Positions 1 through 53,606 of a DNA stretch of 53,606 nt are shown one piece after another. Position 1 is the first letter of the stretch. Each line of letters begins with the position of its first letter. Below the pieces are notes generated by a model, which did not search any database, was not told the DNA's origin, and saw nothing but the letters and a program-made list of their open reading frames with translations. Source of the DNA: Elusimicrobiota bacterium (GTDB taxonomy: Bacteria; Elusimicrobiota; Elusimicrobia; UBA1565; UBA9628); contig JACQPG010000040.1 of assembly GCA_016207665.1 (NCBI GenBank), positions 1 through 53,606 on the forward strand, given 5' to 3'. Made by a program: the position numbers and the translations under genes.

Positions 1-68
1 GCTACGGCCTACGAGACGAGGAGTACCTGCGCCTCAAGGTGCTCACCTGCATGCTCGATCCGATCTGA
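1..68 (+). CDS. 3' end of an unidentified CDS (partial)
   Basis: Frame 3 is open from the left edge to a TGA at 66-68 and encodes a 21-residue tail ending in CMLDPI. The fragment is rich in charged residues followed by LRLKVLTC. It is faintly reminiscent of the C-terminus of some IS transposases, but the piece is too short to assign. No start is visible because the gene begins outside the window. It may also be a chance frame. Confidence 0.35.
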   Translation, partial: YGLRDEEYLRLKVLTCMLDPI

Positions 69-272
69 AATCAGGTCAAAATCACCCACTCGCTTTGGAG
101 AAGACCCATTAATATTTTCTTCACAATCGGTTCATTTTTCTGTGATGCCCGAAATCTACAATCAAGATGCGGCGCGCAACAGCAACGACACCGCGTACGG
201 CAACAGAAAAAGATTCCGCCCCTGCGTGTCTCTCCCACGCGGGGGCGGATCGTTTATAGACGGTAGGAAGGT
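69..272. other. Intergenic region between unknown tail and msrC
   Basis: About 200 bp separate the left-edge tail from the end of the minus-strand operon. It is more AT-rich than its neighbours around 100-145 and contains the terminator hairpin at 201-248. A short open frame starts here on the plus strand (142-345), but it runs into the antisense of msrC and shows no protein-like features. Confidence 0.6.
201..248 (-). terminator. Rho-independent terminator of the hemE-msrC operon
   Basis: On the minus strand a 13-bp stem (arms 236-248 and 216-228, one G:T wobble, 7-nt loop) is followed by AATCTTTTTC (215-206). It lies 25 nt past the msrC stop codon. GC-rich stem plus U-run on the operon strand is the classical intrinsic terminator layout. 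Confidence 0.8.
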
Positions 273-839
273 CTATCGCAAGCCGCCGGGCTCGCTCTTG
301 GCCAACGATTGGAAATGCTTGAGTATGCGCTCAAGCCAGCGTTGATCCATGTCATCGAAGGCGCTCTTATTGCGGCTATCCACGTCAAAGACCGCCCAAA
401 CCTTGCCATGCGCGTCGAATACCGGCAACGCGATCTCCGAGGCGGTGTCCGGATGGCATTCTATGTAGCCTTCGGACAGGGCCTTGACGTCCGGGAACAC
501 GACAGGCTTGCCTTCCCGGAGCGCGCGGCCGCAAGCCCCTTGCAGGGAGAGCGGCGAGCAAGCCGGCTTGTCCCGATGCGGCCCGAGCATAAGATCTTGC
601 CCCGAGGGCGAGAGGACGTAGAAGCCGCACCAGGAATAGGGATTGTCGGCGAAATGGTCCCAAAGCTCGTCGACCACTTCGCGCATCATGCGCTCGGCCT
701 TGAGCTCGCGCCTCCTCCATTTCTGCTCCAGGCGGGCGTGCACCTTGTCGTAGCGGGCGCGGGAGGGCCGTTTGAGCAGGGCGTCTCGTTCCTCCAGCCG
801 CTTTTGTATCCCGTCGTCGGTTTCGGGACGATCCATCAT
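273..839 (-). CDS. msrC: Free methionine-(R)-sulfoxide reductase (GAF-domain fRMsr)
   Basis: 188 aa. fRMsr reduces free Met-R-sulfoxide using a GAF fold with three cysteines. The sequence shows the fRMsr pattern: NPYSWCGFYVL, then KPAC (Cys94), GACG (Cys103), a D-V-K block and IEC (Cys128), then EIALPVFD and AVFDVDS. All three family cysteines are present; Cys94-Cys103 is one residue closer than in the E. coli enzyme. A helical, basic ~50-residue N-terminal extension precedes the GAF domain. The start is the ATG at 839, which overlaps the rlmN stop as ATGATG; the ATG at 836 is equally possible. Last gene of the hemE operon, followed by a terminator. Probably cytosolic oxidative-damage repair. 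A generic GAF sensor is the alternative, made less likely by the cysteines. Confidence 0.8.
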   Translation of the reverse strand: MMDRPETDDGIQKRLEERDALLKRPSRARYDKVHARLEQKWRRRELKAERMMREVVDELWDHFADNPYSWCGFYVLSPSGQDLMLGPHRDKPACSPLSLQGACGRALREGKPVVFPDVKALSEGYIECHPDTASEIALPVFDAHGKVWAVFDVDSRNKSAFDDMDQRWLERILKHFQSLAKSEPGGLR

Positions 840-1873
840 GCCTGATTTCTCGAGACCAGCAGCTGTCCGCATGCCCCTCGTATGTCCCGCCCGAGATTCT
901 GCCTGAGAGTCGCGGGCAGGCCGGCCTTCCTGAGCCGTTGCTGAAACCAGCGGGCCTGCGATTCCAAAGAGGGCCGGTGAGGCGTCTCGGTCGGATTGAA
1001 CACGATCAAATTGACATGAAGCCTTTCGCACGGACCGATGCCCTTGAAATAGCCGATCAAGGCCTCCGCATGGGACGGGCCGTCATTCTCCCCCTCCAAG
1101 AGCACGTATTCGACGAACACCTTGCGATTGGTCTTGGAGAGATAGACCTTGAGCGCCTGCGCCAGTCTCCCAAGGGGGAAGGCCCTGTTGACCGGCACGA
1201 GCCTGGCGCGAAGCCCGTCCTCGGCCGCGTGCAGGGACAGGGCCAGGTTGACCTGAGGGAAATCCTCGGCGAAACGCTCGATCTGCGGAGCCAGGCCGGA
1301 GGTCGAAACCGAGATGTGCCGGGCGCCTATGGCGAACTGCTTTTGATCCATGAGCACGCGCAGAGAAGCGGCGGTCTGCTCGTAACAAGCGAAGGGCTCG
1401 CCCATGCCCATATAAACGACGTTGTCGAGATTCCCGGGCAGGCTTTCCCGCTTCATGTACTGGCGCCAAAAAAGGACCTGGTCGGTGATCTCCTCGGGCG
1501 TGAGGTTGCGGGAAAGACCCATGAGCCCGGTGGCGCAAAACGTGCAGCCGATGGCGCATCCCACCTGCGAGGAGATGCAGGTAGTCCACCGAGTGGGAGA
1601 GGGCCGCAGCAACACGGTCTCGACGAGCTTGCCGTCGGAAAGGCGCAGCAACGCCTTATGAGCCCGGCCGTCGCCCGATACGCGAAGCTCGGCCAGGTTG
1701 GCGCTCAACAGTGGGGCGGCCTGCGAAAGGCTGCGCCGCAGGGACTCGGGCCACACCGATATGTCCTCGTAGGAGTCGCGCGACTGCCGGAAAACGGCCT
1801 GGCGCAACTGCTCGAGCCGGAAGGCGGGCGCCTTCAAATCCTTGAGAGCCGCCTCGACTCTTTGCAGGTTCAT
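836..1873 (-). CDS. rlmN: 23S rRNA (adenine2503-C2)/tRNA A37 methyltransferase RlmN
   Basis: 345 aa, usual family length. Radical SAM enzyme that methylates C2 of A2503 in 23S rRNA and A37 of some tRNAs. The 4Fe-4S motif GCAIGCTFC gives Cys106/110/113; Cys99 (TTCISSQ) sits seven residues before the first cluster Cys as in E. coli RlmN, and the second catalytic Cys is in GRDIRGACGQL near the C-terminus. MGMGEP, the SAM-binding GGE-like motif, and LALSLHA are present. The ATG at 1873 lies 4 nt after the mgtC stop; a TTG one codon upstream is an alternative. No Arg resistance-type (Cfr) features seen. Fourth gene in the operon. Confidence 0.93.
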   Translation of the reverse strand: MNLQRVEAALKDLKAPAFRLEQLRQAVFRQSRDSYEDISVWPESLRRSLSQAAPLLSANLAELRVSGDGRAHKALLRLSDGKLVETVLLRPSPTRWTTCISSQVGCAIGCTFCATGLMGLSRNLTPEEITDQVLFWRQYMKRESLPGNLDNVVYMGMGEPFACYEQTAASLRVLMDQKQFAIGARHISVSTSGLAPQIERFAEDFPQVNLALSLHAAEDGLRARLVPVNRAFPLGRLAQALKVYLSKTNRKVFVEYVLLEGENDGPSHAEALIGYFKGIGPCERLHVNLIVFNPTETPHRPSLESQARWFQQRLRKAGLPATLRQNLGRDIRGACGQLLVSRNQA

Positions 1874-1877
1874 CAAG

Positions 1878-2516
1878 TCAATAGCTCAAATCCAAGACGT
1901 CCTTGGATTCGAGGAGGCGGCGCACCGCCTTCTCCTGGCCCTTGCGCCCGCCCGAGACATACCACTCGGAATACCACTGGTTGTTCTTTTTCATGATCTT
2001 GCGGCGCATGACATGAAGCCTGCATTCGCGGAAGATGCCGGAGATCTCGTCGATGACCTGGCCGTCGAGCCTTGAGGTGAGGCGATAGGTGTGCCTCTCC
2101 CGCCAATCATCGATGAGTATGTCGAGCTGGGTGAAAGCCAGCTGGACGAAAAGCACCAAAAGCGTGACCCCAGCGGCCAGCCGGAAGTAGCCGTAGCCCA
2201 CTCCCATCCCGATGGCGGCCACGGCCCATATGCTGGCGGCCGTGGTCAACCCCGTCACATGCTCTCCCTCGCGCATGATGGCCCCGGCCCCCAGGAAGCC
2301 GATGCCCGAGACGATCTGGGCCGCTATGCGGGAGCGATCGTCCCCAAATTTGAAGGAGAGGATGGTGAACAAGGCCGCGCCCAGGCAGATCAAGATGTTC
2401 GTGCGCAAACCGGCCGCCTTGTCGCTGACCTCGCGCTCCAAGCCGATCACCGAGCCGAGCGCCAGGGCTATCAGCATCTTGAGCATTTCCGAGTCGACCC
2501 ATCTAGGATCCAGCAT
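1878..2516 (-). CDS. MgtC/SapB-family inner-membrane protein
   Basis: 212 aa. The N-terminal ~140 residues form four to five membrane segments with the family signatures GLEREVSDKAAGLRTN, LGAALF and GIGFLGAGAIM. A soluble C-terminal domain of ~65 residues follows. MgtC relatives affect Mg2+ limitation survival and membrane ATPase activity in pathogens, but the general role in free-living bacteria is unclear. It overlaps the hemY end by 14 nt, so translation is likely coupled. An internal ATG ten codons downstream (MLKMLIAL) would also give a complete protein. Confidence 0.9.
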   Translation of the reverse strand: MLDPRWVDSEMLKMLIALALGSVIGLEREVSDKAAGLRTNILICLGAALFTILSFKFGDDRSRIAAQIVSGIGFLGAGAIMREGEHVTGLTTAASIWAVAAIGMGVGYGYFRLAAGVTLLVLFVQLAFTQLDILIDDWRERHTYRLTSRLDGQVIDEISGIFRECRLHVMRRKIMKKNNQWYSEWYVSGGRKGQEKAVRRLLESKDVLDLSY

Positions 2517-3939
2517 GCCGCCTCCCGCAGACCCATTGAAAGGCCTGAACCCCGGCGCGCCGGCCGGATCGGATGCAATCCGGAAGGCTGACGCCCTCGA
2601 ATGAGCAGCCCGTGAGCCAAAGGCCCGGATGGCCCTGCAGGCACGACGCGATGCGCTTGAGCTTCAAGGCGTGGCCCACCAGATACTGGGGGTTGGCCTT
2701 GGGCCACCGGAACACGCGCGACAGCGCCGGTTTGAAGGAATCCATCCTTAGTATGTCCTTGAGCTCGGCGGAGACGCTGCGCAATATCTCCTCATCCGGA
2801 GCCTCGGCCAACTCCTCTTGGCCGGCCCCTCCTACGAAACAACGGATCAAGGCCGTGTTCTCGGGGGCGCGGCCGGGAAACTTGGAGGATGAGAAGGTGG
2901 CTCCGATGATACGCCGGCCCTCGGCGCGAGGAATGAGAAAGCCGAATCCCTGAAGGGGCCGCTTGAATTGAGCCCGCTCCAGGGCTAGAGACACCGTCGC
3001 GGTGGAGACGAAAGGGATCTCCCTAAGGGCGCAGGAAAGCTCGAAGTCCACGTCCGACAGCAGCGCGGAGACCGCCGGGGCGGGAAGGGCGGATATCACG
3101 GCGTCCACCTTAAACAGCTCTCCGTTGACGCCGAGCTCCCAAGAGCCGCCGCGCCTGGCCACGGATTCGACCTTGGCGCCGGCGCGGACCACTCCGCCGG
3201 GCAAGGCTCGAGCCAACGCCTCGATCAGCCGCGTGAGCCCTCCGCGCAAGGTCATAAAGCCGGAACGGGGCCTCGGAGCCCTTTTGGCCGACTGCATCGA
3301 GCGCAACAGCCCCCCTTTACGCTCCATCTCGCGCAGTTGGGGGAAAGTGCTCTGAAGGCTCAACTTCTCGCAGTCTCCTGCGTAAATGCCTCCAAACATC
3401 GGGGCGAATATCTTATCCAGCGCCTCCGCGCCCAGCCTCCTGCGGAAAAAAGAAGCGATCGACTCGTCCTGATGGCCCTGCTCGCCCGGGACCAAGGGTT
3501 CAAGGCACATGCGAAGCTTGCCTCTCCAGCTCAACAACGGGGAGGCCAGCCACGGCCAGGGAGAGCTCGGCGCCAGTCCGAACTCGGGCAGCGACTCGAG
3601 CCTTCCTCCGGATAAGACCTGGATCGGACGGCGGCAGGGATTAGTGCCTATCACTTCCTGGGACAGGCCCAGCTCGTCGATGAGCTCCAAGGCCTCGGGC
3701 TTGGCCCCGATGAAAGAGTCCGGCCCCCCCTCAACGATGATGCCTTCCCTGGATTCCGTAGTCACCTTGCCGCCGATGCGGGTTGAGGCCTCCAACACCA
3801 TCAGCTCCAGCCTTCGACCCTGGCGTTGAGCGCCGAGGGAGAGCTCATAGGCAGCGGATAACCCTGAAATACCCGCGCCCAAGATCGCGACCCGCGGGGG
3901 GCGGCCTAGCTGCTTGGGGGAAGGGGCGGTCACGATCAT
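2503..3939 (-). CDS. hemY: HemY/CgoX-type protoporphyrinogen or coproporphyrinogen III oxidase
   Basis: 478 aa FAD-dependent oxidase of haem synthesis. Seen: N-terminal dinucleotide motif GAGISG (21-26), VEGGPDSFI, FVGG, RWPKANPQYLVGH and the C-terminal FEGVSLPDCI that closes the FAD site. Two reactions exist in this family: protoporphyrinogen IX oxidation (classical) and coproporphyrinogen III oxidation (monoderm-type pathway); sequence alone does not settle which. The start is the ATG at 3939, whose A is shared with the hemE stop (TGATG), so translation is coupled. An upstream in-frame ATG at 3966 inside hemE is less likely. Only hemE and hemY of the pathway are in this window. Confidence 0.9.
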   Translation of the reverse strand: MIVTAPSPKQLGRPPRVAILGAGISGLSAAYELSLGAQRQGRRLELMVLEASTRIGGKVTTESREGIIVEGGPDSFIGAKPEALELIDELGLSQEVIGTNPCRRPIQVLSGGRLESLPEFGLAPSSPWPWLASPLLSWRGKLRMCLEPLVPGEQGHQDESIASFFRRRLGAEALDKIFAPMFGGIYAGDCEKLSLQSTFPQLREMERKGGLLRSMQSAKRAPRPRSGFMTLRGGLTRLIEALARALPGGVVRAGAKVESVARRGGSWELGVNGELFKVDAVISALPAPAVSALLSDVDFELSCALREIPFVSTATVSLALERAQFKRPLQGFGFLIPRAEGRRIIGATFSSSKFPGRAPENTALIRCFVGGAGQEELAEAPDEEILRSVSAELKDILRMDSFKPALSRVFRWPKANPQYLVGHALKLKRIASCLQGHPGLWLTGCSFEGVSLPDCIRSGRRAGVQAFQWVCGRRHAGS

Positions 3940-4970
3940 CAGTTCACGGACCAGGCATGGACCCAATCCGCGACAGCCTTCACGCTTCCCGGCGGGGTGT
4001 TGGGCAGAATTCCATGTCCGAGATTGAATATGTATCCCTTGCGATGGGCCGCCTGCTCCAGCAGCTCATGGACGGCGCGGCGCAGCAGCGGCGTCGGCGC
4101 CAACAGCAACGTCGGATCCAGGTTGCCTTGTATGGCCTTGGCCCCGACCCGCTTCCAGGCGCTGGCCAGATCGATCCGCCAATCTATTCCAATGACGTCC
4201 CCGCCGGCCCGAGCGAAATCCTCGAGGAATCCCGCGGTCCCGGTGCCGAAATGGATGACGGGAACGCCCGAGCCCTTCAACGCCTCGAGCACCGCTTGGG
4301 AATGGGGCATGACGTATCTGCGGTATTCGGCGGGCGAGAGAGCGCCGACCCAACTATCGAATAACTGCACGGCCTGGGCGCCCCAAGCGATCTGCGCCTT
4401 CAAATAATCGGCGGTCACTCGCGCGACATGACCCAGCAAAAGATCCCAGGTCTTGGGCTGGCCGTGCATCAAAGCCTTGGTGCGGATGAAATCGTGCGTC
4501 GGCCCCCCCTCGATGAGATAGCTGGCCAACGTAAACGGCGCCCCCGCGAAGCCGATCAACGGCAAGCCTCCAAGCGATTGACGCGTCAGAGAAATAGCCT
4601 TTAGCACGAAACCCAAGGATTTCTCGACGTCCACCCTCTTGATGCGCCTGACATCGGCCGAAGATCTTATAGGATTGTCGATAATGGGTCCGGGGGCGAA
4701 TCTCAGCTTGGCGCCCATGGCCTCGGCCGGGAGCAGTATGTCGGCGAAGATGATGGCGGCGTCGACGGGAAAGGATCGGACAGGTTGAAGGGTGACCTCG
4801 CAAGCCAGCTCGGGGGTCTTGGCGATCTCCAGTATCGAATGCCTTTGCCTCAGACGGCGATACTCCTCCATGTAACGGCCGGCTTGGCGCATGAACCAAA
4901 CCGGCACCCGGTCCACGGGCTGCCGACGACAGGCTCGAAGGAAACGGGCTTGGTCGGGCGTGGGGCTCAT
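3939..4970 (-). CDS. hemE: Uroporphyrinogen-III decarboxylase
   Basis: 343 aa, standard length. Cofactor-free enzyme converting uroporphyrinogen III to coproporphyrinogen III. Signatures seen: PVWFMRQAGRYMEEYR near the N-terminus (substrate-binding Arg), FADILLPAEAMG, GFAGAPFTLASYLIEGG, HFGTGT, IGIDWR, IQGNLDP and FNLGHGILP. The ATG at 4970 starts MSPTPDQARFL, the usual N-terminus; a weak GAGAAGA lies just upstream. In-frame GTG (4988) and ATG (5003, 5033) would only add unconserved residues. First gene of a five-gene operon divergent from the receiver gene at 5067. Confidence 0.96.
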   Translation of the reverse strand: MSPTPDQARFLRACRRQPVDRVPVWFMRQAGRYMEEYRRLRQRHSILEIAKTPELACEVTLQPVRSFPVDAAIIFADILLPAEAMGAKLRFAPGPIIDNPIRSSADVRRIKRVDVEKSLGFVLKAISLTRQSLGGLPLIGFAGAPFTLASYLIEGGPTHDFIRTKALMHGQPKTWDLLLGHVARVTADYLKAQIAWGAQAVQLFDSWVGALSPAEYRRYVMPHSQAVLEALKGSGVPVIHFGTGTAGFLEDFARAGGDVIGIDWRIDLASAWKRVGAKAIQGNLDPTLLLAPTPLLRRAVHELLEQAAHRKGYIFNLGHGILPNTPPGSVKAVADWVHAWSVN

Positions 4971-4998
4971 TTTCTTCTCGGCGTTCACGGCGATATAT

Positions 4999-5004
4999 AT
5001 CATA
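4999..5004 (-). promoter_or_regulatory. Candidate -10 element for the hemE operon
   Basis: TATGAT on the minus strand, about 28 nt upstream of the chosen hemE ATG and in an AT-rich block. No good -35 hexamer is visible. Predicted start of transcription near 4992. Confidence 0.3.
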
Positions 5005-5043
5005 CAAAATCCCAAAAATCTTTTGTCTTTCACTGCTTTTTAG

Positions 5044-5049
5044 TAGAAT
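5044..5049 (+). promoter_or_regulatory. Candidate -10 element (TAGAAT) for receiver gene
   Basis: TAGAAT lies 17 nt upstream of the ATG at 5067, giving a short leader that contains GGAAGA as a ribosome-binding site. A TTGTCT at 5023-5028 is a weak -35 candidate with 15-bp spacing. Confidence 0.35.
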
Positions 5050-5066
5050 CTCGCCGGAAGAGCGAA

Positions 5067-5444
5067 ATGGCTAAAGCAGTTCTGGTCGTCGAGGACGATG
5101 AGTCCATGCAAGAACTCTACGACGCCTTTTTCAAGATACACAAGGACGAGTTCTCCTATCACCACGCTTCCACCGCGGAGATCGCCCTGACGGTGCTCTC
5201 CGAGAATAGGATCGACGCGGTCGTCCTCGATTGCGGCCTTCCAGGAATGAGCGGGCTGGACCTCCTGAAGAAGATCCGCTCAAACAAGTCGCTCGGCGAC
5301 CCCGCTGTTTTCATGGTCACCGCCAAGGACACCCTCGAGGACTGCGTCCTGGGTCTCAATGCGGGAGCGGACGACTACCTCTCCAAGCCGTTCGAGGAAG
5401 AAGAGCTGCTAGCCAGGCTGCGCTGCCTCTTGCGACGGCGATAG
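5067..5444 (+). CDS. Single-domain response regulator (CheY-like receiver)
   Basis: 125 aa, a receiver domain only. Acidic pair Asp10/Asp11, phospho-acceptor Asp55 (VVLDCGLPG), Thr85 and Lys107 (LSKPF) are all at expected positions, so the domain should be phosphorylatable. No output domain follows. GADDYLSKPF resembles OmpR/PhoB-type receivers. GGAAGA precedes the ATG at 5067. Divergent from hemE and convergent with the CNNM fusion gene. Its kinase is not obvious nearby; the only kinase in the window is at 22068. Confidence 0.9.
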   Translation: MAKAVLVVEDDESMQELYDAFFKIHKDEFSYHHASTAEIALTVLSENRIDAVVLDCGLPGMSGLDLLKKIRSNKSLGDPAVFMVTAKDTLEDCVLGLNAGADDYLSKPFEEEELLARLRCLLRRR

Positions 5445-5458
5445 CCCTAGGGGCGGCG

Positions 5459-6973
5459 CTATTGCGCTATCAGGGTGTCGGCGGTACGCAGCGTATCGAT
5501 CAGGCTTTCGGCCGTTCGAGCCCTCAGCAACCTGCGCCGGATATTGTCGTTGGTCACGATCGCCGCGATGCGACCCAGGACCTTGAGCTGCAACACCGGC
5601 GTGGACGCCGGGGTCAGGATGAGAAAAACCAGCCTGACCGGGACATTGTCGGGGGTCGGGAAGGCCACGGGCGGGGAGAATCGGCCTAGGGCGACCAAGG
5701 GACGTTCCAGGTTCGCCAGGCGCGCGTGAGGAACCGCCACTCCCCGTCCCACCGCGCTGGAAAACTTCCTTTCCCTATCCCAGACAAGCTGCAGGGTCTC
5801 GCTCTCCCTCAGACTCCCATGGGCGGCGGCCAACCGGCCCAGAAGGACGGCGATGACGCCACGGCGATCGGGGGCGGCCAGATTGACGGCGACAGCCGCG
5901 GGAACAAGCACGTCCATCAGAGACCAGGCCTGCGGCAGGTCGAACTCGTCGTGCACCTCGCCGATGATCTCCTCCATGATGTCCTCGAGGGTGATGATGC
6001 CGCTGACCTGCCCCGCCCCGTTGCGCACCACGGACATGTGGATCCCCTTGTCGGGAAACACCCGGAGAAGTTTCTCCAACGGGTCGGCCTCCAAGGCCTC
6101 GGAGATGTCGCGCCGCGCCCGCCTGGGGTCGAAATCGGGCTCGGCCAACGCCGATCGGAGCACCAGATCCTTCACATGCACCAGACCGATCACCGAATCG
6201 AGGCCGTCCTCGCACAAAGGATACCTGGAAAACCGCCTGCTCCTGATCGTCTCGAGATTCTCGGCCCACGTCTTCTTGAGGGAGAGAAAAACAACCTTTT
6301 CCCTCGGCACCATGGCGTCGGAAACCTTCGCGACCGCCAGATCGAATAGATTTTCCAAGAGCAGCAGCCTTTCCAAGGGAAGGCGGCCCTTTTCCTGGCT
6401 CTCACCGAGCAGCACGCGCAATTCTTCCTCAGAGACGGGCGACTCAGACTCCGACGCAGGTTTGAGGCCCAGCAGCCGGGTCATGAAGAGCGACAGGAAC
6501 GAGGCCAACGCCACGGCCGGCCTGATCATCAAGGCGAAGATACGCAGGGGATAGGCGCCCCAGAGCGCGATCCTTTCCGCGTTTTGAAGCGCGATCGTGC
6601 GGGGCAGAAGCTCGCCCAGCACCACTTGGATCAATGTCAGGATTCCAAGCGCCAAGGCGAAGGACAAAGCGTGAGAGAGGCCCGGAGAAAAGAGGGGCTC
6701 CCAATGGGAGAATGTCCGCTTGAGAGCTTGGGCCAACGCGGGCTCGCCGACCCATCCCAGGGCCAAGCCCACCATGGTGATGCCCACCTGGATGGCCGCC
6801 AGATATCGGTCCAAATGAGCCTGTATATACTGGACCGCCGCGGCTCGCACATCCCCCTTGCGAGCCAACATCTCCACGCGGGAGGATCGCACCCTGACCA
6901 GAGAATACTCGATGAGCACGAACAGGGCGTTGACCAGGATCAGCAACGCCGCCGCGATCTGGAAAAATACCAT
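5459..6973 (-). CDS. CNNM (DUF21)-CBS pair-PTS EIIA type 2 fusion protein
   Basis: 504 aa. Residues 1-165 are a DUF21/CNNM membrane domain with about four helices (VGITMVGLALGWVGEPAL, LGELLPRTIAL). Residues 215-345 are a CBS pair (SDAMVPREKV, RFSRYPL, GLVHVKDLV, ITLEDIMEEIIGE). The C-terminal CorC/HlyC domain usually found here is replaced by residues 352-500, which match a PTS EIIA of the fructose/nitrogen type with the His phosphorylation site at GVAVPHAR (His416). CNNM proteins are implicated in Mg2+/Co2+ transport; EIIA-Ntr-type domains sense phosphotransfer and control K+ and nitrogen functions. A link between ion efflux and PTS phosphorylation state is inferred. The ATG at 6973 is 7 nt from a TATAAT, so the mRNA may be leaderless. 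Confidence 0.88.
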   Translation of the reverse strand: MVFFQIAAALLILVNALFVLIEYSLVRVRSSRVEMLARKGDVRAAAVQYIQAHLDRYLAAIQVGITMVGLALGWVGEPALAQALKRTFSHWEPLFSPGLSHALSFALALGILTLIQVVLGELLPRTIALQNAERIALWGAYPLRIFALMIRPAVALASFLSLFMTRLLGLKPASESESPVSEEELRVLLGESQEKGRLPLERLLLLENLFDLAVAKVSDAMVPREKVVFLSLKKTWAENLETIRSRRFSRYPLCEDGLDSVIGLVHVKDLVLRSALAEPDFDPRRARRDISEALEADPLEKLLRVFPDKGIHMSVVRNGAGQVSGIITLEDIMEEIIGEVHDEFDLPQAWSLMDVLVPAAVAVNLAAPDRRGVIAVLLGRLAAAHGSLRESETLQLVWDRERKFSSAVGRGVAVPHARLANLERPLVALGRFSPPVAFPTPDNVPVRLVFLILTPASTPVLQLKVLGRIAAIVTNDNIRRRLLRARTAESLIDTLRTADTLIAQ

Positions 6974-6980
6974 GGCGTTT

Positions 6981-6986
6981 ATTATA
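6981..6986 (-). promoter_or_regulatory. Candidate -10 element, likely leaderless start for CNNM fusion gene
   Basis: Perfect TATAAT on the minus strand with only 7 nt between it and the ATG at 6973. Transcription would start at or next to the start codon. No -35 consensus seen at the usual distance. Confidence 0.5.
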
Positions 6987-7066
6987 CTTTTATGGTATGA
7001 TTTATTTGCGTAGGGTTTCTTTTCTTATACCACTTCCCAGCTCCCTACGGGCGCAGAGGCTTTTCC

Positions 7067-7072
7067 TATAAT
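7067..7072 (+). promoter_or_regulatory. Candidate -10 element, likely leaderless start for PC4 gene
   Basis: Perfect TATAAT ending 6 nt before the ATG at 7079. AGGAAA between them could act as a ribosome-binding site only if transcription started further upstream, so a leaderless mRNA is the simplest reading. Confidence 0.5.
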
Positions 7073-7078
7073 AGGAAA

Positions 7079-7531
7079 ATGGAATCCCGCGAATTCAAGC
7101 CTTTAAAGGAAGTAGGCGCTTTCCCCATATCGGACTCGAGCGAGCTGAAGTTTTACGTCGACGAGTATAAGGGATATAAGTACGGCTCGATACGCACCTT
7201 CGTCAAGGGCGGCAATTATTCGGGACCGACCAAATCGGGCGTGACCCTGAATTCCTCCATTCTCGAAGGAGTGATATCGGCCTTGGCTAAATTACCGGCC
7301 CAGCCGGACGCCCTGGAGGAGAAGGAGTTGGCCCGGTTTCCCAAGAAACTCGGCATCGAGCTCGTGCTCCGCATCACCATTTTTCGAGACTCCACGGGCA
7401 TCGACCTCCGGGAATGGGTCGAGGACCACGACTATAAAGGGTGGTCCAAGAAAGGAGTCAGGATTCCCTACAAAGAGCTGGCCAAGGCCTTGGATTTTCT
7501 CAAGGAAATGCGCCAACTGGTCGCCGCCTAG
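7079..7531 (+). CDS. Tandem PC4-like ssDNA-binding protein
   Basis: 150 aa with two copies of a PC4/p15-type domain: residues 22-72 (KFYVDEY, GSIRTFVKGGNYSG, PTKSGVTL) and 94-146 (LRITIFRD, GIDLREWVEDHDYKG, WSKKGVRI). Each copy shows the four-strand-plus-helix pattern of PC4. Eukaryotic PC4 and bacterial YdbC act as dimers on single-stranded nucleic acid; two domains in one chain would make a built-in pseudodimer (inference). Divergent from the CNNM fusion gene. The start is ATG 7079. Confidence 0.8.
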   Translation: MESREFKPLKEVGAFPISDSSELKFYVDEYKGYKYGSIRTFVKGGNYSGPTKSGVTLNSSILEGVISALAKLPAQPDALEEKELARFPKKLGIELVLRITIFRDSTGIDLREWVEDHDYKGWSKKGVRIPYKELAKALDFLKEMRQLVAA

Positions 7532-7612
7532 ACGCCGCCTCTCCGCTGGCCGCGCCAATAAACGAAAACCCGCTTGTCACAATCCGGCACTGGCGGGAAC
7601 CGGGAATCCTGT

Positions 7613-7618
7613 TATAAT
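7613..7618 (+). promoter_or_regulatory. Candidate -10 element for the tsp-clpB operon
   Basis: Perfect TATAAT. If used, transcription begins near 7625. That gives either a leaderless mRNA starting at the GTG 7627 or a ~17-nt leader carrying GGAGG (7632-7636) for the GTG 7642. A heat-shock type -35 is not evident. Confidence 0.45.
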
Positions 7619-7641
7619 TAAGCGACGTGCTGGAGGTTCAC

Positions 7642-9846
7642 GTGCTATCGCGATCAATGAAAGGACTGAGAAAAGCCCTGCTTATTGCGGCGGCGTTGCT
7701 CCAGTTGCAGAGCTCGTTCTGGCTCTCGGCCGCGCCTCTCGACCCCGGCCCGGGAAGCCCCATCGTGGCGCAGATGGTCGCCCGCATACTGGAGCAGAAC
7801 CACTATAATCATAGGCCCCTCGACGAGAAGACCTCCCATGAGATGCTCAAGAACTACCTCGAGGCCTTCGATTACAACCACATGATTTTCGAGCAGGCCG
7901 ACGTCAAGGAGTTCGAGGCGCGCTACGGCAGGACATTGGCCGACAAGATCAAGGAGGGTGATGTCAGCGCCGCCTTCGATATATTTGATCGGTTCCTGCA
8001 GAGGCTTGGCGAGCGGCAGGCCCTGGTGCAAAAGCTGACCGCCGCGACCAATAGTTTCGATACGGACGAGTCCTTCGTGGTCGATCGCCACGAGCTTCCT
8101 TGGCCTGCCAGCCGCAAGGAAGCCGAGAATATCTGGCGGCTCAGGATCAAATACGAGCTGCTCCAGGAGCGGCTCAACAAGACCAAGCCCGAGGAGCAAG
8201 CCAAGACCGTCAATCTTCGCTACGAGCGGATGCTCCGCTCGTACAAGGAATTCGACGGCAATGACGTACTCCAGGCCTATTTGACCGCTTTGACGCACAC
8301 CTATGATCCCCATTCAGACTATATGGCCGCCACGCAGATGGAGAACTTCAACATCAGCATGCGGCTGTCCTTAGTCGGCATCGGCGCGGTTTTGCGATCG
8401 GAGGACGGCTATGCCAAGATAGTCTCCTTGGTGCCCGGCGGACCCGCGGATAAGAGCAAGAAGCTGGAGCCCAACGACAAGATCGAGGCGATCGCCCAGG
8501 GGGATGGGCCTTTCGTCGAGGCCGTGGGCATGAAGCTCGACCGGCTCGTGCAGCTCATACGCGGGGAGAAAGGGACCACGGTACGTCTTCGCATCATTCC
8601 GGCGGACGCCATCGACCCCGGGATCAGGGAGGAGCTCGCCTTGGTGCGCGATGAGATCAAGTTGACCGATCAGGAGGCCAAGGCCAAGATCATCGAAGCC
8701 TCGCTCAAAGGCGGGGCCAAGGTCAAGGTGGGAGTCATCGATCTGCCGTCCTTCTACGCGGACATGAAGTCGGTCATCGAGCCCAAGAGCACCACCCGCG
8801 ACGTCGAGAAGCTCATCGGAGCTCTTAAGAAGTCGGGGGTAGCGGGGATCGTGCTGGATCTTCGGCGCAACGGAGGAGGGTCGCTTTCGGAGTCCGTAGC
8901 CCTGACCGGTCTCTTCATCCCCGAGGGTCCCGTCGTGCAGGTGCGCGACGCGCGAGGCATCGTGCGGATTCTTCGCGACTCCGACCCCAGCCTGGCCTAC
9001 GGCGGGCCTCTGGTAGTCTTGACCAGCCGAGCCTCGGCCTCAGCCTCCGAGATATTGGCCGCCAATCTGCAGGATTTCGGCCGCGCGGTCGTCGTGGGCG
9101 AGAAGAGCACCTTCGGCAAGGGAACGGTGCAGTCGATCATCGAGCTGTCGCAATACTTGCCCGGCGCCCTGCGCAACTTCAAACCTGGCGCGGTCAAGCT
9201 CACGATCCAGAAGTTCTACCGCATTTCCGGCGGCTCGACCCAGAATAGGGGCGTGATCCCCGATATCTCCCTGCCCTCGCTCTCCGATTACGTCGACGCG
9301 ACCGAATCATCGCTCGACCACGCCATGCCCTACGACGAGATCGAGCCTTCTCCTTATCAGAGGCTTGATCACGTGACCCCGGAGAAGATCAAGGAATTGT
9401 CCCGCGCCTCGGCGGAACGGGTGAAGGATTCCCCGGAATTCGCCTATGTCCAGGAAGACGTCGAAAGGTTCAAGAAGCAGAAAGAGGAGAAGATCATCTC
9501 CCTCAATGAGAAAAAGCGCTTGGCCGAGCGGGACGCCGACGAGGCCCGCTCCATCGCGCGAAAGAAGGAGCGCGCCGCCAGGAAGGCCGCTCCCCTGGCC
9601 GCCATGGAGATCAACCTGCAATCCATCGACAATCCCGCGGCCGCGCCGGCCGTCGTGATATCGACAGCGGCCGAAGCCGCCCAAGCCGGGACCTCCAAGG
9701 AGGGCGGCGAATACGAAAAGGCCCCTCCAACGCCCGATTTCGTTCTCGAGGAGAGCGTGAACATCCTGGCCGATCTTATCAGCGTCTCGTCGGCGGATGG
9801 GCAGGCGCACAGTCCCCTGCGGCGGCGAGAGACCTACATCCCCTAA
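7642..9846 (+). CDS. prc: Periplasmic tail-specific protease Tsp/Prc (S41, PDZ)
   Basis: 734 aa from GTG 7642, chosen because GGAGG lies 5 nt upstream; GTG 7627 and ATG 7657 are alternatives. An N-terminal signal peptide ([10 protein letters not shown]) is followed by the Prc N-domain ([23 protein letters not shown]), a PDZ domain ([13 protein letters not shown]), then the S41 core with [14 protein letters not shown] and the Ser-Lys dyad: SASASE (Ser467) and TFGKGTVQ (Lys493). A DUF3340-like C-terminal extension and a charged helical segment complete it. Degrades damaged or SsrA-like tagged envelope proteins. The next gene, clpB, starts 1 nt after the stop, pairing periplasmic and cytosolic protein quality control in one transcript. 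Confidence 0.93.
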
Positions 9847-9847
9847 C

Positions 9848-12391
9848 GTGAACCTCGACCGCTGGACCACCAAATCGCAGGAAGCCCTGCAGCGAGCCCA
9901 TCGCCTCGCCGAGGACAGAAACCACCAAGAATTGAGCGAGGAACACCTGCTCCTCGCCCTGCTCACCCAACCCGAGGGAGTCTCGGCCGAAGTCGTGCGC
10001 AGGGCCGGCGCCGATCCGGGACAGCTGATCGCCGGCCTTGAGAAGGAGCTGGGCAAGAGGCCGCAGGTCAGCGGCGGACAGCTCTATCCCTCGGCCGGCC
10101 TCACGCGCGCCCTTCGCCTGGCCGAGGACCGGATGAAGGCCCTGAAGGACGAGTTCGTCTCGGTGGAGCACCTGCTCTTGGGAATATTGGACCAAGGCGC
10201 GCCCGCCGGCCGCCTGCTAAGAGCTCAAGGCCTCGATGGAGACAAGCTTCTCGCGGGCCTCGCGCAGGTGCGCGGCGCCCAAAGGGTCACCAGCCAGGAG
10301 CCCGAAGGCACCTTCCAGTCCCTCGAAAAGTACGGCCGAGACCTGACGGCGTCCGCGCGGCGCGGCAAGCTCGATCCGGTCATAGGCCGGGACAATGAGA
10401 TTAGGCGCGTGATACAAGTCCTGTCCCGGCGCACCAAGAACAACCCCGTTCTCATCGGAGAGCCCGGAGTGGGCAAGACCGCCATCGTCGAGGGATTGGC
10501 GCAGAGAATCGTGGCTGGCGACGTTCCGGAAGGGATCAAGGACAAGCGGGTCGTCGCCATGGACCTGGGAGCCATGGTCGCCGGGGCCAAGTACCGGGGC
10601 GAATTCGAGGAGAGGCTCAAGGCCTTCCTGAAGGAGATATCGGCCCAAGAAGGCCAGATCATTCTCTTCATAGACGAACTCCACACCCTGGTCGGCGCGG
10701 GAGCAGCGGAAGGCGCGATGGACGCGGCCAACATGCTCAAGCCTATGCTGGCGCGGGGAGAACTGCGCTGCGTCGGCGCGACCACCCTCGACGAGTACAA
10801 AAAGCATATAGAGAAAGACGCGGCGCTCGAGCGCCGGTTCCAGCCCATCACCGTCGGAGCCCCGTCGGTCGAGGACACGATCGCGATCCTTCGAGGCCTC
10901 AAGGAGCGCTATGAAGTCCATCACGGCGTCCAGATCCGAGATTCGGCCCTAGTGGCCGCCGCCGTGCTGTCGGACCGCTATATTTCCGATCGCTTCCTTC
11001 CCGATAAGGCGATAGACCTCGTGGATGAGGCGTGCAGCCGCTTGCGCATGGAGATTGACTCCATGCCCCTCGAGCTCGATGTTAACGAGCGCAGGATACG
11101 CCAACTCGAGATCGAGCAGACCGCTTTGCGCAAGGAAAAGGACCAGGCCTCCCAGGAAAGGCTTTCGCACCTGGAGTCCGAGCTCAAGACGCTCAAGGAG
11201 CAATCCCGGAGGATGCGCTCGCACTGGGAAAAGGAGAAAGAGGCTATCTCCCACTTGCGAAAACTCAAGGCCCAGATCGACGAGCTCAAGACGGAGGAGG
11301 TCCGCGCCGAGCGCCAGGGTGACCTGACGCGAGCCGCGGAGATCCGATACGGGAAGATCCCGGAGCTTGGCAAGAAGAGCGAGCTCGCTCAAAAGGAGCT
11401 CGTCGAGCTGCAGTCCAGGCAGAAGCTGCTGCGGGAGGAAGTAGACGAGGATGACATCGCGCAGGTGGTGGCCCGCTGGACCGGTATCCCGGTGGAGCGG
11501 CTCCTGGCCGGAGAGACGCAAAAACTGCTGCAGCTAGAGCAAAGCCTGCACAAGCGCGTCGTGGGCCAAGAAGCCGCGGTCAAGGCTGTCTCAGAGGCCG
11601 TGCGCCGCTCGCGCAGCGGACTCTCGGATCCGAACCGGCCCATCGGCGTGTTCCTGCTCATGGGACCGACTGGCGTCGGAAAGACCGAGCTGGCGCGGGC
11701 GCTGGCCGAGCTATTATTCGACTCGGAGCGCAATATGATCCGTTTGGACATGTCCGAGTATATGGAGAAACACACGGTCAGCCGTCTGATCGGCGCTCCA
11801 CCCGGCTATGTCGGCTTCGAGGAAGGCGGGCAGCTCTCCGAGGCGGTGAGACGCAAGCCTTACTCGGTGGTCCTTCTCGACGAAGTGGAGAAGGCTCATC
11901 CCGACGTCTTCAACGTGCTCTTGCAGATCATGGACGACGGACGGCTCACCGATGGGCAGGGGCGGACGGTGAATTTCAAGAACACCATACTCTTGATGAC
12001 CTCAAACCTCGATCCAGCCGAGCTCAAGAGCCGTTTCCGCCCGGAATTCCTGAATCGGATCGACGAAGTCCTCGTGTTTCAAGCCCTGGAGCGCGACCAA
12101 TTGCGCGTCATAGTCGACATCCAGCTCGACAGGGTTCGCCAGCGCCTGGCCGAGCGCCGGATCGCGTTGACGCTCGACGAGGCGGCCAAGGATTTCCTGG
12201 CGCGCGAAGGCTATGACCCCGCCTACGGGGCCAGACCTCTCAAGCGCGCCATCCAGAGACACGTGATCGACCCCATGGCCAAGCTTTTGCTCACCGGCGA
12301 GGTCAAGGACGGGGACGCCATCTCAGCCAGCGCCGGAAAGGACGGTCTCAGTTTCAAGGCAGTCCGAAAGAAAGAATCCAGGACCGCCTAG
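9848..12391 (+). CDS. clpB: ATP-dependent disaggregase ClpB
   Basis: 847 aa from GTG 9848, which gives the standard ClpB N-terminus ([15 protein letters not shown]); the frame is open further upstream inside prc. Order: double Clp N repeats (~1-145), NBD1 with GEPGVGKT and [13 protein letters not shown], the long coiled-coil M domain (~400-520) that separates ClpB from ClpC/ClpA, and NBD2 with [14 protein letters not shown] and [11 protein letters not shown]. Works with DnaK to rescue aggregated proteins. No ClpP-binding loop (IGF-type) seen. Its stop codon overlaps the convergent thpR stop in a shared CTAG. Confidence 0.95.
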
Positions 12392-12960
12392 CGCATGGCC
12401 CCCAAAGGAAACTCGGTCAAAGCCGCATAGGCGGGCCCTTGAGGCGAAAGCTGGCTTTCATAGAGGACCACGCGATCTACCTGGGAGCGCAAGGTCGGCA
12501 CGATAGCGAAGGCCTTGATGTCTCCCCTCAGCCGCTCTAGATTCTTAGCGCTGCGCATGCGGCCAAGCGTCAGGTGCGGCTCGTAGTCCCGTTCTTCCCG
12601 TTTGAACTCGAGCCGTTCTTCCACGAGTCTGCGGGAAATGGCGGCCTCCAAACTCTTGAGCTGCCGGGCTCCGCTCCCTACGCCCAGCCACAAGACCCTG
12701 GGATGATCGGCCGAGCCGAAAAAGCCCAGGCGATCGAACTCTATCTCGAACGGTCCGGCTCCAGCGGCCGCGGCCGTCATGGCCCTCTCGATGCCCGGTC
12801 TGCTCGACTCGGGCATATCGCCCAGAAAGCACAGGGTCATGTGAAGCGCGCCAGGATCGACCCACTTGAAGTCGGCGCCCGTGGCTCGCAGCTTTGCGAT
12901 GGCCCGGTCCGCCGCCTCCCGGACGTTGGAGCTGATTGGCACGGCTATGAACAGCCTCAT
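12388..12960 (-). CDS. thpR: RNA 2',3'-cyclic phosphodiesterase (2'-5' RNA ligase family)
   Basis: 190 aa, typical size. Two HxTx motifs of the 2H phosphoesterase superfamily are present: HMTL (His40) and HLTL (His129). Surrounding text (LFIAVPI at the N-terminus, [20 protein letters not shown]) matches ThpR. Hydrolyses 2',3'-cyclic phosphate ends; in E. coli it also ligates tRNA halves in vitro. Start ATG 12960. Divergent from dtd with only 23 bp between start codons, convergent with clpB with overlapping stops. Confidence 0.92.
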
Positions 12961-12970
12961 TTGGTAATCC

Positions 12971-12977
12971 TATAATA
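12971..12977. promoter_or_regulatory. Shared bidirectional -10 region of thpR and dtd
   Basis: The 7-mer TATAATA reads TATAAT on the plus strand (12971-12976, 7 nt from the dtd ATG) and TATTAT on the minus strand (12977-12972, 11 nt from the thpR ATG). The whole gap between the start codons is 23 bp, so both transcripts must be leaderless or nearly so if this element is used. Confidence 0.5.
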
Positions 12978-12983
12978 TCCCGA

Positions 12984-13430
12984 ATGAGGGCCCTGGTCCA
13001 GAGAGTGAGCCGCGCGGCCGTCCGACTGCCGTCAGGGGAGTCGCGCGGCATCGGCCGAGGACTGCTGATCTATCTCGCCATTGGACGTCAAGACTCGGCC
13101 GAGACATGCGCCAAGCTGGCCCAAAAATGCGCCGCCCTGCGCATCTTCTCGAACGAACTCGGCAAATTCGACCGCAGCGTAGCCGACGAGAAGGGAGGCG
13201 TCCTGCTGATCTCGCAATTCACGCTCTATGGCGACGCGCGAGGCGGCCGTCGCCCCGATTTCACGACCGCGGCTCCCCCGGAGCAAGCCCGGCCCCTCTA
13301 TGAGCGATTCGCGGCCTGCCTAAGAGAGGCGGGGCTGGCCGTCTCTACCGGCGAGTTCGCACAGCACATGGAGATCGAATCGGTCAACGACGGACCCGTG
13401 ACCCTCTGGCTCGACAGCGAACGGCTCTAG
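12984..13430 (+). CDS. dtd: D-aminoacyl-tRNA deacylase
   Basis: 148 aa. Removes D-amino acids (and Gly) from mischarged tRNAs. Signatures: MRALVQRVSRAAV at the N-terminus, SQFTLYGD (77-84) and the cross-subunit Gly-cisPro motif in NDGPVT (Gly137-Pro138). Complete family length. The start codon is 7 nt downstream of TATAAT and there is no Shine-Dalgarno sequence, consistent with leaderless translation. Confidence 0.95.
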   Translation: MRALVQRVSRAAVRLPSGESRGIGRGLLIYLAIGRQDSAETCAKLAQKCAALRIFSNELGKFDRSVADEKGGVLLISQFTLYGDARGGRRPDFTTAAPPEQARPLYERFAACLREAGLAVSTGEFAQHMEIESVNDGPVTLWLDSERL

Positions 13431-13446
13431 GTCCGGAAAACGGCCC

Positions 13447-13905
13447 TCAGTCTGCCCTTTCGAAATAATAGCGCAGGCCGAAGCCGCCATCGGCGCGAAC
13501 GCGGGGCTTGACGTCGGTCACCCTGAAAACCGGCCCGATCTCGAGAAAGAACTCCACGGGCCGTTTGAAATGGGGCCAGTACGAGAGCCCCGGAAGGACG
13601 CGCAACCCGAAATCGGTGTCATCCCTGGTCTCCAATCGCCCGCCCACGCTAAAATAGGCGGCAAGGTTGCCTCGCGAAGGCTGCGGAATAGCTCGCCAGC
13701 CATGCCAGGAATAGTCGGCCAGCAAGGTCAGGGTATGGCTGACGCCGATGCCCGCATCGATGGACTGAGCGGGGTCTATCCAGTATTTGACCGTAGCCCC
13801 CGTCGGATCGCCGAGAAGCGCGCCCAAACCGAGATACCCCGGCTTCTGGGCCGATGCGGCGGCGGGAAATAGGAGCAGCGAAAGAGCCAGCGCGAATCCC
13901 TTCAT
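13447..13905 (-). CDS. Small outer-membrane beta-barrel-like protein
   Basis: 152 aa. Signal peptide MKGFALALSLLLFPAAASA, predicted cleavage before QKPGY. The mature part alternates polar and hydrophobic residues in short strands and begins with GLGALLGDPTGATVKYW, a pattern seen in DUF3996-like barrels of diderm bacteria. Ends in YYFERAD. No enzymatic motif. Own TATAAT 6 nt from the ATG suggests monocistronic, leaderless expression. Convergent with dtd. Confidence 0.75.
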   Translation of the reverse strand: MKGFALALSLLLFPAAASAQKPGYLGLGALLGDPTGATVKYWIDPAQSIDAGIGVSHTLTLLADYSWHGWRAIPQPSRGNLAAYFSVGGRLETRDDTDFGLRVLPGLSYWPHFKRPVEFFLEIGPVFRVTDVKPRVRADGGFGLRYYFERAD

Positions 13906-13911
13906 GGCCGA

Positions 13912-13917
13912 ATTATA
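13912..13917 (-). promoter_or_regulatory. Candidate -10 element, likely leaderless start for barrel gene
   Basis: Perfect TATAAT on the minus strand with 6 nt to the ATG at 13905. Confidence 0.5.
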
Positions 13918-13941
13918 GCAAGAGAGGGCCGCGTCGGGCCG

Positions 13942-14127
13942 CTAAATGCGGCGCCGATGCTGGCGGGCGGGGTTGAACTTGGGAGCCCGGGCCAACAAGT
14001 AACCGGCTATGCCGAGAGAAACGGCGCCGGAAAGCAGAAGAAACAGCGCGCAAGAATCGGCCCAACGGGTCTCCGCCATCATCCCGGAAGTGGAGGCGGT
14101 CATCGCGACAAGCATGAATACGTTCAC
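13942..14127 (-). CDS. Small single-pass membrane protein, unknown
   Basis: 61 aa starting at GTG 14127 with GAGG 5 nt upstream. One clear hydrophobic helix (CALFLLLSGAVSLGIAGYLL) is followed by a basic tail (APKFNPARQHRRRI), which places the C-terminus in the cytoplasm by the positive-inside rule. The N-terminal 20 residues are weakly hydrophobic. No relatives recognised. It sits downstream of the regulator pair on the same strand and may share their transcript. Confidence 0.5.
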   Translation of the reverse strand: MNVFMLVAMTASTSGMMAETRWADSCALFLLLSGAVSLGIAGYLLARAPKFNPARQHRRRI

Positions 14128-14245
14128 AACATCCTCGTGTCTTTGGATTGGACTCTCTGACGGCGAGAGTAACAGGCGCTCGTTTCCATTTTGTTACAAG
14201 AAGAACTCCAAGAAGATATTAAACCGCAGTGGTGTTACGGGATTG

Positions 14246-15091
14246 TTAAAAATCCAAGAGCTTGGTCACGACACCTTCGATGAGAAAGAGAGCCGTGTCG
14301 CCTCCGCCCGAGATGGTCGCGTGCTGGCGGGCCTTATCGAGACTCTGGCTGAAATAAGAAAAATAGGGGCGGAATTCAGTCTCCGAGGCCCGGATCAGCA
14401 GGGGGTGCTCCATCATGCGATAGCCTCGCGACTTCTCCAGGGCTTCCGCATGGCGCGACACCAAGGAGGCGGGGTCGATCATCGGCGGGGCCAGCCTTCC
14501 GGCATGGGGAGACCAATACCGCCCCCCGCCGCGGCAGATCAGCTGGACGTTGATCAACGACTTGAGGGCCTTCTCCACGGCTCGTTCCGGCAAGTCCAAG
14601 AAAGTCGCCAAGCCGCCGGCGCTCCAGCGATCGCGGTCCTGGGCCAGGACCGCGTAGCACCATAACGCCTCGGGATCGCTCAAGACGCGCCTTTGCTTCG
14701 GCGTCATCTCCAGACTTCCGACGACCCGCGAAAAGCCAGGGCCCGTATCCTGGGATTCGAGTGTTCTGGCGGTCAAATCAAGCCACTCGCCTGAGCCGAA
14801 AAGAAGCCCCAAATAAGCCAAGGCGAAATCCCTCGCAAGATCCTTGTGCAAGGCCAATCGGAAGGCCGCCACCAGCCGTTCGACAAGACGAGGCTGCGGC
14901 AGAGACACGCCGTTTTCCACGTTCAGATAGGCCTTGTAGGTGCAACCGAAGAAGGCCGCTCCGCCCATGGCTTGGTAGAAGGCTCTGGCCGCCGGGTAGC
15001 CTGACGCCTCCCGGCAGCGCCTGACTATGGCGGCAAAGAGATCAAGCGCCGCCCGGTCCCGCCCGTTGCTCGCGCCTCCTCGAGCCGCCAT
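14246..15091 (-). CDS. TIGR02147/DUF4423-like regulator, second copy
   Basis: 281 aa. Paralogue of the adjacent upstream gene; both share FFGCTYKAYLN(V/I)E(N/S)G and PQPRL near residue 40-65, an Xre-like helix-turn-helix with a small insertion. A central winged-helix-like region (TPKQRRVLSD, LWCYAVLAQDRDRW, LDLPERAVEKALKSLINVQLI) matches the DUF4423 arrangement, and the protein ends in a beta-rich TALFLIEGVVTKLLDF. The ATG at 15091 overlaps the upstream TAA as TAATG. The TIGR02147 family was first noted in Fibrobacter; function is presumed regulatory but unproven. Confidence 0.65.
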   Translation of the reverse strand: MAARGGASNGRDRAALDLFAAIVRRCREASGYPAARAFYQAMGGAAFFGCTYKAYLNVENGVSLPQPRLVERLVAAFRLALHKDLARDFALAYLGLLFGSGEWLDLTARTLESQDTGPGFSRVVGSLEMTPKQRRVLSDPEALWCYAVLAQDRDRWSAGGLATFLDLPERAVEKALKSLINVQLICRGGGRYWSPHAGRLAPPMIDPASLVSRHAEALEKSRGYRMMEHPLLIRASETEFRPYFSYFSQSLDKARQHATISGGGDTALFLIEGVVTKLLDF

Positions 15092-15954
15092 TAGAAATCC
15101 GACAGTCTCTTGACCATGACCTCGATGACGAACATGGCCGTATCCGGCCGACCCACGGCCTTGCTGCACTTCCCGTACAAATGCGCCCCATAAACGCTCT
15201 GGGCCAGATAAGGAAAGGATTCCTTGAGCGACGACTCGGAGGCGCGAAGCACGAGGCCTTGATGCAGAAGGGTCGCCCCGCGGCGGCTGGACATGCCTCC
15301 CCACAACTGCCGCAGACGCTCCAGGAATCGAGGCCGGAAGAACTTTTCGCGCGGCATGATGAAGACCTTGCCGGTATCGGGGCAATAGAGCTTGTCGTTG
15401 CGATCGCGGGCGATAAGGCCGTGCTCAAGCAGGCCCTCGGTGGCCGCCCGCACCTTCTTGAGGCTGTAGCCGGTGGACCGGACGATATCCGATTCCGTCC
15501 AGTGCGCGTAGTCGTTCGATAGAAGGGTGAAACACCAATAGGTCTCCTCGTCACCGTAAAGCCGGCTTACTTGGGCCTGAGTCAGCGGCCTGTTGCGGGC
15601 GGCCATGGAGCTGGCCGAAGCCTTTTGAAACAGCACCTCGGGCCCTGATGCCACCGCCCTTTCCGAGAGCACCTGGGCCAGGAATCCGGCGAGATCCTCG
15701 CTCCCGATGGTGGAGTAGAGATAAGATAGGACGAGATTCCTCACCGCGCTCCCATCAGCGAGCAAACCCAAGCCCGCCGCGATTCGGTAAGCGAGCCGCG
15801 GCTGAGGAACGGAGCGGCCGCTCTCTATATTGAGGTAGGCCTTATACGTGCAGCCAAAATAATTCTGCCCGCCCTTGGCCCTGTAGAAGGCCCGGGCCGA
15901 GGAATAGCCCGCGCCGTCCCTAAGCCTGCGAACCGTCTCTGCAAATCCATGCAT
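15091..15954 (-). CDS. TIGR02147/DUF4423-like regulator, first copy
   Basis: 287 aa from ATG 15954, chosen because GGAGG lies 9 nt upstream; the frame is open to a TTG at 15975. N-terminal Xre-like HTH (AETVRRLRDGAGYSSARAF, TYKAYLNIESG, PQPRLAYRIAAGLG), central winged-helix-like domain (LTQAQVSRLYGDEETYW, VRSTGYSLKKVRAATEGLLEHGLIA) and C-terminal strand-rich end. Tandem duplicate of the gene that follows. No membrane or export signal, so cytosolic DNA-binding is the likely role. Ligand and targets are unknown. Confidence 0.65.
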   Translation of the reverse strand: MHGFAETVRRLRDGAGYSSARAFYRAKGGQNYFGCTYKAYLNIESGRSVPQPRLAYRIAAGLGLLADGSAVRNLVLSYLYSTIGSEDLAGFLAQVLSERAVASGPEVLFQKASASSMAARNRPLTQAQVSRLYGDEETYWCFTLLSNDYAHWTESDIVRSTGYSLKKVRAATEGLLEHGLIARDRNDKLYCPDTGKVFIMPREKFFRPRFLERLRQLWGGMSSRRGATLLHQGLVLRASESSLKESFPYLAQSVYGAHLYGKCSKAVGRPDTAMFVIEVMVKRLSDF

Positions 15955-15980
15955 CGGACCGCGCCTCCATTCCAACGAGG

Positions 15981-15993
15981 ATTCTACTATAAG
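15981..15993 (-). promoter_or_regulatory. Candidate -10 region of the regulator pair
   Basis: The minus strand reads CTTATAGTAGAAT; either TATAGT or TAGAAT could be the -10. The distance to ATG 15954 leaves a ~20-nt leader with a GGAGG Shine-Dalgarno. Confidence 0.35.
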
Positions 15994-16113
15994 AGGTCCC
16001 GGCGTGTGAAGCGATACTTCCCATCTTTCCCCGGTTCGGCCCTGATCGCTTCTGGAGCTTAAACAGGACCTCGGACCCGCTTGAAACTATAGAACCCGCG
16101 CGAGTCGCTGCGC

Positions 16114-16119
16114 TAGAAT
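16114..16119 (+). promoter_or_regulatory. Candidate -10 (TAGAAT) of the small exported protein gene
   Basis: TAGAAT 46 nt before the ATG; predicted transcript start near 16126 puts the hairpin at 16133-16148 close to the 5' end of the mRNA. No convincing -35. Confidence 0.35.
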
Positions 16120-16132
16120 GGACCCACTAGAC

Positions 16133-16148
16133 GCCCCCTAACGGGGGC
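16133..16148 (+). promoter_or_regulatory. 5'-UTR GC hairpin next to the ribosome-binding site
   Basis: GCCCCC-TAAC-GGGGGC, a perfect 6-bp stem with a 4-nt loop, ending 2 nt before GGAGG (16151-16155). 5'-terminal hairpins of this kind often stabilise abundant mRNAs; a role in masking the ribosome site is also possible. Confidence 0.55.
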
Positions 16149-16165
16149 CTGGAGGTCAAGTTACC

Positions 16166-16480
16166 ATGAAGAAAGTCAGCCTTATGCTGTTCGCGCTGGC
16201 CGCGATCGCGATACCGGTCCGCGCCGGCGACACCGACGCCAGCGATTACAACTTCAGCCCGTGCCCGATCGGGACGCATCCGACCGGCATCTGGGATGAG
16301 GGCGGCGCGCAGTGCGTGTCGGACCAGCCCGCGTCGATCGAGTACGAGTGGGATGGGACGACCAAGTGCGAGTTCGAGAGCGAGATGGGCGAGGTTTGCC
16401 GCCCGGTTTACAGCGGCGTCAAGCCCGAGGGCGGATTCGGCGGCAGCGGCACAAAGCCCGCTGAAGAGCAGGCTCCCTAA
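16166..16480 (+). CDS. Small exported Cys-containing protein, unknown
   Basis: 104 aa. Signal peptide MKKVSLMLFALAAIAIPVRA with cleavage before GDTDA. The ~84-aa mature protein is acidic and has four cysteines (in SPCPIG, AQCVSD, TKCEFE, EVCRPV), so two disulfides are likely after export. Gly-rich, low-complexity C-terminus. GGAGG sits 10 nt before the ATG. Monocistronic: its own promoter candidate and 5' hairpin upstream, a very strong terminator downstream. No relative recognised. Expression signals hint at an abundant product. Confidence 0.75.
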   Translation: MKKVSLMLFALAAIAIPVRAGDTDASDYNFSPCPIGTHPTGIWDEGGAQCVSDQPASIEYEWDGTTKCEFESEMGEVCRPVYSGVKPEGGFGGSGTKPAEEQAP

Positions 16481-16500
16481 GCCCAGCCTCATAACGCCAT

Positions 16501-16541
16501 AATAAACCAGCCCGGCCATGCGGCCGGGCTGGTTTATTTTC
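16501..16541. terminator. Bidirectional rho-independent terminator
   Basis: Perfect 17-bp inverted repeat (16501-16517 and 16522-16538) with an ATGC loop. The A/T ends of the stem supply the U-run on both strands. It separates the small exported protein gene from the convergent 849-aa gene and can stop transcription from either side. Confidence 0.9.
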
Positions 16542-16554
16542 GTCTCGATTCGGG

Positions 16555-19104
16555 TCAATCCCCGAGCTTGGAGGATCGGGCGAACCGGCCCATGGTCTCG
16601 CTCATGCGCCGTATCACCTCGGTTTCGCCCTTCTCACGATTTATAAGGAAGCGGCGTTGAACCTTGTGCCTCTTCTCGCCGCGGGCGTCGAGGCTGACCG
16701 AGAACTCGGCCCAGATGTCCGCGGGATCGACAAGCTGCACCAGCACCTTCATGATGTACTCATAAGGGAGGCCGCTCGCTCCCCGCCCCGCCAATATCTC
16801 GGAAAGGCGCTCAGCCTGCACGTGGCTGGCCACGGGCTCTCCCTGCGCGTCCACCCGGGTCCTGAGCCTGTGAACGTCCTTGAGAAGCCCCTCCGCGTAG
16901 CTGATCAACTGCCTGATGCGGCCATCGCCTTCTTGGAGATCATCGGAATGATAGAAGCTCTGCCTGAATGACGAGAAGTCATAATAGATACTTCCGCCGC
17001 TGAATTTCCCGTTCTCGATCACCCATTCCATCATCTCACGCTCGCGACGATCGGTCATGGCATGGAGGTAGGCCTTAAGCACCTCGGCGTCGCTGGCCCG
17101 GCCGATATCCGTGATAGCCTTGTCGTTGAGCAAAAGGGTAAAGGCCGATATGCCGCGCCGGTAAGACATCTGCTCGAGCGGCACATTCTTATCCCCCGGA
17201 GGATAGATCATCTCCGGGGGAAGCTGGGCCGTCTCGTTGAACCCCTCTCCGCGCACCCCGATGTAGCGTAGGATGCCATTGGCCCGCCCCACCATGCTTT
17301 CCACGGCCTGGTGCTGGCCGAAGGAGAACCCATGCTGCTCGATATAGACCGCCACGGGCATGTGCTGATGGCCGTTACCTTCACGATGGGCCATCACGCG
17401 GACACGCTGGCTCTCATTCTGCTTGAACACATAGCCGAGAAAGGGCACGTCGAGGAAGCCGGCGTCGCTGTTGCGGCCGATGTTGTAAATCTCGTATTTA
17501 TCGCCCTCGCCGCCGATGACCCTGATCCGATCCTCCCGTCTATCGACAAGAGACCCTTTCCAGCTGAAGAGTATGGGGGCCTTGAACAAGAACGGGAGGC
17601 TGAATTGCTTGTAGTTGTTGATTCCCACGAACGAGGCCTCGGCGCCCAGTCGGCCCGAGAATATCCGGTCCAGCTCGGCCATGCTCTTCTTGGTCGGCTC
17701 CCGGCCCAAGAAAGCCTTGATGGCGTCGACCGTCCTGTTGAAAAGAGTCTTGGCGGCGCCGGCCAATCGCTCGATGAGCGAGGAATCCTGGAGCATGGCG
17801 AGGGACTCGTCGAAACGGCCCTGCAAGAGATTCTCCAGAGCTTGCATATGCTGCTCGTCATTTTGATTGAGATTGAATTCGATGAGGCCGTGGCTGCCGG
17901 TCTGCCACTGCGCGAAGACTCCCAACCTCCAGGTCAACCATTTTTCGAGCACATCGATGACCAGGTCATCCGCAACGCCGAAGCCGTATTTCCCCACAGT
18001 ATTGCCGGTGTTCTCTCCGAGCCAATTCTTCGTGTCCAACCGGTAATCGTCCGTGTCCTTGGCGAAAATCCTGCCAACCACCTGCAATCCAGGGCCATAG
18101 ATCAAGGCCTCGTCTATCCTGAGGCGGACCCTCAGCATGTCGTCGGGCATGCCGCGAAGGGTGACGGTGTTCTCGCCGGCGCGGGAGGCTCCGAAGCTGA
18201 CCCCGGCGGAGAATCCCGGCTGGCCGTTGCTGACGCCGAGGCTGATGCTGCTGGTGAAACGGATCGGCAATTGCCAAACCTCTCCTTCCTTTATGTTCAT
18301 GAGGCGGCTGGCCTTGAAATCAATCGCTGTCTTGTAATTCCAGACCTTCAAAAGATCATCGATAGCCCGGCACTTGAGGCGATCTCCCGTCGGCCGGATC
18401 ACCACGGATTCTCCTGAAAGGCTCATCCCGAAGCCGATCGAGATCGGCAATTTATCATCGAGCGACGGCAAAGACCGGCTATAACCGGTGTTGACGCTCA
18501 AGCCCACCCGATCGACCAGCACGATCTCGTTCTGCGCACGCCTATCCAGTTCCCTTTCGGCGCGAGCCCTGACCCCGAGCACGCTGACCGGGTAAAAGGT
18601 CTTCTTGAGCGGGATACGGAACTCGCCGCAGATCTCCTCGAGCAGGCTGTTAAAGAGGTCGCTTCTGGTGAGATTCTCCTCGAAGTTGCGCTTGTCGGGA
18701 GCCGAAGGGTTCGACTCGTCAAGACCGCCCTTAACGTCGCGCGCCTCGACCCAGCTTCGCCCCGGGATCGGGAAATCCTGGGTGGTGATCTTGGGCGAGA
18801 CGAGCACCGGGGTGGGAGGGGGAGTGGTGATCAACGCCGGGGATGGGACCACGGGCTCTTCCTTCGATCCAGCGCCGGGCGCGGCGGGGGAGAGCTCCTG
18901 GCCGGAGGACCCTTCCGCGGCGCCGGGCTGCGCCAAGACCGGGGAAGCTGCCGAGCCGTCCCGGCTCGCCTGGCCGTCCTTGGCCGAAGCCCGGTCAAAA
19001 CGCTGGTCCTCTCGAGCCTTATCTTGCTCGAGCTGGCCGCCGGCTTGAGCCCAAGAGCCTGTCCCCAAAAACGACAGAATCACCGCGATCCTTAAAATCC
19101 TCAT
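16555..19104 (-). CDS. Large exported protein of unknown function
   Basis: 849 aa. Signal peptide MRILRIAVILSFLGTGSWAQA, then a ~90-residue Pro/Ala/Ser/Glu-rich linker (about 25-125) and a large folded part. Repeated amphipathic strands in the middle (SISLGVSNGQPGFSAGVSFG) suggest a beta-rich domain; the C-terminal ~200 residues are mainly helical. No catalytic motif or lipobox recognised. GGAGGAGAG directly precedes ATG 19104, a strong ribosome site. It is the only gene on its transcript and ends at the bidirectional terminator. Probably periplasmic or outer-membrane associated; function unknown. Confidence 0.85.
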   Translation of the reverse strand: MRILRIAVILSFLGTGSWAQAGGQLEQDKAREDQRFDRASAKDGQASRDGSAASPVLAQPGAAEGSSGQELSPAAPGAGSKEEPVVPSPALITTPPPTPVLVSPKITTQDFPIPGRSWVEARDVKGGLDESNPSAPDKRNFEENLTRSDLFNSLLEEICGEFRIPLKKTFYPVSVLGVRARAERELDRRAQNEIVLVDRVGLSVNTGYSRSLPSLDDKLPISIGFGMSLSGESVVIRPTGDRLKCRAIDDLLKVWNYKTAIDFKASRLMNIKEGEVWQLPIRFTSSISLGVSNGQPGFSAGVSFGASRAGENTVTLRGMPDDMLRVRLRIDEALIYGPGLQVVGRIFAKDTDDYRLDTKNWLGENTGNTVGKYGFGVADDLVIDVLEKWLTWRLGVFAQWQTGSHGLIEFNLNQNDEQHMQALENLLQGRFDESLAMLQDSSLIERLAGAAKTLFNRTVDAIKAFLGREPTKKSMAELDRIFSGRLGAEASFVGINNYKQFSLPFLFKAPILFSWKGSLVDRREDRIRVIGGEGDKYEIYNIGRNSDAGFLDVPFLGYVFKQNESQRVRVMAHREGNGHQHMPVAVYIEQHGFSFGQHQAVESMVGRANGILRYIGVRGEGFNETAQLPPEMIYPPGDKNVPLEQMSYRRGISAFTLLLNDKAITDIGRASDAEVLKAYLHAMTDRREREMMEWVIENGKFSGGSIYYDFSSFRQSFYHSDDLQEGDGRIRQLISYAEGLLKDVHRLRTRVDAQGEPVASHVQAERLSEILAGRGASGLPYEYIMKVLVQLVDPADIWAEFSVSLDARGEKRHKVQRRFLINREKGETEVIRRMSETMGRFARSSKLGD

Positions 19105-19312
19105 CTCTCCTCCGAAAGAAGGTATCTGCCTGAGATTCTAGGAATCCTGCAGGGATGGCTCCTTGGGCCAAAAAGGCACTTTCTCCGTCGGAAAAGGGCC
19201 CCCAACAGGAGGGACAAAGGATCGGCGCGACGGGACCAAAGGGCCCAGGCAGGTGCGGAGGGTATGGGACACCCTACGAACCCTCCTGCACTTTTTGCGA
19301 CAGCAAAAAGTG
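19105..19312. other. Intergenic region upstream of the 849-aa gene
   Basis: About 208 bp between the 849-aa gene and tRNA-Ser. It carries a hairpin at 19254-19290 and most of the one at 19288-19313. Short plus-strand open frames run across it and the tRNA but are not credible genes. Confidence 0.6.
19254..19290. repeat. Imperfect inverted repeat downstream of tRNA-Ser
   Basis: GGAGGGT (19257-19263) pairs with ACCCTCC (19280-19286); flanking TGC and GCA extend the stem across a one-base bulge. It abuts the next hairpin at 19288. Confidence 0.55.
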
Positions 19313-19313
19313 C
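19288..19313. repeat. Perfect 11-bp inverted repeat at the tRNA-Ser 3' end
   Basis: GCACTTTTTGC (19288-19298), loop GACA, GCAAAAAGTGC (19303-19313). On the tRNA strand the stem begins at the discriminator base. It lacks a trailing U-run, so it may be a processing or weak termination signal. Confidence 0.7.
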
Positions 19314-19399
19314 GGAGAGGGTGGGATTCGAACCCACGAGGGGGGTTAGCCCCTGCCAGTTTTCAAGACTGGTGCCTTAAACCGCTCGGCCACCTCTCC
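19313..19399 (-). tRNA. tRNA-Ser (anticodon UGA)
   Basis: 87 nt. The 7-bp acceptor stem GGAGAGG/CCTCTCC, the D-arm GCCGAGCGGTTTAAGGC, the anticodon loop CTTGAAA (anticodon TGA, reads UCA), the long class II variable arm typical of Ser, and GGTTCGAATCC for the T-loop are all present. CCA is not encoded at the 3' end; the genome continues GCAC. Minus strand, followed by a hairpin. Confidence 0.95.
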
Positions 19400-19420
19400 T
19401 AAAACGCGGAGCGTTTTAGG
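19398..19420. repeat. Perfect 10-bp inverted repeat at the tRNA-Ser 5' end
   Basis: CCTAAAACGC (19398-19407), loop GGA, GCGTTTTAGG (19411-19420). It overlaps the first two bases of the tRNA gene. Confidence 0.7.
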
Positions 19421-19457
19421 CACTAACGCCATCAGGAGATGTTTTGGCGTTATGTGC
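19419..19457. repeat. Imperfect 12-bp inverted repeat upstream of tRNA-Ser
   Basis: GGCACTAACGCC (19419-19430) pairs with GGCGTTATGTGCC (19446-19458) with one bulge; the loop is 15 nt. It directly follows the previous hairpin. Confidence 0.5.
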
Positions 19458-19580
19458 CCTGGAAGATGCTCCAAGCTTCAAAATACCACGGACACGGAAT
19501 CTTTGCAAGCATTTTGCTTTAACGACTGGCGGCTCCTTTGCGTTGTCTCTCCACCCTAAAAATGTTAGAAATTCCGCCTC

Positions 19581-20357
19581 ATGCCTTCTGGGGCATCGCC
19601 ATTTTTCGGTGATCTCGAAAATCGATCCCTGCCGGTCACGGGCGGCGCCGGCTTTATCGGCAAAGCGCCCCTGGGCTCCATCGATCGATGCGTTCGAGCG
19701 GCGTTCAAGGCGGCCCAAAAAGTCGCCTATCGCTGGTATTTCGACACGAAGATAGAAGGGGTCGGGCACATCCCGCTCAAATCCGGCTTTCTCGTAGCCG
19801 CCAATCATGCCAGCCATTTGGACATGGGCTTGATCAAGCAGGCGCTCGGAAGCGCCGGCGAGGAGCTGATGTCCCTTGCGGCCAAGGATTACTTTTTCAG
19901 CTCCAGTCTCGGCCGCTTTTTCTTCGGTCGCTTCACAAATCTGGTGCCCCTCGACCGCTGCGAGCCCAAGGAGTCCTTGCGATACGCTTCAAGCCTTCTT
20001 GGCCAAGGGCGCAATCTCCTGATCTTTCCCGAAGGCACGCGCTCGCTCGACGGGCGCATCAACCCCTTCAAGCCATCGATCGGCTATCTGGCGCTCAAAA
20101 ACCAGGTCGACGTGCTGCCCATATACCTCGAAGGAACCTACGAGGCGCTTCCCAAGGGATGGCTATGGCCCCGGGCCCGCCGCCTGCGGGCCCGCATTGG
20201 ACCCGCGATCTCCTTTCAAGAGCTCTCGGAGCTGGCCCAAAATCGGCCCAATAATGAGGCCTATCGCCTGGTCACCGCGCGCGTCGAGCAAGCGGTGCGT
20301 GCCCTCGAGAGCGCGAAGCTGCCGCAGACCATCCCGGATCTGGCGGAGTTCGCCTAG
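19581..20357 (+). CDS. 1-acyl-sn-glycerol-3-phosphate acyltransferase-like protein (PlsC family)
   Basis: 258 aa. Transfers acyl groups in phospholipid synthesis. Catalytic NHASHLD (His76, Asp81) and the acceptor motif FPEGTR (149-154) are in the right order; AAKDYFF and VPLDRCE resemble the acyltransferase domains found in long-chain fatty acid/SDR fusion proteins. Residues 17-27 read LPVTGGAGFIG, the start of an NAD-dependent epimerase, yet no Rossmann domain follows, so this may be a chance match or deletion scar. ATG 19581 is the first ATG after a stop; the true start could be further downstream. The SDR gene starts 3 nt after its stop. Confidence 0.85.
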   Translation: MPSGASPFFGDLENRSLPVTGGAGFIGKAPLGSIDRCVRAAFKAAQKVAYRWYFDTKIEGVGHIPLKSGFLVAANHASHLDMGLIKQALGSAGEELMSLAAKDYFFSSSLGRFFFGRFTNLVPLDRCEPKESLRYASSLLGQGRNLLIFPEGTRSLDGRINPFKPSIGYLALKNQVDVLPIYLEGTYEALPKGWLWPRARRLRARIGPAISFQELSELAQNRPNNEAYRLVTARVEQAVRALESAKLPQTIPDLAEFA

Positions 20358-20360
20358 ATC

Positions 20361-21131
20361 ATGGCCGGCTTGGCGCTGGTGACCGGCGCCTCAAGCGGGA
20401 TAGGTCGAGCCATTTCCAGACGCCTGGCCATAGCCGGATGGGATCTGGCGCTCAACGGCCGAGACCAAGCGCGATTGGAGGAGACGGCCCGGCTCTGCGA
20501 GCCTTTCGCGATCAAGACACGGGTTATCGCTCAAGATCTCTGCCGTCCCGAGGGAGCGCGGGAGCTTTGGCGCCGGCTCGAGGGAGCGCCCGTGGCAGCC
20601 CTGGTCAATAACGCCGGCTTTACTCTATGCGGGCCTTTCGCGAAGACGGATGGAAGGCGGGAGGAAGAGATGGTACGCCTGCATATCTGCTCCATGCTCG
20701 AGCTGACCAAGCTGGCCCTGGAGGGAATGTTGGCCCGAGGGAAGGGGCACATCGTCATTATTGGTTCGGTATACAGCTTCGCCGCGGCGCCAGGGCAAGC
20801 GGTTTACGGGGCTACCAAGGCCTTTCTGCTCAATTTCACCCAATCCCTGGCGCAAGAGCTGTCAGGCACGGGAGTGAAGGTCACCGCGGTCTGCCCGGGA
20901 AGCACCGAAACGGAGCTGCGCTCGCGGGCTGGTGTGGCGGCCCGCGGTCCCAGGGGCATGAGCCCGGAAGCGGTGGCTGAAGCCGCCTTTCGCGGGATGA
21001 CGGCGGGTCAAAGGCTGATCGTCCCTGGAGCGCTTAACCGGGTTCTCGTGGCGTTCGCCCGCCACCTGCCGAGGACCTGGGTGCCCTTTTTGGTCCAGAG
21101 GATCAACCGGGCCCGCGGCCTGGGCGCCTGA
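20361..21131 (+). CDS. Short-chain dehydrogenase/reductase (SDR)
   Basis: 256 aa, classical SDR length. Cofactor motif TGASSGIG (8-15), NNAG, a Ser in IIGSVYS and the catalytic YGATK (Tyr149, Lys153) are intact. CPGSTETEL follows. Relatives of the DltE/YqjQ group; substrate unknown. The adjacent acyltransferase gene (3-nt gap) suggests a role in lipid metabolism. No signal peptide. Confidence 0.9.
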   Translation: MAGLALVTGASSGIGRAISRRLAIAGWDLALNGRDQARLEETARLCEPFAIKTRVIAQDLCRPEGARELWRRLEGAPVAALVNNAGFTLCGPFAKTDGRREEEMVRLHICSMLELTKLALEGMLARGKGHIVIIGSVYSFAAAPGQAVYGATKAFLLNFTQSLAQELSGTGVKVTAVCPGSTETELRSRAGVAARGPRGMSPEAVAEAAFRGMTAGQRLIVPGALNRVLVAFARHLPRTWVPFLVQRINRARGLGA

Positions 21132-21141
21132 GTTTGCGGGC

Positions 21142-22041
21142 GTGGAAAACCTCACCCACACCCTTTCAGGCTTGGTCGTGGCCAACGCCTTTTTCCGCCG
21201 CCGCCTAGGCCCGGAAGCGGCGCCGATATTGGCGGTCGCCTCCAACCTGCCCGACATCGACGTGCTGGTGCATCTGACCGCCGACCCTCTTGCCATCGCC
21301 TCGCGCAGGACCTTCGGCCATTCCCTGATCCTGCTGCCCGTATGGACCTTGATATTGGCGTGGCTCTTCAAAAGGCGCTACCCCCAGCATAGCCTGCCGC
21401 GGCTCTTCGGGCTCTGCGCCGTGGGAGGCGCGCTGCATCTTCTCTTCGACCTCATCAACTCCTTCGGGGTAGTGCTCCTATGGCCTCTCTCGCTCTGGAG
21501 GCCGGAGCTCGCCATCGTGTTCATCATAGACCTCATTTTGACCGGGCTGCTTCTCATGCCCTGGGCGCTGGCACGCTTCCTCGAGCGCAGGCAAAGGGCC
21601 TTCCAGCTCTCGGCGGTCCTGGCCGCAAGCTATCTTCTCTTTTGCTTCGCCAATCGGGCCCTCGCCCAGCGCCTGCTCGCGCGGCAATCGCGATCCCCGG
21701 ATTTCTCCTATGTCTTTCCGGAGCCGCTGGGCCCCCACCGCTGGAGGGGCGTGCTGCGCCATGGGGAGCGCTACAGCCTTTTCCTGATTCGGACCTTGAG
21801 CGGCGAGATCGAGCCCCGCGGGGAATTGATCACCCATCTCTCCGACGCGGGGGTCAAGCGAGCGCGGGATAGCGAGCGCGGACGCCGGCTCGAGGCCTTC
21901 TTCAAGGCGCCGGTCTGGCAGGCGGGACTGCGGCCGGAGGTCTCAGTGTATGATCTGAGATTCCGCTCGCTGTTGATCCGGCGCGCGTCCTTCGAGTTCT
22001 TCTTTCCGCCGCAGGCCTCCGCTGGCTCCGTGCCGCCCTAG
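21142..22041 (+). CDS. YdjM/DUF457-family membrane-bound hydrolase-like protein
   Basis: 299 aa from GTG 21142. The N-terminus MENLTHTLSGLVVANAF, NLPDIDVLV, RRTFGHSLI and LHLLFDLINSFG supply the Asp/His residues of the membrane metal-dependent hydrolase family (LexA-binding YdjM group). Four to five membrane helices lie in residues 30-190; a soluble C-terminal domain of ~110 residues follows. Substrate unknown. Ten nt after the SDR stop, probably one transcript. Confidence 0.85.
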   Translation: MENLTHTLSGLVVANAFFRRRLGPEAAPILAVASNLPDIDVLVHLTADPLAIASRRTFGHSLILLPVWTLILAWLFKRRYPQHSLPRLFGLCAVGGALHLLFDLINSFGVVLLWPLSLWRPELAIVFIIDLILTGLLLMPWALARFLERRQRAFQLSAVLAASYLLFCFANRALAQRLLARQSRSPDFSYVFPEPLGPHRWRGVLRHGERYSLFLIRTLSGEIEPRGELITHLSDAGVKRARDSERGRRLEAFFKAPVWQAGLRPEVSVYDLRFRSLLIRRASFEFFFPPQASAGSVPP

Positions 22042-22054
22042 GGCCCAATTTGGT

Positions 22055-22064
22055 ACTTTAAAGT
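22055..22064. promoter_or_regulatory. Palindrome ACTTTAAAGT before the histidine kinase gene
   Basis: A perfect 10-bp palindrome 3 nt from the ATG at 22068, in the only AT-rich patch of the region. TACTTT (22054-22059) could be the -10 of a leaderless transcript; the symmetry could also be an operator. Confidence 0.3.
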
Positions 22065-22067
22065 AAC

Positions 22068-23654
22068 ATGGTTATTTCTTCCCAAGCTGAGGCGCTGGCC
22101 CTTCTCATCGAATCGGGCCGCCTGCTGTCGACTAAACTGGATCTCGGCGAGCTGCTCAGAAGCGTCCTGGATCTGGCCGCCAAAGTGGTCAAGGCCGAGA
22201 CGGCATCGCTTCTCTTGCTTGATGAGAGCACGGGGGAGCTGTATTTCCACGTAGCCCTGGGTCTTGGAGGAGCGGCCACGCATCTTCGGCTCAAACCCGG
22301 GGAAGGCATAGCCGGCTCGGTCGCCCAGACGCTTCAACCGCTGCTCATCAACGACGCGCGCGCCGACCGGCGTTGGTCACCCTCGGTCGACGCGCAATCG
22401 GGGTTCGAGACCAAATCCATCCTGGCCGTGCCCATGACCATCAAGGGCCGGCTCGTCGGCGTCTTGGAGGCCCTCAACAAGAAGGACGGCTCCTTTTCGC
22501 AAGAGGATCTCAAGGTGCTCGACGCCTTCGCCTCTCAAGCCAGCGTCGCCATCGAGAACGCCAAGCTTTTCACCTCGCTAAAGGAGGAGAAATCCAAACT
22601 CGAGACCTTGGTCGGGGAAATGACCGACGGCGCGATATTGGCCGATTCAGAAGGCCGCATAGTCTTGGTCAATGAGGCGGCCAAGCGTTTCGTCGGACCA
22701 TCGCCGAAAAACCTGTTCAAGTGCTTCCAGGACATGAGGCTCTACCCGTCCTGGGAGGAAATCTGGAAATCTCCGGTGATCGATTTCATGGCCAAGCGAG
22801 AGGAACCCAAGACTCTCGTGCTCGGCGGGACCGTGCGCCGCCTGGGCGGTTTGAGCCAGAAATTGACCCAGGCTCCGGGCTGGGCTGAAACGGGGTGGCT
22901 GTGCGTGTTTCGCGACGTGACGGAGCAATGGCATCGCGAGCTGCTCAAGCGCAATTTTCTTTCTTTGATATCCCACAAGCTCAAGACGCCCTTGGCCTCC
23001 GTGACTGGGTTTTCCGAAGTGATACTCCAGGAGCTCGAGGCCGCGCCTTCGACCGCGGCCGCCCTCTCGGCAGGGAAGACCATACTCACCCAAGGGCGAA
23101 AACTCTCGAGCTTGGTCGATAAATTGCTGCGCTATATCACGCTCGAAAGCCCGGACCACTCCACCGAGCGCAAACCCGTGGCTCTCGACGAGATCGTGAA
23201 AGAAGGCATCGACCAGCTCAAGGAATGGATCGCCGAGCAGAACGCCGAGGTCCATTATCATGGGCGCGCGGACATCATCGTGATGGGCGACAGGGATCAG
23301 CTCCGAGACGTGATCAAGAACCTGGTGGAGAACGGGATCAAGTTCAATTCCAATACCGGCAAGAAGGTCGTGACCGTGGGAGCCGAGACCTCGGGTTCCC
23401 AGGCCCTGATCACGGTCCATGACACGGGCAAGGGCATCCCTCCCGAGGACCAGGACAAGGTATTCGCCCGTTTCCATCAGGTGGAGACATTCTTCACCGG
23501 CCAGGTGGATGGATGGGGTCTGGGGCTTCCCTTCTCCAAGAAGGTGATCGAAAGCCATGGCGGGCGCATCAATCTCGTCTCGCGCATGGGCCAGGGAACC
23601 ACGGTCTGGTTCTCTCTGCCCTGCGAAGGCGCGGATAAGGAGAAGAAGCCGTGA
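22068..23654 (+). CDS. Soluble GAF-PAS sensor histidine kinase
   Basis: 528 aa with no membrane segment or signal peptide. GAF domain ~15-170, PAS-like domain ~185-290, HisKA with LISHKLKTPLASV (His303), HATPase with NLVENGIKF (N box), DTGKGIPPEDQDKVFARF (G1/F) and GWGLGLPFSKK (G2). Complete kinase. No response regulator is adjacent; the lone receivers at 5067 and 33992 are possible partners (inference only). Its stop overlaps the tldD GTG start (GTGA), so a cytosolic sensor is translationally coupled to a peptidase operon, which is unusual. Confidence 0.92.
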   Translation: MVISSQAEALALLIESGRLLSTKLDLGELLRSVLDLAAKVVKAETASLLLLDESTGELYFHVALGLGGAATHLRLKPGEGIAGSVAQTLQPLLINDARADRRWSPSVDAQSGFETKSILAVPMTIKGRLVGVLEALNKKDGSFSQEDLKVLDAFASQASVAIENAKLFTSLKEEKSKLETLVGEMTDGAILADSEGRIVLVNEAAKRFVGPSPKNLFKCFQDMRLYPSWEEIWKSPVIDFMAKREEPKTLVLGGTVRRLGGLSQKLTQAPGWAETGWLCVFRDVTEQWHRELLKRNFLSLISHKLKTPLASVTGFSEVILQELEAAPSTAAALSAGKTILTQGRKLSSLVDKLLRYITLESPDHSTERKPVALDEIVKEGIDQLKEWIAEQNAEVHYHGRADIIVMGDRDQLRDVIKNLVENGIKFNSNTGKKVVTVGAETSGSQALITVHDTGKGIPPEDQDKVFARFHQVETFFTGQVDGWGLGLPFSKKVIESHGGRINLVSRMGQGTTVWFSLPCEGADKEKKP

Positions 23655-25039
23655 GCGCATTGGCCGATGCCGGCGTTCGCGGACTGTCTCCCATCTTGTC
23701 CGGAGCCGACTATGGAGAGATCTACCTGGAGGCCTCCATCGGAACATCGATACGGCTCGAGGATTCCAAGATCGAGGATATAGCCACGGGCTCGGAGCAG
23801 GGGATGGGCCTGCGCTACCTGCGACGCCGCGGCCGGGCCATAGAGACGCTCCAAGGCAGCTCCCAGGCCTTGGGCGCCGTCGCCGCGGCGGATTTGCGCC
23901 GGGGCCTTTTGGGCTCCAAGGAGCCTTCCGGGGGCGTGGCGCCGCAGCCGCTCTCGCTCTATCGCCATCCCGCGCGTCTTGACCCGGCCCAGGTCCCCTT
24001 GGAGCGCAAGGTGGCCTTGCTCAAGACCATCGATCGCGCATTGCGCCAGGAGTTCGAGCATATACGCCAGGTGACTCTCAGCTACGCCGAGCGCCGAAGG
24101 GATATCGAGATCCTCAATAACGAGGGCATGCACAGGCGGGAAGAAAGGATCGCCCTCGTGTTCTCCGTCAGCGTGGTGGCGGAGAAGGACGGCGTCCTGC
24201 AGACCGGCCATGAGGTAATCGGGGCCATCAAGGGCTACGAGCTCTTGTCCGACCAGGACCCTTTCTCGGCCGCTCGCCTCGCCGCTCGCCGAGCGCTGAG
24301 GAAACTCGAGGCCCCGAAGGCGCAGGCGGGCGAGATGCCAGTGGTGATCTCGAGCGCCGCGGGAGGCACTTTCATTCACGAGGCGATCGGGCATTCCTTG
24401 GAGGTCGATCACGTCCAAGAGGGATCCTCGCCGGCCTATTCTGGCCGGCTGGGACAGACCGTGGCGCCCGAGAACATCACGGTCATCGATGATCCCACGC
24501 TCCCCTCCTATCGGGGCAGCTTCAAATTCGACGATGAGGGCGTCGAGGCGGCGCCGACGGCCGTGGTCAAAAACGGGGTGCTCGTGGATTACCTTTACGA
24601 CCGCGTCACCTCCATGCGCGAGGGCCGGCGCTCCAACGGCCATGGCCGCCGCGAGTCCTTCCATTGCCGGCCGATCCCCCGGATGTCCAATCTCTACATA
24701 GCTCCGGGTCAGGATGATCCGGAGGACATATTGCGGAATCTCAAGTCCGGCTTGCTGGTCACTCGCATGGGTGGCGGGCAGGTCAATACGGCTACCGGAG
24801 AGTTCGTCTTTGAGGTGGACGAGGGCTATTGGGTTGAGGACGGCACCGTAAGACATATGGTACGGGACGCAAATCTTTTGGGCGTGGGGCCGGAGATACT
24901 GAGATCCATAGACCGGGTGGGATGGGATATCGGCTGGGGCATCGGCACGTGCGGAAAGGACGGGCAGGGGGTGCCGGTCAGCGACGGGCAGCCCACGATC
25001 AGGATCCCTCGCATACTCATAGGCGGCCGGCATGCCTAG
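23651..25039 (+). CDS. tldD: Metalloprotease TldD
   Basis: 462 aa from GTG 23651 (4-nt overlap with the kinase). Zinc motif HEAIGHSLE (His243, His248) and the C-terminal block GTCGKDGQGVPVSDGQPTIRI are canonical for TldD. In E. coli TldD works as a heterodimer with TldE/PmbA to process microcin B17 and degrade unfolded peptides; no tldE is adjacent here, so the partner must lie elsewhere or TldD acts alone. Followed by a gene for an exported PrcB-domain protein with an 8-nt overlap. Confidence 0.93.
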   Translation: MSALADAGVRGLSPILSGADYGEIYLEASIGTSIRLEDSKIEDIATGSEQGMGLRYLRRRGRAIETLQGSSQALGAVAAADLRRGLLGSKEPSGGVAPQPLSLYRHPARLDPAQVPLERKVALLKTIDRALRQEFEHIRQVTLSYAERRRDIEILNNEGMHRREERIALVFSVSVVAEKDGVLQTGHEVIGAIKGYELLSDQDPFSAARLAARRALRKLEAPKAQAGEMPVVISSAAGGTFIHEAIGHSLEVDHVQEGSSPAYSGRLGQTVAPENITVIDDPTLPSYRGSFKFDDEGVEAAPTAVVKNGVLVDYLYDRVTSMREGRRSNGHGRRESFHCRPIPRMSNLYIAPGQDDPEDILRNLKSGLLVTRMGGGQVNTATGEFVFEVDEGYWVEDGTVRHMVRDANLLGVGPEILRSIDRVGWDIGWGIGTCGKDGQGVPVSDGQPTIRIPRILIGGRHA

Positions 25040-25448
25040 CGCGCTCTTGGCCGCGCTCGCGCTGTCGACCCTCATCTCGACCGGCGCGGATCATAAGGAG
25101 GGTAGGATGGAGTGGCAGGGAGGTTTTTGCCCCGTCTCGCGGCCTTCTCATCGCGTCACGAGCAACCGCAAGGAGTGGCTGGAGCTTTGGAAGCTGCTGG
25201 GGCAGGATGCTCCCGCGGCCGATCTCAAGGGACGAGTCGCCGTGGCCGTGTTCCTGGGGACCAAGCCGACGGGCGGCTTTTCCGTCCATTTCCTGGAGCC
25301 ACGCCAAAAGGACGGTGTCTTGCTCATCCGCTATCGAGTCAAAGCGCCGACGGGTTTCGCCATCCAGGCTCTGACGCAACCCTACGCCGTGCGGCTCTTT
25401 TCCAGGCCCTCCGGTGTCCAAATCAAGGTGGAAGAGGCCTCATCATGA
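25032..25448 (+). CDS. Exported PrcB-domain-like protein
   Basis: 138 aa. Signal peptide MPSALLAALALSTLISTGA. Residues ~70-130 (VFLGTKPTGGFSVHFLE, APTGFAIQALTQPYAV) match the PrcB C-terminal domain pattern, named after a subunit of the Treponema dentilisin (PrtP) complex and thought to have an accessory, possibly inhibitory role for proteases. The ATG at 25032 overlaps tldD by 8 nt. TldD is cytosolic, so the two products act in different compartments despite the coupling. Confidence 0.75.
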   Translation: MPSALLAALALSTLISTGADHKEGRMEWQGGFCPVSRPSHRVTSNRKEWLELWKLLGQDAPAADLKGRVAVAVFLGTKPTGGFSVHFLEPRQKDGVLLIRYRVKAPTGFAIQALTQPYAVRLFSRPSGVQIKVEEASS

Positions 25449-26212
25449 TCTTATCGGCGCTGGCTCTTGCCTCGGGAATGGCCTGGGCCCAATCGACCTC
25501 GACCGTCCAGCAGCTCAGGTCCAATGTGTGGCTTAAGCAGTCCTCCTCGCTGCTTTTCTATGACTCCTCCGGGAACCTGACCAGTGAGATCGGCCTGGGA
25601 ACGTGGGAAGACTCGAGCGGTTCACGCGTAAGGATACACGAGATCCGGGGCGGGGCCTCCGCTAATGGCCAGTTCTCTTGGACGCTCGACCGGATCCAAA
25701 TATGGAACCCGCCGCGGACCAAGCTCTTGGAATCCCGTCGTACCCTGCGATTTTTCGGCACCGCGGGCAAGGAGCTTTGGAGTCGCTCGGAGGCGGACGT
25801 CCCTGAAACTGGCGAGCCCTTGCTCTTCTCGGAAGATGGAAAGACCGTCGTGGTGGCCCTTTCCACGGAAAAGGGCTGGACGCTCTCTGTGAGGAACTAT
25901 TTAGGCTCATCGTTGATGGAAGCGGGACCGTTCCCGAAGCTGCAAGCCATGGCCATCACCCGCAACGGCCGCTTCGCCATGGCCAAGTGGCTGGTGCCCG
26001 ACCAGAGCGCCTCCCACACATTCCTCGACATCAAGACCAAGGCGCGCAAGGACATACCCTCCGGGGAGCTCTATTTGGGCCTGGCCCGCATCGATGACAC
26101 TGGAAGGATATTCTCCGGCCGCAAGATGATATTCGATTTCGGAGCGCCACTCCCGGAAACCCCGCCCACGCCGGCCCCTCCGGCGACCCGGGAGCCGGCG
26201 TCCTCACCGTGA
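25445..26212 (+). CDS. Exported protein of unknown function, beta-rich
   Basis: 255 aa from ATG 25445 (ATGA overlap with the previous stop). Signal peptide MILSALALASGMAWA before QSTST. The mature part is a series of short strands (SSLLFYDSSGNL, RRTLRFFGTAGKELW, KTVVVALSTEKGWTLSVRN) that looks like a small beta-propeller or sandwich. Pro/Ala-rich C-terminus (PETPPTPAPPATREP). No known family recognised. Confidence 0.8.
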   Translation: MILSALALASGMAWAQSTSTVQQLRSNVWLKQSSSLLFYDSSGNLTSEIGLGTWEDSSGSRVRIHEIRGGASANGQFSWTLDRIQIWNPPRTKLLESRRTLRFFGTAGKELWSRSEADVPETGEPLLFSEDGKTVVVALSTEKGWTLSVRNYLGSSLMEAGPFPKLQAMAITRNGRFAMAKWLVPDQSASHTFLDIKTKARKDIPSGELYLGLARIDDTGRIFSGRKMIFDFGAPLPETPPTPAPPATREPASSP

Positions 26213-27783
26213 ACTTCGCCTTGGCGCTTGCCTTGGCCCTGGCCTGGCCCGGGCTGGCCTCCGAGCCGCCTTCCGCCTCTGGGCAGGCCGAAATAGACGC
26301 GGAACTCGAGCGTGAGGCCCAAGAGTACAGCGCTCGCTTGGGCTCGAGCGAAGACGCGGTGTCCCGCCTTGCCGAGCGCATCCTCCAGTCTTCCCTGGTT
26401 GAGCGCATCACCCAGGCCTCGGATCCGGAGACGCGCTTCAGGGAGATCACGGCCTGGATCAGGGCCAACCCGTCCGCGGCCGCGGGTATCGGCCTGGGTT
26501 TGGCGCGCGATGACGCGGCCGGAAACAGGAATTTCGAGACCCAACTCAATATGCCCGAGAAGTCCCACATCTTCATGCTCGACCGCAGCCAGGGGCTTTT
26601 CGGACGAGTGGACAAGGCCGGCGTGGATTCAAAATTGCTCAAGAAGGGCTCCGAGGACATCCACGATGAGGAGCAGCGCGAGATACTTCGCACGATGTTC
26701 GAGGGCCGTGGCAATCAATCCAATCTGATCATCGTGCCCAAGGCCAAGTCCGCAAAACCCCCGGAGGCCGAGGGCGCCTTCGGGGAAGTCTATTATGATC
26801 GTCTCAACCCCAGCCGTCTTGGCGGCTATTCCCCCGAATTGCAGGCCATACAAAGCTCGCTCAACATACGGCGCCCCCCCGGCGCCCCCAAGCTGATAGA
26901 GACCGGCCGACTCGATTACGAGACCCTCAGCTATCCGCGCCACGGGATACGGCATGATATCGAGCAGCTCGCTCGCCAGTTGAGGCTTGAGCGGAATTGG
27001 GCCCTGGCCAGGGAGCTGGGCCGCCGCGATTTGACGCCTTCCCAACTATTGGACCCGAGAGTCGAGTTGGAGCTCAAGAGCGCGGAGGACAAGCTCAAAC
27101 CGTCGCCCGGCCAGATCAAGCGCCAAGCCCTGCTCGAAAAAGCCCGCTCCGCCTTGTCTGATTTCGAGGACACCGCATCGGCCGCCAAGAGCCCCGAGTC
27201 GATCAGCTGGAGCCTTTTGATGTCGCTGGGGCGCAAGCAACGCGAGGCGGCCCGGTGGATCACCCTGGCGTTCCTGGAGGAAGAGCTACAAAGGATCGCT
27301 TCGGAACAGAGCCTGTGGTCGGCTCAGTTCCAACAGGGAATCCGCGCCCTTCCCCTGGACCAGAATAGCCGGGACTCTTACTTCGGGCGCGGGGAGAAGC
27401 TCAACGAGAAGCTGTCCTCGCTCAAGGCGCTCAACGAGGCGGCGGTCAAAGGCCTCGAATCAGAACGCTGGAAGGAGCAGCTATCGAGCGTGTCCCGGGG
27501 CCTCGCCGCGGCCTCCTCGCTGCGCAAGAACCTCTCTCGAGACCTGAGCAATTTCGCCGGCGCCGCCTTCGCCTTGTCCCAGGCTTACGCTCGCAAGCCC
27601 GCCTGGCGCCGCGTCCTGGATTGGATCATTCTCAAGCTGCTTCCCTGGACCGAGTCGGCCAAAAGACTCCGGGCGGAACAAGCCCGGCGAGCCGAGATCC
27701 GGGAAATAGCCATACGGATCGCGCGAGGAGATATGGACGCGGCCGATTCCATGCTCAAGGCTTATCAGGGCCGGATGCGCTGA
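26209..27783 (+). CDS. Exported helical protein of unknown function
   Basis: 524 aa from GTG 26209 (GTGA overlap). Signal peptide MNFALALALALAWPGLAS. The rest is mostly helical and rich in Glu, Arg, Ala and Leu, with coiled-coil-like stretches around 280-430. A hydrophobic segment (VLDWIILKLLPW, ~465-476) is too short and polar to be a sure membrane helix. Last gene of the kinase-tldD operon. No family recognised. Confidence 0.8.
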   Translation: MNFALALALALAWPGLASEPPSASGQAEIDAELEREAQEYSARLGSSEDAVSRLAERILQSSLVERITQASDPETRFREITAWIRANPSAAAGIGLGLARDDAAGNRNFETQLNMPEKSHIFMLDRSQGLFGRVDKAGVDSKLLKKGSEDIHDEEQREILRTMFEGRGNQSNLIIVPKAKSAKPPEAEGAFGEVYYDRLNPSRLGGYSPELQAIQSSLNIRRPPGAPKLIETGRLDYETLSYPRHGIRHDIEQLARQLRLERNWALARELGRRDLTPSQLLDPRVELELKSAEDKLKPSPGQIKRQALLEKARSALSDFEDTASAAKSPESISWSLLMSLGRKQREAARWITLAFLEEELQRIASEQSLWSAQFQQGIRALPLDQNSRDSYFGRGEKLNEKLSSLKALNEAAVKGLESERWKEQLSSVSRGLAAASSLRKNLSRDLSNFAGAAFALSQAYARKPAWRRVLDWIILKLLPWTESAKRLRAEQARRAEIREIAIRIARGDMDAADSMLKAYQGRMR

Positions 27784-27812
27784 CCGGATTCAGTCCGGAC
27801 GGCGCCGGTAAA

Positions 27813-29858
27813 TCAAGGACTCCAGGGACTGGACAGGCGCACGGGCATCTGGCAATAGTTCGAGAAATAGGGGATCAGGGCCTTGATCTGGGGCACGTAT
27901 TGCTCGGCCATCAACTCGCCCGCCCGTATGAGCTCGCGGGCCCGATGGAGCTCGGTCCAACGGAAACCTTTGAGATCCGGGTGCATCAGCACGTGCGCGG
28001 GCGCCATGGTGGCGCGGGCGATCTCATACTCCATGGTATAGATCATCTGGAAGAAAACCTGCACCATATTGGGAGCCTTGAGCGCGTCGGGAAGGGTGAG
28101 CTCCTTGAGGCTCTCCAGCCCCATGGGCAAGGATGGTCCCGCTTTCCTGCGCCGATCATTGCGATCGCCCGCCGGCATGGTGAGATTGACCGCCACCAAG
28201 ATGTCGGCGCCCATCTCGGAGAGCGCCTTGGTGGGAACCGGGGCGACCAAACCTCCGTCCACCAGATATCGTCCGGCGAGCCGGATGGGCGCGAATACCA
28301 GGGGAAGCCCGCAGCTGGCGCGTATGGCCTCGGCCACCCGGCCCTCTTTGAGCACCACCTCCTCCCCGGTCTCGATGTCGGCGGCCACGCAACGAAAAGG
28401 GATCTCCATGTCGGAGAATTCGCGCGTGCCGAAATAGGATCTCAGGAAGCGCAGCAGGGTCTGGCCCGCGAAGAGGCCGGAACGCGGAAGCGTCAGGTCC
28501 CAAAACAGGTTCTCATACACCCATCCCCTGTCGACCCCCACCGCGATCTCCTCCATCTCTTCGGGCTCCAAGCCCAAGGCGTAAAAGCCCGCCATCAGGG
28601 CGCCGATCGAGGTTCCGGAGATGAGATCGATGGGAATGCCTTCCTTCTTGAAGGCCTTCAGTACCCCTACATGGAAATGCCCTAAAGCCGCGCCGGTGCC
28701 GAAGGCCAGTCCTAGCTGAACCTTTCCCAGCCGGCGGGCCAATCTCTCCATGGCCCTGCGAGCCTTGGGATGGATATCCAAGGCCTCGAAAGGAGACCCG
28801 GAAAGCTCGAATCTCTCGGCGATCCCCTCGCTCCAAGGAATGGCCTGGCTCTGGCGGCTGATCGTCAAGCCCTCCTCGGCGTCATGTTCCCCCAGCCACA
28901 GACACTGCACCTTCTTGGGATCGGCGATCGAAAGCAGCTCGGCCTCGAGTTGTCGGAATTGGGGCCGATTGGACCCTGCGCCCGCCAAGAGAGCCGTATC
29001 CGCCTCGGTCAGGACGCTCTTTTCGACGTCGCCCAACTCCCCGCCGAGCCCGACCAGGACCAGATCATGGGTATCCCGCAAGAAGTTGAGGAAAAGATAG
29101 ATCCCGCTATAGAGCCGGCCGGCGAGCGCGGAGGCGGGAAGGTTAAATATCTCGAGACCCGAGGGATGCTGTTGGGCCAGGGTGCGAAGCCGGGCGGGCT
29201 CGCGAAAGTTGATTTCCCGAAGGGCTTGCTCGGTGGCGATCACCGGCTTGACGCCCAAGGCCCGCGCGATGGCTCCGGCATCGGGATTCATGTCCACCAG
29301 GAGCGTGCGCCTCCGGGTCTGCTCCAAAAGCTGCAGGGCCAGATGAAGAGTGAAGAGGATGCGATCGCCCTTGCCCAGGGCGGCGTTGACCGCGATGAGC
29401 TGGGGGCGATCGAGCCTCCGTTCCGGGCCGCGATGGGATTCCCTCAGGCGATTGACGAGCAATCTCGAGAGGTGGAGGAGTATGGTCGGGTTGTCCCTCA
29501 ATATCTCCTCGAAATCGACCCTGGGAAGCTTCAGGAACTCGCAGGTGGTGACCAGCCTGATGGTGGTGGTGCGGGCCTCTCCGGTCAATACCCCGGCCTC
29601 TCCCAGGGTCTCTCCCCTGCCCACCACGGCGGACACGGTCTCCATGCCCTTGGCGGTATTGATGACATTGACTTGCCCTGAAGTCACGATATAGAGCGCG
29701 TCGGGATCGTCGCCCTGAGAGAACAAGGTCGAGCCCTTGGGCAAGGACAAAGGCTGCAGGCAAAGCGCGATGCGCCACAGATCGCCGGCGGAGAGCCCGG
29801 AGAAAAGCGGTATCCGCTTGAGAAACGGCGCCCAGATGGGTATCTCTTCAGGCGTCAT
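27813..29858 (-). CDS. cNMP-binding, MinD-like and patatin (NTE-type) phospholipase fusion
   Basis: 681 aa from ATG 29858. Residues ~15-135 are a cyclic-nucleotide-binding domain with the phosphate cassette GETLGEAG-LTGEARTTTI (Glu and Arg kept). Residues ~150-320 look like a ParA/MinD fold (RTLLVDMNPDAG, HDLVLVGLGGE) but the Walker A is degenerate (NAALGKGDRIL). The C-terminal patatin domain has GTSIG (Ser417) and VDGG (Asp534); its oxyanion loop is GTGAALGHFHVG rather than the usual GGG-RG. The domain order parallels neuropathy target esterase. Probably a lysophospholipase or esterase at the inner membrane, controlled by a nucleotide. Confidence 0.9.
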   Translation of the reverse strand: MTPEEIPIWAPFLKRIPLFSGLSAGDLWRIALCLQPLSLPKGSTLFSQGDDPDALYIVTSGQVNVINTAKGMETVSAVVGRGETLGEAGVLTGEARTTTIRLVTTCEFLKLPRVDFEEILRDNPTILLHLSRLLVNRLRESHRGPERRLDRPQLIAVNAALGKGDRILFTLHLALQLLEQTRRRTLLVDMNPDAGAIARALGVKPVIATEQALREINFREPARLRTLAQQHPSGLEIFNLPASALAGRLYSGIYLFLNFLRDTHDLVLVGLGGELGDVEKSVLTEADTALLAGAGSNRPQFRQLEAELLSIADPKKVQCLWLGEHDAEEGLTISRQSQAIPWSEGIAERFELSGSPFEALDIHPKARRAMERLARRLGKVQLGLAFGTGAALGHFHVGVLKAFKKEGIPIDLISGTSIGALMAGFYALGLEPEEMEEIAVGVDRGWVYENLFWDLTLPRSGLFAGQTLLRFLRSYFGTREFSDMEIPFRCVAADIETGEEVVLKEGRVAEAIRASCGLPLVFAPIRLAGRYLVDGGLVAPVPTKALSEMGADILVAVNLTMPAGDRNDRRRKAGPSLPMGLESLKELTLPDALKAPNMVQVFFQMIYTMEYEIARATMAPAHVLMHPDLKGFRWTELHRARELIRAGELMAEQYVPQIKALIPYFSNYCQMPVRLSSPWSP

Positions 29859-29905
29859 ACCATGCGCCGGGCGGACTATTTTCCCGCTAGGCCGATCGGC
29901 AATTA

Positions 29906-29911
29906 AGTATA
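29906..29911 (-). promoter_or_regulatory. Candidate -10 (TATACT) for the patatin fusion gene
   Basis: TATACT on the minus strand inside the tail region of the nudF-like gene; would give a ~40-nt leader. Weak support because the gene may also be read through from upstream. Confidence 0.25.
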
Positions 29912-29913
29912 AT

Positions 29914-30489
29914 CTACCTGCTTGAACGCCGCCAGAGCGCGCAGGCCAGCAGTCCGATGACGGTCTTTGAGTCCTTGATCTTGCCCGATCTGACCCACTG
30001 GAGCGCCTGTTGAAAGGGCACGGTGACGACCTGGAGGAACTCATCCGGGTCCGGAGAGAAACGCCCCGGGATCAGCCCTTCGGCCACGAAGAGATAGAGC
30101 AGTTCGCTGGCGAAGGCCGGGGTGGGCCAATAGTTGACCAGGGGCCGGATGCGGCGGGCCGAATAACCGGTCTCCTCGCGCAATTCCCTTTTGATGCAGC
30201 GCGTGACCGACTCCCCTGGATCGAGTTTCCCGGCGGGAAGCTCCAAGGTCGTCTCGCCGACCGGGTGGCGGTACTGGCGCACGAGCACGATGTGGCCGGG
30301 ATCGAGGAACGCGACGACCCCGACCGCGCCGGGATGATCGAGGAATTCGCGGGTGGCCAGACGGTCGTTGGGAAGCCTGACCGTATCGACCCTGAAGTCG
30401 ACGGCGGCGCCGGCATAGACGCGCTTGCGCTTGATCAGGGTCTCGGTCAAGCGCGGGTCGCGAGCAAAGACGTTTTTAGGGACCTTCAC
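29914..30489 (-). CDS. nudF: NUDIX hydrolase, ADP-ribose pyrophosphatase-like
   Basis: 191 aa from GTG 30489. The full Nudix box is at residues 87-109: GKLDPGE, then REL and REETGY, fitting GX5EX7REUXEEXGU. The N-terminal strand domain and LVRQYRHP, ETTLELPAGKL are characteristic of ADP-ribose pyrophosphatases (NudF group). Hydrolyses ADP-ribose to AMP and ribose 5-phosphate. Only 20 bp separate its start from that of dnaE; TATAAT lies 8 nt before the GTG. Substrate call is by family resemblance. Confidence 0.85.
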   Translation of the reverse strand: MKVPKNVFARDPRLTETLIKRKRVYAGAAVDFRVDTVRLPNDRLATREFLDHPGAVGVVAFLDPGHIVLVRQYRHPVGETTLELPAGKLDPGESVTRCIKRELREETGYSARRIRPLVNYWPTPAFASELLYLFVAEGLIPGRFSPDPDEFLQVVTVPFQQALQWVRSGKIKDSKTVIGLLACALWRRSSR

Positions 30490-30497
30490 GGTCGGCC

Positions 30498-30503
30498 ATT
30501 ATA
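30498..30503. promoter_or_regulatory. Shared bidirectional -10 region of nudF and dnaE
   Basis: ATTATA on the plus strand is TATAAT on the minus strand, 8 nt from the nudF GTG (30489). Shifted by one base, TTATAG or CATTAT on the plus strand lies 5-7 nt before the dnaE ATG (30510). The gap between the two start codons is just 20 bp. Confidence 0.45.
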
Positions 30504-30509
30504 GCAAGC

Positions 30510-33500
30510 ATGTCCGCTAAACCGGAATTCATACACCTCCACAATCATTCCGAGTATTCGCTCCTCGATGGGGTCATCCGCCTCTCGGACCGCTCGGGAG
30601 GCCCCTCCGAGCTGCTCAAGTCCTTGGCCCATTCCGGGACCAGGGCCCTGGCGCTGACCGATCACGGCACCATGTACGGCATCATAGAGTTTTATACCCA
30701 ATGCCGCCAGGTCGGCCTGAACCCCATCGTCGGCTGCGAGATGTATCTGTCCAAGGGCTCTCGCTCTGATCGAGGGCATTCCCAGAAGGAGAATTGCCAT
30801 CTGACCGTCCTGGCCAAGGACTTCGAGGGTTATCAGAACCTTATGACGCTGGTCAGCCGCGGCTTCCTCGAGGGCTATTATTACGACCCCCGCATCGACA
30901 AAGGTCTTCTGGAGCGCCATGCCAAGGGCTTGATCGTGCTTTCGGGCTGCCTCAAGTCGGAGCTGAGCCAGCTTCTCTTGAGCGGCAACCTGGCGGAGGC
31001 GGAAAAGCTGGCCGTCTGGTATAGGGATGTGCTGGGACCGGACTCCTTTTATCTCGAGATCATGGACCACGGCCTCGATAAACAACGCCAGGTGCTGCAG
31101 GCTCAGTTGGAGCTGCACGTCCGCACCGGCATACCCCTGGTGGCAACCAATGACTGCCACTACTCGCACCAGTCCGACCATGAGTCCCACGACGTGCGGG
31201 TCTGCATATCGACCGGGCGCAAGCTCGCCGATACTGACAGGCTCAGGTTCGAGACCCATGAGTTCTACGTCAAGACGCCCGAACAGATGCATGGGCTCTT
31301 TTCCTTCCATCCCGACGCTGTCAAGAACACGCTCAAAATCGCGGAGATGTGCCATCTCAAGATCCCCATGGATCAGAGCCTTCTCCCCGAATTCGCCGTC
31401 CCGGAGGGATTCACCCAGGACTCTTACCTGGAGAGGCTTTGCCAGCAAGGGCTCAAGGAGCGCTTTCGCGGGGATATCCCCGCGGCCTATCAAGAGAGGC
31501 TGCGCTACGAGCTCTCGGTCATCCAACGCATGGGATTCTCGGGCTATTTCCTGATCGTCTGGGACTTCATCGCCTTCGCCAGGCGCGAGGACATCCCGGT
31601 GGGGCCGGGCCGAGGCTCGGGAGCCGGCGCCCTGGTCGCCTACGCCTTGAGGATCACCAATGCCGACCCCCTCAAGCACAATCTTCTCTTCGAACGATTC
31701 CTTAACCCGGATCGCAAGTCCATGCCCGACTTGGACATCGATTTCGCCGATACCGGCCGGGACCGGGTGATCGAATACGTGCGCAATAAATACGGCTCCG
31801 AAAACGTGGCGCAGATCATCACCTTCGGCTCCATGGCCGCCCGCCTGGCCGTGCGCGACGTCGGACGCGTCATGGGGATTCCGCTATCGGAGGTCGACCG
31901 CATCGCCAAGATGATCCCGGCGGGCCCGGGAGTGACGCTCTACGAGACCCTGCAGAAATCGCCGGAGCTCTCCGCGGCGGCCAAGACCCCGGAGATCAAG
32001 AGGCTCCTCGACCTTTCGCTCAAGCTTGAGGGCCTTAAGAGGCACACGGGGGTTCACGCCGCGGGGACCGTCGTCACCAAGGAGCCGGTGGTCCGCTACT
32101 CGCCGCTGGCCAAGGGCAGCAAGTCCGAGGTGATCACGACCCAGTATGACGGCGACGTGCTGCCGAAGCTGGGCTTGCTCAAGGTGGACTTCCTGGGCCT
32201 GCGCACGCTTTCGATCATCGACGACGCGGTCAAGACCGTCCGCCGGCGCCACAAGCATGACTTCGACATCGAAGCCATTCCCATGGACGACGCCAAGACC
32301 TTCGAGCTGCTGCGCAGCGCCAAGGCGCTGGCCGTGTTTCAGCTCGACAGCCAGGGCATGCGCGACCTGCTTTTCCGGCTCAAGCCCACGGATTTCAACG
32401 ATATCGTCTCTCTTCTGGCCCTTTTCCGGCCCGGCCCCATGCAGTCGGGCATGCTCGACATGTTCGTCGAGAGAAAACACGGCAAGCAGAAGATCGTCTA
32501 TGACCATCCGCTCATGGAACCGATACTCAAGGACACCTACGGCTGCATGGTGTTCCAAGAGCAGGTCATGGAGATATCGAAAAAGCTGGCCGATTTCACG
32601 CCCGGCCAGGCCGACGGCCTGCGCAAGGCTATGGGCAAGAAGATCCCGGAAGAGCTCGAAAAGATGCGCGACACCTTCGTCAAGGGCGCCGGGAACAAGG
32701 GGATATCCGCCAAGCTCGCTAACAAGATCTACGACCAGATGGTGCAGTTCGGCGGCTATGGGTTCAACCGCTCGCATTCGGTGGCCTATGGCCTCGTGGC
32801 CTATCAGACGGCCTATCTCAAGGCCAACTATCCCCTGGAGTTCATGTCCGCCGTCTTGAGCTCCGAGATCGGGCATTCCGCGGTGGGAGCCGAGGACAAG
32901 GAGAACAAGCTGGTCACCTATCTCGAGGAAGCCAAAAGCCTGGGGATCAAGATACTGCCTCCCGACATACAGAACTCCGAGGCCCGGTTTTCGATCGAGG
33001 ATGCGGGCGCCATCCGCTTCGGCCTCGTGGCGGTCAAGAACGTGGGGCAGGGAGCGGTCGACTCGATCCTGGCGGCGCGCAAGAAGGCCCTTTTCAAGGA
33101 TCTCGAGGACTTTTGCGGCCGGGTGGAGCTGCACGCCGTCAATAAGAAGGTCGTGGAGTCGCTGGTCAAGGCCGGCGCCATGGATTCTTTGGATGCCGAA
33201 AAGGAGCTTCGGCTCAAAAGGGCCCGGCTCCTGTCCCGAATCGAGGATGCGGTCAACCGCCATGCGCGGCTCCGGGAGGAACTGGCTCGGGGACAGGGCT
33301 TGTTGTTCTCCCATGAAGAGACCCAGAGCGACGCCATCACCGAGTCCGTGGCCGTCAAACCCCTTTCGGATCATGACCTGCTGGCCTTCGAAAAGGAGGT
33401 GCTGGGTTTTTATTATTCCGGCCATCCTTTGCTGCGGGTCCAGGCCCAGCTCAAGGCGGCCGCCACCCACGCCATAGGAGACTTGTCGACCGACAAGCCC

Positions 33501-34016
33501 GCGACGGTGCGGGTGGCCGGCCTCGTCACCCAGGTCAAGCGTATGGTCACCAAGAGCAAGGGTGAACCTTGGGCGCGCGGCGAGCTGGAGGATCTATCCG
33601 GGACCATCGCCTTGCTGGTCTTTCCCAAGGCCTACGCCTCGGGCCTGGGGCGTCAGTTGACGGCCGGAGCCATAGTTTCGGCCTCCGGCAGGCTCAGTTT
33701 CCGGGGCGAGGGCGGCGACGCGGAGCGCGAGCTCATCGTCGAGGAGATACAGCCCCTGGATCTGGCGGTCAAACGTTTCGCCCGCAGGCTGAGGCTGCGG
33801 CCGCGGCCCGAAAGGATAGATTCCGGCGGCTGGGAGAGGCTCAGGGAGGCTTTGGAGCGCCATCCCGGCCGATGCCCCGTCATCCTGGAACAGGAGACGC
33901 CAGAGGGCCTGGCCTTGCTGGAGCTGGACCACAACGTGCAACTTGACGAAAATTTGTTAGAATCGATTGGGGAAATTTTAGGGGAAAAATCATGGGCGAT
34001 CGAAAGCGGATCCTAG
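30510..34016 (+). CDS. dnaE: DNA polymerase III alpha subunit
   Basis: 1,168 aa, full length for DnaE1. N-terminal PHP domain (FIHLHNHSEYSLLDG, LALTDHGTMYG), palm domain with PGRGSGAGALVAYAL and the catalytic MPDLDIDF (Asp409, Asp411), fingers with GGYGFNRSHSVAYGLVAYQ, then tandem helix-hairpin-helix and a C-terminal OB domain (VRVAGLVTQVKRMVTKSKG). No 3'-5' exonuclease domain as in PolC. Main replicative polymerase. The receiver gene that follows begins inside its last 25 nt, so replication and signalling genes are translationally linked. Confidence 0.97.
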   Translation: MSAKPEFIHLHNHSEYSLLDGVIRLSDRSGGPSELLKSLAHSGTRALALTDHGTMYGIIEFYTQCRQVGLNPIVGCEMYLSKGSRSDRGHSQKENCHLTVLAKDFEGYQNLMTLVSRGFLEGYYYDPRIDKGLLERHAKGLIVLSGCLKSELSQLLLSGNLAEAEKLAVWYRDVLGPDSFYLEIMDHGLDKQRQVLQAQLELHVRTGIPLVATNDCHYSHQSDHESHDVRVCISTGRKLADTDRLRFETHEFYVKTPEQMHGLFSFHPDAVKNTLKIAEMCHLKIPMDQSLLPEFAVPEGFTQDSYLERLCQQGLKERFRGDIPAAYQERLRYELSVIQRMGFSGYFLIVWDFIAFARREDIPVGPGRGSGAGALVAYALRITNADPLKHNLLFERFLNPDRKSMPDLDIDFADTGRDRVIEYVRNKYGSENVAQIITFGSMAARLAVRDVGRVMGIPLSEVDRIAKMIPAGPGVTLYETLQKSPELSAAAKTPEIKRLLDLSLKLEGLKRHTGVHAAGTVVTKEPVVRYSPLAKGSKSEVITTQYDGDVLPKLGLLKVDFLGLRTLSIIDDAVKTVRRRHKHDFDIEAIPMDDAKTFELLRSAKALAVFQLDSQGMRDLLFRLKPTDFNDIVSLLALFRPGPMQSGMLDMFVERKHGKQKIVYDHPLMEPILKDTYGCMVFQEQVMEISKKLADFTPGQADGLRKAMGKKIPEELEKMRDTFVKGAGNKGISAKLANKIYDQMVQFGGYGFNRSHSVAYGLVAYQTAYLKANYPLEFMSAVLSSEIGHSAVGAEDKENKLVTYLEEAKSLGIKILPPDIQNSEARFSIEDAGAIRFGLVAVKNVGQGAVDSILAARKKALFKDLEDFCGRVELHAVNKKVVESLVKAGAMDSLDAEKELRLKRARLLSRIEDAVNRHARLREELARGQGLLFSHEETQSDAITESVAVKPLSDHDLLAFEKEVLGFYYSGHPLLRVQAQLKAAATHAIGDLSTDKPATVRVAGLVTQVKRMVTKSKGEPWARGELEDLSGTIALLVFPKAYASGLGRQLTAGAIVSASGRLSFRGEGGDAERELIVEEIQPLDLAVKRFARRLRLRPRPERIDSGGWERLREALERHPGRCPVILEQETPEGLALLELDHNVQLDENLLESIGEILGEKSWAIESGS
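33958..33963 (+). promoter_or_regulatory. Candidate internal promoter -10 before the receiver gene
   Basis: TAGAAT inside the 3' end of dnaE gives a predicted start near 33971 and a ~20-nt leader with AGGGG before ATG 33992. The local sequence is noticeably AT-rich for a coding region here. Confidence 0.35.
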
Positions 34017-34402
34017 TGGCCGACGATGATCCCGATTTGCTCGACTTGCTGAAGATGGACTTAAGCCACCAAGGCTACGATATCCTCGCCGCGGCCAACG
34101 GCAAGGACGCCCTCCAGATAGCCATGGCCGAGCAGCTTGACCTGATCCTGCTCGACGTCATGATGCCCTATATCGATGGCTATCACGTCGCTTATGAGGT
34201 GACCAACAAGCTGGGCGCCAAGGCGCCCCGGATCATGCTCATGACCAGCCGGGATACCGCCCGCGAGAAGGGCATCGCCCTGATGAGCGGAGCCGAGGAC
34301 GTTTTCCAAAAACCCTTTGAGATGTCGGCCCTTCATACCAAGATCTCCGAAATCCTCGGAAAGGGTAACAAGAACGCTGATTCCAAGAAAGACAAGAACT
34401 AG
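33992..34402 (+). CDS. Single-domain response regulator (receiver) with basic tail
   Basis: 136 aa. Asp11-13 acidic patch, phospho-acceptor Asp55 (LILLDVMMP), Thr85 and Lys107 (QKPF) are intact. A short Lys/Asn/Asp-rich tail (GKGNKNADSKKDKN) follows the receiver instead of an output domain. AGGGG lies 7 nt before ATG 33992. It overlaps the end of dnaE by 25 nt. Its kinase is not identified. Confidence 0.9.
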   Translation: MGDRKRILVADDDPDLLDLLKMDLSHQGYDILAAANGKDALQIAMAEQLDLILLDVMMPYIDGYHVAYEVTNKLGAKAPRIMLMTSRDTAREKGIALMSGAEDVFQKPFEMSALHTKISEILGKGNKNADSKKDKN

Positions 34403-34430
34403 CTCGGCGAGTCCCCGCTGGATTGCCGCC

Positions 34431-35207
34431 ATGGCCCTGGCCTGGACCTTGGCTTTCGATCCCGTCCCTCTACGAGCAGAAGAGGGTCAGGCCGTGCGCA
34501 TCCGACCCAAAAAAGAAACGGCCGCCGACTGGAAACGGGAGCCCGGCCTTCTCCAGCCTAACCCGGACGTCATAGACCTGCCTACCGCGGCGGTGTTGGA
34601 CTATGGGGGTTACGCGCCCAAGAGCCGTTTTTTCTCCAATGGCGGGGTCCTTCAATATCTCTCATTCGGCGTTTTTCATGGTCTCAGCCTGGGCGCCTCG
34701 CTCAACGTCGACGGATTCATAGGGACGCAGCGCATCGTGCGCCTCAGGGCTCCCAGCGTCCAGGTGAAATACCGGTTTTTCGACGGCGACAGGTTCTTGC
34801 CGGCCTTGGCGGCCGGTTACGATGGTCAAGGTTATCTCTATAACCAGTTGACCAAACGCTATAACCACAAGCAGCGCGGGTTTTTTGTGGTAGGGACGCT
34901 CGAATTGGGCGTCCCCGGCCTGGAATTCCACCCATCCGCCAATATATCGGACTTCGACTCGAATTCGATATTCGGCGCCATGGCTTTAAGCTATAATATA
35001 CAGGATCGTCTGTCCCTTCTCAGCGAGTGGGATAACGTCAACAATTTCCGAGACAGCCGCTTTAACAGCGGCGTGCGGGTTTTTATCACCCCGCGCTTTC
35101 ATCTGGACTTCGCGGTGCGGGCCATCGGAGAGGGTGGTCGGTTTTCCGACGGCAATTCCCGCGGCCCCGAGCGCATAGTCCAGATAAAATATAGCGGAAA
35201 TTTCTAA
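34431..35207 (+). CDS. Outer-membrane beta-barrel protein
   Basis: 258 aa from ATG 34431. Short export signal (ALAWTLAFDPVPLRA) before EEGQA; the frame stays open upstream and a non-ATG start giving extra positive charge is possible. The mature protein is a run of amphipathic strands (GLSLGASLNVDGF, SVQVKYRFFDGD, RFHLDFAVRAIG) and ends in IVQIKYSGNF, with the C-terminal Phe recognised by the BAM complex. Resembles YjbH/DUF-type barrels; function unknown. Sits between a receiver gene and the aldolase gene on one likely transcript. Confidence 0.75.
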   Translation: MALAWTLAFDPVPLRAEEGQAVRIRPKKETAADWKREPGLLQPNPDVIDLPTAAVLDYGGYAPKSRFFSNGGVLQYLSFGVFHGLSLGASLNVDGFIGTQRIVRLRAPSVQVKYRFFDGDRFLPALAAGYDGQGYLYNQLTKRYNHKQRGFFVVGTLELGVPGLEFHPSANISDFDSNSIFGAMALSYNIQDRLSLLSEWDNVNNFRDSRFNSGVRVFITPRFHLDFAVRAIGEGGRFSDGNSRGPERIVQIKYSGNF

Positions 35208-35230
35208 TAAATCTGACTTTAGGAGAGTTT

Positions 35231-36319
35231 ATGCCACAAGCCACCGCCACCAAACCCCATGCCGGCACCCTGAAGGATCATTTCGTCAAATTGAGCCCCG
35301 GCAAACTCATGGGCCTTCGCCAGATCACCGACTCCAACAATCGCTTCAAGGTGCTGGCTCTCGACCAATCCAACTCCTTCAAAAAGGCCTTGCGCGCCAT
35401 GCATGAGCGCGCTGGCAAGCCGGCCGAACCCAGCTATGAGGAAATACGGGACTGCAAGCTCGAGATGGTCCGGGGCCTGGGCTCGCATGCCAGCGCCGTC
35501 CTCCTGGACGTCAATTTCGGCGCCCGGCAAGCCCTGAACTCCTTTGCGCTGCCCAAAGGCGTGGGATTGATCGTTCGCGTGGAAGCCTCCAAGGACGCGG
35601 GACTTCCGGGCGAATATGAGCCCGGCTGGTCCGCGGAGAAGATCAAGAGGATGGGAGCCTCCGCCGTCAAGCTGTTGGTCTATTTGGATACCGAGGACAA
35701 GGCCAACACCCGGGCCCAGCTCTCCTTCGCGGAGAAGGTCTCGGAGGAATGCCGCAAGCACGACATCCTCCTGATGACCGAGGAGCTTTCCTTTCCCCGC
35801 AAGGGCGAGGAGAAAACCTCTCCCGCGTACAAGACGCGCAAGGTCAATAACATTCTGGAGGCCACCCGGCTTTTGGGACCGCTCACCGATATACTCAAGC
35901 TCGAGTTCCCGGGAAGCATCAAGGACGACGGCTCGAGCCAGCTCGCCGACAACCTGGCGCGCCTCAATGAAGCCGCCATCAGGCCCTGGGTTCTCCTGTC
36001 AGCCGGCGAGAAGTTCGATCTCTTCGTCAAGCAGGTCGAGATGGCCATGAAAGCCGGGTGCTCGGGCTACATGGCCGGACGAGCCATCTTCAACGAGTAT
36101 TTCGATCAATCCACCCCGGCCGACCGCGCCAAGTTCCTTTCGGGCACCGGCGTCGAGCGGATGAAGACCCTCAATCGCATCGTGGACTCCTCGGCCCAAG
36201 CGTGGACGACCCGCTATGGAATCAAGCCGGAGGACCTCGGAGCGGCCGTGACCCCTACCTGGTACCTCGACAAGGGCGAAAAAGCCGGCAAGGCCGGAGC
36301 GGTCAAGGGCGACTATTGA
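35231..36319 (+). CDS. Tagatose/fructose 1,6-bisphosphate aldolase, LacD/DeoC type
   Basis: 362 aa. Class I (Schiff-base) aldolase of the LacD family: LSPGKLMGLRQITDSNNRFKVLALDQSNSF matches the family start, and the TIM-barrel strands AVLLDVNFG, SAVKLLVYLD (Schiff-base Lys region), LLMTEELSF, DILKLEFPG and PWVLLSAG follow. AGGAG lies 5 nt before ATG 35231. The PFK gene begins 4 nt after its stop, so this enzyme probably serves central glycolysis as the FBP aldolase rather than tagatose degradation (inference from context). Confidence 0.85.
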   Translation: MPQATATKPHAGTLKDHFVKLSPGKLMGLRQITDSNNRFKVLALDQSNSFKKALRAMHERAGKPAEPSYEEIRDCKLEMVRGLGSHASAVLLDVNFGARQALNSFALPKGVGLIVRVEASKDAGLPGEYEPGWSAEKIKRMGASAVKLLVYLDTEDKANTRAQLSFAEKVSEECRKHDILLMTEELSFPRKGEEKTSPAYKTRKVNNILEATRLLGPLTDILKLEFPGSIKDDGSSQLADNLARLNEAAIRPWVLLSAGEKFDLFVKQVEMAMKAGCSGYMAGRAIFNEYFDQSTPADRAKFLSGTGVERMKTLNRIVDSSAQAWTTRYGIKPEDLGAAVTPTWYLDKGEKAGKAGAVKGDY

Positions 36320-36323
36320 ATCC

Positions 36324-37373
36324 ATGAAGCGCATCGGCATATTGACGGGTGGAGGCGACTGCCCCGGGCTCAATCCCGCCATCAGGAGCGTCGTGCTCAA
36401 GGCCCATTCCTTGGGTTATGAATGCCTAGGCATCCAAGAGGGCTGGAAGGGCATGATCTCGGGAAGCGCCAAGCCCCTCAAGCCCGAGGACGTCGAGCCC
36501 ATCATCTCCTGGGGCGGCACCATACTCGGCACCTCTCGGACCAATCCCTATAAGAAGGAGGGGGGGACCCAGGCCGTCCTGGAGAACTTCCGGAAGCTCT
36601 CCTTGGACGCCCTTGTCGCCATGGGCGGGGAGGATACGCTGGGCGTGGCCTCGAAACTGTTTCGCGAGCATAATGCGCGGGTGGTGGGCGTCCCCAAGAC
36701 CATGGACAATGACCTATCCGCGACCGATTATACGTTCGGCTTCGATACCGCCGTCACGGTGGCCGTCGATGCGGCCCAGCGTCTATTGGACACGGGGCGC
36801 AGCCACCGGCGCATCATGGTGCTCGAGGTGATGGGCCGGCACGCCGGCTGGGTCGCCCTCTACACCGGCATCGCCGCCGGCGCCGATTATATCTGCATTC
36901 CGGAGCGGAAGGTCGACGTAACGGACATGACCCAGCGGCTGAAGGCCGCGCATGGGCGCAAGAACGTGGCCTTGGTCGTGGCCTCGGAGGCCATCGACCT
37001 CGGCGATGTCAAGGAAGAGAAGCTCGATGAGTTCGGGCACATGATATTGAAAGAGCGGGGCGTCGGCGAGAAACTTTCCGAGCTGATCCAGAAGGCCACC
37101 GGCATCGAGACCCGCGCCGCGGTGATAGGACATATACAACGGGGAGGACCGCCGACCCTTTTTGATCGGATATTGGCCACGCGAGTCGGTTTGAGGGCCG
37201 CCGAACTGGTGCACGAGGGGCGCTTCGGCCAGATGGTGGCCCTGCGGGGCGACCAAGTGGACGGCGTGCCCTTGGAAGAGGCGACCTCAAAACTCAAGAC
37301 CGTTCCCCGCGAGTGGCTCGACATCGTCGACGCTCTCACCGGGACCCGGGTATTGGCCAGAGCGGGCGCCTAG
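36324..37373 (+). CDS. pfp: 6-phosphofructokinase, pyrophosphate-dependent type by motif
   Basis: 349 aa. N-terminal GGGDCPGLN, then MGGEDT with Glu103-Asp104 and VPKTMDND with Lys125. In this family Gly104/Gly124 indicate ATP and Asp104/Lys124 indicate PPi as phosphoryl donor, so this copy should use PPi. MGRHAGW and the C-terminal AVIGHIQRGG are intact. Similar in text to the long-clade actinobacterial type. PPi use would make the step reversible and save ATP. Translationally close to the aldolase. Confidence 0.9.
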   Translation: MKRIGILTGGGDCPGLNPAIRSVVLKAHSLGYECLGIQEGWKGMISGSAKPLKPEDVEPIISWGGTILGTSRTNPYKKEGGTQAVLENFRKLSLDALVAMGGEDTLGVASKLFREHNARVVGVPKTMDNDLSATDYTFGFDTAVTVAVDAAQRLLDTGRSHRRIMVLEVMGRHAGWVALYTGIAAGADYICIPERKVDVTDMTQRLKAAHGRKNVALVVASEAIDLGDVKEEKLDEFGHMILKERGVGEKLSELIQKATGIETRAAVIGHIQRGGPPTLFDRILATRVGLRAAELVHEGRFGQMVALRGDQVDGVPLEEATSKLKTVPREWLDIVDALTGTRVLARAGA

Positions 37374-37402
37374 CCGGGGCGCGAGGCGTCCCGGTACTAT
37401 TT

Positions 37403-37966
37403 ATGGAAACGCAGAAGTTCCAGCGGCGAACGGTTCTCATCAAGCGCTCGCTGCAGCTCAAATACATCGGGATGGTGTTTTTGAGCGTGCTGGTCGCCTC
37501 CTTCATCGTAGGGGCCGACATCTATTACTCCATGGCCAAGCTGGTGCTCGTCGAAAACCCCTCGCTCGCCCCGGCCTTCATGCAATTCAACAAGATCATC
37601 GTGGTCAAGCTGGGCCTGTATCTGATCCTGATGCTGCTGATATCGCTCTACATATCCCATCGTTTCGCCGGGCCCATCTACCGCTTCGAGAAAAGCGCAC
37701 AGATCGTGTCCTCGGGCGACCTGACCCACCGGGTCTCGTTGAGGACCGGCGATGAGTTGCTCGAGCTGCAGGAAGAGTTCAACGGGATGCTGGCCAGCCT
37801 CCAGGCCCTCATCCAGAAGGACCGCAATCTGGCCCGGCATTTGAGCGACAGGGTCACCGACATGATCAAGAAGCTGCCGGACGGCTCCCCGACTCAAGCG
37901 CTCCGAGAGGATATGCTGTCGGTCAAGATGGAGCTGGATCATTTGACGAAGTCCTTCAAGGTTTAA
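37403..37966 (+). CDS. Membrane protein with HAMP domain, no output domain
   Basis: 187 aa from ATG 37403. Two membrane helices (~22-43 and ~68-88) surround a short periplasmic loop, followed by HRFAGPIYRFEKS and a HAMP domain to ~140, then a short coiled-coil tail. There is no kinase, cyclase or methyl-accepting domain, so it may signal to a separate partner or be a simple membrane helper. No ribosome site is obvious. It follows the PFK by 29 nt and precedes TolC by 6 nt. Confidence 0.85.
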   Translation: METQKFQRRTVLIKRSLQLKYIGMVFLSVLVASFIVGADIYYSMAKLVLVENPSLAPAFMQFNKIIVVKLGLYLILMLLISLYISHRFAGPIYRFEKSAQIVSSGDLTHRVSLRTGDELLELQEEFNGMLASLQALIQKDRNLARHLSDRVTDMIKKLPDGSPTQALREDMLSVKMELDHLTKSFKV

Positions 37967-37972
37967 CCTTTC

Positions 37973-39271
37973 GTGGCACCGACCGTTTTACCGGCTCTGC
38001 TGGCCCTGCTGGCCCTGGCTTTCCCCCTTCAAGCGGCTTCTCCGGGAGCGATAGAAAAGGTGCTCACGCTCGAGGAGGCGCGGCGCCTGGCCTTTCTCAA
38101 CGACGCCCGGCTGCTCTCGGCGGAACAGGACAAGATCATCGCTGAAGAGCGGGTCAGGGAGGCCCGCTATCTTTTCTTGCCGGAGTTCGGACTCCAGGCC
38201 AGCGCCACGAAATACGAGGCTCGCTATCCCTTCTCTCTCTCCGGCGATTTCCGGAACATCCTGCTCTTTCCGGACAATCCCCCCACCTATGGGGCGAACA
38301 CCGGCAACATATACTCGGGCCGGGGCTACATGCGCATGTCCCTTTACGAGGGCCGCCGCAACATCAACACCTTGCGTCTGGCCCAAGCCGCGCAGAAGCA
38401 AGCCACCAGCAATTACGAGTCGGTCAAGATGGACTTGGCCCTATCGGTCAAGGAGGTGTTCTATCGCCTTCTGTTGGCGCAGGAGAGGGCCCGCGCGTCC
38501 CGGCAGACCCAGGAAGCCGCGAAACGCGTGCTCAGCGGCGGACGTTTGGACGGCTGGGAGCGGGTCGAGGTCGAGGCCCTGCTGGCCAGGGCGCGCGCGA
38601 CAGCCTCCGAAGCGGCCCATAACCTGGACCTAAGCCGCTTGGCCTTCCTCAAGAATCTCAATCTAGAACTCGACACTCCTTTCCGAGTGGAAGGCAAGCT
38701 TGAAAGCCAGCCGGTGGAAATGAACATAGAGAGAGCGGTGCTCTGGGCCATGGAGTTAAGGCCTGAGCTGCAATCGGAGACCTACAAGGCTCAAATGGAC
38801 GCGATCTCGGTCAATCTCGCCTCCGCGCGCCGCAATCCCACCGTATTCCTGGCGGGCGATTACGAGCTCACCGGATTGCGATTTCCACTGCGGGACAACA
38901 ACTGGGACGCCACGGTCGGCATACGGATCCCCCTGTCCTATGACTATTGGAGCCAGATAAAGCAGAAGCGCGCGGAGCAACGGCAGGGCCAGCTCAAGCG
39001 GACCGAGCTCCAGGATCGGGTCAGGCTCGAGGTGCGCCAGGCCTATGAGACCCTGCAATATTGGCAGAAGGAATGGCCCCTGCGACGGCAGCAATTCGAG
39101 CGCGTGGAGAAGCTTTTCGAGGCGGTGAGCGGACAAGGGGGCGGTTCCCTGGCTAGATTACGAGCCATGTCCTCGGTGCTGGACTTGAAGCTGGCCTCAC
39201 TCTCCGCCTTGACCGAGCATATGCTCGCCCATGCGCGGCTCGAGCGCGCGGTCGGTCGGCAAATCCCGTGA
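37973..39271 (+). CDS. TolC-family outer-membrane channel protein
   Basis: 432 aa from GTG 37973. Signal peptide TVLPALLALLALAFPLQA. The two-fold TolC pattern is visible: LTLEEARRLAFLNDARLLSAE in repeat 1 and NIERAVLWAMELRPELQSE in repeat 2, each followed by long helices. A trimeric outer-membrane duct for an efflux or type I secretion system is expected, but no inner-membrane pump or membrane-fusion protein is adjacent. The downstream gene starts on the overlapping GTGA. Confidence 0.88.
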   Translation: MAPTVLPALLALLALAFPLQAASPGAIEKVLTLEEARRLAFLNDARLLSAEQDKIIAEERVREARYLFLPEFGLQASATKYEARYPFSLSGDFRNILLFPDNPPTYGANTGNIYSGRGYMRMSLYEGRRNINTLRLAQAAQKQATSNYESVKMDLALSVKEVFYRLLLAQERARASRQTQEAAKRVLSGGRLDGWERVEVEALLARARATASEAAHNLDLSRLAFLKNLNLELDTPFRVEGKLESQPVEMNIERAVLWAMELRPELQSETYKAQMDAISVNLASARRNPTVFLAGDYELTGLRFPLRDNNWDATVGIRIPLSYDYWSQIKQKRAEQRQGQLKRTELQDRVRLEVRQAYETLQYWQKEWPLRRQQFERVEKLFEAVSGQGGGSLARLRAMSSVLDLKLASLSALTEHMLAHARLERAVGRQIP

Positions 39272-40236
39272 GCTCGGGGTCCATGAGGCGGGCCTCGGCG
39301 GTATTGCTGTCCATCTATCTGGCGACAGCTCCGGCGGCAGCGCTCGATCTCAGCGACGATGGCCTGCTGCGCGACCATCTATGGCGCCAGCTCACGGCCA
39401 AGCCTAAAGGAGAAAGGCCCGTCGTGGGATTGGTCTTCTCCGCCGGCTCGCTGAGGGCGGCGGCCCACGTGGGAGTGATCACCGTCCTCGAAAACGCCGG
39501 CTTCCCCGTGGACGTGGTAGCGGGCACCTCCATGGGCGCCATCGTCGGGGCCCTTTACGCCGCCGGCAAGCCGATCAAGCGGCTCTGGGAGCTGGCCCTC
39601 GGCCTGCGCATCAGCTCGGGAAGCAACTATAACGCCTTCAACCTCCTGCGCCTGCTGCTTTTCGACCGGCTGCTCTCGTCCAAGAATACCGAGAAGTTCA
39701 TCCGCGATGAGATCGGAAGCCGGAGCTTCGAGGAGCTGAAAAAGCCCTTTGCCTGCGTGGCCATGGACCTCTACTCCGGCGAGGGGATCATATTCCGGGA
39801 AGGCGAGCTGGCTCCGGCCGTTCGCGCCAGCATGAATCTTCCCGGCATCTTCGCTCCGGTCGAATACCGGCATCGCTATCTGGTCGACGGCGGAGTCGTC
39901 AACTACATCCCTATCGACGCCGCCAAGCTCCTGGGCGCGGATTGGGTGCTGGCCAGCGTCACGGAGACGGACTATACCTATTCCAAGCCCCAGAACGTGC
40001 TGCAAAGCCTCGAGCAGGTCATCGACATACGGGGCACCTTGCTGGCGCGCGAGCAGAAAAAATCGGCCAACTTCCTCATCGAGCCGCCGGTAGGCGATAT
40101 AGGCTTTTACGACACCAGCCGTTCATACGAAGCCATCGCCAAGGGCGTCATGGCCGCTCATCGCCGCATCGGCGCGGCGATGGAGGAATACATCCTTTTC
40201 TCGTTGGATTGCCTGCTCAAGGATTACATCCCATGA
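39268..40236 (+). CDS. Exported patatin-like phospholipase
   Basis: 322 aa from GTG 39268. N-terminal signal (SAVLLSIYLATAPAAA) then a patatin domain: VGLVFSAGSLRAAAHVG, GTSMG (Ser88) and VDGG (Asp207), so the Ser-Asp dyad is intact. The Gly-rich oxyanion loop is replaced by SAGSLR. Export implies a periplasmic or outer-membrane lipase, unlike the cytosolic patatin at 27813. Coupled to TolC upstream (GTGA) and to the TPR protein downstream (ATGA). May act on envelope lipids. Confidence 0.88.
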   Translation: MSSGSMRRASAVLLSIYLATAPAAALDLSDDGLLRDHLWRQLTAKPKGERPVVGLVFSAGSLRAAAHVGVITVLENAGFPVDVVAGTSMGAIVGALYAAGKPIKRLWELALGLRISSGSNYNAFNLLRLLLFDRLLSSKNTEKFIRDEIGSRSFEELKKPFACVAMDLYSGEGIIFREGELAPAVRASMNLPGIFAPVEYRHRYLVDGGVVNYIPIDAAKLLGADWVLASVTETDYTYSKPQNVLQSLEQVIDIRGTLLAREQKKSANFLIEPPVGDIGFYDTSRSYEAIAKGVMAAHRRIGAAMEEYILFSLDCLLKDYIP

Positions 40237-41150
40237 GCGCGGCTCTCGCGGCCCTGATCGCCTTGCTCGCTCCCTGCCAAGGGGCCATATTGGCTCCTCT
40301 CAAAGACCCGCTATCGATCTCGATGAGCCTTTTCGAGAAAGGGGAGCATCAACAGGTCATCTCGATCCTGGGTCCCGAGTCCCTCCAGAAGCTCCGGGGA
40401 GACGAGCTCCGGCGCGCCTATTTCGTGCTGGGCAACAGCTATGAAAAGACCGGGCGCATCGACAAGGCCCTCGGGATCTATCAACTCGGCACCAACCTGT
40501 TCCCTCGCGATATCAATCTCCTTTCCGAGCTGGCCCGGCTTCTTCAGCATGCGGGGCTCGAGGAGCAAGCGGCCCCGATTTACCAAAAAGTGCTGGATAT
40601 CCATCCCAACAACGCTTCGGCCCATTTGGGCCTGGCCGAGATAGACCATTCGCTTGGGCTTCTCGAGCGCAGCGCGGGCCATTACGAGAAGGCCCTTGAG
40701 CAGCTTTCCGCGGACCCGAGACGCTGGCGGGCCTATGCCGAGGTGTTATTGGAGATGCGGGAATACAAGACCGCGGAGTTGGCGGTGCAAAAGGCCTTGC
40801 AGCGCTCCTATGACCCCCAATCCCTGCTCGTGCTCGCCTTCATCCAGAGGGCCTCTGGCAAGCTCTCCGCCGCATTGGCGACCTTGGCCGTGACCACCGA
40901 CCCCCAAGCCGATCGCGTCCGGGCTCTCTGGCTGCTCGAGGCCGGGGAGCATCAGAAGGCCTTGGCGGCTTCCGAAGAGCTGCTCAAGGCATCCCCCGGC
41001 AATGCCTTGGCCCTCTGGGTGAGGGCGCGAGCGAGACTTCGGCTCGGCCAAGCCGAGGCGGCGGCCAAGGACCTTCAGAGCTTGTCCCAGAACACGGCGG
41101 CGCCTTTTGCCGCCAAGGTGGCGGCCGAGTTCGCCCGAAGGCTTCGATGA
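40233..41150 (+). CDS. Exported TPR protein
   Basis: 305 aa from ATG 40233 (ATGA overlap). Short signal peptide AALAALIALLAPCQGA; the Cys at the end is not in a lipobox context (LLAPC). About seven TPR-like helix pairs follow, e.g. RRAYFVLGNSYEKTGRIDKAL, AAPIYQKVLDIHPNNASAH, AGHYEKALEQL. Likely a scaffold for envelope complexes; possibly a partner of the patatin and TolC proteins encoded just before it. Confidence 0.85.
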   Translation: MSAALAALIALLAPCQGAILAPLKDPLSISMSLFEKGEHQQVISILGPESLQKLRGDELRRAYFVLGNSYEKTGRIDKALGIYQLGTNLFPRDINLLSELARLLQHAGLEEQAAPIYQKVLDIHPNNASAHLGLAEIDHSLGLLERSAGHYEKALEQLSADPRRWRAYAEVLLEMREYKTAELAVQKALQRSYDPQSLLVLAFIQRASGKLSAALATLAVTTDPQADRVRALWLLEAGEHQKALAASEELLKASPGNALALWVRARARLRLGQAEAAAKDLQSLSQNTAAPFAAKVAAEFARRLR

Positions 41151-41932
41151 TGCGCTTCTATAAGCTCTCCGGGGCCGGCAACGATTTCGTCCTCATACGC
41201 AGGCCACCCGGCCGGCTCCCCGCTTTGGCCCGCCGGCTCTGCGACCGCAGGGGAGGGATCGGCGCGGATGGTCTCTTGGCGGTCTCACCGGCCGGACTGA
41301 GGGTCGATTATCTCAACGCCGACGGCAGCCCCGCCTTTTGCGGCAATGGCGCTCGTTGCGCGGCGCTCTGGATGCACGACCACGGCTGGACCAAGGGCTT
41401 GCGTGAGTTTTCCATGAAGACCTCGCAAGGCCGGGTGCTCGCCAGGGTATTGGGGCGCGAGAAAGTCTCCCTGCGCATGCCCGCGCCCAGCACCCTCCGC
41501 CTGGGTTTGCGGCTCGAGGCCTTGGGGCGCCGTTTCAAGGCTCATGCCCTCGACACCGGCGTGCCCCACGCGGTCGTGCCGGTGGACGATCTCGATCATT
41601 TCCCGGTGGTCGAGACCGGACGAGCCTTGCGCCATCACCGGGCTTTCGGCCGAGCCGGGGCCAACGTCGACTTCATCCGCGTGACGGCGAGCGAAGTCAG
41701 GCTTCGAACCTATGAGCGGGGAGTGGAGGACGAGACCCTGGCCTGCGGGACGGGAGTCGTGGCGGCGGCCATCGTCGCCCGGCGCCTCAGCCGCTTGCGC
41801 CCGCCCATACGGGTGCGGGTGCGCAGCGGCGAGTCGCTGATGGTGCGCTTTGACGGCGGCGCCGCCTTGCCCAGCGAGGTCTGGCTCGAGGGCCCCTGCC
41901 GGCAGGTTTTCACGGGAGAAATCGATGCCTAA
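41147..41932 (+). CDS. dapF: Diaminopimelate epimerase
   Basis: 261 aa. Converts LL- to meso-diaminopimelate for lysine and peptidoglycan. The two catalytic cysteines are Cys65 (PAFCGNGARC) and Cys200 (ETLACGTG). FYKLSGAGNDFV, GIGADG and NADGS are present. Start ATG 41147 (ATGA overlap with the TPR gene) or ATG 41150. Followed by dapA with an 8-nt overlap. Confidence 0.95.
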   Translation: MMRFYKLSGAGNDFVLIRRPPGRLPALARRLCDRRGGIGADGLLAVSPAGLRVDYLNADGSPAFCGNGARCAALWMHDHGWTKGLREFSMKTSQGRVLARVLGREKVSLRMPAPSTLRLGLRLEALGRRFKAHALDTGVPHAVVPVDDLDHFPVVETGRALRHHRAFGRAGANVDFIRVTASEVRLRTYERGVEDETLACGTGVVAAAIVARRLSRLRPPIRVRVRSGESLMVRFDGGAALPSEVWLEGPCRQVFTGEIDA

Positions 41933-42827
41933 TCGGAAGATGACTCTCCGACTCGAAGGATGTTTTACGGCCCTGACCACGCCTTTCAGGGCCGATGGCC
42001 AGGTCGACGAGCCCGCCCTGCGCCGTTTAGTGCGGCGCCAAGCCCAGGCCGGGGTTTCGGGCCTGGTCCCCTGCGGCTCGACCGGAGAAGCCGCGACCTT
42101 GACCCATTCCGAATTCCTTAGGGTCTTGGAGATCACGCTGCGGGAATCCCAGGGGCAACTTCCCGTGATCGCCGGCATCAGCGCCAACGCCACATGGAAG
42201 GCTTTGGAGCTCAGCCGGGAAGCCGAGCGTCTCGGGGCCGACGGCCTGCTCGCGCTGGTGCCCTATTACAACAAGCCCACGCAGGAGGGGATGTATCGGC
42301 ATTTCCGGGAGATCGCCGCCAACACCCGTCTTCCCATCATCGTCTACAACATCCCAGGGCGCACGGGCGTCAATCTATCGCCCAAGACCTTGGCCCGGAT
42401 CGCGTCCGACTGCCCGAATGTGGTCGCGGTCAAGGAGGCGGCTGGAAGCCTCGATCAAGTGAGCGAAATTCTCTCGCTTTCTCCGAAATTGACCGTGCTC
42501 TCGGGCGACGACAGCCTCACCCTGCCCATGATGGCGGTCGGCGCCAAGGGCGTCATCTCGGTGGTCTCGAACATAGCCCCTCAGCAAACCGAGGCCCTTT
42601 GCCGGGCATTCCTATCGGGCCAGAACAAAAAGGCCGCCAAGCTTCATCTCAAGATGTTCCCGTTGATCAAGGCCCTCTTCATCGAGACCAACCCCATCCC
42701 GATCAAGGCGGCCCAGGAGATGCTGGGGCTTTGTCGCGCGGACCTGCGCCTGCCCCTGACGCTCATGAGCTCCGCCAATAGGGCCCTATTGCGCCGCGAG
42801 ATCAAGGCTTTCGGGGCCCCTCGCTAA
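41925..42827 (+). CDS. dapA: 4-hydroxy-tetrahydrodipicolinate synthase
   Basis: 300 aa. Condenses pyruvate and aspartate semialdehyde. Schiff-base Lys170 (VVAVKEAAG), Tyr141 and Arg146 in VYNIPGRTG, and GSTGEAATL and YYNKPTQEG are canonical. GGGAGA lies upstream of ATG 41925; a second ATG at 41940 is possible. Last gene on the long plus-strand transcript. Its TAA overlaps the convergent moxR-like TAG in CTAA. Confidence 0.96.
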   Translation: MPNRKMTLRLEGCFTALTTPFRADGQVDEPALRRLVRRQAQAGVSGLVPCGSTGEAATLTHSEFLRVLEITLRESQGQLPVIAGISANATWKALELSREAERLGADGLLALVPYYNKPTQEGMYRHFREIAANTRLPIIVYNIPGRTGVNLSPKTLARIASDCPNVVAVKEAAGSLDQVSEILSLSPKLTVLSGDDSLTLPMMAVGAKGVISVVSNIAPQQTEALCRAFLSGQNKKAAKLHLKMFPLIKALFIETNPIPIKAAQEMLGLCRADLRLPLTLMSSANRALLRREIKAFGAPR

Positions 42828-44446
42828 GACCTGCTCCACAAGCGCATCCAATAAATCCAGGCGCCGGAGATCGCGCTGCCCGCCGAAGCGAATGCCGCGC
42901 TCACCCACAATGGTTCCCAGCGCCGAGTGGCCGGCTTCTCCGGCTCCTCGTTGAGAGGAGGCTCCCATTTCGGGTAGCTGTCGATCCCCGGTTTGATCGT
43001 TCTTAATATTTGGTCGAGATAGAACCCGGCGTTTTCCGTGGTCCGACCCTCATGCAAAAAGAGGCGATGGCTGGCCACATCCAAGAAAACGCTTTGCACC
43101 TCGTCCGGAGTGATGGCCTTCTTGCCTCGCTCGAGCGCCAACACCGAGGCCAGCTTAGCGATCATGGTCGGTGTTCTCTCGGAAAGAGGCCATTTAACCA
43201 CGTCCTTGAAGTCTAGACCGTAAAGATCCGGCCTTCGGCTGGCTCTGACCAGGTGCGCGATATAATCCTCCATCTCCGGGCTCAGTTCCACGCGTTCGGC
43301 CAGCTCGCCGATCTCCATGATCTGCTCGATAGTAGCCACGGCCTCGGCCTTGGGCCGGTGAGAGCTCCGGTTGCGACGCATGATCTCCTTGATCTCCTCG
43401 ATATCTTCGGTAGGACTGACATAGATCTTTTGCCCGAAGCGATCGATCTCGGCCTCGGTCAAAGGATAGGTGCCCTCCATTTCATCGGGATTTTGGGTGT
43501 AGAAGACCACCAAGTTAGGATGCAGGGCCACCGTGCGGCCGTCGCGAGTAGAGATCGTGCGATGCTGCATGGCTTCGAGCAACGCCGCCTTCGTCCTGGG
43601 TTGGCCGCGATTGCCCTCGTCGACCAGTATCAGCACGGCAAGGCCTCCCATGGGACCCGGCCGGAAAACAAAGCCCTTCTCTCCCGTCTTTTCTCCGGTG
43701 GAGGAATCCGTGACTTCGACGTATTCCCAGTGGCCGAGAATGTCGGCCGGCATCAGATCCGGCGTCATTTGGATTCGGGCGAAGGCCGCCTCGATGGCCC
43801 GCGACAGGGCCAGCACCGTCTGGGTCTTGCCCACGCCCACCCCCCCCTCGATGAGCAGATGCTCCCGAGCCACCAAGCTCCGGATCACCGCGTCGACCAT
43901 CTTGTCTTGGCCCACGATCTCCTTCTTGACCTCAGCCCTCAATTTCCTGATGATATCCTGGGCCTGAAAAACCTCCTCGTCACGGATATGCGGAATCAGC
44001 GCCCCTGACGGAGAGGCCGAAACCTGGCCATCAACCTCCATGGCGACGGGCTCCCGCGTCGAATCTCGTGGGCCCGCGTTTTCTCCCATAAGCTCCGCTC
44101 CCGCCTCATGCGCCTGCGATTCGCTCATCTCCTCAACGGGTCCGCGAAGAGCCAGATTCTCGATCATCGCCGCCATGGCGCCGTAGACCTCTCCGCCTTG
44201 GAAGGCCGCAAACTGATCGGGCGGCATTTTCGCCTGAAGAAACGCGTTGAATTCGGCTCGATTAGCCCAGCCCCTAGCCTGAGGCGAGCGAACCCCCGAA
44301 GGCCGACCGGCGACCGGACGGCCGTTAACGCCCGCACTGGAGCCGGGTTTCGTGGCTCTATGCCCGGACGACCAGGCTTGGCCGGCGCATAATAGACAAG
44401 CCAGAACGGAAATGATCGATACTCTTATGGCGACGACGCTGATCAT
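42824..44446 (-). CDS. MoxR-type AAA+ ATPase with N-terminal export-like segment and C-terminal TM helix
   Basis: 540 aa from ATG 44446, with AAGGAG 6 nt upstream and an ATGA overlap with the giant gene. Residues 1-25 (MISVVAIRVSIISVLACLLC) look like a signal peptide or anchor. A low-complexity stretch follows to ~150. The AAA+ core has EIVGQDKMVD, Walker A GGVGVGKT (201-208), LMPADILGHWEY, FRPGPMGG, Walker B VLILVDEGNR (271-280), LLEAMQHRT, QNPDEMEGTYPLTEAEIDRF. The C-terminus has one hydrophobic helix (~513-535) with basic residues after it. MoxR ATPases are normally soluble and act on VWA/DUF58 partners; here the partner gene is directly upstream. Confidence 0.92.
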   Translation of the reverse strand: MISVVAIRVSIISVLACLLCAGQAWSSGHRATKPGSSAGVNGRPVAGRPSGVRSPQARGWANRAEFNAFLQAKMPPDQFAAFQGGEVYGAMAAMIENLALRGPVEEMSESQAHEAGAELMGENAGPRDSTREPVAMEVDGQVSASPSGALIPHIRDEEVFQAQDIIRKLRAEVKKEIVGQDKMVDAVIRSLVAREHLLIEGGVGVGKTQTVLALSRAIEAAFARIQMTPDLMPADILGHWEYVEVTDSSTGEKTGEKGFVFRPGPMGGLAVLILVDEGNRGQPRTKAALLEAMQHRTISTRDGRTVALHPNLVVFYTQNPDEMEGTYPLTEAEIDRFGQKIYVSPTEDIEEIKEIMRRNRSSHRPKAEAVATIEQIMEIGELAERVELSPEMEDYIAHLVRASRRPDLYGLDFKDVVKWPLSERTPTMIAKLASVLALERGKKAITPDEVQSVFLDVASHRLFLHEGRTTENAGFYLDQILRTIKPGIDSYPKWEPPLNEEPEKPATRRWEPLWVSAAFASAGSAISGAWIYWMRLWSRS

Positions 44447-47400
44447 GATGTTCTCCTTCGCGATTGTTTCAACGAACGGTAATGCGAAATCACGGTCTCG
44501 ACATATCCGCTCTCCGGTTGGACGCTCACCGGAGGGATCCTGGCTTCTCCGGCCGCGAGCTCGAACTCGCGCTGGAGTTGTCTGATCTTCCACGAGACTT
44601 CATCCTGAACAGCGCGGCTGCCCCCATCGATAAAGGCCCGCAGGCCTGTCTCGGCATCCTCCAAGTCCGCAATCGCTCCAGGCAAGTCCGGGCGCAAGGC
44701 CAGTCGTATGAGGTGGAGATTCTGCCTTTGCGCCAGCCGCTTGAGCGGCCCGGCATAGGCCTGCGCCGGCTCGAGAAAGTCCGAAATGACCACGACCCGC
44801 CCCCGGGATCTAAAAACCTCAAGGGCCTTGGCCAGACCAGGCCCCAGATGTCCCGAGCCGGCCTCCGGCTCGAACTCCGCGAAGCGCTCCACGATCTGCA
44901 TCGCGTAGGCGCGGCCAGAGCGCGGAGGCATGAAAATTGGCTGCCTGCCGCCCAAGATGATCGCCCCGATGGGGATCGAGTGATGTCCCGAATTGAGCGC
45001 CACCAAAGTCGCGATGTCCTGGGCGGCCCGGCGGGGAGCCGACCGGCTTAAGTCGAGGACGATGAGCCGGGGAAGATTCTGGTCGATGTTTTTCCTTCGG
45101 ACGTAAAGTTCGCCCGTCCTGACATACAGCTCCCAATCCATGTTCCTGGTCTCGCCTCCGCGATAGCGGGACATCTCGGCGAATTCCAAGCCGTCCACCC
45201 CAACTTTGCGAGAGCGCGTGGCTCCCGCGACGAAGGAGTTGGGCGTAGGACCTACCTCGAGGTCAAGATCCTTGTAGCGCGCCAAGACCTCAGGCGAAGG
45301 TTCCCGCGCCGGAGAAGCGGTCTTGCGCCGGCCTCGCCATCCCCGGACCAATTCTAGGCCCGCCCAGAAGATGAGCGCCGGGATCGCCGCAAAGAACGCG
45401 AGCGCGAACCACGGCAGCCCGAGGAAAGTAACGGCCTTCTCCGAGGCCTCGGCCGCGCTCGTCGCCAAGCCAAGCCAGGATACGGACAACAAGGCCGCGC
45501 CCACATAATTACCGCCGTGCGTCCACCGGCTGTCCTTGGACAATAGGAAGCGGCTCATCTGCGAACGACGGTCCATGTCCTTGAGTCCGCCCTGGCCGGG
45601 GAAATGGCTGTTGTAAATCCTCTCCAACTCGCCGAGGGCCTTTCTGAGGGCCGCCTTTTGCTCGTCATTGAGCGCAACTGGCTGCTTGAAATCGATCGAA
45701 TTCCACCAGGCATAGCCTTGGGCCGGCTCGAGTTTGCCCCAGATGCCCTGTTTGAGTATCCCATCAAGATAATGGTAAATCTTTCGGAGCATTTCCTTCG
45801 AATAGCGGGGGAAGAGGGCCGCTTCCTTGACCAGAAGTTCGTCCCTGTGATAGCTGTCGACGCTGCCTTCATGGAGATGTTTAGAGTAATCCTGCCGGAC
45901 CAGATCCGCCTCCTTCATTTTCTGGAGCAGGCTCGCCACTGGAAATGGCTGAATCACCTCAAAAAGCGCTTCATTGACCTTCTCGGCCAGAGCGTCCTCG
46001 ACGGTGTCCCCGGGATAGACTCCCGCCTTTTCGGCCAGCTCTAACAAAACGGGCAATATCGCGCGATGCTCATCGAGGGTCTTCCGTCCCTCCTCGTCGA
46101 AACCGACTCTCTTCGCCCAAAGCTCCTCGTGGAGCCGCTCGAACGCCCGCAGGTGCTTGAGTTTATACAGATAACGCTGGGAGTATTTCTTGACTATGAT
46201 GCCGACCTCCTCGAGCCGTTCCCAGGCTTTAAGCCGGCTTTGCGCCCCAGAGACCAAGGTGTATCTGAAAGTCTCATCGATCACCTCGAGGGCCAGCTTG
46301 GAGAGAATGCTCTGCGCCAAGGGATTGCGCGATTCGATCGCGGCATTGAGTCCACTCGACAGCCCTTTCAATGCCTCCAGCTTCCCCGCGATCTTCAAGG
46401 ACCCAAGAGCGGAGGTGAGCACATCCTCGACGCCCTGCGCATCCATGCCCTTGGAATTCCGGCCCAAAAACTCCATCACCCAAAAGTGGGCATGGATTTT
46501 GTCCGCCTCGATTTGGTTGTAAAACCCGGAAAAATAGGTGAGAAATACGTCCGGATCGGAGGCGGCGGAGAAAGCGGCTTCTATTTTTTGGCGGACATTC
46601 TGATCCGCCGATGAGTCGGAATTGGCGATCAATGGCAACTCCGAAAGGGCCTGAAACAACGAGTCTTCGCGCGCCTGGCCGGGATGGAACGCGGCGACGA
46701 TGCCGTCGATCTTTGCCAGGGACAGGATGATCGCCCTCTTTTCTTTCCATTCCATCCGGTTGACCTGGCGTTGGGTCCGCCATTCGCCGGACTTGCGGGC
46801 TTCGGACAAGAAGTTCCTTAGGCGGCGCAAAGTGCCCAGATCATAGCTTTGATAATAGACGAGATCATCGTCATAGCCCATGTCGAAGGCGGGCGGCGCC
46901 AACTTGGCATGGCGCAAGGCCTCAAGATAGCTGAATTTCGAATCGCGCCATATCTCGTCGAGCGCGAGGTTGATCTTGTCGGCGATGCGATCCTCAGCGC
47001 TGCCCCCGGGCACAACGCCCACGCGGGAGGCGATCTCGGCCAGAAGGGGCAGTGAGCGCGCCGATCGATCCGCAAACTCAAGCTGTTGGGGAGATAGTCT
47101 TCCTCCCGAAGCGGCGGCGCGAGCGGTCGAATTTGCGGCCCGGCCCAAATCATTGATATGGACGACCTTGTAGTATGAGCGCATCGGCTTGGGACCCAGA
47201 AGAGCCCTCAGACGCTCTCTCGGGTCGCGCGTGGGCCGGCTCGGCGGTATCTCCCGAAGCACGCCATTGGCCTTGAGCGCGGCTTCAAGGGCCGGGAAAA
47301 GCTCCAGGCCCTGCTTGACGATGGCGCGAGCTTGGCGATGCGCCTGAATCTCAACGGCCCTCGAAAGGACGCCTCGGTTTGAAAGCGGCGCTCCCAGGGC

Positions 47401-50400
47401 CAGAGCGAGACCCTGCTCGGTCCACGAATCCGGCACCTCGGCCTTTTGGCCCTCCATCACCTTCTCGATCGCCTTGACCCGTTCCTCGTCCGCCTTGGCA
47501 TAGGCGTCGAAGGCGCGATCCATGATCGCGGTCCCCTTCGAGTAATCGCCCTCTTGTCCCGCCGATGATAGGTATTGAAAAAGGAATCTCTGAGCCCAGA
47601 ACTGAAGCCCTGGGTCATTCTCATGGGCCTTTGACACGGCATCAAGCTTGGCCATGAACTTGTTTCCGGCGAATAGAGAATCCATGATCGCCCGGGCCGT
47701 GAATTCTTGCACCTTGGAATTAGAGCTGCGGAGAAACACGAAGAGTCGATTGAAGACCCTCTCGCCTCCGATCCGCGTCCCCAATTCGACCATCCTCAAC
47801 AGACGCCGGATGATCTCGGGCTCCTCGGCGCTTGCCAACATGCGCCGGGAGAGAAAGTCGATGACCGCGTCGTTTTCCCTGACGATCATTCCGGCCAGGA
47901 GCTTGTCCTCGGTCGACCGCCTCATGGAGAGCAATTTCGGATCTATCGTGAAAAGGGCTTCCAGGATATTATCCGCTCCAGGATGAGGCGAATCGCGCAG
48001 TATCTCGATCGCCCGGTCCAGCGCCTCGGGATCGATCCTCTCGGGGGCTCTTAACACGGGAAGCACTCGGGTCACTATCAAGGGATCGGCGGAATAATCG
48101 GCATGGAAGATATCAGCATGCTCCCCCCAGAAGTTCTCGAAGAGATGGGAATCAGCGGCCGGGCGTCCCGCCCATCGGCTGGCGGCCTGGTAGGATAGGA
48201 AGCCCGCCGCGGGCAATGAGATCGCCAGAATAAGCGCCGCGGCCCAGGAGGCGGGTCGTCTCCAAATGGCCGCGGTTCGGGTAGGAGCCGCCTGCTGCGG
48301 TCTCTCCGCGGCACGGGAGCCTGCCCCGGTCAGTCGCTCGAGATTGCGCGCGACTTCGAGATGATCCAACCATGCCAAGCCGCGCCGCGCCCGGACATCA
48401 AGAAGACGCAGCGTCAGAGCATCCGTGCGCTGGCCGCCTCTATTGAGCTCGCCGATCCTGTCGGCCAATAGCTCCTGGACCTGTCTTGAATTGCGCGAAA
48501 GGAACGCGGCGACGAGCATATGCGGCGCAAGCGCATCCTTGTAGGCTTCAACCACCAGTCCGCGCTTGCCGGATTCGGAGGCCTTCGCCCAGCGCCGGGA
48601 AAATCCCGCCAGCTGTTGCGACCTAAATCCCGTCAAACCGAATATCACCGGCAGATCCGTTTCTATGCCACGCTCTATGTCCCCCCGGCGCGCCTGCAGC
48701 GCCGCGCGAACCCGCTTATGAAGGAATCCGCCGCTAAGCAGTTCTATCACGGCCAGTCCGGCCAGCCCTAATAAAGCTGCGGCTACGGTCAGTGAAAATA
48801 ATGGGGATAAGCTGCCGATCGCTCCCAAGACCAAGCCGGCGCCGGCCGCCTCGCGCAGTCCGCCATTCGACCGGGGCGGGATCAAGCCGAGCAAATAATC
48901 GAGCAGCATCAGCCCCAGCGTTGGAATCAGGAACCAGCGCGACACCGGTTGCGCGACCTCGATAACCTCCTCCCGGCTGCCTCCGCTCTTGAGGGCTATG
49001 CTTTCGATCAATCCGCCGATCGACTGCCCCTCCTCGGCGATGACCAACTCACCACCGGCGCCTCTCGTGAGCTTCCCCAGGGCTTCCCTGTCGAGCCGGG
49101 TCTTGGCGATGTCTCCCTTCTCATTGAGAACGTACTCGAAGCCTTGGCCGTCCAGGGTGGGCACCCGCATCTCCACCCCCTTTTCCGAGCCCACGCCCAC
49201 CGCGTGAACGATCAGACCCTCCTTGCGCGCCAACTCCGCAGCCTCCTCGGCCCACTGAGCCGCGCTGCGTCTATCCCCTGGGATGCCAAAATCCCCATCC
49301 CCGTAATAAATCACGTGAGTCGGCCGGGTCCCGTCGCCGATGCGCTTAGCCTTGTCGCGCATCTTAGCCGCGGAGACGATGGCTTCTATGATGTTCGATC
49401 CGGGGTTAAGCCCCGCGCGCTCGTCTCTGATCTCCTGGATCTTTCGGCGCAGGTTGCCGTGATGAATCGAGAGGAAGGCCGCCCAGCGCGCCGAGCCGGC
49501 CATGGCGACCAGGCCCAAACGCGCGCGGCCTATCACCCGATCGAGCAAGGAGGACAAGCCTTGGACCATCCTCTCCCCGCGGCCATCGATCGCGTCCAGG
49601 CCGCTAGTCGAGGCGTCGGAAATGAAGATAAAGTCCGCGTCGGGAAGCCTCAGTTTCGCCGGTTTTTCCCCATGGAGCGGACCCGCGGCGGCCAGGCCCA
49701 GGCCCGCCCCAATCCCCAGGCTGAGCGCTGATCGGATCAGGAAACGCCTTCGACCTGGATCGAATCCGGGATCGGAGGCCGCCGGCGGGCTTCTGAGCAA
49801 GCGCCGGTCCCTGAGGCGAAGCATGAAATTCGCCGCAAGAACTCCCGCCAATACCACGAGGATCACCGGCAGCAGGGACAAAACCCAAGGAGCGCTGAAG
49901 GCCAGGCCCGAGGCAGCCGCCTCACCGGCGTGGGCCAAAGTGGGCGCTCCCAACAAGGCCGACAGCAACCCGGCGCTTAAGAGCACGGACCATACATTGT
50001 CGCCCTTGCGTATGATGGCCCTTCTTTTAGCCTCTTCATTCGCCTTTTGCTTGGCCTCGATCTGGTCGATGAGTTTTTTCAACCCTTGACCCGATCCGAC
50101 CTGATCCTCGGCCGGCTCCGGTTCCGAAGGCGCCTGCTCCTGAGAGCTGGAATCCTTGTCCTTGGCCTGGTTCTTCTCGCCCTTTTGTCCCTTCTTATCC
50201 CCGGACTTCCCGGCCTTATCGCCCGGCTGGCCTTTTTTCTCCTTCATCAAGCTCATCGCCACGGCCAGGTTCTTGCGGGCTGAATCGTTATCCGGATATT
50301 CGCGCAGGGCCCGCCTGAAGGCCCTAACGCCCTCTTCGAAAGAAGCGACGTCCTTTTGATCTTTCTCCCACTTGGCGATCGCGGCCCGGCCCGCGTGATT

Positions 50401-53400
50401 ATAAGCGACGGAAGCCACCTTGGGATCCGGCGTCGAGGCCGCCGCTTGGGCGTAGTTAGACTGAGCCTCCGGGAGCTTACCCATCCTATAATAGGCGTGG
50501 CCCAGGTTAATGTAGATTTCAGGCATATCGGGGTTGTCGCGCAACGCCCGCCGATAGGCGAGCACGGCGCCCTGATAATCGCCTTGCTCGTAGAGCTGAT
50601 TGCCCCGAGCCAGCTCCAAGGGCTGCTGTCGGAAAAGAGCCGCCGCTCCGGAGCGTGAAGCTGGCGCAGGGGTCTGGCTCGCCTGGGCCGGAGAGGGCAG
50701 GGCTAACTCAAGGGCCGGCAAGGCCAGCGCCAGGGCCATCACGGCCGCGATCGCCTCGAACCGCCTCAAGGGCCACAACCCCATATGCTTCCTGATCAGA
50801 AATAAGACGAGGGCAAGCAGGACCAGGGTATCCTCATAATGAATCTGCGCCCGCTGGTCGCGCACGACAGCCGGCTGCTTTTCCCGCTGGCTAATCTCGA
50901 GCATGGTCTCGACGAAGGCTTTCTCATCGCTGACCGCATAGGACTTGCCTCCGGTCATGGACGCCCACTTGCGCATATTCAATTGGCTGGTCGATGGTTG
51001 TCCCGTTCCGCTAGGAGACACGGTCTCGATGAAATAGAGATGGCCGTTAAAACCGTGTTTCTCGTTGAGGTCCTTGACCATGCGCGCCACGACGATGGGC
51101 TTTATTCCCGTATTGGAGTCGCCGTCAGTGACGCTGATGACCACCTTCCATTCCTCGGGCCTGAGCACTTTCTTGAGCAGGTCGGGATGATCCTCCAAGT
51201 ATCTGACGGCTGAGGCGAGGCCCGAGGATTCAAGAATCGCAAGGGCCCGCTCGACACGGGGATCCTGCCGGGCCTTTAGACTCATTTGACCCGAAACCAA
51301 ACCATATAGCCGTGAAGGAGCCTGCCCAAGCCACCGGCGCAGGCGCGCCGCCGCGCCGGCGGTCTTTTCCGCCGCGGGCTCGGCCGACTGAAGCTCCTCC
51401 AGATTGGTCCGGATGATCAACTCCAGAGACAGCAATTGCCCATCGCCCAAAGCCGTGCTGCCACCCGCTGCGTCGAACTGGGCACGGGCTCCGATGAGGG
51501 CGTCCGTGTCGGAGGCAAACCCGCTCACAAGATAAGCCCGGTCTCCGAAAGTGACCAGGGCGATGAGGTTGTCGCTCCCCTTGCGTTGCTCGAGCACATA
51601 GCGTCTGATCGCCTCTTGAAGCGCGGCGACGAATCCGCTCATGCTGCCTGAATTATCGCCGTTAACCACGGATCGCGTGACCGGAACGACCGAGGTCTTG
51701 CCCATGTACCCGATGGAAGGCCCCATCAGTGCCAGTATCACGAGAGCGATCTCCGAGAAGCGCAGGAAGTTGTCCACCCACAAAAGGCGCTGACGCCAGG
51801 ACTTGGTTTTGGGGTAGCCTACCAGGCTGGGAGCTTTCAAGGCCGGGCGCCTGCCCTTAAGAACATAGCGCACCAAGAAATAAGCCGCCAGAAACGGAAG
51901 GGCGGCCAAGGATCCCCATTCCCAGGTCAATATCAGGCCCATGGGCAGGCTCAAGTCCATCAGCCGCGCGCCTGAGGCGCGCGGCTGAGCCTCCGAACCA
52001 AGCCCGAGCCCGCGGATCAATGCCGTCAAATCATCATTATCCGCCCGCCTCTGCTCCGGGCCGGCCCGGCCGCCTTCGAAGCGGAAACGCTGGGCATTGT
52101 CGGCCAGTTTCTCGAAAACAGCCTGCTGCTCTCTCGATAGCGCCAAGCCGGAAACAGCCTCCTTCAAGGTCGCGGTTCCCGGCGCCGGAAGCTCGAGCCC
52201 GAAGCGTTCCAGCAAGGCCATTGAAAGCGTCTCGAAAGCCTCCGTGTAAAAGTCGAATTGAGACATCGAGTCCAAGCTCCGGCCCAAGGCGCGGGCCCTT
52301 TCGAACGCGGGAGAGGCGGATTGCCGCTTCAAGCCCCGGTATCTCGCGCGCAATCCCACGCCGAAACCCGCCGCCGCGGCGGCGGCCAACAGGGCTAGGG
52401 CGCCGATGACGCCGACGTTGAGCCTGTCCGGCGTCCGGGATGGGTCGATATCATCGAACCAGGCCTTTTCGCCGGGCGCAAGCTCCGGCGCGACTTCAAC
52501 GCCGGCTCCGGGAACCGTGATCATGAGCTCCCGGCCGCCTTGGCCGCCCGCGGGAACGGCTTTGAGCTCGATATCCGCGATGGCATGCCGCCCCGCCTGG
52601 AACGGCATAAGCTGATAAGACCATTCGGCGCTTTCGCCGGCTTCGAGCCGGCGCTTCTTTTCTTGAGGGTCCGGCCGCCAAACCTCGAAGGCTCCGGGCA
52701 GGGCCGCCGCCAGGGCCTTTTGAGGCGACACCTCTACGGGAACGCCGGAGTCGTTACGCAAGCGCAGCTTGACCGCGAACAGCCTGCCGAAACGCGCCGG
52801 TTGCGATATCGAGATCTCGCCCTTGAATTGCGCCGCCGCATGAGGCTGCCGATGAGCGGCGGCGGAATCGGCCCAGGCGGCAGAAGGAGGCAGGAAGCGA
52901 GGATGGGGCGACAGCGAGCTCAAGGCCAAAAGACCCGAGAGCGCGAGCGCTCGCAGCCGAGAAGAACCCCGGCCCGCTGCCGGGGAGGAGGCGAGCGGGG
53001 GACGGACGGCGGGAGCCCCCCCCTGGGTCAAGGTTTCTAGACGCGAACCGATCCCGTGGACTTGGTCGTCCGGCCCACGTCCGATCGGAGCTCGGAACTC
53101 GACCTCGGCTAAAAAGCCTTTGATCGGCGTCAAGGAGGCGCCTAGAGTCCTGAGGCCTGGGGCTTCTAAAAGCGGAGAGGAGGCCGGACCGCGGCCAGAA
53201 CCAGGCAGGCTCGAGATCGGAGGAGTCCGGCGCGGCGCAATGAGGCGGGACGCAGAGGCATTGACCGGGAATCTGCTTCTTGTTTTCTGGGGCAATCGCC
53301 AAATCTTTGCGGCAGCCGAATAGCACTCGGACCCCGGGGAAAGAGCGACAAGCGCCGCGCAAAGCGCGGCAGCCAGAGACCGTTTTAACCCGCTCCCAAA

Positions 53401-53406
53401 ACGCAT
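44443..53406 (-). CDS. 2,987-aa fused Bat-system protein (BatD-BatA-BatC-BatB-helical-DUF58)
   Basis: Starts at ATG 53406 with GGGGAA 6 nt upstream and a signal peptide (RSLAAALCAALVAL). Order: BatD-like Ig domain ~190-310, TM ~330-352, DUF4381-like helices 365-470; BatA-like TM pair ~488-568 and VWA with MIDAS GDNSGSMS (Asp584, Ser586, Ser588) to ~840, TM ~858-872; BatC-like TPRs ~930-1055 and Lys/Gln-rich tail; TMs ~1138-1195; RRRFLI at 1219 and a second VWA with SDASTS (Asp1264) to ~1470; TMs 1490-1555; helical region ~1560-2630 with a duplicated ~150-aa unit; TM pair ~2633-2688; DUF58 from 2709 with YRGGETRNMDW. All are normally separate proteins of the MoxR/Bat (aerotolerance) operon. 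Coupled to the ATPase gene by ATGA. No frameshift seen. Confidence 0.9.
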   Translation of the reverse strand: MRFGSGLKRSLAAALCAALVALSPGSECYSAAAKIWRLPQKTRSRFPVNASASRLIAPRRTPPISSLPGSGRGPASSPLLEAPGLRTLGASLTPIKGFLAEVEFRAPIGRGPDDQVHGIGSRLETLTQGGAPAVRPPLASSPAAGRGSSRLRALALSGLLALSSLSPHPRFLPPSAAWADSAAAHRQPHAAAQFKGEISISQPARFGRLFAVKLRLRNDSGVPVEVSPQKALAAALPGAFEVWRPDPQEKKRRLEAGESAEWSYQLMPFQAGRHAIADIELKAVPAGGQGGRELMITVPGAGVEVAPELAPGEKAWFDDIDPSRTPDRLNVGVIGALALLAAAAAAGFGVGLRARYRGLKRQSASPAFERARALGRSLDSMSQFDFYTEAFETLSMALLERFGLELPAPGTATLKEAVSGLALSREQQAVFEKLADNAQRFRFEGGRAGPEQRRADNDDLTALIRGLGLGSEAQPRASGARLMDLSLPMGLILTWEWGSLAALPFLAAYFLVRYVLKGRRPALKAPSLVGYPKTKSWRQRLLWVDNFLRFSEIALVILALMGPSIGYMGKTSVVPVTRSVVNGDNSGSMSGFVAALQEAIRRYVLEQRKGSDNLIALVTFGDRAYLVSGFASDTDALIGARAQFDAAGGSTALGDGQLLSLELIIRTNLEELQSAEPAAEKTAGAAARLRRWLGQAPSRLYGLVSGQMSLKARQDPRVERALAILESSGLASAVRYLEDHPDLLKKVLRPEEWKVVISVTDGDSNTGIKPIVVARMVKDLNEKHGFNGHLYFIETVSPSGTGQPSTSQLNMRKWASMTGGKSYAVSDEKAFVETMLEISQREKQPAVVRDQRAQIHYEDTLVLLALVLFLIRKHMGLWPLRRFEAIAAVMALALALPALELALPSPAQASQTPAPASRSGAAALFRQQPLELARGNQLYEQGDYQGAVLAYRRALRDNPDMPEIYINLGHAYYRMGKLPEAQSNYAQAAASTPDPKVASVAYNHAGRAAIAKWEKDQKDVASFEEGVRAFRRALREYPDNDSARKNLAVAMSLMKEKKGQPGDKAGKSGDKKGQKGEKNQAKDKDSSSQEQAPSEPEPAEDQVGSGQGLKKLIDQIEAKQKANEEAKRRAIIRKGDNVWSVLLSAGLLSALLGAPTLAHAGEAAASGLAFSAPWVLSLLPVILVVLAGVLAANFMLRLRDRRLLRSPPAASDPGFDPGRRRFLIRSALSLGIGAGLGLAAAGPLHGEKPAKLRLPDADFIFISDASTSGLDAIDGRGERMVQGLSSLLDRVIGRARLGLVAMAGSARWAAFLSIHHGNLRRKIQEIRDERAGLNPGSNIIEAIVSAAKMRDKAKRIGDGTRPTHVIYYGDGDFGIPGDRRSAAQWAEEAAELARKEGLIVHAVGVGSEKGVEMRVPTLDGQGFEYVLNEKGDIAKTRLDREALGKLTRGAGGELVIAEEGQSIGGLIESIALKSGGSREEVIEVAQPVSRWFLIPTLGLMLLDYLLGLIPPRSNGGLREAAGAGLVLGAIGSLSPLFSLTVAAALLGLAGLAVIELLSGGFLHKRVRAALQARRGDIERGIETDLPVIFGLTGFRSQQLAGFSRRWAKASESGKRGLVVEAYKDALAPHMLVAAFLSRNSRQVQELLADRIGELNRGGQRTDALTLRLLDVRARRGLAWLDHLEVARNLERLTGAGSRAAERPQQAAPTRTAAIWRRPASWAAALILAISLPAAGFLSYQAASRWAGRPAADSHLFENFWGEHADIFHADYSADPLIVTRVLPVLRAPERIDPEALDRAIEILRDSPHPGADNILEALFTIDPKLLSMRRSTEDKLLAGMIVRENDAVIDFLSRRMLASAEEPEIIRRLLRMVELGTRIGGERVFNRLFVFLRSSNSKVQEFTARAIMDSLFAGNKFMAKLDAVSKAHENDPGLQFWAQRFLFQYLSSAGQEGDYSKGTAIMDRAFDAYAKADEERVKAIEKVMEGQKAEVPDSWTEQGLALALGAPLSNRGVLSRAVEIQAHRQARAIVKQGLELFPALEAALKANGVLREIPPSRPTRDPRERLRALLGPKPMRSYYKVVHINDLGRAANSTARAAASGGRLSPQQLEFADRSARSLPLLAEIASRVGVVPGGSAEDRIADKINLALDEIWRDSKFSYLEALRHAKLAPPAFDMGYDDDLVYYQSYDLGTLRRLRNFLSEARKSGEWRTQRQVNRMEWKEKRAIILSLAKIDGIVAAFHPGQAREDSLFQALSELPLIANSDSSADQNVRQKIEAAFSAASDPDVFLTYFSGFYNQIEADKIHAHFWVMEFLGRNSKGMDAQGVEDVLTSALGSLKIAGKLEALKGLSSGLNAAIESRNPLAQSILSKLALEVIDETFRYTLVSGAQSRLKAWERLEEVGIIVKKYSQRYLYKLKHLRAFERLHEELWAKRVGFDEEGRKTLDEHRAILPVLLELAEKAGVYPGDTVEDALAEKVNEALFEVIQPFPVASLLQKMKEADLVRQDYSKHLHEGSVDSYHRDELLVKEAALFPRYSKEMLRKIYHYLDGILKQGIWGKLEPAQGYAWWNSIDFKQPVALNDEQKAALRKALGELERIYNSHFPGQGGLKDMDRRSQMSRFLLSKDSRWTHGGNYVGAALLSVSWLGLATSAAEASEKAVTFLGLPWFALAFFAAIPALIFWAGLELVRGWRGRRKTASPAREPSPEVLARYKDLDLEVGPTPNSFVAGATRSRKVGVDGLEFAEMSRYRGGETRNMDWELYVRTGELYVRRKNIDQNLPRLIVLDLSRSAPRRAAQDIATLVALNSGHHSIPIGAIILGGRQPIFMPPRSGRAYAMQIVERFAEFEPEAGSGHLGPGLAKALEVFRSRGRVVVISDFLEPAQAYAGPLKRLAQRQNLHLIRLALRPDLPGAIADLEDAETGLRAFIDGGSRAVQDEVSWKIRQLQREFELAAGEARIPPVSVQPESGYVETVISHYRSLKQSRRRTS

Positions 53407-53538
53407 AAATATTCCCCATTATTTGATAAAGACCTATATTATTAATGGGCCAAATAGGGTAGGCGTATGCGGAAAAAAGACCCACAACGAAATAGGACGA
53501 AAGTCCGGTCCTGACTTCCGCGTTGGGACACCCGAAAT
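53407..53538. other. Upstream region of the giant Bat gene
   Basis: The first ~50 bp are AT-rich and include the ribosome site for the giant gene and several weak -10-like hexamers (TAATAT, TATAGG on the minus strand). No single promoter stands out. A small GGAC-GAAA-GTCC hairpin lies at 53492-53503. Confidence 0.4.
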
Positions 53539-53606
53539 TCAACCGGCTGCCGCTGACTCGCCCTGGATAAGATCGTAAAGCAGCCGCTGGTCCTGGTCCA
53601 TCTGTA
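53539..53606 (-). CDS. 3' end of an unidentified CDS at the right edge (partial)
   Basis: The minus strand is open from the right edge to a TGA at 53541-53539, encoding a tail that ends MDQDQRLLYDLIQGESAAAG. The residue mix is protein-like, but no family is recognised. Same strand as the giant gene, ~130 bp upstream of it. Confidence 0.4.
   Translation of the reverse strand, partial: QMDQDQRLLYDLIQGESAAAG

Follow-up and report, generated by a model that had tools for sequence, protein, structure and literature searches.

A giant Bat-type fusion protein coupled to a MoxR ATPase in an Elusimicrobiota bacterium

Introduction

Bat (Bacteroides aerotolerance) systems are widespread, and their assembly and working are poorly understood. 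The window analyzed here, 53,606 nucleotides of DNA, is a complete contig of an Elusimicrobiota MAG. It encodes several Bat-type domains in one open frame beside a MoxR ATPase gene. Is this frame a real gene, is it the genome's Bat operon condensed into a single protein, as a sequence-only reading had proposed, and what could such a protein do?

Gene structure and modules

The giant gene and its neighbor have the following features, with residues numbered along the giant.

44443-53406 (-), giant ORF, 2,987 aa, ATG start, one open frame
53302..53406 (-), N-terminal hydrophobic tag, residues 1-35, an SPGxxxYxA-type signal-like sequence (alignment, profile searches)
52861..52959 (-), second, internal signal-peptide-like segment, residues 150-182, after a low-complexity linker
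51973..52839 (-), DUF4381-type module, residues 190-478: Ig-like domain, transmembrane segment (TM), helical C-terminal domain
50752..51966 (-), BatA-like module, residues 481-885, with VWA1 at 570-854 (Pfam VWA_2 at 584-656)
50002..50751 (-), BatC-like module, residues 886-1135: weak hydrophobic lead, TPR, charged tail
48835..49911 (-), BatB-like module, residues 1166-1524, with VWA2 at 1251-1472 (Pfam VWA at 1260-1410)
45487..48723 (-), all-helical module, residues 1562-2640, ~1,080 aa, between the BatB-like and DUF58 modules
44446..45306 (-), DUF58 module, residues 2701-2987 (PF01882, E 1.6e-22)
42824..44446 (-), MoxR AAA+ ATPase with a signal-like N-terminus (AAA_3, E 4.7e-36)

The frame has zero internal stops, in agreement with the sequence-only reading. 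A Pfam check of the whole protein recovered both VWA domains, the TPR and DUF58 that had been proposed; the segment proposed as BatD-like scored below the BatD cut-off (PF13584: 16.8 bits against 24.1, E 0.011). The metal-site motif DxSxS reads DNSGS at residues 584-588 in VWA1 and DASTS at 1264-1268 in VWA2. Every complete giant has two VWA domains, and the MIDAS D/S/S residues are invariant (n=13). The TPR block (933-999) is followed by the expected tail, Lys/Gly/Gln-rich at ~1054-1108, and the DUF58 domain (2750-2940) carries YRGGETRNMDW from residue 2748. TPR and PF01882 were found in 13/13 giants and PF07584 (BatA) in 9/13 at E<=0.01. The BatC module matched NCBIfam BatC_Lepto at E 2.2e-9, under the model's cut-off.

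The first module had been called BatD-like and was reassigned. Its hhalign match over 268 columns (99.0%, E 4e-18) is the small gene of DUF4381 type in the canonical operon, 6/9 members of which match PF14316 at E<=0.1. Similarity to true BatD is limited to 97 C-terminal columns (92%, E 6.6e-7), and only one of 13 giants matched PF13584 at E<=0.01. BatD identity was rejected on these grounds. In the PF13584 search of 13 giants and by hhalign, BatD with its repeated Ig-like domains is without a counterpart in the fusion. The predicted structure of the DUF4381 module consists of strands, a TM and helices. Foldseek with a DUF4381-BatA model listed numerous VWA proteins, BatB 3ibs ranking 22nd.

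The helical module was absent from the sequence-only reading. It contains a repeated unit of ~150 aa (profile repeat at 45832-46197), and residues 1562-2560 have no Pfam match at E<=0.1. Its structure model (pLDDT 78) is nearly all helical. Among the 50 Foldseek matches listed, TM-scores were <=0.17 and the hits were helical-repeat proteins, nearly all eukaryotic; because of these scores the predicted fold class goes no finer than helical repeat-like.

The MoxR gene directly follows the giant, as proposed: its ATG (44446-44444) overlaps the giant's TGA as ATGA, with AAGGAG upstream. Walker A reads GGVGVGKT and Walker B LVDEGNR. In 17/17 loci with enough DNA, MoxR adjoins the giant and shares its strand. 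The evidence thus supports a Bat-type set that occupies one frame and is coupled to MoxR. Its module order differs, as had been noted, from that of the separate operon of relatives (moxR-DUF58-DUF4381 type-batA-batB/C-batD).

Distribution and conservation

The giant occurs in 23 of the 56 genomes of the source order: as one complete frame in 13, cut by contig ends or gaps in nine and frame-broken in one. Complete giants span 2,753-3,414 aa, and the other 12 are 27-31% identical to the window copy. The phylum-wide search scored at most four candidates per genome and found the system mainly in one order of Elusimicrobiota. The loci set comprised the best 80 of 338. Chance is excluded because 13 complete single frames, drawn from three families within the order, have the same architecture.

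Six pairs were picked by the analyst among the 13 giants for dN/dS, with the window copy in none. In these pairs values were 0.30-0.54 for the whole ORF, 0.10-0.54 for the Bat-type modules (from 0.07 for the charged tail), 0.40-0.64 for the helical module, which is the faster-evolving part, and 0.13-0.64 for module junctions save one value of 1.38. Overall dN/dS <1 in the six pairs indicates purifying selection on the giant.

An artefact of assembly or frameshifting, or a chimera in decay, could be suspected because the start codon lies only 200 bases from the end of a MAG contig and the window copy is divergent, on long branches (VWA2 2.42, MoxR 2.41). One relative, G033, also has five frame changes at its locus. 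Three of these fall inside modules, as sequencing errors would, and the other two near module borders. Such an origin is exceedingly improbable given the complete single frames in 13 different genomes, the invariant MIDAS residues and the low dN/dS of the six pairs that exclude the window copy. Separate translation of modules from internal starts was also rejected: window junctions have no SD-led start, and two such starts among the 13 giants are scattered and unshared.

Relation to separate bat genes

Does the giant replace the genome's Bat operon? The module set and the MoxR coupling resemble that operon, and the sequence-only reading took the entire operon to have collapsed into one gene in place of separate genes. 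Separate batA, batB/C and batD genes are present in the same genome on another contig (C26), and this coexistence refutes the collapse of a sole operon. The genome's own separate moxR and DUF58 lie beyond the end of C26 and so were not seen. The separate locus on C26 itself joins a VWA and TPRs in one protein (571 aa). Separate BatA- and BatB-type genes occurred in 14/14 genomes examined, the window genome and 13 relatives, and seven of these also carry the giant.

Phylogeny likewise sets the fusion apart. In the VWA tree, giant VWA1 (17 rows) forms one side of a branch and joins canonical BatA (96/89). Giant VWA2 (14 rows) forms one side of another (100/100); its partner is unplaced because the tree is unrooted. 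A cut VWA2 of G003 (72 aa) and one weak match in L025 were left out. In the MoxR tree, 14 giant-linked MoxRs of the order form one clade (96/93) apart from canonical MoxRs, and the G226 MoxR falls outside it; MoxRs of G023 and G033, found later, are not part of the tree. Walker A fits its pattern in 14/15 of the tree set (L151 reads SAPGLGKT) and Walker B in 15/15. Giant VWA1, VWA2 and the order's giant-linked MoxRs thus all stand apart from the clades of the canonical operon. With separate clades, coexisting genes and no true BatD in the fusion, a collapsed operon is very improbable. Because separate bat genes coexist and giant VWA and MoxR form their own clades, the sequences identify the giant as a paralogous second system and not the genome's sole Bat operon.

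N-terminal tag and membrane topology

Tag residues P24, G25 and A31 are invariant in 14 aligned giants (of 16 with an N-terminus; the tag profile omitted G015 and G018). Profile searches found the SPGxxxYxA tag nearly confined to the source order. The tag also occurs on other large fused proteins, including ABC exporters, proteases and an M50-ClpB fusion. One tagged ORF of 4,577 aa had no Pfam match at E<=1e-5. Tentatively, the Bat giant belongs to a wider group of long, fused membrane proteins of the order, and their common N-terminal tag (a hydrophobic stretch plus [SA]PGxxx[YF]xA) would be a signal devoted to their targeting or assembly, in the way that YSIRK motifs serve a subset of Firmicute surface proteins. 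The giant itself would carry out envelope quality control as one chain. The tag may enter the membrane partway or be anchored there and not carry the linker across, since the parts after the linker in giants, ABC exporters and the M50-ClpB fusion should begin in the cytosol.

Hydropathy and K/R counts rest on an approximate membrane scale. By these counts, K/R bias at most membrane segments of the giants fits canonical Bat topology. Charge patterns would place the DUF4381 Ig domain, both VWA domains, the TPR and the helical module in the periplasm, and DUF58 and the DUF4381 C-terminal domain in the cytosol. Three crossings required by this topology are weakly hydrophobic and pass the cut-off in few giants: before BatA in 5/13, before BatC in 3/13 and after the last BatB TM in 2/13. 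At BatA TM3, K/R is commoner on the wrong side in 11/13 giants; mean net charge is not.

The chain might instead be a polyprotein whose internal signal-peptide-like segments serve as cutting sites; the resulting Bat-like subunits would then come together in the normal way. The segment before the DUF4381 module (residues 150-182) resembles a classical signal peptide: it passes the hydrophobicity cut-off in 11/13 giants, is preceded by a K/R excess in 12/13 and has AxA-like ends (judged by eye). The BatA-BatC junction of the window is also hydrophobic and ends in PAQAS. However, the BatC lead reaches the hydrophobicity cut-off in only 3/13, no cleavable segment common to giants was seen by eye before BatA or DUF58, and a cut solely before the DUF4381 module would merely strip the tag and linker. 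We consider a polyprotein unlikely.

The best N-terminal segment scored -0.1 to 3.1 in 15 adjacent MoxRs (13 at <=2.0) and 6.8 to 11.7 in 11 separate-operon MoxRs. Giant-linked MoxRs thus have an export-like N-terminal segment that a soluble MoxR would lack, and 12/15 adjacent MoxRs are without a further strong membrane segment after it. Read literally, these N-termini would put the ATPase in the periplasm, which counts against the explanation that we favor below.

Discussion

We propose, with a probability of roughly two in three, that the giant forms the scaffold of a second MoxR-VWA (Bat-type) envelope machine, paralogous to the canonical one. It would comprise DUF4381-, BatA-, BatC-, BatB- and DUF58-type modules, a helical module and its own MoxR. 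Fusion, conservation, paralogy, gene coupling, VWA metal-site residues and ATPase motifs are documented at the level of sequence. We read its function as that of a single-chain MoxR-VWA envelope chaperone from knowledge of the family. By analogy with known MoxR-VWA pairs, MoxR would use ATP to drive conformational changes through the DUF58 and VWA domains, and envelope clients would be remodeled or matured by these changes. Binding of the client or a partner could fall to the helical module, which evolves faster. A fused chain would set the proportions of the parts and the sequence in which they assemble; the 1:1 ratio within a putative membrane complex that the sequence-only reading suggested is plausible.

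The VWA and MoxR modules might also serve a non-chaperone task, for instance in export or in assembling the surface, for which the helical module would do the work. That module is the largest part and has a high dN/dS, and ABC exporters and proteases are among the other proteins with the tag. The retained Bat-type metal-site residues and ATPase motifs speak against this alternative, which we judge improbable.

The envelope machine proposed here shares BatA-, BatB-, BatC- and DUF4381-type parts, DUF58, MoxR and a charge-based membrane layout with the Bat operon. In contrast to that operon, the giant is one chain in another order, is without true BatD and adds the helical module, tag and linker, and its MoxR has a signal-like N-terminus. 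The available part of PMC3557215 reports bat fusions: batB-batC in Leptospira biflexa and others in Borrelia burgdorferi, Spirochaeta thermophila and Francisella. Joining is in frame in both cases; as far as that text goes, L. biflexa joins two genes, whereas the giant joins five operon modules and a new one. In RavA-ViaA and NorQ-NorD, as presented in the available parts of PMC10585395 and PMC9976466, a MoxR AAA+ protein and its VWA partner act together on a client complex. That partner is a protein of its own, whereas the giant's VWA domains are fused and membrane-embedded. Elusimicrobiota are a phylum noted for very long proteins, and the available part of a survey of proteins >5,000 aa (PMC11573180) does not describe the Bat giant.

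A natural single-chain version of Bat fixes which parts cooperate and their order in the membrane. It gives structural work a single gene to start from, and its large new module may bind the client. The tag that several fused proteins have in common is a hint that Elusimicrobiota use a targeting route as yet unexplored.

The window (53,606 bases) is the whole of contig C13 of an Elusimicrobiota MAG (2.78 Mb in 161 contigs). It encodes a giant Bat-type fusion protein and a MoxR ATPase.

44443-53406, minus strand: giant ORF, 2,987 aa in a stop-free frame
42824-44446, directly after the giant: MoxR ATPase (AAA_3, E 4.7e-36)

The single uninterrupted 2,987-aa frame proposed in the sequence-only reading was confirmed, with no internal stops, and a Pfam domain search of the giant (VWA_2, TPR, VWA, and DUF58 matches) recovered the TPR, two VWA, and DUF58 parts named there. 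The MoxR ATG (44446-44444) overlaps the giant's TGA stop as ATGA and has AAGGAG upstream, in agreement with the earlier proposal that the ATPase is translated right after the giant. A same-strand MoxR gene adjoins the giant in 17/17 loci with enough DNA, 15 of them alongside those of genomes G023 and G033. With the likeliest starts, spacing ranges from an overlap of at most 11 bases to a gap of at most 16 bases. Longer start readings extend the overlap to 34 bases in genome G002 and, from the first possible start (GTG), to 151 bases in the window. No SD-led in-frame start was found at the module junctions of the window's giant, and the 13 complete giants contain two, unshared. Junction dN/dS was 0.13-0.64 apart from one value of 1.38 (BatA/BatC, locus pair L140-L141). 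A RidA-family gene lies directly upstream of the giant in G006 (L017:12933-13313), and a similar-looking short ORF precedes the giant of G005. Elsewhere, the window encodes an 849-aa ORF (16558-19104) for which Pfam gave nothing at E≤1e-6 and two patatin-like phospholipases (27816-30044 and 39268-40233), one fused to a cyclic-nucleotide-binding domain.

A full-protein search of 18 genomes placed the giant in long frames of several relatives. Within the order, a helical-core profile matched 20/56 genomes, and G003, G005, and G015 carry the N-terminal part of the giant on contigs ending before the core, giving 23/56 carriers. The same architecture, sought in related genomes, is complete in one frame in 13 of these 23 giants (2,753 to 3,414 aa). 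Contig ends or gaps curtail nine others (G003, G005, G015, G021, G023, G031, G036, G038, and G042), and the frame of the G033 giant changes five times, three times within modules and twice close to module borders. Across the phylum, 21/340 genomes matched, with up to four candidates scored per genome. The sole match outside the order in that search was G226, where the C-terminal half of the giant precedes a MoxR whose N-terminus is signal-like. Among the best 80 of 338 named loci from a genome collection, 76 had a VWA ORF by VWA profile and four had two VWA domains within one fused ORF >1,400 aa. Three of these four are titled Elusimicrobia and one, titled "bacterium", bears the same N-terminal tag. 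Two loci, L106 and L119, have two VWA matches in one short ORF (393-395 aa).

At E≤0.01, Pfam matched DUF58, VWA, and TPR in all 13 complete giants, the BatA N-terminal domain in nine, and BatD in one. Every complete giant has two VWA domains, and the MIDAS D/S/S residues (the DxSxS metal sites previously described as intact) are invariant in both. So are residues T651 and D761 of VWA1 and residue D1370 of VWA2. The first module had been read as BatD-like. Profile comparison instead matched it over 268 columns (99.0%, E 4e-18) to the product of the small gene that sits between DUF58 and batA in the separate operon. Of the nine members of this gene, six gave a DUF4381 match at E≤0.1, the strongest at 4.3e-6. 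True BatD aligned over 97 columns, in the C-terminal helical part only, and the BatD assignment was rejected in favor of a DUF4381-type module. In the predicted model of residues 185-885 (mean pLDDT 66, pTM 0.39), a strand-rich and a helical domain accompany a VWA fold. Solved structures matching this model include Bacteroides thetaiotaomicron BatB (3ibs, rank 22) and a Bacteroides fragilis aerotolerance-related protein (4jdu, rank 27), both behind other VWA proteins.

Residues 1562-2640 form a helical module absent from the sequence-only reading. Pfam found no family at E≤0.1 in residues 1562-2560. Helices make up almost the whole predicted model of the module (pLDDT 78, pTM 0.57), and the structure matches listed for it, all generic helical repeats, have TM-scores no higher than 0.17. 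In 17/20 matching genomes the core profile partly recurs; the remaining three sit on cut contigs. In six chosen pairs of giants, dN/dS was 0.40-0.64 for the helical module, 0.15-0.38 for BatA, 0.16-0.47 for DUF58, up to 0.53 in one pair for BatB, and 0.30-0.77 for the tag and linker.

K/R bias at membrane segments would place the linker end, the DUF4381 C-terminal domain, the BatA and BatB loops, and DUF58 on the cytosolic side, and the DUF4381 Ig domain, VWA1, VWA2, and the helical module on the outer side. Canonical Bat proteins are believed to have this in/out layout, and the bias supports the same predicted arrangement for the giant. On the approximate membrane scale used, the crossings that this layout needs before BatA, before BatC, and after BatB's last TM are weakly hydrophobic: the segment is hydrophobic enough to score under the cut-off in 5/13, 3/13, and 2/13, respectively. 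BatA TM3 has its K/R excess on the wrong side in 11/13, but not when net charge is compared, and a weak segment before DUF58 would conflict with the layout if membrane-crossing. The giant bears two successive signal-like sequences, the tag (residues 1-35) and an internal segment (residues 150-182), whose K/R-rich side suggests that the intervening linker may stay cytosolic. A cytosolic linker is at odds with the tag as a normal export signal, and two signals in a row are a puzzle. So is the location of the ATPase: the window MoxR (42824-44446), like the corresponding MoxRs of relatives, starts with a signal-peptide-like stretch, which sets these proteins apart from separate-operon MoxRs. Best N-terminal segment scores were -0.1 to 3.1 in 15 giant-adjacent MoxRs (13 at or under 2.0) and 6.8 to 11.7 in 11 separate-operon MoxRs. 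Only 3/15 giant-adjacent MoxRs have a further strong membrane segment.

A tag profile made from residues 1-60 of 14 giants matched seven ORFs of the window's genome at E≤0.001, although it may also catch ordinary signal peptides because it was built on signal-like sequences. Besides the giant, these are two ORFs that each join tandem ABC transporters in one frame, an ABC protein, an M50 protease carrying fused ClpB-like AAA domains, and a pair of ORFs of 449 and 475 aa for which Pfam gave nothing at E≤0.001.

Other tagged ORFs of the genome, by contig (locus): C21 (L197), C154 (L198), C147 (L199), C9 (L200), C92 (L201), C139 (L202)

The profile matched 0/10 genomes of other phyla at E≤0.001 (best 0.08). 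Across 149 phylum genomes it matched nine, eight of the order and G229, which belongs to the same class but not to the order; none of the 20 negatives listed (of 140) belongs to the order. The tag profile matched a 4,577-aa ORF on contig C79 (L203:341-14071) weakly (E 0.39), and Pfam assigned this ORF to no family at E≤1e-5. G039 encodes a tagged 1,055-aa ORF with fused M50 protease and subtilase domains (contig C137, L205).

The earlier view that the genome's Bat operon had collapsed into the giant did not hold. Contig C26 of the same genome encodes separate batA, VWA+TPR, and batD genes; separate moxR and DUF58 genes were not seen because C26 ends inside the next gene. Separate BatA- and BatB-type genes occur in 14/14 genomes examined (the window's and 13 relatives), seven of which carry the giant (G000, the window's genome, G002, G003, G005, G006, G012, and G014). 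In an unrooted VWA tree of 59 rows, a branch separates each of four groups from all other rows: giant VWA1 (17), giant VWA2 (14), canonical BatA (14), and canonical BatB (14). Canonical BatA is joined by giant VWA1 (support 96/89), and the VWA2 of the window's giant sits on a long branch (2.42). The order's 14 giant-linked MoxRs in the MoxR tree form a single clade (96/93) with the G226 MoxR outside it; several branches are long. The genome also encodes a further cluster of MoxR, DUF58, and a long VWA gene (contig C58, L025:6324-13252).

Fusions of bat genes are already known (PMC3557215), and proteins >5,000 aa are described as enriched in Elusimicrobiota (PMC11573180). Among the papers listed in the literature searched, which takes in few subscription papers, no title or opening of an abstract described a fused Bat system of this kind; in the text searched of the sole match for Elusimicrobia with MoxR (PMC7203096), no MoxR passage was found. 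The giant, whose function is inferred, is a genuine Bat-type machine, paralogous to the separate one and conserved, that is encoded in a single frame and includes a large new module.
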